Source: an uncultured Endomicrobiia bacterium (GTDB lineage: Bacteria > Elusimicrobiota > Endomicrobiia > DTEH01). From it: 47,151 nucleotides of DNA. The notes under the pieces are model-generated. The model was not told where the DNA came from and searched no databases. It saw nothing but the letters and a program-made list of their open reading frames with translations. The position numbers were made by a program, and so were the translations under genes. Below are positions 1 to 47,151 of this stretch, one piece after another; the first letter of the stretch is position 1; each line of letters opens with the position of its first letter. Where the stretch lies: assembly GCA_937928765.1 (NCBI GenBank), contig CALFVX010000016.1, positions 1 to 47,151 of the forward strand, given 5' to 3'.

Positions 1-168
1 CAATGCAAATATCGTAGAATACAATTCGTCACTTACAATAAGAAATATCTTTCTTCTAAATACAGACCTATTTGTGGAATCTACTAATATGCCTTGCTTA
101 AATAAATTTTATTTTGTATATTTTGTATTATTAAAAGTTAACAGAATCGTGTATTTAATTTTTTTATT

Positions 169-2025
169 TTATGCTAATTTAAATTTGTTTAAAGCAATAT
201 CTAAAGCAAGATTTAAATATTTGTATTCTTTGTTTAATTCTTTCCAAGGAACATATTCAAAAATTATTTCTGCTGATTCCATTAATGGTAAAATATTATT
301 ATAAAGCTCTTCTGAAGATATATTACTTTCTGGTGGTGGAGATAAAATTATACATAAACTTACTTTATTTGTTTTACAAAGTTCAACAAACATACGATAG
401 TTAATGTTTTCTGTTACATAAGGTCTATCAAATGCTGTTGCTATTTTATATTTCAAATTATGTTTTTTAATGATATCAGCAAATTTTTGTTTAACTACAA
501 AAATCTCTTGCGATTTACCTTCAGGATAAAAAAATGCTGCTTCTATAACTAAAGCATTATCTAAATAATCTTGATACAATTTTTGATCTTCAGAAGTTAA
601 ACCTTGAAAAACATCATTTGTTTGTTTTTGTACTTGTTGTTCTTTTTGCTGTGATATTTGAGATTGTTGTTTAGTATAAGATGATTTGGGATAATATTCT
701 TGGTATATCTGTTGTGATGAGGTATTTTCAACTGTAGGATATATTTCAATTTTGATCTGTTTATTTTTTGTTTCAGTAGTTTCAGATTTTAAAGGAACAA
801 CAATTCTATTTTGTTTTTCTGACAACATCTTTTTCTCTTCTTCTGTAAGTTCTTCTTCTGGTAAAAGTTCTGCCATTAATTGTTTAACTAAATTCATATC
901 TGTGTGTTGTTTAGTTAAAGTAGAATATGCTGTAACGCGTTTTAAAAATCCTTCGAGTTCACGAATGTTTGATTTTAATTTTGAAGCTATGTATAACAAA
1001 ATGTTCTCATCTATATTAATATTTTCTTCTTCACCCTTTTTTTTCAAAATAGCAACTCGTGTTTCTAAAGAAGGAGATTTTATATCAGCAATAAGTCCCC
1101 ACTCAAATCTTGACCTCAATCGATCTTCTAAAGTTGTTAGCATCTTAGGAGGTTTGTCACTAGTTAAAACTATTTGTTTTCCTAACTGATGCAAAGTGTT
1201 AAAAATATGAAAAAATTCTTCCTGAGTTGATTCTGACTCTGCCATAAATTGTACATCGTCTACTAACAAAACATCCACATCGCTGTAAATTTCTCTTAAT
1301 TTCTGTATTGCACCAAGGCGTATAGCTTCAATAACCTGTGCTACAAATCTATCTGAAGTAATATAAATAACTTTTTCTGAAAATTTAGCTAAAACATAAT
1401 GACCAATTGCTTGCATAAGATGTGTTTTACCTAAACCAACACCACCATATATAAACAAAGGATTATATGTTCTACCTGGATTTTCTGCAACAGCTAAAGC
1501 AGCAGCATGTGTAAACCTATTGTTTGTTCCAACAACAAAATTTTCAAATGTATATCTAGGATTTAAAGGTATACCTGTAAATATTCTATAAACTTCTTTA
1601 GTATCAGTCTCTTTAGAAAACTTTTTTGTTTCATCTTCTTTTTTTACTTCCTCTATTACTTTTGTAGAAACAGAACTTATCAAATCTGTTAAAATAGAAT
1701 CTAATTCATTAGGAAAACTTTTTTTATCACTATCTTTATTATTTTGTATTATAATATCTTTCTCTTCAACAACACCTTCTTTACAAATTGAAAACATCTT
1801 TTCAATTAATTTATTTTTATACTCTTTTGACAAATTATAAATATATAAACCCCAACTATAATCAATTTTATCTATTTTAAATATAGGAGATATTTCTAAA
1901 TTTAAAACTGACTGCAAAAAATTACATATTTCTTCTACATCCTGAATTTCACATTTCAATTTCAACAAAAATCTATTATTATATTCTTCAGTAGGTTGAT
2001 ATATCAGTTTCCATGCTATTATCAT
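169..2025 (-). CDS. DnaA-like AAA+ ATPase lacking DNA-binding domain IV
   Basis: 618 residues. The central part is a clear DnaA domain III: Walker A GGVGLGKT (K200), Walker B LLVDDVQF (D256-D257), a sensor-1 segment LTSDKPP, the RSRFEWGL box and a sensor-2 segment with R355 in NIRELEGF. In canonical DnaA a helix-turn-helix domain IV follows at once; here the AAA+ part ends near residue 385, a Gln/Ser-rich linker follows, and residues about 493-615 form a different alpha/beta domain beginning near the FYPEG motif (Y500). The first 95 residues do not look like the usual DnaA domain I either. The last gene of a minus-strand series, it starts 15 nt after the upstream gene, with an AAGG element in front of the ATG. 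It binds ATP by inference; without domain IV it should not bind DnaA boxes in the usual way. I therefore do not call it dnaA; the canonical initiator is presumably elsewhere. Confidence 0.85.
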
Positions 2026-2040
2026 ATAGATTTTACCTTG

Positions 2041-2823
2041 TTATCTTGTTATTAACAATATATCAATAGAAATATCTAAATATGTGGATTTTAAGTCCAA
2101 ATCTTTATAACTAATAAACTTTGATACAAGCACATAATCAGACAATTTTTTTATAAAATCTTCCTCTAATGAAGAGAGTTCTTTTACTATTAAAAACAAT
2201 GCTTCTACAGCATTTCTTTTTATTTCTTCTAAAATTTGATTAACTTGTAACAAAATATCTTTTTCTAAAGAATTATAATTCTTACTTAAAGATAAAACTA
2301 CTTTTATAGGTTTTTTACAAAATTTCTTTAATGCAGAATTTAAATTCTCTATAAATTTATCCTTAATATCGTTCATTATATCAGGATAGAACAATGCTAT
2401 TTTTATTTCAATTATTCCCTCTTTATCTGTCGAATCTATTTTTGATATTTGATTCGATTCCTCTAATTGTTCTTGTGCATCTTCAACTAATTTGTTTTCT
2501 AGTTCTGGTTTTATATCTGTAAATTTATTAATTTGTTTTTCTTCTTTTAAATCATTAGCTGATTTAATTTCACTTTTTTTGTTTTTATCAGACAAATCCT
2601 TATCTGATTTATCTTCTTCTTGATGTAAAATATCACTTTTTTCTTCAACCAAACTCTGCGTCGTTTCAGCTCCTTTGTTTAATAAAAGATTATTGTAAAT
2701 AATATCTTCTTTAACATCTTTGTCAATATCTCTTTTAGCAGAAGTAATTAAATCTAAAACTTTATTTATTTCTTCTAAAATATCTTCTATTTTTTTATCA
2801 TCATCTTTTTTTTGTTGTATCAT
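2041..2823 (-). CDS. uncharacterised acidic protein sharing the C-terminal domain of the DnaA-like ATPase
   Basis: 260 residues, no family recognised. Residues 1-135 are highly charged (Lys/Glu/Asp/Ser), probably disordered or coiled-coil. Residues about 138-260 form a compact hydrophobic-alternating domain that lines up by eye with the C-terminus of the next gene's product: both have an FYP motif (Y146 here), a basic helix, a strand (PIKVVLSL here, KYKIATAF there), a second strand (ALFLIVKEL versus LCIILSPPP), and an ending of acidic helix, KEL/KDL-type turn and YL.L..DI. No signal peptide or membrane segment is seen, so it is likely cytoplasmic. It lies 13 nt after pilT and 15 nt before the DnaA-like gene, so co-expression is likely. 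I infer the two act together, perhaps by pairing through the shared domain; no reaction can be assigned. Confidence 0.7.
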   Translation of the reverse strand: MIQQKKDDDKKIEDILEEINKVLDLITSAKRDIDKDVKEDIIYNNLLLNKGAETTQSLVEEKSDILHQEEDKSDKDLSDKNKKSEIKSANDLKEEKQINKFTDIKPELENKLVEDAQEQLEESNQISKIDSTDKEGIIEIKIALFYPDIMNDIKDKFIENLNSALKKFCKKPIKVVLSLSKNYNSLEKDILLQVNQILEEIKRNAVEALFLIVKELSSLEEDFIKKLSDYVLVSKFISYKDLDLKSTYLDISIDILLITR

Positions 2824-2836
2824 TAATTTTTCAACC

Positions 2837-3913
2837 TCAAACTTTAGTTTGAGATATCCCTCTAAGTTTTAATTGTAAATCTTCAGGATTTGTAGCCTTA
2901 TCAATTGCTTCTTCAAAACTTATTAACCCTTTATTATAAATCTCTAACAAAGATTGATCAAAAGTATGCATCATATAATATTCTCCACTTTCCATTGTTT
3001 TATATAACTCTTGTGTTTTGTTCTCCAATATAAGTTTTCTTACATAAGATGTTCCTATAAGAACTTCTGTTGCAGGTATTCTACCACAGCCATCTTTTAA
3101 CATACATAACCTCTGTGCAACAACACCTTTTAATACATTTGAAATCTGTATTCTTGCTTGTTTTTGTTGGTGTGGCGGATATGTATCTATAATTCTATCA
3201 ATAGTTTGTACTGCATCTATAGTATGAATAGTGGAAAGGACTAAATGACCAGTTTCTGCTGCTGTTATTCCTGCAGAAATAGCTTCAAATTCTCTCATCT
3301 CGCCTATTACAACAACATCCGGATCTTGTCTTAGCACATATTTTAAAGCATTTTTAAAAGATTTTGTATCACAACCTACCTCTCTTTGTGAAACAGAAGA
3401 TTTCTTATCTATATGATAAAATTCAATGGGATCTTCAATAGTTATAATATTATAATGAAAATTTTCATTTATATAATTAATTATAGCATTCAAGGTTGTG
3501 GTTTTACCAGAACCTGTAACACCAGCAATCAAAATTAATCCACGAGGTTCTGATGCAAGTTTAATTAGAACATTTTCAGGTAAATTTAATTCTTTAAAAG
3601 ACTTAACTTGAAAAGGTATAACTCTTAAAGTTAAAGCAATTGTATTTTTTTGTTTATAAATATTAATTCTAAATCTTGCAACATCAGAAACCGAATATGC
3701 AAAATCAATTTCATTTTGTTCTTCAAAAAAATTTTTTTGTTGTTCATTCATTAAGCTGTAAGCAATTTTCTCTATATTTTCTTTAGAAATTGTATCATAT
3801 TTTGTAGGTATAAGTTTACCATTTATTCGTACCAAAGGCACATTATTGGCTTTAAAATGTATATCCGAAATGCCTGATTTTACCATTAGTCGTAGTAGTT
3901 CATCTATATTCAT
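2837..3913 (-). CDS. pilT: type IV pilus retraction ATPase PilT
   Basis: 358 residues, the usual PilT length. It has the N-terminal PAS-like domain (SDIHFK and VPLVRINGKL segments) followed by the RecA-like ATPase: Walker A GVTGSGKTTT with K137, Asp box ITIEDPIEF, Walker B VVVIGEMREFEA and the His box HLVLSTIHT. GEMR and the QVKSFKELNLP segment favour PilT over PilB. It powers pilus retraction from the cytoplasmic face of the inner membrane. It sits 21 nt after deoC and 13 nt before the acidic protein, ending in TGA. No other pilus gene (pilB, pilC, pilin) is in the window, so retraction partners must be encoded elsewhere. Twitching motility or surface-pilus dynamics is the likely role; confidence in the family is high. 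Confidence 0.95.
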   Translation of the reverse strand: MNIDELLRLMVKSGISDIHFKANNVPLVRINGKLIPTKYDTISKENIEKIAYSLMNEQQKNFFEEQNEIDFAYSVSDVARFRINIYKQKNTIALTLRVIPFQVKSFKELNLPENVLIKLASEPRGLILIAGVTGSGKTTTLNAIINYINENFHYNIITIEDPIEFYHIDKKSSVSQREVGCDTKSFKNALKYVLRQDPDVVVIGEMREFEAISAGITAAETGHLVLSTIHTIDAVQTIDRIIDTYPPHQQKQARIQISNVLKGVVAQRLCMLKDGCGRIPATEVLIGTSYVRKLILENKTQELYKTMESGEYYMMHTFDQSLLEIYNKGLISFEEAIDKATNPEDLQLKLRGISQTKV

Positions 3914-3934
3914 AGATTTTTCCTATAAAAAACT

Positions 3935-4624
3935 TTAATATCTTTCAGTAGATTCTCTATCTTCCATGATATCCACAGATGAAGAAGTTCCAATTCTATT
4001 TGCACCTGCTTCAAGCATAGATATAACATCTTTTAGTGTCCTTATTCCACCTGATGCTTTTACACCAATATCTTCTTTAACTATAGATTTCATTAAAGCA
4101 ACATCTTCTACAGTAGCACCATAGGAAGCAAAACCTGTTGAAGTTTTTACGAAATCAACATCAGCTTTTCCTGCTAATTCACAAACTTTGATTTTTTCTT
4201 CTTTTGTTAGATATGCTGTTTCTATTATAACCTTTAAAACTTTATCTTTAGTTGCTTCTCTTACAGCAAAAATGTCTTCAAAAACAAAATCATATTCAGC
4301 AGATTTCATTGCGTTAATATTTATAACCATATCAATTTCATCAGCACCGTTAGATATAGCTTCTTTAGCTTCATAAACTTTTACAGAAGTTGTTGTAGCT
4401 CCTAAAGGAAATCCCACAACTGTACAAACTTTTACTTCAGTATCTTTTAACAATTCTTTACAAAACTTTACAAAACAAGGATTTACACAAACAGACCAAA
4501 AATTATATTTTTTTGCTTCATCACACAATTTTTTAATATCACTTCTTTTAGCATTTGGTTTCAACAAAGTGTGATCTATCAAAGAAGCAATATACTTTTT
4601 GTCATATTGTTTTAAATTTTGCAT
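3935..4624 (-). CDS. deoC: deoxyribose-phosphate aldolase
   Basis: 229 residues, typical of the short bacterial DeoC class. It cleaves 2-deoxyribose-5-phosphate to glyceraldehyde-3-phosphate and acetaldehyde through a Schiff base. The Schiff-base lysine is K160 in [10 protein letters not shown] and the second active-site lysine is K189 in GVKASGGIR; the [10 protein letters not shown]-terminus and the VVGFPLGA and DEIDMV segments are classic. It lies 37 nt after the lipoprotein gene and 21 nt before pilT. Together with rpiB, tpiA and pduL in the same run it suggests nucleoside or deoxyribose salvage feeding glycolysis and acyl-phosphate formation. No phosphopentomutase, nucleoside phosphorylase or aldehyde dehydrogenase is present in the window. 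Confidence 0.95.
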
Positions 4625-4661
4625 TTTACTTTAACCTCTTTAAATAAAAATTAAAAAACAA

Positions 4662-5231
4662 TTATTTTCTTTTTTTTCCAGTTAAAGATGTTATCAAATA
4701 ATTCACAACAACATCTGCTGCTGTTTCAACAGTTAATGCTTCATATACAAAAGAACTCGTCCATACTATGTTAGAAGAACTTTTTTCTATTAATCTTAAA
4801 GAAACACCTACAGTAGAATTTGTCGCAACAACATTACTATCTGGTATACCAAATGCTGAACCTATATTATAAACATAACTTCCAGAAATTTCAGCTAAAG
4901 GTCCTCCTAAAATTATCTGTTTTTTATCTGTTCCAATATAAACTAAATATTTTTTTTCTGGCAAAAATCTTGTAACACTACCAACTAAAACATAATCTAC
5001 ATCATAAGAATTTCGTTCTTTTACAGTATAGCCTCTTTGCAATAAATGTTCTACTATAAGATTTTTTATCATCTCACCACTTGAAGGATTATCACTATAG
5101 GAGTTAATCTCTCCTACTGAAATAACAGAAAGTTTTTGTGGATCAAAATCTTTATAAAAAGTTCCTTTTGGTGTCACACAACCAAAAATAAAAAATAAAA
5201 TTAAAATAAACAAACCTCTAATTTTTTTCAT
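4662..5231 (-). CDS. lipoprotein, possibly GNA1162/LpoB/CsgG-like
   Basis: 189 residues. The N-terminus is a lipoprotein signal: KK-R, a hydrophobic stretch and the lipobox IFGC with the lipidated Cys near residue 17. The mature part has the look of periplasmic lipoproteins of the GNA1162/LpoB/CsgG type: an early segment with strands around LSVISVGEI, then helix LIVEHLLQRGYTV, a DYVLVGSVTRF strand, and a final strand IVWTSSF before a C-terminal helix and basic tail. I assign the family only loosely. Its ATG overlaps the TGA of the preceding helical-repeat gene by 4 nt (ATGA), so the two are translationally coupled and probably work together in the envelope. Predicted to sit on the inner leaflet of the outer membrane. 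Ends TAA. Confidence 0.7.
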   Translation of the reverse strand: MKKIRGLFILILFFIFGCVTPKGTFYKDFDPQKLSVISVGEINSYSDNPSSGEMIKNLIVEHLLQRGYTVKERNSYDVDYVLVGSVTRFLPEKKYLVYIGTDKKQIILGGPLAEISGSYVYNIGSAFGIPDSNVVATNSTVGVSLRLIEKSSSNIVWTSSFVYEALTVETAADVVVNYLITSLTGKKRK

Positions 5232-5620
5232 TGCATTATTTTTTTTATTACATTAATATGTTTTCTTGCAAGTTGTTTTAAAACATTATCTTTAACATTC
5301 TTTAAAACATTTTCCCAACATCTCAAAGCAGTACTGTAATCTTTTTCTTCTTCTGAAATCAATGCAAGTATATAATTTGATAAAATATCATTTTGTTTAT
5401 AAACTTTTAAAACAAAACTTTTTGATTTAGAAAAATCTTTTTTGCCAAGATATGCTATGGATAATAAAATATCATTCTGTATGCCATTTGATTGTAAAAT
5501 TTTTATCGCTTCGTCATAACTTTCAGAATTAAGTAATTTTAATACATACTCCAACTCAAAATTTTCTGCTAATATAATATTAAAAATAAAAAATAAAAAA
5601 AAATAAAAAAATTTTTTCAT
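5228..5620 (-). CDS. small secreted helical-repeat (TPR-like) protein
   Basis: 130 residues. It has an N-terminal signal peptide (KKFFYFFLFFIFN then ILAEN, cleavage likely after the Ala near residue 18). The remainder is all helix-forming and has the spacing of two or three tetratricopeptide-type repeats (LLNSESYDEAIKIL, ILLSIAYLGKKDFSKS, LALISEEEKDYSTALRCW). Such proteins usually act as periplasmic scaffolds. Its stop overlaps the start of the lipoprotein gene by 4 nt, so it is probably a partner of that lipoprotein. It begins 31 nt after rpiB, with a GGAGGTAAG-type ribosome-binding site just upstream of the ATG. The exact function is unknown. Confidence 0.7.
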   Translation of the reverse strand: MKKFFYFFLFFIFNIILAENFELEYVLKLLNSESYDEAIKILQSNGIQNDILLSIAYLGKKDFSKSKSFVLKVYKQNDILSNYILALISEEEKDYSTALRCWENVLKNVKDNVLKQLARKHINVIKKIMQ

Positions 5621-5651
5621 CTTACCTCCAGTAAAATTCTTACAAAAATAA

Positions 5652-6119
5652 TTACTTGAAATTTTCTTTTTCTATCAACTTAATCTTTTCAATTCTATTT
5701 ATATGTCTTTGTTCGGATGAATTTTTTGTTTCTAACCATATTCTTGTCCATTTATATAACATCTCTGCATTAATTGGTGAACCGCAAATTTTTATTCTAG
5801 AAGGAAAACATATCACATTAACAAAATTATGTTCTGATAAAAATCTTGCAACATCTTCACAATAACATACTCCTGCACGAACACCTTTAAATTTGTTGGC
5901 TACAATACACATACCTTCACCTGTAGCACAAATTAAAATTCCTTTATCCACCTCATTATTTTTAACAGCTTTAGCAACTTTTTCTGCATAATCAGGATAG
6001 TCACAAGAAGTCTCAGAAAAACTACCAAAATCTATTATATTATATTCTTTGCTTAACATCTCAACAAGCTGATTTTTTATATAAAATCCTGCATGGTCTG
6101 AAGCTATCGCTATTTTCAT
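5652..6119 (-). CDS. rpiB: ribose-5-phosphate isomerase B
   Basis: 155 residues from the ATG at 6119. It interconverts ribose-5-phosphate and ribulose-5-phosphate. Family signatures: SDHAGF at the start, CDYPDYA, the catalytic Cys C64 in GILICATGEG and H97 in LSEHNFVN. The usual GILICGTGIGM is altered to GILICATGEGM (Gly to Ala and Ile to Glu), and the later NV.C...R segment reads NVICFPSRI, so substrate range could differ (other RpiB/LacAB-family sugar-phosphate isomerases are possible). The frame stays open 17 codons further upstream, but that stretch is the complement of the tRNA-Pro gene, so the longer start is rejected. The ATG is only 9 nt beyond the tRNA 3' end and no Shine-Dalgarno sequence is visible. 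Confidence 0.9.
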   Translation of the reverse strand: MKIAIASDHAGFYIKNQLVEMLSKEYNIIDFGSFSETSCDYPDYAEKVAKAVKNNEVDKGILICATGEGMCIVANKFKGVRAGVCYCEDVARFLSEHNFVNVICFPSRIKICGSPINAEMLYKWTRIWLETKNSSEQRHINRIEKIKLIEKENFK

Positions 6120-6128
6120 AAATAATAA

Positions 6129-6202
6129 TCGGGGCGAGCGGACTTGAACCGCTGACCTCTCGCACCCCAAACGAGTGCTCTAGCCACCTGAGCTACGCCC
6201 CG
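6129..6202 (-). tRNA. tRNA-Pro (anticodon GGG)
   Basis: A full cloverleaf can be drawn on the minus strand. The acceptor stem CGGGGCG pairs with CGCCCCG; D arm GCTC/GAGC; anticodon stem CTCGT/GCGAG (one G-T pair) with loop TTGGGGT giving anticodon GGG followed by G37, as expected for proline; T arm AGCGG/CCGCT with loop TTCAAGT. The discriminator base is A at 6129. CCA is not encoded. It lies between pduL (22 nt upstream) and rpiB (9 nt downstream) in the same direction, so it is probably cut from the mRNA by RNase P and 3' processing enzymes. Confidence 0.95.
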
Positions 6203-6224
6203 AAAAACTTTATATTTTTTAAAT

Positions 6225-6833
6225 TCAATATCTTATCTTTTCTAAAATATACACAATATCTCCATTGTCTGCCATAGCAGCATTTGCTTCGTCTGTGTCA
6301 AGATGACATTCTGTAGCATAATTTTTTGATACACGACAAAGCACATCTGAAAAAATTGTTTCTCTACCTTTAGATTTACCAACAAGAATTTTTACCAAAT
6401 CTTTGTCTTCAATACCAAGGCTTTTAGCATCTTCAACAAAAAAATGTATATGTCTTTGTGCAATAATACATCCTTCTTTTAATTCAATTTTTCCTTTAGG
6501 ACCACCAACAACTACTCCTTCGGATCCTTTGATATTCCCAGAATCTCTTATAGGTGGTCTTATACCTAAAACAAAACTATCTGTGCGAGAAATTTCTATC
6601 TGTGTAGAATTCCTAAATGGACCAACTATTCTTACATTTCTAAATTCTCCTTTGGGTCCCAAAATATCTACGGTTTCATTTGCAGCAAACTGTCCTGGCT
6701 GAAGTAAATCTTTATATTTTGTAAGTTGTATATCTTTACCAAAGAGTTGTTCAAAATGTTCTTTTGTTATATGTATATGACGGTTAGAAATGTGTAGAAT
6801 TATTGGAAATTCTTCAAATTTTATTTTTTGCAT
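6225..6833 (-). CDS. pduL: phosphate propanoyltransferase (PduL-type phosphotransacylase)
   Basis: 202 residues, the usual length. PduL converts acyl-CoA plus phosphate to acyl-phosphate plus CoA, so that an acyl kinase can make ATP. Seen motifs are the zinc-binding histidines SNRHIHIT (H19, H21), RDSGNIKGSEG, the second RHIH in AQRHIHF, and the C-terminal HLDTDEANA. There is no obvious N-terminal encapsulation helix before the first His motif, so a free cytosolic acetate/propionate enzyme is as likely as a microcompartment one. It follows tpiA by 25 nt. No acetate kinase, aldehyde dehydrogenase or shell protein lies in the window, although deoC and rpiB, which accompany pduL in some sugar-phosphate microcompartment loci, are in the same run. 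Confidence 0.92.
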   Translation of the reverse strand: MQKIKFEEFPIILHISNRHIHITKEHFEQLFGKDIQLTKYKDLLQPGQFAANETVDILGPKGEFRNVRIVGPFRNSTQIEISRTDSFVLGIRPPIRDSGNIKGSEGVVVGGPKGKIELKEGCIIAQRHIHFFVEDAKSLGIEDKDLVKILVGKSKGRETIFSDVLCRVSKNYATECHLDTDEANAAMADNGDIVYILEKIRY

Positions 6834-6858
6834 ATAATTTTATTTAAACAAAACTTTT

Positions 6859-7614
6859 TTATTTATCATAAATTACAATTTTATAAAAACTTTCTACATC
6901 TAAAGATGCACCTCCTACAAGACCACCATCTACATCTTGTTGTGCCATTATTTCTTTAAAATTTTCTGGTTTAATAGAGCCGCCATAAAGTATTCTTACT
7001 TTAGATGACACATCTTTACCGTAAAGTTCTGCATATTTTTCTCTTATAAAATTTTGTGCTTGCTGTGCTTGTTGTGGAGTAGCATTTTTACCTGTGCCTA
7101 TAGCCCATACAGGCTCGTATGCAATAACAATTTTATCCGCATCTTCTTTAGACAAATTTTTTAACGAATTTTTTACCTGATATTCTAAAACATCAAATGT
7201 TTTGCCATCTTCTCTTTCCTGTAATGTTTCTCCTATGCATACAATAGGTGTTAATCCAAATTTTAAAGCCACCAGCATCTTTTTATTCACAAATTCATCC
7301 TTTTCATAAAAATATTTTCTTCTTTCAGAATGTCCTAAAATAACATAGCTACATCCAACATCTTTTAACATTGAAGGACTTATCTCTCCAGTGTATGCTC
7401 CTTTTTCCTCAACATACATATTTTGTGCACCAAGTTTTACATTACTACCATTTAGAAGTTTTTCTGCTATGTATAAAGATGTAAACGGTACACATAAAAC
7501 TATGTCTCTATCTTTTATATCTTTTACTAAATTAAGAAATTTTTTAATATATTCTTCTGTTTCTCTTGTTGTCTTGTACATTTTCCAATTTGCTGCAATT
7601 AAAGGTTTTCTCAT
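6859..7614 (-). CDS. tpiA: triosephosphate isomerase
   Basis: 251 residues. It interconverts dihydroxyacetone phosphate and glyceraldehyde-3-phosphate in glycolysis. The active site is intact: AANWKM (K11), LGHSERR (H95), AYEPVWAIGTG (E167, loop 6 following), and the phosphate-binding YGGSIKPEN and GGLVGGASL segments. The ATG at 7614 is preceded by AAAGGA at a suitable distance. It is the first gene of the minus-strand run reaching to the DnaA-like gene; the 126 nt upstream hold the likely promoter and a tandem 10-bp repeat. It would link the glyceraldehyde-3-phosphate made by DeoC to central metabolism. Confidence 0.97.
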   Translation of the reverse strand: MRKPLIAANWKMYKTTRETEEYIKKFLNLVKDIKDRDIVLCVPFTSLYIAEKLLNGSNVKLGAQNMYVEEKGAYTGEISPSMLKDVGCSYVILGHSERRKYFYEKDEFVNKKMLVALKFGLTPIVCIGETLQEREDGKTFDVLEYQVKNSLKNLSKEDADKIVIAYEPVWAIGTGKNATPQQAQQAQNFIREKYAELYGKDVSSKVRILYGGSIKPENFKEIMAQQDVDGGLVGGASLDVESFYKIVIYDK

Positions 7615-7630
7615 ATAAACTTATCCTTTC

Positions 7631-7650
7631 TTATTAAGAATTATTAAGAA
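7631..7650. repeat. tandem 10-bp direct repeat in the tpiA leader
   Basis: Two perfect adjacent copies of TTATTAAGAA lie 17 nt in front of the tpiA start, just upstream of the ribosome-binding site. The 7615-7740 interval is otherwise very AT-rich with no clear promoter hexamers that I would defend. The repeat could be an operator or a chance slippage product; nothing else supports a role. Confidence 0.5.
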
Positions 7651-7740
7651 TATTTTTATATTGCAAAATTTACTACAAAAATTTTTATAAATATTCAACA
7701 TTTGATATAATCGAATTTTATTAATATATAAGATAAAAAA

Positions 7741-8820
7741 TTATAAACACACAGTATTCCTACCAAGATTTTTTGCAGTATAAAGAAGTTTGTCTGTTCT
7801 GTAGAGAAATTCATCCATACTTTCTTTATAATTAAATTCAGTAACCCCAAAAGAACAAGTAACTTTTATTGTTTCATTTAATGTATAAATTTTGTTTTCT
7901 TCTATCTTTTTTCTTAACCTTTCTGCAACATTAGATGCTTCCTGTAAAGTTGTATTAGGCAAGATTATACAAAATTCTTCGCCACCATATCTTCCTAAAA
8001 TATCTGTGAGACGAACATTTTCTCTTGTTATATCAGCAACTGTCATAATAACTGTATCTCCTGCTTGATGTCCATATCTATCATTTATATTTTTAAAATA
8101 ATCTATATCAAACATTATCAAAGACAGATGCAAAGAATATTTTTGTGCGTAATAAATTTCTTCTTGTAACCTCTTTATTATATAATGATGATTATAAAAC
8201 TTTGTCATTTTATCACTTACCGCTTCAAGATAAATATAACAATTATTTATAACACCAGCAAGCTGTTGTGATATAATCTTTAACATTATCTCTTCAATTT
8301 TTGTTTTAGGAAATTTACTTCTTGTTTTAAAATGTAAATTTAATACACCGAGATTTTTATCTAAAAACTTTATCGGTATTGATATCAAAGACTCTTTTTT
8401 TAAAGGTTTTATATCTTCTTTAAAAATTTTATAGTAATGTTCACTTTTAGAAATATCTTTAACTAATATTGGTTTTCCTAAAGAAATTGCTTTCCCAGCA
8501 ACACCTTTATCTGGTTTCAACTCTAATCCACGAATTATATAATTTGAAATATTTCTTGCAATTTTAATTTTTAATACTCCTTTATCATCAATAAGCATAA
8601 GTGATGCTTTTTTAGGATTTAAAATTATCATGATTTTATCCATTATCTGAGGTAAGATTTTATCAATATCTAAACTGTAATTGATAGATGAAAGTAAATC
8701 TACTATATTATATATTTGTCTAAAATAATATTTCCTAATGTAAAAGATTAAAATAAAAATACATACTAAACAAATACTTAAAAAAACCAATAACAAAAAA
8801 TTTAAATTGTAAAGATACAT
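7741..8820 (-). CDS. membrane-anchored GAF-GGDEF diguanylate cyclase
   Basis: 359 residues. One N-terminal membrane segment (about 6-28) is followed by a GAF domain (about 40-195) and a GGDEF domain (about 205-358). The cyclase signature is intact as GGEEF (279-283), preceded at the canonical five-residue distance by an inhibitory-site RxxD (RLTD, 270-273); the GTP-binding DIDYFKNIND segment is also present. It should make cyclic di-GMP with product feedback, under control of a ligand or signal sensed by GAF. It follows the small zinc-ribbon gene by only a few nt and is likely co-expressed. Cyclic di-GMP often controls pili and surface structures, so a link to PilT or the secreted proteins is possible but is inference. 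No clear Shine-Dalgarno sequence precedes it. Confidence 0.9.
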   Translation of the reverse strand: MYLYNLNFLLLVFLSICLVCIFILIFYIRKYYFRQIYNIVDLLSSINYSLDIDKILPQIMDKIMIILNPKKASLMLIDDKGVLKIKIARNISNYIIRGLELKPDKGVAGKAISLGKPILVKDISKSEHYYKIFKEDIKPLKKESLISIPIKFLDKNLGVLNLHFKTRSKFPKTKIEEIMLKIISQQLAGVINNCYIYLEAVSDKMTKFYNHHYIIKRLQEEIYYAQKYSLHLSLIMFDIDYFKNINDRYGHQAGDTVIMTVADITRENVRLTDILGRYGGEEFCIILPNTTLQEASNVAERLRKKIEENKIYTLNETIKVTCSFGVTEFNYKESMDEFLYRTDKLLYTAKNLGRNTVCL

Positions 8821-8826
8821 CTACTT

Positions 8827-9039
8827 TTATTTAAATAAAATCCAGAGTAAAAAAATTAATAGGAAGATAAACACAAAAGTAAAAACTTTCCTATGTTGAT
8901 CTACTTTTAAAGACAGATGTGTTTTAAAAGAAGAGTATTTTTTCTTATATTGATACAACCTGGAAAAACAAATCCTACAATACTTTGTTTGGTTTTTATT
9001 TTCTGTTCCACATATAGGACAAATTATATTTTCTTTCAT
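8827..9039 (-). CDS. small zinc-ribbon membrane protein
   Basis: 70 residues from the ATG at 9039. The N-terminus has a rubredoxin-like knuckle pair, CPIC and CRIC (C7, C10, C21, C24), expected to bind zinc. A basic linker (KKKYSSFK) and one C-terminal membrane helix (about 52-69) follow, so the ribbon is on the cytoplasmic side. The frame extends upstream to a TTG at 9078, but that adds a poor N-terminus; the ATG directly before KENIICPIC is preferred. It precedes the diguanylate cyclase gene by a few nt and follows the RND gene by about 105 nt. Zinc-ribbon plus tail-anchor proteins of this kind are common and mostly uncharacterised; no function assigned. Confidence 0.7.
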   Translation of the reverse strand: MKENIICPICGTENKNQTKYCRICFSRLYQYKKKYSSFKTHLSLKVDQHRKVFTFVFIFLLIFLLWILFK

Positions 9040-9144
9040 TTTAAAAAATTTTATATAAAAATAAATTTTATAATTCAATTATATTTTTTTGACCAACTAA
9101 AATATAAAAACATATTAATTTTTTTACTGCTTTAACATTTTTGA

Positions 9145-12100
9145 TTACTTATTTTTAGTTGAATAATATGTAAGATAAGTCAACGGGACAAAAAATAAAG
9201 TTAAAAATAAACTAAAACTTAACCCGCCTAAAATTGTTATAGCCATTGAAGAATTTGTATTCTGACCTACGATACCTAAAGCCAATGGTAAAAGTCCTAA
9301 TATAGTAGTAAGTGTTGTCATAAGTATAGGTCTTAATCGTTCTGAAGTAACTTCTATGACTATCTCAGTTAAACTTTTTTGTGGATTTTTTTCTCTTACA
9401 AAATTAAATTCACTAACAAGTATTATTCCATTATTCACAACTATCCCTATTAACATTATAAAACCTAACATTGAAATTGAATTTATTGTATTAAATGTTA
9501 AAAACAAAGAATATATCGCTCCTATAAGACCAAGAGGAACAGTAACCATAATAATTAAAGGTTGAACAAGTGATTCAAACTGAGAAGCTAATATCATATA
9601 TATAACTATTATTCCTAAAATTAAAGCAAAAAAAGACGATGATATAGATTCTCTTAAAGCTAAAACCTCACCTGTAATATCTATATAAACATCCTGTTCT
9701 TTAGATAATAACTCATTTTTAAAATTAATAAGTTCTCTAATAACTTTACTAAAACCTTTTTTTACATTTGCAAAGACAATATACATTCTTTGTCCCTCAG
9801 TTCTTCTTATTTCAGGAAAAGATGCTTCAAGTTTAATATCTGTAAACTGAACTAAATTAATATTTCTATCTAACAATTTAGAGTATACTGTTAACTCAGA
9901 AACTTTTGACAATTCTGTTCTATCTTTTGGGCTTAATCTTACTCTTATATCAAATTCATCTTCTTGTAATTTAAACTTTGTTGGAACATAACCTTTTATA
10001 CCAGCTAAAATAGTTGCAGATATGTCTTGTACTGAAAGTCCAAAAAGTGATGCTCTATCTCTATAAACTTCAATTTTTAGTTCAGGCACAGGTTGTAGTG
10101 GTATAATTTTTATTCCATACAAATCTTTTTTCTCCTTTAAAAAATTTGCAACTTCTTTTGCATATTCTTCTAATTTATTAATTTCTTTACCTTTTACTTC
10201 TACTGCAATATCACTACCACTACCCACACCAGAACCAAATAAACCTTGTTGAGTAATAAACTCAGCTTCAATTTTTGCAAATCTTATTTTTTTTATTTCT
10301 TTATTTACCAAAGATACTATTTCTGATGTCTTTCTACCTTTATTTTTAAGTTGTACAATAAACTTTGCTTGATTTGGACCAAGTGTTTCTACCTCACCAG
10401 TTTTTTCTTCTCCTGCAGAACCTATATTCACTATAATGTCTTTAGTTTCAGCAAGAGACATGATAAATCTTTCTATTTGAGAAGCAATTTCATTTGTTTT
10501 TTCAAGAATTGTGCTTGAAGGCAAAGTTATTGTTAAAATAAATTTTCTTTCATCTAATTTTGGCATAAACTCTTTTGGAATAAAATAAAAAATAATCAAC
10601 CCTACAAACAAATATATAAAAACTGTTCCATAGGTTATTTTAATAGGCATATCTAAAACTTTATTCAACAATTGAGGAAATTTTTTTAATAAATCATTTA
10701 ATTTATCTTTTTTAGTTGTTGTTTGAGTTATCATTTCAGCATATTTTTCTAAATTAAGCCATAGTGCTAATCTCGGTACTAAAAACAATGCTACTAAAAT
10801 TGAAGAAAACAAAGAAAAACTTACTGTAAGTGCTAATTGTTTAAACAGCTGTCCTACCACACCACCAACAAATACTAATGGAATAAAAATCGCTACTGTA
10901 GTCAAAGTAGAAGAGATTATTTCGCCAACTACATGAGAACTAGCAGAGTAGATAATTTCTTTTTTATCTTTTTGAGGATTCTTTTCTTTTTCAACAAAAA
11001 TTTTTTCTAAAACAACAATAGAATTATCTACAAGCATTCCAACACCTAATGCTAATCCTCCAAGTGACATAGTATTTATAGAAATGCCACCAAAATACAT
11101 TAAAGATAAAGTAGCTAATATTGCTAATGGAATTGAAATAATTATTATAACTGAAGCAACAATATCTTTAAGAAATATAAATAGAACAAAAAAAGCCAAT
11201 ATTCCGCCTTGAATAGCTGAAGAATAAATATTATTAAGAGATAATTTTATAAATTCTGCTTGATCATAGATTATTTTTAATTCTACATTATCAGGAAATT
11301 TTGTTTTTATAATTTCGTTTAATCTTTTTCTTACAACTTTAGACATATTTATCAAATTAGCTTTAGATTGCGGGTATATAGAAACAGAAATATGATTTTT
11401 TGCATTACATCTTGAATATCCTTTGATATCTTTAATAGATTCTTTTACTTCAGCAATATCAGACAAATAAACAACAGGCCTATCCTCTTTTTCTTTTTTT
11501 CTTCTATATCTTTTATATTTATCATATTCTGGTCGTCTCTCTACAGGTATTTGTAATTCTTGAATTTCTTTTATATTCTTAAATTCGCCGATAGTCTTTA
11601 CTACATATTCATTTATATCTTCTTTAATAGCTCCTGCAGGATATGTTATATTTGTTTCTTTTAAAGTTCTTATTATATCTAAAATTGATATTTGGTTTGC
11701 CAACAATCTTCCTTTATCAACTTCTACTAGTATCTCTTTTTCTGCACCACCATAAAGCTCAACTTTTGCTACTCCTTCAAGTCGCTCTAATTCATCTTTT
11801 AAATTTTTCTTACATAACATTCTCAATTCAGCAAGTTTTATAGGGTCATCTTGAGGGATTTTATAACTTACAGATAAATTCATTGCTTCAAGACGAAATG
11901 GATTATACTTTAACACAATTGGTTCTTGGGAATCTTTTGGTAAACGTTCTTTTATCAAATCAATTTTTTCTCTAACTTCTAAAGCAGCAAAATTTATATC
12001 AGTACCCCAATAAAATTCACAAACCACAATTGACACACCTTCTTTTGAAATAGAAGTCACTCTTTTTATATTTTTTGCAGTCCCTACTGTTTCTTCAATA

Positions 12101-12297
12101 AGTTTTGATATAAGTTTTTCTGATTCTTCAGGACCTGCTCCCTCATATTTTGTAATAATAGTAATTTGTGGATAATCTAAAGATGGAAAAAGTTCTTGTG
12201 GAAGACGATAAAAAGAAATTATACCAAATAAAGCAATTCCTAAAAAAATCATTGTAACAGTGGTAGGTCTATCAACTGAAATTCTAAAAACTGACAT
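9145..12297 (-). CDS. RND efflux pump inner-membrane subunit (second of a pair)
   Basis: 1050 residues, full length for an AcrB/MdtB-type RND transporter. It opens with the family pattern SVFRISVDRPTTVTM, has transmembrane helix 1, a large periplasmic loop, helices 2-6, a second periplasmic loop and helices 7-12. The proton-relay Asp lies in helix 4: VGMLVDNSIVV (D424). The TM10-12 block (MLGFIMLIGIVVNNGIILV) is intact. Its start is 3 nt after the stop of the upstream RND gene, so the two are coupled. Proton-driven export of drugs, lipids or metals through a TolC-type channel is expected; substrate unknown. A short basic insert (KYKRYRRKKEKEDRP) lies in the first periplasmic loop. Confidence 0.93.
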   Translation of the reverse strand: MSVFRISVDRPTTVTMIFLGIALFGIISFYRLPQELFPSLDYPQITIITKYEGAGPEESEKLISKLIEETVGTAKNIKRVTSISKEGVSIVVCEFYWGTDINFAALEVREKIDLIKERLPKDSQEPIVLKYNPFRLEAMNLSVSYKIPQDDPIKLAELRMLCKKNLKDELERLEGVAKVELYGGAEKEILVEVDKGRLLANQISILDIIRTLKETNITYPAGAIKEDINEYVVKTIGEFKNIKEIQELQIPVERRPEYDKYKRYRRKKEKEDRPVVYLSDIAEVKESIKDIKGYSRCNAKNHISVSIYPQSKANLINMSKVVRKRLNEIIKTKFPDNVELKIIYDQAEFIKLSLNNIYSSAIQGGILAFFVLFIFLKDIVASVIIIISIPLAILATLSLMYFGGISINTMSLGGLALGVGMLVDNSIVVLEKIFVEKEKNPQKDKKEIIYSASSHVVGEIISSTLTTVAIFIPLVFVGGVVGQLFKQLALTVSFSLFSSILVALFLVPRLALWLNLEKYAEMITQTTTKKDKLNDLLKKFPQLLNKVLDMPIKITYGTVFIYLFVGLIIFYFIPKEFMPKLDERKFILTITLPSSTILEKTNEIASQIERFIMSLAETKDIIVNIGSAGEEKTGEVETLGPNQAKFIVQLKNKGRKTSEIVSLVNKEIKKIRFAKIEAEFITQQGLFGSGVGSGSDIAVEVKGKEINKLEEYAKEVANFLKEKKDLYGIKIIPLQPVPELKIEVYRDRASLFGLSVQDISATILAGIKGYVPTKFKLQEDEFDIRVRLSPKDRTELSKVSELTVYSKLLDRNINLVQFTDIKLEASFPEIRRTEGQRMYIVFANVKKGFSKVIRELINFKNELLSKEQDVYIDITGEVLALRESISSSFFALILGIIVIYMILASQFESLVQPLIIMVTVPLGLIGAIYSLFLTFNTINSISMLGFIMLIGIVVNNGIILVSEFNFVREKNPQKSLTEIVIEVTSERLRPILMTTLTTILGLLPLALGIVGQNTNSSMAITILGGLSFSLFLTLFFVPLTYLTYYSTKNK

Positions 12298-12299
12298 AT

Positions 12300-15200
12300 T
12301 TATACTCTATTTTTTATTACACAAAATTTTAAAATATAAAAAATTTTTTCTTTAAATACTTTATTAAAATTTTCAAACCAAAAATACAACAAAGGAGTTA
12401 AAAATAATACAAAAAATGTTGAAATAAGCATACCACCAAAAATTGTTAATCCAAGTGTGCGCCACATAACAGATGATTCATCTGGATTTAATATTAAAGG
12501 TAACATACCTAAAATTGTTGTAATAGAAGACATAAATATTTCTAAAAGATATGCTTGAGGAGTAGCAAACACAACTTTTAGTGAACTACAATTTTTACTT
12601 CTTCTGTAGATATTCATCTTTTCTACGATAACGATTGCTGAATTTACAACTATACCACACAACATCATCAACCCAATCCAAACACCTAAACTTATTGGTC
12701 TTTTAAAAATCCACAAAAATAACGCCACACCAATTAAACCAAAAGGAATTGAAAGTATTATAATAAAAGGTTGCGAGTACGACTCAAACATAGCAGCAAG
12801 GGTCATATACACTAACAAAAAAGTTAAAATCAAAGCTAATGTAAACTGTTTTTTGTTTTTCGTCATATCTTCATATTCACCAGAAAATTTATAAGTGTAA
12901 TTTTCAGGAAAATTTATCTTTTTTAATTCATGATCAATATTTTTTATTGCTGTTGAAAGGCCCACCTTATGTCTATTACCACTTATTTGAATAAATCTCT
13001 TTTTATTTTTACGCCAGATTTCTTGCTGAGTGTTAATTTTTTCAATATTTGAAACTTGCTGTATTGAGATAATTTCTGCATAAGGTGTTACAAACATTAA
13101 ATTTTTAAGTTCTTCTACCGAAGAAACCGTCCCAGGAGTTAACCTACAAACTGTTTCTATTTCTCTACCTTCAGTTCTATAATATGTTGCAACAAGTCCT
13201 CTTAATTGAGCATGTAAAGTATTTGCAAGATACAAAGTTGTAAGTCCTAAAGAAGAAAGTTTATTTCTATCACTAAAAACAACAATTTCAGGTTCATCTT
13301 CACGCATGCGAATCTTTACATCAGTAATTCTTCTAAGCTGTTGTATTCTGCCAGAGCATAAAAATGCAAGTTGTTTCAATATTCCATAGTCATAACCATA
13401 GAAATCTATAAAAATTTCTTTTGAGGCTAGACTTTGAGATGGTTGATAATATAAAAAAGCAGGCATAAATTTGTCAAACTTTTTTCTAAAATCTTCTTTT
13501 ACATATTCTACATCTTTTTTCACTTTTACCTCAATAAAAGTATGTAATTTCTCAACCCTAGAACTAACTCTTTCTACTTGAGGATAATTTAATAGCTCCT
13601 TTTCAATATTTTTAACAATTTCATTAGAACGTTCAATTTTTGCTGCAGGAGGGAACTGCACACCTATACGAAAAGTATTAATCTCAGTTGTTTCCATAAA
13701 TTCTGATTCTCTTGTAGAAATTATATAAAAAGTAAATATAAAAAGTCCTAATGTGATAAACAAAATTTCTCTATAATTCCTAAATACAAACTTTAACAAA
13801 TTAATAAAATATTTTATTAATTTTTCTTCCCATTTGAGCTTCTTAAATTCTATTTTTTTAAATAGTTTAGGCATAAAATATGGAACAAAAATTATACTTC
13901 CTACTAAAGAAGCTAACAAAGAATATGCTATTGCTAAACCAAAAGGAGTGTATAATTTTTTAACTTCTGGTTCTAAAAACACAAGCGGCAAAAAAACTAT
14001 TATTGTAGTTAATGTAGAGGCAAGAATTGGCATAAAAAGTTCTTTTGTAGCATTCACAATTAACTTTGTTTTATCTTTTTCTTTTTTAGAATGTAAAGCA
14101 ATATTTTCTATTATTATGATAGCATTATCTACAAGCATACCAACACCGAGTCCTAAACCACTTAATGTCATCACATTAAATGATAATTTACTAAAATACA
14201 TTAAAATTACTGCTATACATAAACTTACTGGAATTGTAAGTATTATCACAAAAATACTTCTAAAATTTTTAAGAAATATAACTAATATAATTCCTACAAT
14301 AAAAGCACTAAACAGAAGAGAAACTGCTAATGAGGAAATTGATTTATTTATAAATTCAGCATCATTTTTTACTATTGTAAATATTATTTCGTTCCTAAAT
14401 TTATTTTTTAGCACTTCAATTTCTTCAAGGATATTTCTAGCAACAAGCAAAGTATTTGCAGTTGTTTCCTTTTGAATATATAAAGAAACAACAGATTTTA
14501 AGTTCAACCTCGCAAACGAAGTTGGTTCATAATAAGAATCTTTAACAGTTGCAATTTCACCAAGACGAATTACAGAACCTCTTTCTGTAACACCTACAGC
14601 GGTCTCATTAATTTTTTCAACATTTTCATATTCACCTGTAGCACGAATCAGAAATCTACTATCCACTTTTTTAATCTCACCTGCAGATACTGAAATATTG
14701 CTCAAATTTACTTTTTCAATAACGCTTAAAATTGGTAAACTATAGCTAACAAGTTTATTGTTATCTATATCAACTAAAATCTTCCTTTCTCTTCCTCCTC
14801 CTATTTCTATATTAGCAACTCCTGAAATACGAAAAAACCTTTCTTTTATCTTTTGTTCAGCAATTTCTCTTAATTGTTCTGGCGTGTAAACATCAGAAGA
14901 CAATACCAAAATAACTATTGGCACATCAGATTGCTGAAATTTTGCAATAACAGGCCTTTCCATTTCACGAGGTAATCTATGTCTTATAGTAGCAAGTTTT
15001 TCTCTAATTTCAAGAATAGCAAAATTTAAGTTTGTCTTAGGATGAAATTTTAAAACAATTACTGATTCTGCTTCTCTTGAGGCAGAAATAATCTCTTTTA
15101 CACCATTTACTTCTGAAAAAACTTCTTCCATAGGACGGGTTACATACTTTTCTACCTCGCTTGCAGGAACTCCACCACGAAGATGTGATATCACACTTAC

Positions 15201-15332
15201 TTCACCAAATTCATAGTTTGGATAGAGTTCTACATTGATATATCTTATACTCACTAAAGAAAAAACAAAAATACTACACATCAGCATTAAAGTTGTTACT
15301 GGCTTTTTTATACCTAACTCTACAATAGACAT
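12300..15332 (-). CDS. RND efflux pump inner-membrane subunit (first of a pair)
   Basis: 1010 residues, HAE-1/MdtC-like. Signatures: the N-terminal SIVELGIKKPVTTLM, helix-4 Asp in VGMLVDNAIIII (D402) and the C-terminal MMLCGIVVNSAIVIVEK. It is clearly diverged from the following RND gene, so this is not a recent tandem duplication. Two different RND subunits behind one membrane-fusion gene is the arrangement of heteromeric pumps such as MdtABC. The gene follows the fusion-protein gene by 13 nt and precedes its partner by 3 nt. Inner membrane, with periplasmic porter and docking domains; substrate unknown. Confidence 0.93.
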   Translation of the reverse strand: MSIVELGIKKPVTTLMLMCSIFVFSLVSIRYINVELYPNYEFGEVSVISHLRGGVPASEVEKYVTRPMEEVFSEVNGVKEIISASREAESVIVLKFHPKTNLNFAILEIREKLATIRHRLPREMERPVIAKFQQSDVPIVILVLSSDVYTPEQLREIAEQKIKERFFRISGVANIEIGGGRERKILVDIDNNKLVSYSLPILSVIEKVNLSNISVSAGEIKKVDSRFLIRATGEYENVEKINETAVGVTERGSVIRLGEIATVKDSYYEPTSFARLNLKSVVSLYIQKETTANTLLVARNILEEIEVLKNKFRNEIIFTIVKNDAEFINKSISSLAVSLLFSAFIVGIILVIFLKNFRSIFVIILTIPVSLCIAVILMYFSKLSFNVMTLSGLGLGVGMLVDNAIIIIENIALHSKKEKDKTKLIVNATKELFMPILASTLTTIIVFLPLVFLEPEVKKLYTPFGLAIAYSLLASLVGSIIFVPYFMPKLFKKIEFKKLKWEEKLIKYFINLLKFVFRNYREILFITLGLFIFTFYIISTRESEFMETTEINTFRIGVQFPPAAKIERSNEIVKNIEKELLNYPQVERVSSRVEKLHTFIEVKVKKDVEYVKEDFRKKFDKFMPAFLYYQPSQSLASKEIFIDFYGYDYGILKQLAFLCSGRIQQLRRITDVKIRMREDEPEIVVFSDRNKLSSLGLTTLYLANTLHAQLRGLVATYYRTEGREIETVCRLTPGTVSSVEELKNLMFVTPYAEIISIQQVSNIEKINTQQEIWRKNKKRFIQISGNRHKVGLSTAIKNIDHELKKINFPENYTYKFSGEYEDMTKNKKQFTLALILTFLLVYMTLAAMFESYSQPFIIILSIPFGLIGVALFLWIFKRPISLGVWIGLMMLCGIVVNSAIVIVEKMNIYRRSKNCSSLKVVFATPQAYLLEIFMSSITTILGMLPLILNPDESSVMWRTLGLTIFGGMLISTFFVLFLTPLLYFWFENFNKVFKEKIFYILKFCVIKNRV

Positions 15333-15345
15333 TTTATTGGAGTAT

Positions 15346-16614
15346 TTATTGTGGTTGGAATTGATTTTTATGGCTTGTTTCTTCTTCTATTTCTATATAT
15401 TCAACCAAAATACCATCTGAAAGTTCTCCTGTTGTTTCTACTACGCATAGCTCACCTTCTTCAACACCATCAGATATTACTGCTGTTTTACCAAAAATAT
15501 TTTCAACTTTTACATTTCTAAATTCTACTATTGCTTGGTTTGTTTTATTAACACTTGTAACAGGTTTAATTAATGGTAATAAATTTGTTTGTCCACCTAA
15601 ACTTATAACACTATCTAAAGGAACTGTTACTACATTGGATGCTTCTACAATTATAACTTCTCCTCTTGCAAACATTCCTGATTTAAGTAATCCTTCAGTA
15701 TTTGATATTTTTATTTTTACTAATACGGTTCTTGTTTTTTCTTTCACAATTGGCGATATCTCTGAAACAATCCCTAAGAATTCCTTGTCTGGATAAGAGT
15801 CACAATATACTTTTGTTTTCATACCAATTTTTACCTGCAGAGCATCCTTTTCAGGAATTTCAACTTCAAAATTTGCATCACCCATATTGACAAATTTTGC
15901 TACAACATCATTTGGTGTAACAAACTCTCCTGGTTGCACTATTATTTCTGCAAGAATACCATCAGATGGTGCATAAAGATTTGTTTTTAATAATGCAGAC
16001 TGAGAAAGTTCAAGTTCTGCAGATGCTGTCTCCATTCTTTGCCTTATTGCTTCTACTTCATATTTTGTCTCTAATAGTTTAGATTCAGAAATTGCTTTCA
16101 ACTTGAAAAGGTCTTCATAGACCTTTAGTCTTTGTTGTGCAGAAAAAAATGCTGCTTTTTCACTTTCATATTTACTTTTAGAATAAGAAACTTTAGCCAT
16201 AGCATCTTTTGGATCAAGATATGCAATGATATTACCCTTACCAATTCTTGCTCCTTCTTTATAATTATATTTAAACAAAACACCATCTACTTCAAACCTT
16301 AATTCATTTTCTAAAATACCTTTTATTGTTCCTAATACAGAATATTTCTGGGAAAAATCAGTCCTTTTAATTTTTGCAACTTTTACTTTCACTAGCTGTT
16401 GTTCTTTTACTTTTGATTCTTTTTTTCTAAATATAAAAAATTTACCAATAACAAAAATTATTGCCAAAATTAAAATACTACCAATTACAATAGTTAACTT
16501 GCGTTTGGTTTTAAAACTATTTTTTATAAACTGGAAAATCCAGTTAAAAACAAAAAATATTTTTTCTTTTAAGAAAATAAGAATTTTGACTAAAAAACTT
16601 AAAATTTTTTTCAT
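15346..16614 (-). CDS. RND efflux membrane-fusion (periplasmic adaptor) protein
   Basis: 422 residues, HlyD/AcrA family. A membrane segment (about 41-60) follows an unusually long basic N-terminus of about 40 residues with its own hydrophobic stretches. Then come the lipoyl halves (RFEVDGVLFKYNYKEGARI and LYAPSDGILAEIIVQPGEFV), an alpha-hairpin between them (about 140-200), a beta-barrel (VYCDSYPDKEFLGIVSEI) and a membrane-proximal domain. It bridges the RND pair and the TolC-like channel. The gene is 27 nt after the TolC-like gene and 13 nt before the first RND gene. It is inner-membrane anchored by a helix rather than by lipid, since no lipobox is seen. Confidence 0.92.
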   Translation of the reverse strand: MKKILSFLVKILIFLKEKIFFVFNWIFQFIKNSFKTKRKLTIVIGSILILAIIFVIGKFFIFRKKESKVKEQQLVKVKVAKIKRTDFSQKYSVLGTIKGILENELRFEVDGVLFKYNYKEGARIGKGNIIAYLDPKDAMAKVSYSKSKYESEKAAFFSAQQRLKVYEDLFKLKAISESKLLETKYEVEAIRQRMETASAELELSQSALLKTNLYAPSDGILAEIIVQPGEFVTPNDVVAKFVNMGDANFEVEIPEKDALQVKIGMKTKVYCDSYPDKEFLGIVSEISPIVKEKTRTVLVKIKISNTEGLLKSGMFARGEVIIVEASNVVTVPLDSVISLGGQTNLLPLIKPVTSVNKTNQAIVEFRNVKVENIFGKTAVISDGVEEGELCVVETTGELSDGILVEYIEIEEETSHKNQFQPQ

Positions 16615-16641
16615 ATTTATATACCTCTAAAATAACTAAAT

Positions 16642-18024
16642 TTATCTTAAAGGAATTATAACAAGTTTCTCAAGTTCAGTCACAGAAGTGTAATTTTGAA
16701 GAATCGCCTTTGAATAATTAATAACTGCTTCTGAAACTTGCCATACACCACCCATAACTTCTACAGTGGAAGCTTCGTATAACGCGTTTTTCTTTTTTAA
16801 AACTTCCAACTTCCATTTCTTAAATTCAAGGTCATCTTTAGCAACCCTTGCATCTAATAAAGATGTGGAGTATTCGTTATAAAATTTTTCTAACTCTAAA
16901 AGAATAGTATTTTTTGCTTCATCAAACTCTGCTTCTGTAGAGGTTTTAATCACATCTGCTTCTTTTCTTTCAACAAAATATTTAATGTCGTCAAATAAAC
17001 CAATTCTTGTGTCCAGAACAGTGTTATCAATTCTTGCTGAAACATCTAAAATTTCTCTTGGAATTGCTTTATCTTTTTGATATCCAGACTCAACTGAACT
17101 ACCACCAAATAACCATGATAATCTAAGCATCCCACTCCATACAGTAGAAAGCTCCAATGGCTCTGTAACATATGCTTCACCACTTTGACCATAACTTCCT
17201 TCAAAATAAAATTTAGGATATGTTTTGCCTTTAGCCATATTTTTTCTCTCTTCTGCCATACTCATCTGTAATTTTAACTTTCTTAAATCTATGTTATTAG
17301 TAACTACTAAATTCTTTAATGCAGGTAAGTCAAAATCAATCTCTTTTGGAAGCGATTCAAAAATTTCAACCTGTAAAGGAAAAATTATCTCATCTAAACT
17401 TTTTATTCCAACAAGTGATAAAAGTTTATTTTTAAAAAGTGTTTTATTCATTTTTGATCTATCATACATATTTTCTACTTTTTTTTTAAATATTTTTCCT
17501 TCTTTTAGTTCAATTTCTGATATTGCTTTTGCATTATATTCGTTTTCAAGTTTTTTATAGTAATTATCTATTTCTTGAAGCATTTTTTCTATTTCTTTAA
17601 CTTCTAATGTAGATGATACATATTCATAATATGCTAATTTTATTTTATATGTAAGCTCTTCTTTTAATTTAGTATACTCTAATTTTGCTACTTCTAAAGC
17701 AAGAGATTGATATTTATGTGCAGCAGTAAGACGGCCACCATCATATATAGGTTGAGATAATCTTAACCAAATATCTTCTGCTTGATACTCTTCAGTTATT
17801 GTTTTACCGCGGGAATACCTTCTTTGGAAAATTATATTTGGCAGGAAACTTCTTGTTGTAACCCACAATTGTCTTTTTGCAAGAAGGATCTCTTCTTGTT
17901 TAGCAGTTAATTTTTTATTTTTTTGTATTGCAATATCAATACAGGTATTTAAGAAGTAGTCTGAAGAAAAAATCTGATTAGATAAAAAAAATATGAAAAA
18001 TGTAAACAAGAATTTTTTGGGCAT
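16642..18024 (-). CDS. TolC-like outer-membrane efflux protein
   Basis: 460 residues from the ATG at 18024; a TTG four codons upstream is possible but less likely. There is a signal peptide (KKFLFTFFIFFLSNQIFSS). The rest is the OEP family pattern: two repeats of long amphipathic helices joined by strands, with AIQKNKKLTAKQEEILLAK near the start and RLSQPIYDGGRL in the first half. This is expected to be a trimeric outer-membrane barrel with a periplasmic tunnel, serving the adaptor and RND proteins encoded next. It is the first gene of the efflux operon, transcribed away from the small paralog pair; no good Shine-Dalgarno sequence precedes either start. Confidence 0.88.
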   Translation of the reverse strand: MPKKFLFTFFIFFLSNQIFSSDYFLNTCIDIAIQKNKKLTAKQEEILLAKRQLWVTTRSFLPNIIFQRRYSRGKTITEEYQAEDIWLRLSQPIYDGGRLTAAHKYQSLALEVAKLEYTKLKEELTYKIKLAYYEYVSSTLEVKEIEKMLQEIDNYYKKLENEYNAKAISEIELKEGKIFKKKVENMYDRSKMNKTLFKNKLLSLVGIKSLDEIIFPLQVEIFESLPKEIDFDLPALKNLVVTNNIDLRKLKLQMSMAEERKNMAKGKTYPKFYFEGSYGQSGEAYVTEPLELSTVWSGMLRLSWLFGGSSVESGYQKDKAIPREILDVSARIDNTVLDTRIGLFDDIKYFVERKEADVIKTSTEAEFDEAKNTILLELEKFYNEYSTSLLDARVAKDDLEFKKWKLEVLKKKNALYEASTVEVMGGVWQVSEAVINYSKAILQNYTSVTELEKLVIIPLR

Positions 18025-18096
18025 ATATATTGACAATACTTTAAAAATTTTGTATTTATATTTTACGAAATTAAATTATAAATTTCAAGAGGGTTT
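18025..18096. promoter_or_regulatory. divergent intergenic region
   Basis: 72 nt, almost entirely A/T, separating the TolC-like gene (minus) from the first small paralog (plus). It must contain or overlap both promoters unless the minus-strand operon starts inside the plus gene. The plus gene has a GAGGG ribosome-binding site just before its ATG. I cannot define -35/-10 hexamers with confidence. Confidence 0.35.
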
Positions 18097-18546
18097 ATGA
18101 AAAAATATATAATAATTTCAATAAGTCTTATAACTTTAACAATTATTTGTTTTTTATTTTATCGTTGGTTCATCTCAAACAAAAAGGTATCTAAAGTTAT
18201 CGTTAAAGAACTTAAGACTATTCAGATAAGTAGTACTACTTCAAAAATTGTTGTCCCAATAGCTTCTTTACCTAAAGAAACTAAAAAAGAAAAATATGAT
18301 GAAATTGAAGGCGAAATAACATTGTCACCTCACAATCCCGAGGATCCTAACTCTTTAAAAATGACAGTTTTGTTAGATAAAAAAAATAATGAGATTATTA
18401 CTCTTACGAATACAGCTTATGTAAATACATTAAGAAAGTTTTACTTAAACAAAGATGTGAAATTAAAAGGCAGATGGAGAAAAGATTCTGTTATTTATGG
18501 AAGAAGATATAAATGTTTTTGGGTAGAAGATTTTGAAATTAAATAA
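18097..18546 (+). CDS. membrane-anchored small protein, paralog A
   Basis: 149 residues, family not recognised. One N-terminal membrane segment (about 5-25) anchors a Lys-rich linker and a C-terminal beta-rich domain. The last 60 residues match the next gene's product: AYVNTLRKFY here and PYVNTLIFNA there, then KDVKLKG versus KKVKIKG, then CFWVEDFEI versus GFWVEDILEI. The EGEITLSP and KGVVNWEK segments also occupy the same place. The domain looks like a small beta-barrel, perhaps binding-type rather than catalytic, since no conserved acid/His cluster is seen. It is located in the periplasm or at the outer face of the inner membrane. It is divergent from the efflux operon. Function unknown. 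Confidence 0.75.
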   Translation: MKKYIIISISLITLTIICFLFYRWFISNKKVSKVIVKELKTIQISSTTSKIVVPIASLPKETKKEKYDEIEGEITLSPHNPEDPNSLKMTVLLDKKNNEIITLTNTAYVNTLRKFYLNKDVKLKGRWRKDSVIYGRRYKCFWVEDFEIK

Positions 18547-18561
18547 GAAAGGGGAGATAAA

Positions 18562-19005
18562 ATGAAAAAAATATCAATTTTAATTTTGATAATATTTTTA
18601 GTAGGAGCAGTTATTGGTGGTTATTTATTCATAAGAAAGAAAACTCAAAAAAAGCCACCTGAAAAAATAAAAATACAACTTCCAACAAGCGAAGTTGTTG
18701 ATGCATATAGGATCAGGTTTTCAACAAGAATACCAGTGCCTGAAAAATCGCTTATGGTGCTAAAAGGTGTTGTCAATTGGGAAAAACAAGAAATTTTACC
18801 AGGTAAGGCACAACCTCTTCAAGAAGTTGTTTTAACTACAGAAACAGGTGAAAAATATGTTCTATCAAACCCACCTTATGTAAATACTCTAATATTTAAT
18901 GCAATTGGAAAGAAAGTAAAAATAAAAGGTCTTACTATGGGTAAGACAAGTTTTAAAAATTACGATGGTTTTTGGGTAGAAGATATATTGGAAATAGAAA
19001 AATAA
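18562..19005 (+). CDS. membrane-anchored small protein, paralog B
   Basis: 147 residues, tandem paralog of the preceding gene, starting 15 nt after its stop behind a strong AGGGGAGAT ribosome-binding site. Architecture is the same: hydrophobic N-terminus (ISILILIIFLVGAVIGGYLFI), a Lys/Pro linker, and a beta-rich domain ending in YVNTL, VKIKGLTMG and FWVEDILEIEK. Identity between the two is modest and concentrated in these motifs, so the duplication is old. The gene ends just before the hairpin at 19009. Function unknown; the conserved YVNTL...KxKG...FWVED pattern would make a usable family signature. Confidence 0.75.
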   Translation: MKKISILILIIFLVGAVIGGYLFIRKKTQKKPPEKIKIQLPTSEVVDAYRIRFSTRIPVPEKSLMVLKGVVNWEKQEILPGKAQPLQEVVLTTETGEKYVLSNPPYVNTLIFNAIGKKVKIKGLTMGKTSFKNYDGFWVEDILEIEK

Positions 19006-19008
19006 AAA

Positions 19009-19045
19009 AGAGAGGACTAGTTTATATTCAAAACTAGCCCTCTCT
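19009..19045 (-). terminator. hairpin terminator between convergent genes
   Basis: A 14-pair hairpin: GAGAGG/CCTCTC and CTAGTTT/AAACTAG arms with one A-C mismatch and a 7-nt loop. On the minus strand it is followed by a T-rich run (TTTTTTATTTTT), so it mainly ends the RHS-like gene at 19074. On the plus strand it lies 3 nt after the paralog B stop but is not followed by a clean T run, so termination in that direction would be weaker. Confidence 0.85.
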
Positions 19046-19073
19046 CATTCTCTAATATTGTGTAACCTATTTT

Positions 19074-20720
19074 TTAAGATTTTTTCTCAGCAAAGATCCA
19101 TATATTACCTTGAGTATCGGTCGCCCAGTATGTCCAAGTAAGGGTCGCTCTTTTCTCATTTTGTGCATCATTAATTATCTGTTTCATCAAATCATCATTC
19201 CAAGCTTGAGTTGAATCTATATCTCTTCTATCATGTCCACCACCAGTTTGGCCATAATTACCACTGGTACCAGTTGCCGCCTGATTACCCAATTGTTGAA
19301 GTTTCTTTGGATCAATTGCACCAACATAAAGTTGAACTTTTCCTCCTTTAGCTTTCCATTCATTATCTGAAAGCTTTCCATCTTTGTTAGTATCACCTAA
19401 TGCAGCAAGTAGTTGATCAAAGAAAGAATCTAATCCACTACCCGATTGGTCTTTTGCATTCTTAATCTCAGATATCATTTTTTGCACTTCGTTTTTGTCA
19501 GTCACTTCAAAAACTACATATACTTTATCTTCTCCTTCAGCAATAATTTTAAGTTTACCTGTCACAGTAGGATCTACACCTACAGGAATGTCAGGAGCAA
19601 TAGATTTTAGCCAATTGTTGTATTTGTCAACATCATAGGCTGTGCTTGAACCCAATATTGTAATCTTTGGTTTGTTCTGGTCATAATATGTTATTTGTGT
19701 TGTCTTTATCCCATTATCTCCATAACTATAATTTTCAACCTTTATTATCTGTCCAGGACCAGCACTAATATTTACAGAATTTCCACCATATTGGACTGTA
19801 TCTGTTTTAGTTTGAGTTGTGTCATTGTAAAAATACCTTTGGACTTCTCTACCCATTGCATCTGTGACATATGAAATTCTACCATGCTTGTCATAATATA
19901 TTGTAGATTGCAACTTCTGTGTACCAGGACCTGTAGGTTCGTATGTCTCTGTTTTTACAAGTTTTGCACCATCATAGAAATTTCTTGAAGCAAGATATGT
20001 ATATTGTAGGTTGCCATTATTATCATATTTGTATCCCATGGTGTAAGATTCTCTTCCTAAACTGTCAAAGTATGTCACAGAAAGCATTTTACCATCTTCG
20101 CCTCTTGTTTCTACTCTTAACAGATTTCCAGCACCGTCATAGATATATTTTGAAGTAGATGTGGTATATGCTTTTTTTTCAGAATCCCATGTTTTGTTGA
20201 CAACTTCTAACAATCTACCTGAAGGTGAGTATTTTTGAACAGTTGCATCATTAATTATTTCTTGATCATTTGTAGTATTTGGGTTGCCATCTTTATCAAT
20301 TTTGCCTTTCCAAGCAACTGTATACGAACCATCAGAATTATAAGTTATTGTTGCCTCGTATGTTTGACCATTCATTACATTATACGCTCTTGTCAAAGCA
20401 CCATTTTCTGCATATTCCATATAACGCTGGTTTATAAGATCTTCTACTTTTTTTGTAGCACCGCTTGCATATCTTGTAACTTTTTGTTCAGTGATGAACT
20501 TACCATCTGTTCCATAATATCCTGTCACAGTAGCATTTTTATATACAAATGTATATTTATCATTTACAGGATCATATATTTTTGACGCAATACCAGTTAT
20601 TGAAAAGTCGCTGTAATCATAAACTTGAAGAACCCTATTTGTGTCAACTTGTATCACAGCATAACTTATACCTGTGATGAGAAGCAGTAAACCTACTATT
20701 GTTGTTAGATATTTTTTCAT
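19074..20720 (-). CDS. secreted RHS/YD-like repeat protein with EF-hand loop
   Basis: 548 residues from the ATG at 20720, which starts a good signal peptide (KKYLTTIVGLLLLITGISYA). The body consists of degenerate YD-type repeats, for example YIYDGAGNLLRVE, TYFDSLGRESYT, YKYDNNGNLQYT and YYDKHGRISYVTDAMGRE. A C-terminal part outside the repeats carries a canonical EF-hand loop DTNKDGKLSDNE (443-454), expected to bind calcium, and a Gly/Ser/His-rich tail. YD repeats usually form beta-strand shells or spirals on the cell surface; no toxin domain or cleavage motif is visible. It is paralogous to the next gene upstream. A longer form from the ATG at 20774 is possible (see the leader entry). Ends at a strong terminator. 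Confidence 0.8.
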   Translation of the reverse strand: MKKYLTTIVGLLLLITGISYAVIQVDTNRVLQVYDYSDFSITGIASKIYDPVNDKYTFVYKNATVTGYYGTDGKFITEQKVTRYASGATKKVEDLINQRYMEYAENGALTRAYNVMNGQTYEATITYNSDGSYTVAWKGKIDKDGNPNTTNDQEIINDATVQKYSPSGRLLEVVNKTWDSEKKAYTTSTSKYIYDGAGNLLRVETRGEDGKMLSVTYFDSLGRESYTMGYKYDNNGNLQYTYLASRNFYDGAKLVKTETYEPTGPGTQKLQSTIYYDKHGRISYVTDAMGREVQRYFYNDTTQTKTDTVQYGGNSVNISAGPGQIIKVENYSYGDNGIKTTQITYYDQNKPKITILGSSTAYDVDKYNNWLKSIAPDIPVGVDPTVTGKLKIIAEGEDKVYVVFEVTDKNEVQKMISEIKNAKDQSGSGLDSFFDQLLAALGDTNKDGKLSDNEWKAKGGKVQLYVGAIDPKKLQQLGNQAATGTSGNYGQTGGGHDRRDIDSTQAWNDDLMKQIINDAQNEKRATLTWTYWATDTQGNIWIFAEKKS

Positions 20721-20801
20721 TTTTTGTTCACCTCCTTTCTTTATAGTTTTTTCTTTCAATGATGTGTTTTTCATAAGCTTTCTCACCTCCTTCTTAAGCA
20801 A
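20721..20801 (-). promoter_or_regulatory. duplicated ribosome-binding sites and alternative in-frame start
   Basis: Two near-identical, strong Shine-Dalgarno sequences (AAGGAGGTGA) lie about 55 nt apart, at roughly 20781-20792 and 20726-20737. Each precedes an ATG by 10-11 nt: 20774 and 20720. Both ATGs are in the frame of the RHS-like gene, so the 18 codons between them would add a basic N-terminal extension ahead of the signal peptide. The second site was chosen as the main start because it leads straight into the signal peptide. Confidence 0.65.
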
Positions 20802-20816
20802 TGTTTACTTTAATTA

Positions 20817-20858
20817 TGTGAAAAAAATCTGTTAAAATTGTGAAAAAAATGTAAAATT
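20817..20858 (-). promoter_or_regulatory. T-run/CACA element upstream of the EF-hand RHS-like gene
   Basis: Read on the minus strand, the interval after the 719-residue gene contains two copies of TTTTTTTCACA separated by about 14 nt, preceded by TTTTACAT. Similar elements occur at 23049-23186 and 34979-35020. It may be an AT-rich promoter upstream element or a regulator site for the following gene; this is inference from recurrence only. Confidence 0.35.
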
Positions 20859-20861
20859 TTT

Positions 20862-23021
20862 TCATTTTAGATAACTTATGGCTTTGTATTGTTGATAACC
20901 GTTATTATAATAGGTTCTAATTGTATTTTCAAGACCATTTTCTGAATAAGTATATTGTTCTGAAAACAATATCCCTGCAGGTTTTATTTTGATTTCAATT
21001 TGTGTTTCAGATTGAGTTTCTAAATTGAAGATTTTTAATGATTGTAAAACATCGGTGTTTTTATCATTATAGAAATGCTTTTGAATTATACGGCCTAAAG
21101 CATCATAGACTTCTGATATTCTTGCATGTTCATCGTAAAATATTACATTTGATAGTTGTGTTTGGTTGAGTTTTAAGTTTTTAAGTTCGTAAGTTTCAGT
21201 TTTTATTAGTTTTCTATCTTTATAAAAATTTTCTGATAACACATATTTACCTATAAGTTTTGAATTGTTATCATATACATATTGCATGGTATATTGTTCA
21301 AGATTGTATCTAAAGAATGTCTCTTGAAGAAGCAGGCCATCTTGGGAATATATCTCTTTTTTGGTTATGTTTCCACTATCGTCGTAAATAATCTTAGTTT
21401 CAGCACTTATATATTCGCCATTAACAAAACTTTTTGATACTACAGATAACAATCTTGAAGTATGGTCATATGTTTCAACTGTTGCATCTTCAATTATTTC
21501 AATATCATCGGTGGTGTTTATGTTATTGTCTTTGTCAATTATCCCTTTGTAGGATATAGTGTATGAGCCATCTTTGTTATAGTTAATTTTTGCTTCATAT
21601 ATTTTTTCTGTTAGTTTTCCATTTTCATATACTACTAATTTATTGTAAGCTCTAACTAGATTTCCAGAAGTATTGTATTCTTGAACTTTACCAGAGACAA
21701 TTTCTTCTCTTTTTCTTAACAAGCCACTTTTGTCAAAATAAGAGATCTCTATAGGAATAAACTCATCTTTTTCGTTATAATATCCAGCAGTCTGTTTGTT
21801 TTTTCCTACTTTTGAAATTAAATATTTAGGTTGATATTCTTTCATCATTCTATTTTCTAAATTAACTTTAAAAACTGAAGGTGAAAATGATAGTTCTTGA
21901 GTATATTCTTTTTTGATTATACCTTTTGAAATCCATTCATTAACAATTTCAGATGTTGGTTTTTCTTTTAACAAAAGTGTTGCTACTTTTTGGCCATGAA
22001 TTAAAACTGAAAGTGTATTATTTGTGTAATTCCATACACCAAGAAATTTTCCTTCAAAGTATAAATATTCTTCAACTTTTTGGTCGTTAAAGGAAGTATA
22101 TAATACTTTACCGTCAACATCATACCAGGTTGTTATGTTTTCTTTTCTATCAAATTTATATACAAGTTTTGAACCATCGTACACAAATTCTGTTATAATT
22201 TCGCCATTTTTATCTTTTTCCACAACAGGTTTATTTTTATCATAATAAGTTACTCTGTCATATTCCCCCACTGATTTTTCTAACACTTCGTTGCCATCTT
22301 CGTCTTTTTTATAGTAGTTTTGTTGTATTTTGTTTCCCCAGCGGTCTAAAGTATATAAAGGTCTTGATTTTTCATCAAAGTATGTTTTATTGCCATAGAT
22401 GTCAACTGTAAATTTAAGAGTATTTTTTGTTTCATCGTAGAAATAGTGTGCAACTTCTGTGCCTTCATAGTTTACATCTGCAATTGCTCTGCCTTTGTTA
22501 TCAAAGAAAGTTTTTACTTGTGTGTTCTCATTTAAGGCAAATATAGGATTTTTAGCATATTTATTGTAATAGTATGACTTAGTGATGTTTTTGTCTTTAT
22601 CAAGTTCTTTTACAACTTTACCACCCAACCCAAGTTCTTGATACCCAATTATTTCACCTTTTTCATTTTTTATAACAACAAGATTATCACCACGCTGCTT
22701 TTCTATTATTCTTTCAATATCTCCATCTTTGTCTGTGTATATTGATTTAGCAGATAAAGAAAACTCTCTTGAACCATCTTTTGAGATTCTTAATGTTAAC
22801 CTACCATTAGGGGTAAAATAAAGACGGTTCCCATATTTATCCCTTGCTGCAATGGGTCTGTGAGGTACAATGTTTAGCATATCTTTTGGTTTGCCAAACT
22901 CTTGTTGTATAAGTTCTGTCTGAGGGCCAAATCTTTCCTGCTGAGGCATAGGCATATTAAAAGCAATAACCCCGTTCCATAAAAAGCATAATAAGGTTAA
23001 AATAATGATTAAGTTTTTCAT
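20862..23021 (-). CDS. secreted RHS/YD-like repeat protein
   Basis: 719 residues with a signal peptide (KNLIIILTLLCFLWNGVIA). From about residue 55 onward it is made of degenerate YD-type repeats: YFTPNGRLTLRI, TFFDNKGRAIADV, TYFDEKSRPLYTLD, TWYDVDGKVLYTS, IFYDEHARISEVYDALGR. The C-terminal half aligns with the other RHS-like protein, including the shared block YN.DGSYT...KG.IDKD.N.NTT, then EII.DATV, and finally DALGR..QKHFYN. The first half, with about ten extra repeats, has no counterpart there. No C-terminal toxin or RHS core cleavage site is seen. Exported, probably surface or periplasmic. Ends in TGA immediately before the T-run/CACA element. Confidence 0.8.
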   Translation of the reverse strand: MKNLIIILTLLCFLWNGVIAFNMPMPQQERFGPQTELIQQEFGKPKDMLNIVPHRPIAARDKYGNRLYFTPNGRLTLRISKDGSREFSLSAKSIYTDKDGDIERIIEKQRGDNLVVIKNEKGEIIGYQELGLGGKVVKELDKDKNITKSYYYNKYAKNPIFALNENTQVKTFFDNKGRAIADVNYEGTEVAHYFYDETKNTLKFTVDIYGNKTYFDEKSRPLYTLDRWGNKIQQNYYKKDEDGNEVLEKSVGEYDRVTYYDKNKPVVEKDKNGEIITEFVYDGSKLVYKFDRKENITTWYDVDGKVLYTSFNDQKVEEYLYFEGKFLGVWNYTNNTLSVLIHGQKVATLLLKEKPTSEIVNEWISKGIIKKEYTQELSFSPSVFKVNLENRMMKEYQPKYLISKVGKNKQTAGYYNEKDEFIPIEISYFDKSGLLRKREEIVSGKVQEYNTSGNLVRAYNKLVVYENGKLTEKIYEAKINYNKDGSYTISYKGIIDKDNNINTTDDIEIIEDATVETYDHTSRLLSVVSKSFVNGEYISAETKIIYDDSGNITKKEIYSQDGLLLQETFFRYNLEQYTMQYVYDNNSKLIGKYVLSENFYKDRKLIKTETYELKNLKLNQTQLSNVIFYDEHARISEVYDALGRIIQKHFYNDKNTDVLQSLKIFNLETQSETQIEIKIKPAGILFSEQYTYSENGLENTIRTYYNNGYQQYKAISYLK

Positions 23022-23048
23022 AGAGATACAGAAATCTACTTTTTTATA

Positions 23049-23186
23049 CCATCTTCGTGTAAATAAATTGCTAAATTTTTGTAAAATTTTTGTGAAATTT
23101 TCAATTTACCAAAATCAGTTAACACAATTATATATACTTAAAAAGCTTGAAAAAATTGTGTGAAACCTTAAAAAAATTTGTGATTT
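23049..23186 (-). promoter_or_regulatory. T-run/CACA elements upstream of the 719-residue gene
   Basis: 167 nt separate the 107-residue gene from the RHS-like gene. On the minus strand the interval holds TCACAAATTTTTTTAAGG and TTTCACACAATTTTTTCAAG near 23150-23186, then TTTCACAAAAATTTTACAAA near 23075-23103. The same T-run plus CACA vocabulary is found before the other secreted genes. A promoter is expected here. Confidence 0.35.
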
Positions 23187-23188
23187 TT

Positions 23189-23512
23189 TTAGAAAAAGAG
23201 AAAATTAGAATTACTTTTGAAATCATAAATGGTTTGTTTATTAGGTTTGATAGTTAATATATTATTTTTATTTTCGTCAATAATTTCTATTGAATTAGGA
23301 AAATTAAATAATTTGTATTTTTTAATTACATCATTGTAGGATTTTGATATTACTGTTTCAAATAAACTTTTTATTGAGTCACTTATATAATTATTTGATA
23401 CCACTACTAAAAAATCATCTGAAATATTGTAAAACTCTAATGAAATATTATTTAATAGTGCTGATATAAAAGGATTAGATTTTAGCAACATATTATATTG
23501 AGAAACAATCAA
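23189..23512 (-). CDS. small protein of unknown function
   Basis: 107 residues, no signal peptide, family not recognised. It is predicted as mixed alpha/beta: helices around NPFISALLNNIS and SIKSLFETVISKSYNDVIKKY, and strands around DFLVVVSNN and SIEIID. The order strand - N..I - helix - strand recalls the N-terminal domain I of DnaA and related protein-interaction domains, but this is only a pattern match by eye. Its codon use and A/T content match its neighbours. It may be in the same transcript as the RHS-like pair downstream. The region just upstream is a broken gene, so it could also be a remnant of something longer. Confidence 0.45.
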   Translation of the reverse strand: MIVSQYNMLLKSNPFISALLNNISLEFYNISDDFLVVVSNNYISDSIKSLFETVISKSYNDVIKKYKLFNFPNSIEIIDENKNNILTIKPNKQTIYDFKSNSNFLFF

Positions 23513-23529
23513 TCTTCCTACAAATTATT

Positions 23530-24078
23530 TTAATGTAAAACAATATATTTTAGTTTGCTGTAAGGCATCATCTTAAGAATTAAACGGTTTTCATAGTAAA
23601 ACTTTGAGATTCTTAAATATAAATAACTTTTTATATCTTCAAGTCTCTGAATTATTTGAACACAAAAGTCATAGTGTTTTGCTTTTGCTATTGTTACAAG
23701 AAAGTCAATTTTTGTATCGCTGCTTAAGGATATGCGAACAATTGTAAGAACTGCTCCTTGAAGTTTCTTAAAAATCTTCTTAGGAAGATCTTTTTCAGTA
23801 GAAATAAGTTCTGGAAGTTCTATTTCTAAATACAGGGTTTTTCATATAAGTTTTATAGAACCATCTAAGTCATATTCTTTTTTTAATATTTTTTTTGCTG
23901 ATTCTGAAAGTTTTTCTTTTGGATATGTAGGTTTTGAACAGGCAATGAAATTAGTGAAGAGTAAAAGGGTATTGTAGAAAGTTTGAGGTTGCGATAAAAC
24001 GATTCTAATGAACTTAATCCAATTATGGCAAGAATAATTAGAATAATATAAACAAGTATCACAGTTATTGAAAGTCAA
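23530..24078 (-). pseudogene. disrupted lipoprotein gene
   Basis: One minus-strand frame contains a lipobox-like FTNFIAC followed by SKPTYPKEKLSES and DLDGSIKLI, then an in-frame TGA (23842-23844), then a further 104 well-formed codons (KTLYLEIELPELIST ... KIDFLVTIAKAKHYDF ... LRISKFYYENRLIL) ending with TAA at 23530. The downstream piece has no start codon of its own. The N-terminal codons of the frame are a poor signal peptide, while a better hydrophobic stretch (VILVYIILIILAIIG) lies in another frame just upstream, so a frameshift is likely as well. The TGA stands where a Gly codon (GGA) would fit. Read as a lipoprotein gene broken by a nonsense mutation and probably a frameshift; an assembly error is the alternative. 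Confidence 0.65.
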
Positions 24079-24097
24079 TGATTGATAATAAATATTT

Positions 24098-24475
24098 TTA
24101 TTTTTTTTGATTTATTTCTTTTTCTGTTACTAAATTTATTATTTCTTTTAACTTGCCAAAGTTTATAGGTTTTTTTACAAATCCTTCTGCTTTCAATTCT
24201 TTACATTCTTTTTCTACTGTATCATCACAAGTTACTACTATTACTGGTATATTAGATTTATCTTTATCTTTTTTTAACATTTTTAAAACTTCAATTCCAT
24301 TTATATCGGGCAGATGAATATCTAATGTTATTAAATCTGGTTTATGGTCTGTGGCTACACCAAGTCCCTTACTGCCGCTATATGCAATTAATGTTTTGTA
24401 ACCACTTTCTTCAAGCCGCTCTTTAATAAGTTCTGCTACTGGCATTTCATCTTCTATTATTAGTATTGTAGCCAT
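24098..24475 (-). CDS. single-domain (CheY-like) response regulator
   Basis: 125 residues from the ATG at 24475, which follows a GGGGGAT ribosome-binding site; an ATG 12 codons upstream in the same frame is less likely. It is a complete receiver domain: acidic pocket IIEDE (E8, D9), phospho-acceptor D52 in LITLDIHLPD, switch Thr in VIVVTCDD and the conserved Lys in VKKPIN. There is no output domain, so it should act by binding a partner or as a phosphorelay link. No histidine kinase is in the window. It lies 157 nt after the end of the first giant gene in the same direction. Cytoplasmic. Confidence 0.92.
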   Translation of the reverse strand: MATILIIEDEMPVAELIKERLEESGYKTLIAYSGSKGLGVATDHKPDLITLDIHLPDINGIEVLKMLKKDKDKSNIPVIVVTCDDTVEKECKELKAEGFVKKPINFGKLKEIINLVTEKEINQKK

Positions 24476-24632
24476 TTTTAATATCCCCCTTTTTATAGGT
24501 GTTTGAAACAAAATTCAATTTATAATCAATTTTTGTCAAAGATGGACCTTTATTGTTTATTTTTAATAACTCAAATATTATATTATTAACTAATTTTAAA
24601 ATATTTTTCAAATGTTAAAAGAAACATTATTA

Positions 24633-27600
24633 TTATCCTGCGCTAAGGAGTCGTTTAATTCTTTCTACACTAATTGATTCAAAACCTTGTGTGTCTAACA
24701 ATGGTTTTGCATATTCTTTAGTAAGAAGGTCTAATATTTCTAACATTGCAGCAACAGACCATGCTTGAGACACACACCCACCTTGGCTATAAGGAGCATT
24801 TCCACTAAACACTTCTGGCAATGTGGTGTTAGATCTAACAAAGTATAAAAAGTTGTTGATTTTTAGTTTAAGTTGTTCTATAACTTCTTTATATGGCCTA
24901 TCCTTAAGAACACTAATTTTTGCTCTTACATATTCTTTAATTAACCATGGCCATACTGTACCTTGATGATAAGCAGGATCTTTTGTCTCTATATCTGATA
25001 AAGTATCATAATATCCTCTGTATTTTGTATCTTTTGGTGATAATGTCCTTAATCCGTAAGGTGTTAAAAGATCTCTTTCTACAACTTCTATAATTTTTTC
25101 TTTTAGCTCTTTTGGCAACAAATCTTCAGTATGAGTTAATGATAACAAAATTAAAGCGTTTGGTCTTATTGCATCTTTATGTTCGTCACCATCAAGGACA
25201 TCGTATGGATAATCTCTTTTTTCAAAAAATCTTTCTAAAATTGAAGTTCTAACTTTATTACTAAGTTCTATATATTCATTACTTTTTTTCTTATCTCCAA
25301 CAATACGATAAAATTCTGCTACTATTTTTAATGCATTATACAACAACGCCTGTATTTCAACAGGTTTTCCATTACGAGGTGTATATTTTGTATCCATCCA
25401 GGTATATTGTGCAGGAACTACAACAAGATAATCTCTATCCATATAAATTGTCCCAGATTCAGCAGTATACCTTTGTATAATTTTAGTTATTGTAGGTAAC
25501 ATCTCTTTTACAAACTCTATATCTTCAGTTACCTCATAATATCTGTATAACGCTTCAACAAACCATAACGAACCATCTGCAGTGTTGTATTCAGCTTTAC
25601 CATCAGGCCAGATCCTGTTAGGTATAATTCCATCATTTGATTGATATTTTGCGTAGAACCTAAACAGTTGTTTTGCTTCTTCAAATCTTCTTGTAACAAT
25701 TAAAAGTCCGGCTAAACTTATAAAGCTATCTCTACCCCAAGACTGATCAAACCAAGGATATCCAGCAAGGATTTTAACACTTCCATCTTTATCTCTCAAT
25801 ATAAAAGAATCTGCTGAAACAAGAAGCTTGCTAAACACATCATGATACTCTTGGTTAATATGTTGCATATCAGACCGACCTATGCTATACAGATATTCTT
25901 GTCGCAAAATATCTTCAAGCAACCCCTGGATAAATCCAAAAAGTTGAATGGTAAGTTTTGCTTTTTGGTCAACATCAGTAGTTGCAGAAGCCATCCTTTG
26001 TAAATGTTCTACATAACTATAAACTTCAGGTAGATTGTCTCTAGTTATCCCAGCATCATTTAATATAGAAAAAAACTTTGTAAAGAAATCAGTATGATAA
26101 CTATGATGCCAAAGTGCCCATTTACCTTTTTCACCCATAAACTTTATCCACTGATATGCTACCAATAAACAATGTAGATGCGGTGCATTAATGTTACCAA
26201 ATGGTAATTCTTTTTTACCATCATCATATAAAAGTTTAAAATTTTGAATGCCTACTTGTCTTAATCTACTTAAAACTTCAAGAGATTTTCCTTGTGGTAA
26301 ATTAAGATTTTTACCTACTAAAAATCCTTGCATAAAATATCCCTCATCTGTTCTTTTTTCTGTTATATCAATTAGTATTTTTATAAATTCTGTAATATCA
26401 AAATTTCTTTTTGATGCTAAAGGTATACGGTACCTCCATAAAGAACGCATTGTGCCATCTTCAGCTTGAATTTCTTCTTTCACAGGCTTTTCTTCACCAA
26501 ATTGGTCTCCTATAACAAAAGATACAAATTCAGCGCCTGAAGTTAAAACTTGCCTGAAAAATTCTTTAAATGATTCTTCCGTATGGTTAATATTATATTT
26601 TTTTACTAATTGATGATTATTATGTGGTCTTGGTGAATCATGTGAACTTATCTGAAACCATCCTTTTTTATTATTTTTTGTTTCTTTTTTCAAACTTTCT
26701 GTATCAAACCAGTCAACATTCATTACAGTATATATATCATATTTGTCTCTAATATGGCGGTCTATACCTTCAAAGGATTCTGCTAAAATTATTGCTTGCG
26801 AATTTATTGCTCTTATCTGCGTTATAAGTGTTGACACAAAATCATCACCTTTTTCATTACCTGACTGTTCTATGTTGTTGCCCAAATGTGTTAAAGGATA
26901 TGCAAAATGTAGAGCATCTAAACGTAGACCATCAAATCCAAATCTCATCCAATGAAGGATAGGATTGATAAATAACGAATACCCATCTTTTGCAAGTTCA
27001 TCCCAATTGTATAATATAAGATCATTCCATCTTTGTCCCCAGATATACGGTGAACGTTTGTTTACATCAAAATATTGAGAATGATATAATACATCAACTG
27101 AAGATTTCCCTCTAAAAAATGGTATATCAAACATAATTTTTGCACCTTCTTTATGTAATTCTTTAATAACTTTTTTAAGTTGTTTATAAGCAACATATTG
27201 CATATATTCATAAAGACCTTGGTATGTTTCAAACACACCAGGATTTAGATTTTTAACACTTTCTATTTCTTGCACACTTTGAGGAGTCCTACCTAAAATT
27301 TTTGTTGCAGCCATAAAACTTGAATAATTCTTAAGCCAAAAATAGTTTTCACTAATAAATTTTTTAAACTCTGCTGACTTTTTTCTAGAAAGAAAATGAG
27401 TATAAACAACTTTAGCAGATTCAAATTCTATCTGTCTTACTAGTTGATAATCTATAAATTCCTGCTCAGCTAAAGAAAGCTTTTCTTTTAGTTGTTCTAT
27501 AACAGTTTTAGGTAGTTTAAGTTCTTCAGATTCTTTAATCCAGTCAATAAATAGTTCATTTATAGCATATGGCGAAACAGAAGAATATGGTGATTCTCCT

Positions 27601-30600
27601 AATGGAGTAAAATGAGGTAACAACAATATAGTAGACACACCTGCTGGTTTTAACATTGTTCTGTAAACTTCAAGTAGATCAGTTAACTTTCCTATACCAT
27701 AGTTAATCTTTGAATTCCTTAATGAAAATATAGGCAAACTGCAGGCAATCTGTGTTTTAGTAGCCATCCATAAACCATTTTTTTCATCTTTTTTTATTCT
27801 ATCAATAATTTGAAGTTTTGTCCTATATGCAGGTAACCACATCTCAACTATATATCTTTTAACTGTAGTAGTTATATCTACATTAGGAGTTGTCTGTAAA
27901 GCGTTCCACATTATCTTTGTCCATGAAACATCAAAGTTACCTTTGTTTATTTCAGACAAACTACTTTTATAAACTTCCCAAGCTCTTACTAATACATCAA
28001 TTACTCCTATAGGCAAAGGTCTTCCATTATCATCATAGAATCTTACAAAGAAACCGTTTTCTGAATCCCTTATATGTTCTAAAGGACCACCTGTTTTTGT
28101 AGCAATTGTAGGTATAGCGTTTACAAGTCCTTTCATATAACCTGTAGCTGAAGCTTCTGTTTCAAGTTGGGACAACATACATAAAACATCTGCTCCCTGA
28201 AACACTATTGGCGCTTCTGCTACATTGAAATTTTCAACAAACACAATACTACCTATTAACCTTTCATCTCTTGCAATTTCTCGTTCATTGCCATAATTAT
28301 CTACTTCTATGATTCTACCTTCAGATAATGCTTTCAATTCTCTAACACGTGCTAAACCCCATTTATCTTCTATATGTTGCTTACCTAAAAAAATTTGCAC
28401 CACACCAGTAGATAAAAATTTTTCTCTTAGTTGAGGGTCTCTCATTGCACGAATAAATGTATCCACTGATTTAAAATCTGTTTTTCTTCTAGCTTCAACA
28501 GAAAAAAGTCTTGAAGTATCAAGCTTAATATTTGTTTTAGCATATATCCAATCTGCAAACCTTTGTTTTACTTCTTTATGAAGCTCATACATTTTTTTCA
28601 AATTTTCAGCAGTAGGCTGTTGGCCCACTAAAGGTTGGAATTCTTTAAGTTGCCAATGTGCAAGGTTTATTCCATTGACTATACCCAAAATAAGACCTTT
28701 AAATTCAGGATATAACCTTCTTTGTGTTACTTCAGCGTGTTCTTTTGATACACCATTTACTGTATCACAAAGTGTTAAACATATTTTTGTCAAATCAATT
28801 CTACCTTTACGTATTATACCATATTGCCATAAATAAGGATTAAGACCTATAAATTTTTCAGATTCTATTGGCATAGTTTGTAAACCTGCTTCAACAGGTG
28901 TATGTGTAGTAAACCCATAAATTAAAGAATTTAAAAATTCATCATCTGTAAAACTATCTTTTACAACTTTAGGATGTGCAAAAGCTGTCAACGCTTCGTT
29001 AAGTTGTACTATTACAGGTTCAATTTCGCTAAATGTTAAACCAAGTGATAATATTTTTTGTCTAAATTCAGGCCTTCCTTCATTAATTTCTTTTAATATT
29101 GCTAAAGTGCCTCTACCTAAAAGCAGCATCTGTTTTTCTCTTAAACTATAATCACCAGGATAAATCTCTCTTGTTATCTCAGGATGAGATAAAAACAAAA
29201 CTACTGCTTTTTTGTTCGTCTTTGGCGCATTAAATGCTGCTGCATAAACTTTAACCGCCTCTTCTTTGCCATACATAGGAACTACAACTTTCCCTATATA
29301 AATAAGTCTACCTTTATTTATTGCCTCAGTATAATCTACAGGCCGTAATTCAATACTTCCGTCTTCTTTTTGCCAAGGAGAATATTGATATAACAAACTT
29401 ACACCTATTGCGTTCATACCCATATCTGTAAGTTGAACTAACTCTTCAGTTACTAACGGTTCAAGACCACCTGTTTGATGTCCATTGGCTACACGAATAC
29501 GCATCTCAGGGTCAGAAAACACTCTAAGAAAATCTGGTGATGGTTTAAATCCTGGCGAAACATGAACAAATGTCTTCGCAAATAATTCCGGAGCGTTCTG
29601 TTGGAGCCAACTGTAATTTTTATTATTTATAACCATCTTTCTTGTTATTTTTTCTGCATTGTTCTTAGGATTGATTGTGTGAGAAATGTTTTTAATAATA
29701 CCTTTTAAAGAGTTAACAGTTAATTCCAAATTAGATTCTCCAGATAACACTTCAATATTTTTGTTAATTTCATTTATTAAATCTTCCAATTCTTTCTTTG
29801 TAGAAATTTTTCTTTCTTTTATCAACCTAGCGACAATATCTGATTTTTTTATTTTCTCTTCTTTATCTCCTAAAATTAATTTTGATAGAATTTCTTTATA
29901 ATCTTCATTTTTAATTTCATCCAGCAAAATTTTTATTTTATTTTCTCTTTGAGGCTTGAATGAATATTTCCTTGCTACAAAATAAAGTAATAATCTTATT
30001 TTTTGTAATTCACTAAGTTCATCTAATATTTCTTTAAACTTCCATTCTTCTATTTCAAATAGAACTTCAATAAATTTTGTGGTAAAAATTTCTCCTTTTG
30101 CAAGTTCTGTTAAAATTTCTATCTCAGCAGCAATTCTGTTTAAACTTTTTTCCAAAGCTGGTTCTGAAGACAAATATGCAACACAAAATGGATATATCTT
30201 ATCTACACCTTTTTGATATAGTTGTAAAACTACCTCTTCTAAAAAAGTTCCTGTAACTACTAGATCATCTAAAAATATTACATTTTTAGCATTTATCTCT
30301 CTTTCTACTGTTATACTTTCCTTTGCCCGGTTGATTCTTTCTTCCTCTGAAAGGTCTTGATAAGTAACAGTTATTTCTTTGGGTTTCCTTTTTATAGGTA
30401 TAAACTCTATATCTAGATCTTCTGCAATTTTCTTAGCAGCTAACATTATGGATCTATCTACCTCTCGGGATTCATATGCAAGGATAACCCAATTTTTAGG
30501 TTGATTTTTCACTTCGGGTAAAGTATTAAGAATTTTATTTTTAAGTAAATCAGTAATTTTTTCTACAGTTTTTTTGTGGCCAATCTTAAATCTTGAATAT

Positions 30601-33600
30601 AAAATTGCTAAATCTTTATCTTTATCTAAATTCTCAATTTTGTAAATGTATTTTATAGAATTCAACACTGCTATTTTTTTTAATATTTTCCAAATATCTT
30701 GCTGGTTAGAACCTACATCTATACATCTTATACCAGAAATTGGTATTTCACTATCAGCTTGTCCTTCTTTAAAACTGTTACCAATATATATAACTTCATC
30801 TGGTGATATACCTTTACTAAGTATATTTTTTACTGCATCAAGTTTTGATTTTTTAGCAACTGTAACCTTACCTTCACTCCACCACACCGTGAACTTAAGG
30901 TTATTTTTATTCAATTCTTCTCTTACTTTTTCAAATACATCTCTGGCAACACTTTCTTCTTGCGAAGAAAGTTCTAAAACAATTTTCCCACTATCCTCTT
31001 TAACTTCTCTTATATTGCTAATATTCTCTATACCTATATTATATCTAAGATAATTTAAAATTCTTATTATCTCTTTAATCTCTTCTTTTGAAAAAACTTC
31101 TTTTTCTAAAAGTTCATCTCCACGATAAACATAAGCACCATTTTCAGCATATACTATTACATTTTTATACAAATCCTGTGAAATATGATTTAATACATCT
31201 CTATATGTCCTTTCTATTGAACCAGTAGTTAACAAAACCAACGGAATTCCTAACTTAAGCAAAGCCTCTAACGACCTTAACACATTAGAATGAGAATCCT
31301 TAATTGTAGTATGAGTATCTGGAGTTAATGCCCCACCTATATCACAAATCACCATCTTTGGTGGATTTTCTTCTATAGTTTTTAATCCTTCTGGTATAGA
31401 ATATATTTTTTTATTACTTTCTTCTATAATACTTTCTGCGAATCTAGACAATTCAATTAGTGGTGAGTTATCTTGTTGAAGTTTTTTATGGAAATCTTCG
31501 GAAGTTTTAGTAGGATTATTTTTAAGGTAGGTATATTCTTCAATCTCATGTAATAAAAGCAATCTTAATAAATTCTGTTGCTGAGGTGGAGATTTGTTTT
31601 TTAAACTTTCAAGAAATACCTCATGAATGTATAAAGTCACTTCAGAGGTGCGTCTGTTAACTTTCAGTGTTGCTAGCGCCAATGCTTCTTTCTGAATTAA
31701 CATAGGATTTTTACTAACCTTAATGTTAAACTTTACTTCACCATCAACTAACGAAATTAACTCTGAATTAAATTTCGCCTCTTTAAACAAAATATCTAAA
31801 AACTTACCATATCTATTTTTTGATTCTTCATCTGAAAGAACCATCTTACCATCTTCACCTTCAAACAATACTACAATCTTATCAGACAAACTTATTGCAG
31901 AATCTAAAAGAAAATTCGCTAACAAAGGATTTCTATATTTGATTTGATTAGCAACGATATTTATAAATTTTTTTATATCTACTCCTAACGCCTGCAGCCT
32001 TTCAGTTTCCTTCTTTTTTTCAAATATTTTTGAAGTTTTTTCTTTTCTAAATGTAATAAACCATTCGCTTAATGAAACAAAAATTTCTTCTATTAATGGT
32101 GATATTTTTTTAGTAAGATTTAAATGTCTTAATTCATGATTATAAATTATTCTTTGTAACCAGTATGGCAGGCGAGCCATCAAAGAAGTGTTTATATAAA
32201 TTTTCCCATCAACAATTTTTGCAGGTGTGAATCTATCTGTAAGTATTTTCTGTTCTGAAGATAGATCAGCGAATTCATCAATTAGTCCTACTGGCGGTGC
32301 TTTTTCTAATCCTGCACGAATTATATAATAAGAATGAACAAAAAAATAAGATGAGAGTATACCTCCAACAATCCAGCCAAATGGTGTTGAAAATAAAAAT
32401 GAACCAATAACACCAGAAATTGTAGCCGTTAAACCGCCTATTATTATACGGTTTAATAAAGAAAATTTCTTCTCACTTTTAGGTTCATCAAGCACTTTTA
32501 TTTCTTTTATTTTCTTACCTTTTATTACAAACTCATATGTTTTATTATCAACTTTTACTATGTATCTTCCTTCATCGGTTAAATTCAGTGAAACCTCTGT
32601 TTTAATATTATTATCTTTTATCCATTTGTTTACAACTTCCAGAATCTCATTCTGAGGTTTTCCTTGTAATATTCCGCTTGCAAACATTGTTAAAATTATC
32701 CATTCTTTAGTTTCAGGAACTACACCTAGGCTTAACAACATCGGTGCAAAAGAAGAAATAACAAAATCTTTTATATCTATCTTTCCGATTAAAATTCTTT
32801 CATATATTGTGTCATCAAATTCCCTTGTAACATTTGGGACTATTGTAATATATGAGATACCATTTTTATTTAACATTTCTGTAAGGTTAAAATGAAATCC
32901 ACCTGTGACTATTATATTTATCTCTTTGAAATCTTTGAGTTTAGTTAATACATCTATATAATTTTTTTCGCTGTTATTTACTTGTTTTTCTCTATTGGCA
33001 AAATTTATATTATTTTTTACTATTTCATAAAATATTCTATCTCTATCTATATTTGTTTCATAAAATTTATATATTTCTTCATCATTTACAAAGTTTATTA
33101 CATCTTGTATCTCATAATCTTCAAAATACTTCTTCAACAATATTTTAAACTTGTCAACATTTTTACTAAAATATTTAAACTCTTCATATGTAATCTTTAA
33201 ATCTAAAAAATTTTTCAAATGTTGAGCCATATCTGACAAAAATAAAATTTCTTTATCTAACTGTTTGGTTGAAAATAGATTTAGAATGTTCCTTATTAAT
33301 ATCCTCTCTTCTATGGTTAAATATATTGGATTTATACTATAGTTAAGTTGTATATACTCGAAAAATTTATCTAAATTTGGGTATTTATATTTTATGTCTG
33401 GCGTATACTCTTTTGCTACTGTTAACAATGATAAATAATATTCTTCAAGTTTATTTGAATCTTTCATTTTTTCTGTAAGAGCGCTATAGATACCGTAAGG
33501 GATTATGTTTTGCAATTCTTTAAAATAATATCTTAGTTCTTTTGCAAGATGTCTGAAATTAAGTTCTTTATTTAACTTTACCATCCTTATATACTTTTTC

Positions 33601-34340
33601 AAATTAGGATAGAAATTTATTCCTATATCTAGTTTTTTACACAAGTTTTCTATTACAAGATAATATTCTGCTGGGTTGTGTTTTTTTTCTTGAGACAATA
33701 ATTTTTCCATCTTTTTTATTTTCTTTGAAAGATATTTTCTTTTAAGCAAATCAATTTTATAATTTAGTACATTTGAGATTTTTATATACTTATCTTTATT
33801 CAAAATTATATTTTTTATTCTGTTATAGTTTGACAAGTATGTGTCCCATTTTTCTACTCCGTAGAGTTTATCTTTATTATTTACAATAGAATAATATTCT
33901 GCTGCGCTGATTAGACCTTTATTTAGCAGACTATCTAATGTCATATTTTTTATTTCTCTATCAGGAATTGAAGAAAGAATTTTAATATCAATTTTTCCTT
34001 CAGGAGCGCCTTCAACAAATATTTTTGATATGTTATATTTATTATCAAAAAGTTTTATTATTTCATAAATATTTTTCTGAACTTCAGGATGGCAGTGTAA
34101 GTCTTGGATATATATAATCAAACAATCACTGCTTGTATAATTACCCTCTACAATACGGCCAAACTTATAAGGTAGAACAAACTTATCAATTTTTTTTATT
34201 ATTTGCTGAATTTGTTTGGTTTCATCTATAAGTTTCGTTATACCTATAAGAGGTTCATATAAAATAAAAGTGTATACAAAAAATGATAAAACTATTACTG
34301 TTATAGTTTTTATCATTCGTGTGTATATAAACATTTTCAT
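24633..34340 (-). CDS. giant multidomain membrane-anchored glycogen-degrading protein
   Basis: 3235 residues in one uninterrupted frame; the ATG at 34340 follows an AGGAAGA ribosome-binding site. Order of parts: basic N-terminus and hydrophobic anchor (about 12-30); ChaN/Tiki-like domain (about 55-500; DLHCH with H82, GGFHF with H483); two hydrophobic segments (about 632-675); a region with HExxH (HELRH, 735-739) and a second His/Glu cluster (LLHEIEEY, H931); HAD-like domain (about 995-1222); phosphoribosyltransferase-like domain (DD at 1358-1359 in FLDDLVVTGT); GT35 phosphorylase-like domain (about 1570-2190); GH13-like domain (about 2197-2690); GH133 amylo-1,6-glucosidase domain (about 2720-3215). 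The last three are the activities needed to take branched glycogen to glucose-1-phosphate and glucose. Why they are joined to an anchor and the upstream domains is unknown. Families are firm for the C-terminal half, looser for the N-terminal half. Confidence 0.9.
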   Translation of the reverse strand: MKMFIYTRMIKTITVIVLSFFVYTFILYEPLIGITKLIDETKQIQQIIKKIDKFVLPYKFGRIVEGNYTSSDCLIIYIQDLHCHPEVQKNIYEIIKLFDNKYNISKIFVEGAPEGKIDIKILSSIPDREIKNMTLDSLLNKGLISAAEYYSIVNNKDKLYGVEKWDTYLSNYNRIKNIILNKDKYIKISNVLNYKIDLLKRKYLSKKIKKMEKLLSQEKKHNPAEYYLVIENLCKKLDIGINFYPNLKKYIRMVKLNKELNFRHLAKELRYYFKELQNIIPYGIYSALTEKMKDSNKLEEYYLSLLTVAKEYTPDIKYKYPNLDKFFEYIQLNYSINPIYLTIEERILIRNILNLFSTKQLDKEILFLSDMAQHLKNFLDLKITYEEFKYFSKNVDKFKILLKKYFEDYEIQDVINFVNDEEIYKFYETNIDRDRIFYEIVKNNINFANREKQVNNSEKNYIDVLTKLKDFKEINIIVTGGFHFNLTEMLNKNGISYITIVPNVTREFDDTIYERILIGKIDIKDFVISSFAPMLLSLGVVPETKEWIILTMFASGILQGKPQNEILEVVNKWIKDNNIKTEVSLNLTDEGRYIVKVDNKTYEFVIKGKKIKEIKVLDEPKSEKKFSLLNRIIIGGLTATISGVIGSFLFSTPFGWIVGGILSSYFFVHSYYIIRAGLEKAPPVGLIDEFADLSSEQKILTDRFTPAKIVDGKIYINTSLMARLPYWLQRIIYNHELRHLNLTKKISPLIEEIFVSLSEWFITFRKEKTSKIFEKKKETERLQALGVDIKKFINIVANQIKYRNPLLANFLLDSAISLSDKIVVLFEGEDGKMVLSDEESKNRYGKFLDILFKEAKFNSELISLVDGEVKFNIKVSKNPMLIQKEALALATLKVNRRTSEVTLYIHEVFLESLKNKSPPQQQNLLRLLLLHEIEEYTYLKNNPTKTSEDFHKKLQQDNSPLIELSRFAESIIEESNKKIYSIPEGLKTIEENPPKMVICDIGGALTPDTHTTIKDSHSNVLRSLEALLKLGIPLVLLTTGSIERTYRDVLNHISQDLYKNVIVYAENGAYVYRGDELLEKEVFSKEEIKEIIRILNYLRYNIGIENISNIREVKEDSGKIVLELSSQEESVARDVFEKVREELNKNNLKFTVWWSEGKVTVAKKSKLDAVKNILSKGISPDEVIYIGNSFKEGQADSEIPISGIRCIDVGSNQQDIWKILKKIAVLNSIKYIYKIENLDKDKDLAILYSRFKIGHKKTVEKITDLLKNKILNTLPEVKNQPKNWVILAYESREVDRSIMLAAKKIAEDLDIEFIPIKRKPKEITVTYQDLSEEERINRAKESITVEREINAKNVIFLDDLVVTGTFLEEVVLQLYQKGVDKIYPFCVAYLSSEPALEKSLNRIAAEIEILTELAKGEIFTTKFIEVLFEIEEWKFKEILDELSELQKIRLLLYFVARKYSFKPQRENKIKILLDEIKNEDYKEILSKLILGDKEEKIKKSDIVARLIKERKISTKKELEDLINEINKNIEVLSGESNLELTVNSLKGIIKNISHTINPKNNAEKITRKMVINNKNYSWLQQNAPELFAKTFVHVSPGFKPSPDFLRVFSDPEMRIRVANGHQTGGLEPLVTEELVQLTDMGMNAIGVSLLYQYSPWQKEDGSIELRPVDYTEAINKGRLIYIGKVVVPMYGKEEAVKVYAAAFNAPKTNKKAVVLFLSHPEITREIYPGDYSLREKQMLLLGRGTLAILKEINEGRPEFRQKILSLGLTFSEIEPVIVQLNEALTAFAHPKVVKDSFTDDEFLNSLIYGFTTHTPVEAGLQTMPIESEKFIGLNPYLWQYGIIRKGRIDLTKICLTLCDTVNGVSKEHAEVTQRRLYPEFKGLILGIVNGINLAHWQLKEFQPLVGQQPTAENLKKMYELHKEVKQRFADWIYAKTNIKLDTSRLFSVEARRKTDFKSVDTFIRAMRDPQLREKFLSTGVVQIFLGKQHIEDKWGLARVRELKALSEGRIIEVDNYGNEREIARDERLIGSIVFVENFNVAEAPIVFQGADVLCMLSQLETEASATGYMKGLVNAIPTIATKTGGPLEHIRDSENGFFVRFYDDNGRPLPIGVIDVLVRAWEVYKSSLSEINKGNFDVSWTKIMWNALQTTPNVDITTTVKRYIVEMWLPAYRTKLQIIDRIKKDEKNGLWMATKTQIACSLPIFSLRNSKINYGIGKLTDLLEVYRTMLKPAGVSTILLLPHFTPLGESPYSSVSPYAINELFIDWIKESEELKLPKTVIEQLKEKLSLAEQEFIDYQLVRQIEFESAKVVYTHFLSRKKSAEFKKFISENYFWLKNYSSFMAATKILGRTPQSVQEIESVKNLNPGVFETYQGLYEYMQYVAYKQLKKVIKELHKEGAKIMFDIPFFRGKSSVDVLYHSQYFDVNKRSPYIWGQRWNDLILYNWDELAKDGYSLFINPILHWMRFGFDGLRLDALHFAYPLTHLGNNIEQSGNEKGDDFVSTLITQIRAINSQAIILAESFEGIDRHIRDKYDIYTVMNVDWFDTESLKKETKNNKKGWFQISSHDSPRPHNNHQLVKKYNINHTEESFKEFFRQVLTSGAEFVSFVIGDQFGEEKPVKEEIQAEDGTMRSLWRYRIPLASKRNFDITEFIKILIDITEKRTDEGYFMQGFLVGKNLNLPQGKSLEVLSRLRQVGIQNFKLLYDDGKKELPFGNINAPHLHCLLVAYQWIKFMGEKGKWALWHHSYHTDFFTKFFSILNDAGITRDNLPEVYSYVEHLQRMASATTDVDQKAKLTIQLFGFIQGLLEDILRQEYLYSIGRSDMQHINQEYHDVFSKLLVSADSFILRDKDGSVKILAGYPWFDQSWGRDSFISLAGLLIVTRRFEEAKQLFRFYAKYQSNDGIIPNRIWPDGKAEYNTADGSLWFVEALYRYYEVTEDIEFVKEMLPTITKIIQRYTAESGTIYMDRDYLVVVPAQYTWMDTKYTPRNGKPVEIQALLYNALKIVAEFYRIVGDKKKSNEYIELSNKVRTSILERFFEKRDYPYDVLDGDEHKDAIRPNALILLSLTHTEDLLPKELKEKIIEVVERDLLTPYGLRTLSPKDTKYRGYYDTLSDIETKDPAYHQGTVWPWLIKEYVRAKISVLKDRPYKEVIEQLKLKINNFLYFVRSNTTLPEVFSGNAPYSQGGCVSQAWSVAAMLEILDLLTKEYAKPLLDTQGFESISVERIKRLLSAG
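24690..26183 (-). other. amylo-alpha-1,6-glucosidase (GH133) domain
   Basis: Residues about 2720-3215. It has the (alpha/alpha)6-barrel signatures of the debranching-enzyme C-terminus: GYPWFDQSWGRDSFIS (D2871), DGIIPNRIWPDGKAEYN, TADGSLWFVEALYRYY, PAYHQGTVWPWLI (H3125) and GGCVSQAWSVAAMLEIL. Expected to release glucose from alpha-1,6 branch stubs left by the transferase. The chain ends about 20 residues after the domain. Confidence 0.88.
26271..27752 (-). other. GH13-like glucanotransferase/alpha-amylase domain
   Basis: Residues about 2197-2690. SPYSSVSPYAINELFIDW near the start is typical of 4-alpha-glucanotransferases and of the transferase half of glycogen debranching enzyme. The catalytic set is complete: nucleophile D2475 in FDGLRLDALH, acid/base E2521 in ILAESFEG and the transition-state Asp D2568 in SSHDSPR. 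With a GH133 domain right behind it, a debranching-enzyme transferase role is the best reading. Confidence 0.8.
27770..29633 (-). other. alpha-glucan phosphorylase-like (GT35) domain
   Basis: Residues about 1570-2190. Signatures are GHQTGGLEPL (H1621), HTPVEAG, VNGVSKEHAEVTQRR (N1862) and the pyridoxal-phosphate lysine region ETEASATGYMKGLVNA (K2070), followed by a TGGPLEH segment. The layout matches the short, Thermotoga-type phosphorylases rather than the muscle/GlgP type. Expected reaction: phosphorolysis of alpha-1,4-glucan to glucose-1-phosphate. Confidence 0.8.
30675..31358 (-). other. degenerate HAD-like domain of the first giant protein
   Basis: Residues about 995-1222 follow the Cof/sucrose-phosphatase type of HAD fold: motif I is VICDIGGALT (nucleophile D1000), motif II LLTTGS, a Lys-containing SKLDAVKNIL, and motif IV IGNSFKEGQAD (G1187). 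The canonical DxDGT is changed: the second Asp (general acid/base) is Gly1002 and Thr is Ala. Motif IV lacks the GDGxND form. Catalysis is therefore doubtful; a binding or structural role is more likely. Confidence 0.7.
32841..34178 (-). other. ChaN/Tiki-like domain of the first giant protein
   Basis: Residues about 55-500. It begins with a strand and His pair (IIYIQDLHCH), continues with a helix reading VQKNIYEII, then KIFVEGAPEG, and closes with ITVILV-like strand INIIVTGGFHFNLTEML. This first-strand His and late GGFH pattern recalls ChaN/TraB/Tiki-type proteins. The long middle (about 130-430) is all helical. Heme binding or peptidase activity cannot be claimed from sequence alone. Confidence 0.45.
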
Positions 34341-34378
34341 TTTTTATCTTCCTCTTTTTTTTATATATTAAAGTTTAA

Positions 34379-34693
34379 TTAAAAATAAAAAAACCCTAAT
34401 TGGATTTTTGGGATTTCTCCCAAATTCCAATTAGGGTTAGGATTTTTTATGTTTAACCCGTAATGATATAATAAAATATCGTCAATAATACACCTTGGTT
34501 TTAAAAAATAAAATTTTAGTAAGTATAAAAACAAAAATATTGCTAATAACCAATAATCAAACGGAACACATTTTTTATATAACAAAAATTGTTCAAAAAT
34601 TAAACTAAACCAATCTCTGATACTTACTAAATTATTCACTAATCGTTTAACATTTTCATTAAAATTAACAAACTGGTGATAAAAATATATCAC
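34379..34693 (-). pseudogene. membrane-protein remnant running into a terminator
   Basis: A GTG-started frame of 104 codons with one clear membrane helix (YWLLAIFLFLYLLKFYF) and a plausible amphipathic helix before it (NENVKRLVNNLVSIRDW). The same frame is open without a start codon a further 48 codons upstream (ending in ...LPNEDKKNEERESG), so the coding region was once longer. The last 25 codons are the complement of the hairpin at 34392-34438, so the C-terminus is not original, or the gene was truncated there. I read it as a decayed or truncated gene; a genuine small protein is possible. Confidence 0.4.
34392..34438 (-). terminator. long hairpin terminator upstream of the first giant gene
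   Basis: A perfect 13-pair outer stem (AACCCTAATTGGA with TCCAATTAGGGTT) encloses an inner stem (TTGGGA/TCCCAA). On the minus strand it is followed by a T run (GTTTTTTTATTTTT), and on the plus strand by GATTTTTTA, so it could work in both directions. It separates the transcription of the second giant gene and the small remnant from the first giant gene, whose ATG is only about 50 nt beyond; that gene's promoter must lie in the 51-nt AT-rich gap. Confidence 0.88.
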
Positions 34694-34860
34694 AGCATTA
34701 TTTGAGCCACTTTCTCTTTCTTCATTCTTTTTATCCTCATTTGGTAAACTCGGAAGTAAACAAGATAACTCAATAATTCTTTTTAAACTTACAAAAAAAT
34801 TATTATAGACAATATTAATAAGTTGTTAACATTTGCGAATTTCTAACACAGAAATTGTAG

Positions 34861-34959
34861 CTAAATTCTCTTTTTTTCAGTAAAGAAGCTGCTAAAGTTA
34901 ACAAATACCCATAGCACCTGTCCTACAAGTAATAAGAATATAACACATTTTTTCATCAT
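34861..34959 (-). other. 32-codon signal-peptide-like mini-ORF
   Basis: ATG-ATG followed by Lys-Lys and a hydrophobic run (CVIFLLLVGQVLWVFVNF), then a stop at 34861. It looks like a secretion signal without a mature protein. It follows a T-run/CACA element as the other secreted genes do. The coding-like frame 110 nt further on (see 34379-34693) is a possible continuation in another frame, which would make this the 5' end of one broken gene. The interval 34694-34860 otherwise shows no gene or structure I can support. Confidence 0.35.
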
Positions 34960-34978
34960 TAATTTTTTTACTCTAAAC

Positions 34979-35020
34979 TTGTGAAAAAATTGTGAAAAAA
35001 TTTATAAAAAAAATGTAATT
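34979..35020 (-). promoter_or_regulatory. T-run/CACA element after the second giant gene
   Basis: On the minus strand, starting about 17 nt after the giant gene's stop: TTACATTTTTTTTATAAA, then TTTTTTCACAATTTTTTCACAAG. The TTTTTTCACA unit occurs twice within 20 nt. Same vocabulary as the elements at 20817 and 23049, and again followed by a signal-peptide start (34959). Confidence 0.35.
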
Positions 35021-35036
35021 TTTAAACTTATATTTT

Positions 35037-38000
35037 TTAGGCAGAACCACGAATTTTTTGTGTCAATGACCTTAAGTTGTTAATTTCCTTTATATTTCCA
35101 ACCAACTTACCAGCAACTGTTATCAACCCGAACGGGTCAGGACCAAAACCACCCTCTCTTATTCCCCAATATTTTAATAAGTAATTATCTTTGAATTCTC
35201 TTAATTCCTCGTTTACTTGGACAATTTCTCCAATAGGTATCATAGCTACTTCTTCTAACGAAACTTTTTCAAACACTGTTGGGTTTTTCAACACAACTTT
35301 TCCATCTTGGCTAACACCATAATTGTTTTTCCAATCTGAACTTGCAAGTTCTTTATCATACACCTTATGTCTCCAGAGTTTTTCTTGTATTTTTTCTACG
35401 CCAGCAATTTGTTCTTGTTGTTGTATTGAATCTAACGGACTTGTCTTTTCTCGGACAACTACTACAGTGTTTTTATCATTTATTTTTATAACAGATATAG
35501 TATGTCGGACAATATTTTCACCAAGAATATTTCGTGCCATCTCATACTGCTGTTTAATTTTATTTATATCTTCTTCTGAAACATCGTGGTAATAAATTAT
35601 CTCTAAACCAGCTTTCTTAAACAAAACACATTCTCCTACACCTTCAGATCTTATCTTCTCAAATTCTGTATTAGACACACCATTTATAATATCTGTAATA
35701 CCTGCCACAATTTCCTTCATATTATTGCTAACTTCAGTGTCAAACTTTCTTTGTGCTACAGTTTCATTTAATTTTTCTACTAACTGTATGGCTAATGATT
35801 CTGTTGACTGATTGCCAAGCGTTTGTTTTACCATATTAGTCAACAAGGACTGCACTGGTTGTTGTATACCACTACCAGCTGCTTTTAACAATTTAGGTTC
35901 TCCTACAGTTTCCACAACAATTTTCTGTTCTTCCAAATATTCTCTTGTGTTTCTATCTGCAAGTATTAAACCTGTGAATTTATAACCATTTTTATTATAA
36001 AAAGCTAAATCGTGAACTTTACCATTATCAAATACTTTGAGTTCTATTTTACCATTGTTTGATATTGGTTTTATAACCACAAAATGACCTTTACCACCGC
36101 TTGACTCAAGATGAGCTATTATGCCACTTCTGAACTGTTCAGCATCCAATTTTAAAACATCACTTATATTTTCTGGTTCTAATCTCAAAATATCATACCC
36201 TTCTAACCCAGCATATGATAACATCTGTTTTACAGCTTGTATTGTAAGTTGTGGTGCTGAAAGGAAATCTTGTGCTGTTATTACACCTGTGATTATGTCA
36301 GTAAGATAACCAACTGTTGCCAAACCTGTAATGGATAACCCAGAAACATTACCAATAATTGCTTCTACACTATTAATTGCAGAATTTATAAGTTGTTCAT
36401 TAGTTAGTCTGTCCTCATTTATTGCATTAACAAATTCTGTTATTCTGTCAGACACTTCATCAATGTTTGTGATACTTACAAATTTATCTAACCCTAATCC
36501 TGCAAGCATACCAACCTTCTTTGATAATGGCGCTTGCATATATTCATCTAACCATCTTGTTATCCTTTCTTTTATACCAACATCTTCTTTACCAGTAACA
36601 ATTTCCCTGCTGAGTTTTTCGCCTTGTTGTATCTGATATTGTCTATATAGATTTTCAAGTTCTTTAACATCTTTAAGTTGAGCAATTGTAAGTGTATCAG
36701 CAAAATCTTGAGATTTTTTAGTTGCTTTTACATAATTTTCATAAATCCTTTTAGCTTCAGTTCTGTCTAACCTAAGGTCTGCTACCAAAATCACTCTTAT
36801 TATATCTTCATCATTAAACAATTGTTGACCTTTTTCTTTTATTAAAACTTCCTTCAATTGGGCTATTGTAGCAGACTGCACTTCAAGACCTTTTATCTCT
36901 TTCGTTAATCGTTTAAGTTGTGAACCTTTAGGTGCAAGTTTCTCTATTATCTCTGCTGAAGATTTTCTAGCTTCTGCAACATCTTTTATATCTTTATAAG
37001 TTAATCTTGACAATATAGAAACATCTCCATCATTTACCTCTTTTATATTCCTTAATACTTTTGTTACTTCTTCTGCTTTTTTATCATTTATCACAGCCAC
37101 ACCTTCATTGTTCACTTCTATACCAATAATAATACCTGCTATATTTATAACTTCTAAGTTTTCAACATTCCCTCTTAAAACTGAAGATACTAACTCAGTT
37201 TTTGACTTCTCAAGTTCTTGTTGTGCTTTCGCAAGGTCTTTTGTCGCAGAATAATATTCAGGATATTCAATCCTAATTCTTAACGCTGCTTTTGCTATTT
37301 CTATCCTACTGTTTACTTTAATATCTACAATCTCTCCCTTGTCGTTTCTAACAAATCTATAAGGCTTGGACAACTCTATAAGTTCATTTAAATTCTCTCT
37401 TTGTTCTAATGTGAGTTTACTTACTGCTTGTTCTACTTTATCTTTTGTCTGCTTTAGTTTCTGTAGTACAACTTTTATACCTTCAAGCTCAGATTTTTTA
37501 ACTGCCAATTTTATATCATTGCTTGTTAACTTATCCAAAACTAATCCTATTAACGATAAAACATACTCTTCATTTGAAACTTGAGATATTTTATCAACTT
37601 CTTCCTTTGTAGGTGCTAAATTCAACAATAATTTATCATCAGGCGAAACCATCAAACCTCTAAGTATCTCATAATATTGAAGTATTACATTTAACCTAAA
37701 TTGTTGTTCAGAAGTAAGTTGTTCTTTTTGCTGCTGAGTAATACCTGCAGATTTTTTAATCTTGTTTACAACTTCTTTAGAGAAACCTTCTTGTGACAAC
37801 CTCTCTTCAACCTGTTTTACAGTAGGTGGTGATTCTTTATGTTCTTCAATCCATTGTTTTTGTGCTGAAACTACAACTTTTTGTCCTGCTTTTCTTAAGG
37901 CATCTTCTTCGTTTTCTAACTGCACCTTCTGTAAGTTTTCTGTTATTATATCAATTGTCCATTCCCAATTATTTTTCTCGGCCTGCTGTTTTAATGTTTC

Positions 38001-41000
38001 AACTTCTCGTGCATTTTCTATAGAAACAAGCGAGATTATATCCTTTGTCCATTTTGAAGTATCAAACCTGTTATCCCCAAATGGATCAATTCTACCCGCT
38101 GCTTGCAGCATCTGTGTCTCAGTCATAAGTTCTGGTTCTAAAAGCCACAATGTTGCCTGGACTTTATCAACAGTAGCAGATTGGCTTTCTTTTAAAACAT
38201 CTGCTGCTTGTAACATCTTACCAACATCCCAACCACGGCCAAGTAAATATCCGTCTGCTATAACAAATTTGTATTGACCTTTTTTCACTTCATCTCGTAA
38301 TTTCATTAATTCTTCATCAGTAACATCTGCATATACAAACTTTATCTCATTTTCGTTTACTCCAAGTTTTAACAATTCTTCGTATACATATCTACTTAAA
38401 GCAGAATTTGGTGTTATTATAAGATTGAAGTTTGCTATACCTTTCTGGTTTAATCTTTGTGTGGCTTCATATATAAACCTTACCATACCTTTCTGTGTTT
38501 GGAATAAACGCCAGTGAGATTCTGCCTTAGGTGCGGTTCCATTCTTTTCAAATCCCATCCTCTTTAAGACAGAAGTATCAACCCCACTAGATACAGTTCC
38601 AGTAAGTCCTACAATATCATCAAACAAACTCATAGCAAAGACAGAGTTTGAGATGTATGTTTCAGCATTGGGTCTTGATATATCAACATTATGTTTTGCT
38701 TCAAGAACTTGCATCATTCCTGCAGGTAAAGTTAAGTTTTCAACTTCTCTACCTAAGTTTGTTATGTATATTCTACTGTCTCTTACAGTATATTCGTTGC
38801 CTTCTTTCATACCGTGTGCACCTATACCATTCCATAAGTGTTCTATAATCTGCTGTTCTGTAAACAAACCTTTATACTTTTCTGCCAAAGATTTCGCTTT
38901 TTCTCGGATAAGTTTCCTTAAGTCAACTTCTTGCTTGTTTTCAGATTTAACTTTTTTATTAAGTTCACTTGTATCTTCTTTAACTTCAATACCCATAAGT
39001 TCTTCTATTAAATTTCTACTTCCAAACTGCCATATATCAGAAATTTTAATTCTTCTATCTCCAATTTTTATTTCACCTTTATAAGGATTGGATTTTTTAT
39101 AAAGCTCTGCTGTAATTGATGCTAATTCTTTAAAATACTGCTGTGCAACAAAGTTTTCTTTAAATTGTTTTATTTCAGCCAACAATTGTTCTTCAGAAAC
39201 ACCTTCAGGTAAATTCTGTTTTACTTGTTGCAAAATCTCTTTCTCTTGCAACTCTTGTTCTATTAAGTTGTTTATCTGTTGATAAATACTGGCCATTCTA
39301 TCAAGATGCCCTATATCTCGCCTGCTGTTGGCTAAATCACGGTTTATCCTTGCTTGATCAACACCTAATTCTCTATATTTTTCTACCAATTTCTGTATAT
39401 CTTTAGAAGTAATTTCGTAGCCAGGTATTGTTGTTAAATCTTTAAGTTCATTGTAATAATTAACAAGTTTTGCTGCTGTTGAATACTTACCCTGTGAAAC
39501 TGCAAGTGCTTGCATTGGTATTGTAGAGAAGAAATCAATCTCGTCTGCTACTGCTGAACCTATCTTTGAAAGAGGTAATTCTATATCAGAAGAATCCAAT
39601 CCCATACCTTCTTTTAGAAGTATATCAACTGCTTGTTTTGCTTGTGTTGCTTCAGCAAATGTTACTCTACCTGAAGCATCTTTTACTATCTCAATACCAT
39701 TTCTTCTTAAAATATCAATATTATGTTTACCATAAGGTTTATCTTCTGAAAGAAGTGTTGAGAATGTCTGAGCTACTAACCCTGACCAGATATCATAAGT
39801 TGTGACCACTATTGAAGCTTTTTCTAAAATTTCTCTTAATTTTGATTTATTTTCTCTTGATTTTTCAAGCATTTCAACATCTATTACTACAACTTCGCCT
39901 AATTCGCTGCCAAAAATTTCATCATAGTGTTTCTTTAAATCTTTAGCATTATCTATAGTATTTGTAAACGCTGCTACGAACCTATTGTTAGGTGTCTGTG
40001 CTCTTAATAAGAAAGTAGACAACATTGCAATAAATGTTTTTCCACCACCTGTTCTAAGTATATGAGTGTATCTATGCTGTTCTTTTTCAGCAAACATCTG
40101 TGCTGTGATAGCTTTAAATGCATCTCTTTGTGCAGAATTAAACTTAAATGTTTCGCCTTTCCATTGTTGAACTTTATATTCTACTACTGCCAACATTATT
40201 CCTGCAGATAACACTACGGCTTTTTCTTCGTTAGATAATCCTTCTAAATTAACCGAATTAATATAATCATTAAAGTTTTGTAAAATCCTATTTATTTTTT
40301 CTTCAGCTTTCTTTTTTACTTTTTCGTCACTACTTTGTAGTTCTGAAGTATAAATACCTCTTAATTTTTGTTCTCTTAGATTTAAATCATATTTCCCACT
40401 TTGTACAGCAGTGAAAACTTCTTGAGATAAACTCACAACTTGTTTTATTTCGTTATTTACTTCAACAACACTACCATATACCAATCTGACATTATCTTTT
40501 GCTTGTTTATATGCAGCGTCAGTTTTAACTAAATTAGATATATTCTCACCAAAAATTTCTTCTTTAGCAGTAATTCCTGATACAAACTCAAGTTTTGCTA
40601 TTGTATTAAACAAAATTTTCTTTTGTGCATCTGAGATTTGTTGCGTATCAATTAAACGAACAACATCTATAACTCTGTTAACCAAATTGTTATCTATATT
40701 TAAACCACTATGTCTTTGTTCAGCAAGTATTGTAGAAACGAAATTTAATATGTTCAGTTTTGTTTGATTATCAACATTACTTAAATCTTGCAGTAATCTT
40801 TCAATATCTTTTTGATTATATTTTGTTATCGCATTTACTAAATCATGTAGTACTGGAGGTATTACTCCTTCAGCAGGTTGTTGTAAAACTTGCAATTTAG
40901 CAAGTTCTATCAAACTCCAATCCCTGGCTGTTTTTACCAACTGCGGGTTTGAAACCACTGCTTGCTGGAATAATAATAAATCTTCTCTATTTCCATTATG

Positions 41001-44000
41001 TAATATTGTATTTGCAAGATTGTTTAATGAAGGCAACAACCTTTCATTTACCATTTCAAACTTCTTTTGTTCTTCATAAGGTGAATCTTTTGTAACACTT
41101 AAAGGAATATCAACAGTTGCTAAAACAGTATTTAAACTTGGTAATAATTTATTAACTAAAGATTGTTTATAACTTGAAGGTAAGACACTTGAATAAACAA
41201 AATTTGTAACTTCAACTAATGTTGAAACATTTTCTATCGTAGGAACATTAACTGTATTTTGTGTAAGATTATTTATTGAAGCAGATACTATATCTTTTAG
41301 TTGTTCTTTCTTAGGATTGTTGTTGGTTAAACTCAAAACTACAGGTGTTATTCCATAAGTAAGATTTGCTAACTCAGTATTATTTAATGCAGAAGAATAT
41401 TCTTTTATACCAACTATATCAATTTTACCATCGCTTGTTATACATTCATTCACACCATAGAATGCAGAAACACCATTAATAAAGTCAACCTTTTGTTGAG
41501 AAGACAACCTGTCAATATTTAATTCAGAATTGTTCGTAAGCACAGTGTAGTCTTGTTTAACCCTAGCTGCAAATTCAGAAGGTGTATTTATTCCACTAAC
41601 TGACGCTTCTGCAAAAGACAACGCTATGTTTTGCAACCCTTTAGCGTTGCTGAATTCTATTTCTGATACCGTTACCGGCACCCCAGAGATTGTAGTATCA
41701 ACAATCCTTACTTTTCCGGCAACATCTGCACCTTGTGGTGATTGAACTATTTCAACTTTAACATTATTAACACCCTGCTGTGAAAGCAGACCATTTATAG
41801 CAGTTTGAGTAGTTTTCAGGTTTTGTTCGTTCACAGAACGGATATTCTCAACTGACTGATAATATCCACTTTCAATTTTGGAAGATGCTGTATTTCCAGA
41901 ATTAACAAATCTAAATCCATCAGGCGTTCTATCAAACAATTCTTGGAATACTTCAGAAGCACTATGTGGCAGAAATTTTCCACCAAGCAATCCAGGAATA
42001 ACTTCCTGAAATCCTTCTTCATAACCAAATTTCCAAATTCTGTTTAATATTCTATTACCAAATGATACATTCTCACCTATATAAGAAATTGGTCTCATAA
42101 TTGTACCTAACCCAGGTATACTTGTAACAATTGGTGAAAGCAATGGCATAGCAAATGCAACTCCTAAAGAGAATATCCAAATATCTTTGCTGGATACAGT
42201 TTGGGCTGCTTGATCAGATAACTTATACAAGAAACTTGTAAATGAAGAAGAGGAAGACAAGTAGTCAATTGAATCTATCAAATTTAATCCATAGCTGTCT
42301 AAAGTATATAAACCTGGAATACTTTTTAGTCCATTGACAATAGCACCATTAGTGACATAATTTAATCCTGCTAATACACCTGTGAAACCAGCCTGGAAAA
42401 ATATAATATCTTTAACCATACTAACAGTTCTTGGAAGCAATTCGGTAAGTCTTAAATTATTTCTAAGTTGTTGTATTGCAGTTAACCCTGTCTCAGGATC
42501 TATAAATGCTCTTTTACCAAGATTTAACACATTACCTGCTGTCCAACCTGCTATAGTAGTACCTAAAACTGTACTCCAATCAAAATTTTTATCACCCCAG
42601 CCAAATAAAACCTGCGAACCTTCATAAGCAGCACCGGCACCAAAACCAATACCTGCACCTATAAGACCTTTTTTATTAAAAATTGTATCTATAGTTGCGG
42701 TCTTTGTAGTTTCCCACAGACCTCTGAAGAAACCTTGAGTAGTTTTCTCTACAGGCAGTTGCTTTGTTGGTAAACTCAGAAATACCCATGTATCTACAGC
42801 ATTATTTGCAATTTTTTTCCAAATTTGTTTATCTTCAGGACTCAAAAAAGAAGAGTTATCTATCATATCGTTTAAATATGGTTTTAAGACAAAATTACTA
42901 ATTGCTAAATTCTTTGCTCCTGTTAATACTATATTTAACATCATGTTGTTTCCAACAGTGGCTTGTGTTCCAGTGATACTAGCAAAATTTCTAAATCCAC
43001 CTGCTGCAAGTAACCCTCCCGAAAGACCACCAAGAAGTATAGTTGAGATATCTTTTGAAGTTATTGTTCCATTATTTGCATAAATATAGCCCCCTGTAGA
43101 TAAAGACCCAACAGCAAAACCTGTTGCAAATCTAATTGCAACTTGCCTGGTAAACACATTTGCAGCTGCTGTTTTTGCAGATTGGATAATAGCCTGCCTT
43201 GCAGTACCAGCAAGTATAGATTTTGTTATGTTAACCGATGCCGTGGCTAAAGAACTTACAAAACCAACAGATATACCACCTAATACTCCATTTATTGCAC
43301 CATCAATAATGTTGTTTCCTGTAATTCCACCACCCTTACCACCAGATAGCAAATTACCAACAGTATAACCAACAACTCCCAAAATACCTCCAATTATTGC
43401 TCCAGGAATAGCACCAATACCTGCACCCCACGCACCTACTGCTGCACCTACTGCTGCACCTGTGCCTGCGGCTGCAAGAAGTCCATCCCAATTGGTAGAA
43501 ACAAAATCTTTTACTTTTGTGAGCGTTGTTTTTCCTAATTCATAATTCAAAGTTGTCAGATCTATATATATTCCTTTACCAATTTCAAACTTGTCCTCTT
43601 CACTCCGCAGTGATAGAATATTACCATCTAACATAGAAAGTGTTCTTGAACCATTATATAATGTTTTTCCTTCACTGTCAGTTATAATAAACGAATCACT
43701 AATTTCAACTCTACCTCTACAAAATTGTAAATTGTCACTTATACCACCTTCATTATGAATTCTAATTTCTGTACCTTCAGTAACATTTATTCTGCGATCG
43801 ACATTTACATACACAGAGTTTCCCTTGTTTATTTCTCTTTCTATAATACCTTTCACATTAACCCCAAACCCACCCTTGCCTGCTACTACTACTGTTCCTT
43901 CTTTGAAAGCTACAAAAGTCATTGATTTTATATTTCCAGTTACTGCTTCTTGTAGAGAAATCTCAACTGTGAATATTGCTTGTGTATTGCCAATATTTTT

Positions 44001-47000
44001 TATATTCCAATTACCATCTTTATCTTTCGTTACTTCTAACCTGTACTTCTCTGTGAAAGACTTATTTTGTTTATCTTCTTGATATTCTTGAGTAGATCCA
44101 CCTAAAGCAAGTGATTCCGGATTAACTTTTATCTCATTTATGGAACTATTTCTATCAAGGAATATATTAGCAACAATATTTATTGTGCCTTTTTCGTCAA
44201 CTTTCAACCCTTGAATTGTATAGGTAATGTTCTGACCGTTATACTTACCTGAAAATTGTGTTTCAATTAATTTACCAGTTTTTTTATCAATAAGTTCAAA
44301 ATAACCTGTGTTAGTATTATAACTTAAGTTGGCATCAATCTCTACTTTATTTATCTTCCCTGATATTGAGGCATACGGGTTATATTCAGTAATTTCACCG
44401 TTTTGGGATGTTAAACTGCCGTAGATGTATAATGTGTTTTCTCCTTTTCCATAAATCCCAGTCAACATCTGATACACACCATTAGCACGGCTGATACTGG
44501 TATTAGTAATTTCATAGGCATATTGCTTATCTTGATCTTTTGCGATAGCCAGTGTTTTCCCATCTGTTGTGTTAACTATACTAGCAGACATTGGGTTGGC
44601 ATTGTTTAAATTAGCATCTTTAATTGAGACTTTTGTATCCCATTGGCCAGTAAATTTTTCTGTTTTAACATCATAAGTGCCATTTATATAGTATTCATAA
44701 GTTATAGATAATTCTTTTGTACTAACTGTTGAGCTTGCTTTAACATCCTTATATTCAACAGAAGAAACTATATAATTACCTTCTTTATCTGTTGCTAAAA
44801 TATTGTAGTTTTTCCCACCAATTTCAACTTTAGTAGTTTCTAAATTGTATACAATTTGCCCTTGTGTTGCTTTTGCATTATGACCATCTAATTCTATTGT
44901 CTTTCCAGCAACATCATGTGTTATATATCCTTTTGTTACACCATTTGTATCATAGTGAACAGTCAAAGTTCGTCTTTCATCAAGAGTAAGTTCTGTTTTT
45001 ACCTCTCCACTTACCGCACTATAGACTACCCTATCATCAGAAGAATATCTCATAGTTAAACTACCACCTGTAACCTTACCAACATCAGCTAATTGAGAAC
45101 CTTCCTTAAACACAGCACCATCCCCGCGGACTACAAACTCACCATTTTGAATATCTAAGACACCATCAGAAACAGTATATCTTGTGGAATTATTCTCTTT
45201 TACTTCTATCACTTTAGCATTGGTCCTGCTTGTCAATAGTGTGCTACCGCTACCACCACCTGTACCTTTCACTTCAAAATTAACACCTTGTTGACCAATC
45301 TGTAAAAGACCATTATTAACTATATAATTAATACCACCTGAGTCATTCCTTACTCCAACAATTTCTGACCCTTTTAACAATGTAACTCTTACTTTGCTAC
45401 CATCAAGATTAGTATATCCACCAACTATATCACTCAAAGATTGCAATCTGCCATCAACTGTTATTGCAAATTTCCCTATACCATTGATATTCAATTTACC
45501 ATCTAAATTAGTTATATTTCCACCAAGAACTTCTTGTGTTGTCCCTTGCTTGACTAATTTATCACCTTCTAGTTTCCATCCGTTGAGTTTTTCTCCTTGC
45601 TTAAGTTGTCGCCAACCATCTTTATCAAGAAAATAAAATCCATTTTGAGTAGCAACCACATCTGCGTTTAATAAGTTTGTATAGTTTGTTAAATCTTTAA
45701 CTTCTTTCCATTCTTTGCCTATTTTTGCTAGTTTATGAGTCCTATTTTCATCAATATTACCATTATCAAATTCAAAATGAATTCCTTTTCTTACTTTATC
45801 AATATGTACATCATACGCACCATTCGCTAATGAAATATTATTTTTCCCTTTTTCACCTTTTGATATGTCAAATGCAACAATTACTTTACCGTTTTCATCC
45901 CTAACAACAACTAATTTCCTGCCTGATGTGTCATTATAAACCTCGCCACTTGTATATTCTTGATTGCCATGTTTAACATTTGCAGTAACTGAAACACTCA
46001 AATTATTCTCATAACCATTAAAACTATAAGTAATTGTTCCCTGCAAAGGTTTTTCACTAATTGCTCTTCTTCTCACACCACCCATTTCATCTTCTACATA
46101 TTCATATCTAACTCCTCCTTTTCTTGAAGCATTTACCACCACCTTTACATTTTTATAATATATCCCAGCAGAAATTAAATTACCTTCAGCATCTCTTGCT
46201 AAAACATTGTAAGTTCTGCCATTTAATTCTGTTTTACCTACCCTAAAATATTGGATTATACTACCCTCTGCTATTTTACCATAACCTTCAAGAGTATCAC
46301 CCACACCCTTAATTACTGTATACGCAGAAACAATACCATTTTTATTATAAACATAATTTATATTACCTGTATTTATTTTCCCTGTTCCTTTGTGGTCTAA
46401 TTTATAATTTGCTTTTTCTTCATCTGACAATTTTTTATATTCTGATTGTGTAATTTTTTTGAATTGTCCATCTTTGTCTGGTTTAATGGATACATAAATA
46501 TTCTCATCTTTTGTCTTTGTAATTACAGTTGTCCTTGCTATACCTCCTTCAGAAACATATATTGCTTCTCCATTACTATCATAACCTTCTAACCTTATCG
46601 CACCGGAAGTAACTTTAATAACTCTTCCTGTTCCATCTGATCTAAAATATCCTAATGAAGAACCAGCCTTAAATGTTGCTCCAATGCCCATTACTGCCCA
46701 TTCCCCACCTCTTATAGAAACAATCCCATTAGAACATAAATAACTATTTTCTGTTTCTACTACAACAGCATTTGTATTTACAACTGGCATAATCCCAGCA
46801 CTAACATTAGTATTTTCACTTTGAGGTTCTTTTTTCTTTATTTCTATTGTTCCGCTAAACTTAAACTCTCCTTCAATTATTTTGTTATTATCTATTCTTG
46901 CACCGGCAAGTAAAACTCCTTTCACTTTAGAACCATCAGAATTGGTATATATACATTCAGCATCTGACACGCTAATCAACCCAATAGCAGTATAAGCAAC

Positions 47001-47151
47001 AGTAACATTTTCTATTTGGATCCCATTAGGACCCGTTATAGCCAACTGTTCTTCTTTATATCCCCAATAAGCATTATTCCATATATCTTCTGCGCCATTC
47101 CAGCTTCCTGTCTGAATATAATTCATTTTTACAGCAAGATCAGCAAAATAT
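35037..47151 (-). CDS. giant multidomain protein with beta-repeats, hydrophobic region and SecA-like ATPase (5' end outside window)
   Basis: At least 4029 residues (numbered here from the ATG at 47126); eight further codons are open to the window edge, so that Met is internal and the protein is longer. Layout: Gly/Asn/Thr-rich beta-repeat region to about residue 1190 with two copies of one large module; Gly/Ala-rich hydrophobic region (about 1213-1377) and further hydrophobic stretches to about 1670; a long helical region with no recognised domain (about 1720-2310); a SecA-like ATPase (about 2319-3080); a helical, Lys/Glu-rich region; a C39-like domain (about 3620-3740); a helical tail ending after TQKIRGSA. 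It is likely at or across the membrane. Giant surface proteins with SecA-like parts are known from Omnitrophota, but no function is established. A self-export or adhesion/predation role is inference. Confidence 0.88.
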   Translation of the reverse strand, partial: YFADLAVKMNYIQTGSWNGAEDIWNNAYWGYKEEQLAITGPNGIQIENVTVAYTAIGLISVSDAECIYTNSDGSKVKGVLLAGARIDNNKIIEGEFKFSGTIEIKKKEPQSENTNVSAGIMPVVNTNAVVVETENSYLCSNGIVSIRGGEWAVMGIGATFKAGSSLGYFRSDGTGRVIKVTSGAIRLEGYDSNGEAIYVSEGGIARTTVITKTKDENIYVSIKPDKDGQFKKITQSEYKKLSDEEKANYKLDHKGTGKINTGNINYVYNKNGIVSAYTVIKGVGDTLEGYGKIAEGSIIQYFRVGKTELNGRTYNVLARDAEGNLISAGIYYKNVKVVVNASRKGGVRYEYVEDEMGGVRRRAISEKPLQGTITYSFNGYENNLSVSVTANVKHGNQEYTSGEVYNDTSGRKLVVVRDENGKVIVAFDISKGEKGKNNISLANGAYDVHIDKVRKGIHFEFDNGNIDENRTHKLAKIGKEWKEVKDLTNYTNLLNADVVATQNGFYFLDKDGWRQLKQGEKLNGWKLEGDKLVKQGTTQEVLGGNITNLDGKLNINGIGKFAITVDGRLQSLSDIVGGYTNLDGSKVRVTLLKGSEIVGVRNDSGGINYIVNNGLLQIGQQGVNFEVKGTGGGSGSTLLTSRTNAKVIEVKENNSTRYTVSDGVLDIQNGEFVVRGDGAVFKEGSQLADVGKVTGGSLTMRYSSDDRVVYSAVSGEVKTELTLDERRTLTVHYDTNGVTKGYITHDVAGKTIELDGHNAKATQGQIVYNLETTKVEIGGKNYNILATDKEGNYIVSSVEYKDVKASSTVSTKELSITYEYYINGTYDVKTEKFTGQWDTKVSIKDANLNNANPMSASIVNTTDGKTLAIAKDQDKQYAYEITNTSISRANGVYQMLTGIYGKGENTLYIYGSLTSQNGEITEYNPYASISGKINKVEIDANLSYNTNTGYFELIDKKTGKLIETQFSGKYNGQNITYTIQGLKVDEKGTINIVANIFLDRNSSINEIKVNPESLALGGSTQEYQEDKQNKSFTEKYRLEVTKDKDGNWNIKNIGNTQAIFTVEISLQEAVTGNIKSMTFVAFKEGTVVVAGKGGFGVNVKGIIEREINKGNSVYVNVDRRINVTEGTEIRIHNEGGISDNLQFCRGRVEISDSFIITDSEGKTLYNGSRTLSMLDGNILSLRSEEDKFEIGKGIYIDLTTLNYELGKTTLTKVKDFVSTNWDGLLAAAGTGAAVGAAVGAWGAGIGAIPGAIIGGILGVVGYTVGNLLSGGKGGGITGNNIIDGAINGVLGGISVGFVSSLATASVNITKSILAGTARQAIIQSAKTAAANVFTRQVAIRFATGFAVGSLSTGGYIYANNGTITSKDISTILLGGLSGGLLAAGGFRNFASITGTQATVGNNMMLNIVLTGAKNLAISNFVLKPYLNDMIDNSSFLSPEDKQIWKKIANNAVDTWVFLSLPTKQLPVEKTTQGFFRGLWETTKTATIDTIFNKKGLIGAGIGFGAGAAYEGSQVLFGWGDKNFDWSTVLGTTIAGWTAGNVLNLGKRAFIDPETGLTAIQQLRNNLRLTELLPRTVSMVKDIIFFQAGFTGVLAGLNYVTNGAIVNGLKSIPGLYTLDSYGLNLIDSIDYLSSSSSFTSFLYKLSDQAAQTVSSKDIWIFSLGVAFAMPLLSPIVTSIPGLGTIMRPISYIGENVSFGNRILNRIWKFGYEEGFQEVIPGLLGGKFLPHSASEVFQELFDRTPDGFRFVNSGNTASSKIESGYYQSVENIRSVNEQNLKTTQTAINGLLSQQGVNNVKVEIVQSPQGADVAGKVRIVDTTISGVPVTVSEIEFSNAKGLQNIALSFAEASVSGINTPSEFAARVKQDYTVLTNNSELNIDRLSSQQKVDFINGVSAFYGVNECITSDGKIDIVGIKEYSSALNNTELANLTYGITPVVLSLTNNNPKKEQLKDIVSASINNLTQNTVNVPTIENVSTLVEVTNFVYSSVLPSSYKQSLVNKLLPSLNTVLATVDIPLSVTKDSPYEEQKKFEMVNERLLPSLNNLANTILHNGNREDLLLFQQAVVSNPQLVKTARDWSLIELAKLQVLQQPAEGVIPPVLHDLVNAITKYNQKDIERLLQDLSNVDNQTKLNILNFVSTILAEQRHSGLNIDNNLVNRVIDVVRLIDTQQISDAQKKILFNTIAKLEFVSGITAKEEIFGENISNLVKTDAAYKQAKDNVRLVYGSVVEVNNEIKQVVSLSQEVFTAVQSGKYDLNLREQKLRGIYTSELQSSDEKVKKKAEEKINRILQNFNDYINSVNLEGLSNEEKAVVLSAGIMLAVVEYKVQQWKGETFKFNSAQRDAFKAITAQMFAEKEQHRYTHILRTGGGKTFIAMLSTFLLRAQTPNNRFVAAFTNTIDNAKDLKKHYDEIFGSELGEVVVIDVEMLEKSRENKSKLREILEKASIVVTTYDIWSGLVAQTFSTLLSEDKPYGKHNIDILRRNGIEIVKDASGRVTFAEATQAKQAVDILLKEGMGLDSSDIELPLSKIGSAVADEIDFFSTIPMQALAVSQGKYSTAAKLVNYYNELKDLTTIPGYEITSKDIQKLVEKYRELGVDQARINRDLANSRRDIGHLDRMASIYQQINNLIEQELQEKEILQQVKQNLPEGVSEEQLLAEIKQFKENFVAQQYFKELASITAELYKKSNPYKGEIKIGDRRIKISDIWQFGSRNLIEELMGIEVKEDTSELNKKVKSENKQEVDLRKLIREKAKSLAEKYKGLFTEQQIIEHLWNGIGAHGMKEGNEYTVRDSRIYITNLGREVENLTLPAGMMQVLEAKHNVDISRPNAETYISNSVFAMSLFDDIVGLTGTVSSGVDTSVLKRMGFEKNGTAPKAESHWRLFQTQKGMVRFIYEATQRLNQKGIANFNLIITPNSALSRYVYEELLKLGVNENEIKFVYADVTDEELMKLRDEVKKGQYKFVIADGYLLGRGWDVGKMLQAADVLKESQSATVDKVQATLWLLEPELMTETQMLQAAGRIDPFGDNRFDTSKWTKDIISLVSIENAREVETLKQQAEKNNWEWTIDIITENLQKVQLENEEDALRKAGQKVVVSAQKQWIEEHKESPPTVKQVEERLSQEGFSKEVVNKIKKSAGITQQQKEQLTSEQQFRLNVILQYYEILRGLMVSPDDKLLLNLAPTKEEVDKISQVSNEEYVLSLIGLVLDKLTSNDIKLAVKKSELEGIKVVLQKLKQTKDKVEQAVSKLTLEQRENLNELIELSKPYRFVRNDKGEIVDIKVNSRIEIAKAALRIRIEYPEYYSATKDLAKAQQELEKSKTELVSSVLRGNVENLEVINIAGIIIGIEVNNEGVAVINDKKAEEVTKVLRNIKEVNDGDVSILSRLTYKDIKDVAEARKSSAEIIEKLAPKGSQLKRLTKEIKGLEVQSATIAQLKEVLIKEKGQQLFNDEDIIRVILVADLRLDRTEAKRIYENYVKATKKSQDFADTLTIAQLKDVKELENLYRQYQIQQGEKLSREIVTGKEDVGIKERITRWLDEYMQAPLSKKVGMLAGLGLDKFVSITNIDEVSDRITEFVNAINEDRLTNEQLINSAINSVEAIIGNVSGLSITGLATVGYLTDIITGVITAQDFLSAPQLTIQAVKQMLSYAGLEGYDILRLEPENISDVLKLDAEQFRSGIIAHLESSGGKGHFVVIKPISNNGKIELKVFDNGKVHDLAFYNKNGYKFTGLILADRNTREYLEEQKIVVETVGEPKLLKAAGSGIQQPVQSLLTNMVKQTLGNQSTESLAIQLVEKLNETVAQRKFDTEVSNNMKEIVAGITDIINGVSNTEFEKIRSEGVGECVLFKKAGLEIIYYHDVSEEDINKIKQQYEMARNILGENIVRHTISVIKINDKNTVVVVREKTSPLDSIQQQEQIAGVEKIQEKLWRHKVYDKELASSDWKNNYGVSQDGKVVLKNPTVFEKVSLEEVAMIPIGEIVQVNEELREFKDNYLLKYWGIREGGFGPDPFGLITVAGKLVGNIKEINNLRSLTQKIRGSA
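35907..36269 (-). other. C39-like domain, catalytic Cys apparently absent
   Basis: Residues about 3620-3740. The second half follows the C39 peptidase pattern: SGIIAHLESSGGKGHFVVIK (H3681), then VFDNGKVHDL (D3700) and YKFTGLIL. Where C39 peptidases have an N-terminal Cys (Cys-Gly-Pro/Val-type helix start) this domain reads AQDFLSAPQLTIQAVKQML with no Cys. It may be a non-catalytic C39-like binding domain. Confidence 0.5.
37887..40172 (-). other. SecA-like ATPase domain of the second giant protein
   Basis: Residues about 2319-3080. Motor motifs are present: Q-type entry RDAFKAITAQM, Walker A LRTGGGKTFIA (K2363), Walker B VADEIDFF (D2528), GLTGTV (G2840, compare SecA GMTGTA), GRGWDVG (2963, compare GRGTDI) and QAAGRIDPFGD (R3012). 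Before GLTGT the segment YTVRDSRIYITNLGRE then LEAKHNVDI matches the SecA order VKDGEVVIVDE.TGR then IEAKE.V. The family call is therefore SecA-type rather than a generic helicase. The Walker-A-to-B spacing and the insert with long helices differ from housekeeping SecA. Confidence 0.75.
42996..43490 (-). other. Gly/Ala-rich hydrophobic region of the second giant protein
   Basis: Residues about 1213-1377. GxxxG- and AxxxG-type spacing is dense (GLLAAAGTGAAVGAAVGAWG, then IPGAIIGGILGVVGY), like glycine-zipper membrane segments of secreted pore-forming or phage-tail proteins. Several membrane-length helices follow (SISVGFVSSLATASV-type stretches, AIRFATGFAVGSL, LLGGLSGGLLAAGG). It probably inserts into or crosses a membrane. 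Confidence 0.65.
44464..45420 (-). repeat. second copy of a large beta-rich module
   Basis: Residues about 570-887 of the second giant protein, co-linear with the module at 45816-46955. It is about 60 residues shorter, missing the Lys-rich stretch that in the first copy holds KKLSDEEKANYKL. A stretch of about 130 residues (DKDGWRQLKQGEKLNGW and onward) separates the copies. Confidence 0.7.
45816..46955 (-). repeat. first copy of a large beta-rich module
   Basis: Residues about 58-436 of the second giant protein. It shares, in the same order, these landmarks with the copy at 44464-45420: YTNSDGSKV/YTNLDGSKV; TNAVVVE/TNAKVIE; GATFKAGSSL/GAVFKEGSQL; KTELNGRTYNVLARDAEGN versus KVEIGGKNYNILATDKEGN; and SLANGAYDV versus SRANGVYQM. 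Divergence is high at the DNA level, so it is an old internal duplication. Confidence 0.7.

Follow-up and report, generated by a model that had tools for sequence, protein, structure and literature searches.

What might a bacterium do with a single polypeptide of more than three thousand residues in which a phosphorylase-like, a glucanotransferase and a debranching glucosidase domain follow one another at the C-terminal end? The question is raised by P0001, a giant ORF on the minus strand of the window (the whole stretch of DNA analysed here, 47,151 nucleotides from an uncultured Endomicrobiia bacterium). A sequence-only reading of this DNA, which left the strand unstated, had seen in it the whole glycogen-breakdown pathway on one membrane-anchored chain. 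The explanation that we favor, to which we give about an even chance, is that P0001 would represent, with its catalytic sites intact, an arrangement that is old and shared across the class: an exported or membrane-anchored giant with an EreA/ChaN-like head, in which an alpha-glucan module (GT35-GH77-GH133) makes up the last third to half of the chain, the same module having become a pseudoenzyme in relatives.

The single frame of 3235 codons holds: no interruption was found, the codon-position GC is of coding type from end to end, and an independent genome from a different species of the same genus (G002) carries the same ORF at 3502 aa. The source genome (G000; 1.54 Mb, 96.5% complete, 47 contigs) supplies P0001 on a single contig, which is all that speaks for an assembly or annotation artefact fusing adjacent genes; the recurrence of the ORF in an independent assembly, together with related giants in further genomes, refutes such an artefact for both genomes, and we consider it next to impossible. 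The features of the chain are collected in Table 1.

Table 1. Features of P0001, with residues of the protein, positions in the window, strand and basis of assignment
Feature	Residues	Positions	Strand	Basis
Giant ORF P0001, 3235 aa		24633..34340	-	ORF list; ortholog in G002 (3502 aa)
N-terminal hydrophobic segment, signal peptide or anchor	4-30	34251..34331	-	Hydropathy; Sec-like N-termini in family
EreA/ChaN-like head	50-530	32751..34193	-	Head alignment, phylum search
Hydrophobic hairpin, kept in G002	632-684	32289..32447	-	Hydropathy, comparison
HAD-like segment, DxGGxLTPD replacing DxDGT	995-1190	30771..31358	-	Motif in P0001 and G002; Hydrolase_3 match in G002
Phosphoribosyltransferase-like segment, motif FLDDLVVTGT	1237-1410	30111..30632	-	NCBIfam GntX/ComF 1237-1388, E 1e-6 to 8e-6
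GT35 (glycogen phosphorylase)-like domain	~1580-2160	27861..29603	-	Pfam, NCBIfam, profile alignment, residues
GH77 domain; D2475, E2521, D2568	2193-2640	26421..27764	-	Pfam, PDB matches, tree, alignment
Intervening segment	2641-2840	25821..26420	-	C-terminal part also lies ahead of GDE_C in G049 (separate 539-aa GDE)
GH133 amylo-alpha-1,6-glucosidase domain; D2922, E3176, R2870	2842-3205	24726..25817	-	Pfam, PDB match, alignment

Elsewhere in the window, a second giant ORF (P0002; 35037-47126, minus strand, at least 4029 aa) has a helicase-like DEAD/ResIII match at residues 2327-2451. It nearly reaches the contig end, its N-terminus may be missing, and similarity to the head family described below was not found in it. 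The minus strand also carries an RND efflux set at 9145-18036, comprising two AcrB-type pumps (1050 and 1010 aa), an HlyD-like adaptor and an outer membrane OEP channel, and a 618-aa ORF with a DnaA ATPase domain at 169-2025.

The glucan-active domains

First, the upstream domain belongs to GT35, as had been proposed. The Pfam family PF00343 (Phosphorylase) scores 47.2 bits against a cut-off of 27, with its best stretch at residues 1898-2088, and the NCBIfam model TIGR02094 matches residues 1624-2099 (E 2.4e-15, below its subfamily cut-off), both placements falling within the interval of 1570-2190 in which GT35 had been expected. In an hhalign profile alignment, nearly all of the segment pairs with the genome's own GlgP (probability 99.3, E 2.4e-20, 562 columns). 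The domain is thus homologous to the GlgP-type alpha-glucan phosphorylases (GT35, TIGR02094/DUF3417 type) and keeps the PLP lysine (K2070), the phosphate site (R1951/R1952/K1957), H1813, E2062 and the GGL loop, a His377 equivalent being among the residues present and the numbered residues being kept in both G000 and G002. It differs from them in being embedded in a giant, in sharing only 24% identity with the separate GlgP, in lacking the N-terminal part and C-terminal tail of GlgP, and in departing from the full set of conserved GlgP-type active-site positions: NEGH reads NEAL, GGLG reads GGLE and, unlike in GlgP-type enzymes, the residue two before the PLP lysine is Y. An AF2 model of this part, built from 3 sequences, has a pLDDT of 35.

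Second, the transferase domain proves to be GH77, not GH13-like as first read: PF02446 scores 135.8 bits (cut-off 25) over residues 2202-2640, and the best PDB matches are amylomaltases. GH77 belongs to clan GH-H. The eukaryotic-type glycogen debranching enzyme profile, TIGR01531, reaches 100 bits on P0001 against a cut-off of 1399, and a GH13-type transferase was not recovered. The proposed catalytic triad, on the other hand, lies at exactly the residues named (Table 1), and in alignments these coincide with the catalytic D/E/D both of stand-alone MalQ proteins and of the GH77 fusions of the phylum.

Third, the C-terminal domain belongs to GH133, PF06202 (GDE_C) scoring 339.9 bits (cut-off 21) over residues 2842-3201. 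D2922 and E3176, which we take to be the counterparts of the catalytic acids of the eukaryotic debranching enzyme, are conserved in all aligned Elusimicrobiota relatives, including all giants.

How might these domains work together? Most likely, the module degrades branched alpha-glucan in this genus: the GT35 part would shorten the outer chains with phosphate, the GH77 part would move the remaining stub off the branch, and the GH133 part would remove the alpha-1,6-linked glucose, the residues for the latter two steps being in place. The one-chain pathway is supported in part: the three glucan-active domains, their order and their intact active-site residues are borne out, but GT35 is divergent, and a separate, normal GlgP (875 aa) is encoded in the same genome with a GH57 gene nearby. 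The genome further encodes a GlgA-type GT5 and three GH57 genes, and a search of it found no other GH77, no other GDE_C (GH133) and no GH13 (PF00128). P0001 is the only carrier of GH77 and of GH133 in G000, and not its only phosphorylase.

The N-terminal half and a family of giants

The N-terminal half of P0001 opens with an export- or anchor-like segment, and to this extent the membrane-anchored chain of the sequence-only reading stands; the segment may be an anchor or a signal peptide. The N-termini of the family that shares its head resemble Sec signals, with an AxA-like motif closing several of them, and export of the head-family giants is likely. P0001 itself is predicted to be exported or membrane-anchored, and cleavage, anchoring or a fold-back via the 632-684 hairpin may each apply, positive charges flanking this hairpin on both sides. 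Two points speak against the favored reading here: a phosphorylase working outside the cytoplasm would be unexpected, as glucose-1-phosphate has no obvious use there, and the HAD- and phosphoribosyltransferase-like segments are likewise of cytosolic types.

The head has six residues that are invariant in the alignment (D80, H82, E110, E148, E163, H483), a D/H/E/E/H pattern reminiscent of ChaN (PF04187) and of the erythromycin esterase EreC-like fold. The PF04187 profile, however, matches only the head of a relative, weakly and below its cut-off (23.7 bits vs 27.7, 5.6e-5), and the Foldseek match of the head to EreC is not significant (E 0.32). Membership in the ChaN/Tiki superfamily is accordingly not assigned.

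Heads of this kind match in 69 of the 341 genomes of the phylum searched, often in several copies and in ORFs of up to 11,814 aa; P0001 is the sole member in G000. Fifteen other members carry scattered known domains only (protein kinase, PGM_PMM, GGDEF, nucleotidyltransferase, M23, LysM, UDPGP). Within the class, a number of copies from species with small genomes contain several stops and look like pseudogenes. Judged from these sequences, the head defines a large, essentially undescribed family with variable cargo, and neither the family nor a GT35-GH77-GH133 fusion was found described in the open-licence literature. Elusimicrobiota are rich in huge proteins, which received no COG assignments (PMC11573180), and the giant proteins of Omnitrophota have been linked to predation or adhesion (PMC10066038). 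These giants resemble the present ones in their very long ORFs, transmembrane segments and few annotated domains, but no conserved family or module was described there for Elusimicrobiota, and the Omnitrophota proposal is not a glycogen pathway (PMC11573180; PMC10066038).

Conservation in the genus and decay in the class

Is the module kept for its chemistry? A search for the same architecture in other genomes returned the whole of it in G002, with the same order and all key residues, and a decayed block in other Endomicrobiia. Between P0001 and its G002 ortholog, identity is 63.5% over 1691 columns from residue 1555 to the C-terminus and ~40% over the N-terminal 760 residues; by domain, the head is 44.8% identical, the two halves of GT35 75.2% and 70.1%, GH77 62.0% and GH133 67.2%, and the enzyme block as a whole is ~65% identical against 45% for the head. 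No part of the chain evolves more slowly than its GT35 domain. Given that the separate GlgPs of the two genomes are 76.8% identical, the GT35 part is constrained about as strongly as a housekeeping enzyme. In the three enzyme domains dN is ~0.18-0.30 at a dS above 1 (saturated, and to be read qualitatively only), and strong purifying selection on these domains within the genus is supported by the two sequences.

The ortholog and its surroundings show some features of their own. Residues 1400-1700 of the G002 protein (L024) contain two LOG (lysine decarboxylase-like) copies that are absent from P0001, one with PGGYGT and one with a degenerate VGGVGT. About 40 bp upstream, in the same orientation, lies a 3871-aa giant of the head family (G002:C35, L118, ~26.3-37.9 kb); the neighbor in G000 differs. 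The giant was not found in G001 (same genus) or in G003 and G004 (same family), whose assemblies are incomplete, and it is therefore not essential to the group.

Outside the genus, the block is recognizable and damaged. The giants of G021 (4376 aa) and G038 (3676 aa) have a deletion of the PLP half of GT35 and substitutions at two of the three catalytic positions of GH77, the remaining block staying in register. In G316, G317, G020, G026 and G031, whose giants measure ~2,800-3,200 aa, profile searches of the C-terminal end recover first the N-terminal part of GT35, then the N-terminal part of GH77 and then weaker GH133 traces, an order that matches P0001; G018 holds a partial remnant with traces of the N-terminal part of GT35 and the linker only. 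Remnants are unlikely to give rise to a complete active site again, which makes the intact GT35-GH77-GH133 order the probable ancestral state. The decayed C-modules align over essentially their full length, with C-module/head identities of 80/80, 56/53, 72/73 and 51/48%, as compared to 65/45% between G000 and G002, a pattern to be expected if the module is active in G000 and G002 and is kept as a pseudoenzyme in the relatives. We infer that in these relatives, where neither the PLP-binding half nor the GH77 triad has been retained, the block survives as a conserved pseudoenzyme; and as the same block is decayed yet conserved in other Endomicrobiia, catalysis would not be the family's general function.

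Three further readings have to be weighed against this pattern. P0001 might be a debranching enzyme in which GH77 and GH133 are active, a GT35 pseudo- or near-enzyme binds the glucan, and the separate GlgP performs phosphorolysis. The presence of that normal GlgP near a GH57 gene, the loss of NEGH, the loss of the PLP half in relatives and the replacement of the PLP lysine by M in the giant of G058 all point this way, whereas the retention of K2070, R1951/R1952/K1957, H1813 and E2062 in two species and the slow evolution of the domain do not, and we hold this reading to be possible, if somewhat unlikely. (The G058 giant, L027, is a 7386-aa ORF with another GT35-like domain at about residues 2430-2970.) The bolder proposal is a glycogenolytic assembly line, in which an anchored or exported phosphorylase-debranching fusion would pass the glucan from GT35 to GH77 to GH133, this being the ancestral state of a family that later became pseudoenzymatic. 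Domain order along the chain is weak evidence for substrate hand-over, and the proposal, although plausible for this genus, strikes us as rather doubtful. Lastly, the captured metabolic domains could be folded building blocks of a surface or periplasmic structural giant, any catalysis being incidental or vestigial. The head family, spread over 69 of 341 genomes, does carry variable cargo, its members mostly lack known domains or show scattered kinase, PGM, GGDEF and M23 matches, and head and decayed C-module evolve at equal rates in relatives; but the enzyme block is far more conserved than the head between G000 and G002, and the active-site residues tested are all kept except those listed for GT35, which makes a purely structural role improbable.

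Under the favored reading of an intact alpha-glucan module, P0001 would, if active, place all three steps of glycogen breakdown on one chain, so that one could ask directly if fusion speeds branch removal, with the decayed relatives as natural controls that have the same order and the same chain without catalysis. The shared head, the defined C-terminal module and the enzyme-to-pseudoenzyme transition also offer a first foothold in the uncharacterised giants of Elusimicrobiota.

Comparison with known fusions

Where does the module come from? Fusions of GH77 and GH133 are widespread in Elusimicrobiota, either as proteins of ~1,000-1,130 aa or, joined to an S8 protease plus HEAT repeats, as proteins of ~2,650-2,870 aa. 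In quick trees with some long branches, the GH77 of the giant groups with these fusions apart from MalQ (100%), and the GH133 domains of the giants form one clade (100%) that includes the separate 539-aa GDE of G049. The neighbors of that GDE are non-glucan genes, which rules out this locus as a model for fusion from adjacent glucan genes. ORFs of ~2,700 aa elsewhere in the phylum were considered as further carriers of GT35; those inspected consist of S8 protease, HEAT repeats, GH77 and GH133. In other Elusimicrobiota, L066 and L067 join an S8 subtilase, HEAT repeats, GH77 and GH133 on one chain of ~2,700-2,870 aa.

The idea that a phosphorylase was added to a debranching pair thus needs to be divided: GT35 in front is the new element, and the GH77-GH133 pair is phylum-wide and not special to this giant. 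The phylum's fusions share with P0001 the same GH77 subfamily, the motifs DALHF, AEAFEG and SSHD, and a GH133 domain next in line; they differ in that GT35 was not found in the fusions inspected and that their N-terminal domains are other ones or none. Among the genomes searched, no other phosphorylase-debranching enzyme fusion was found outside the relatives of this giant. Eukaryotic glycogen debranching enzymes (e.g., the Candida enzyme, PDB 5d06) likewise unite a 4-alpha-glucanotransferase and GH133 on a single chain, and the GH133 of P0001 matches theirs by sequence, but their transferase is of the GH13 type rather than GH77, and they have no phosphorylase, head or anchor. By these sequence comparisons, what is new in P0001 is the placement of GT35 ahead of a GH77-GH133 pair already common in the phylum, all of it beneath the head of a giant.
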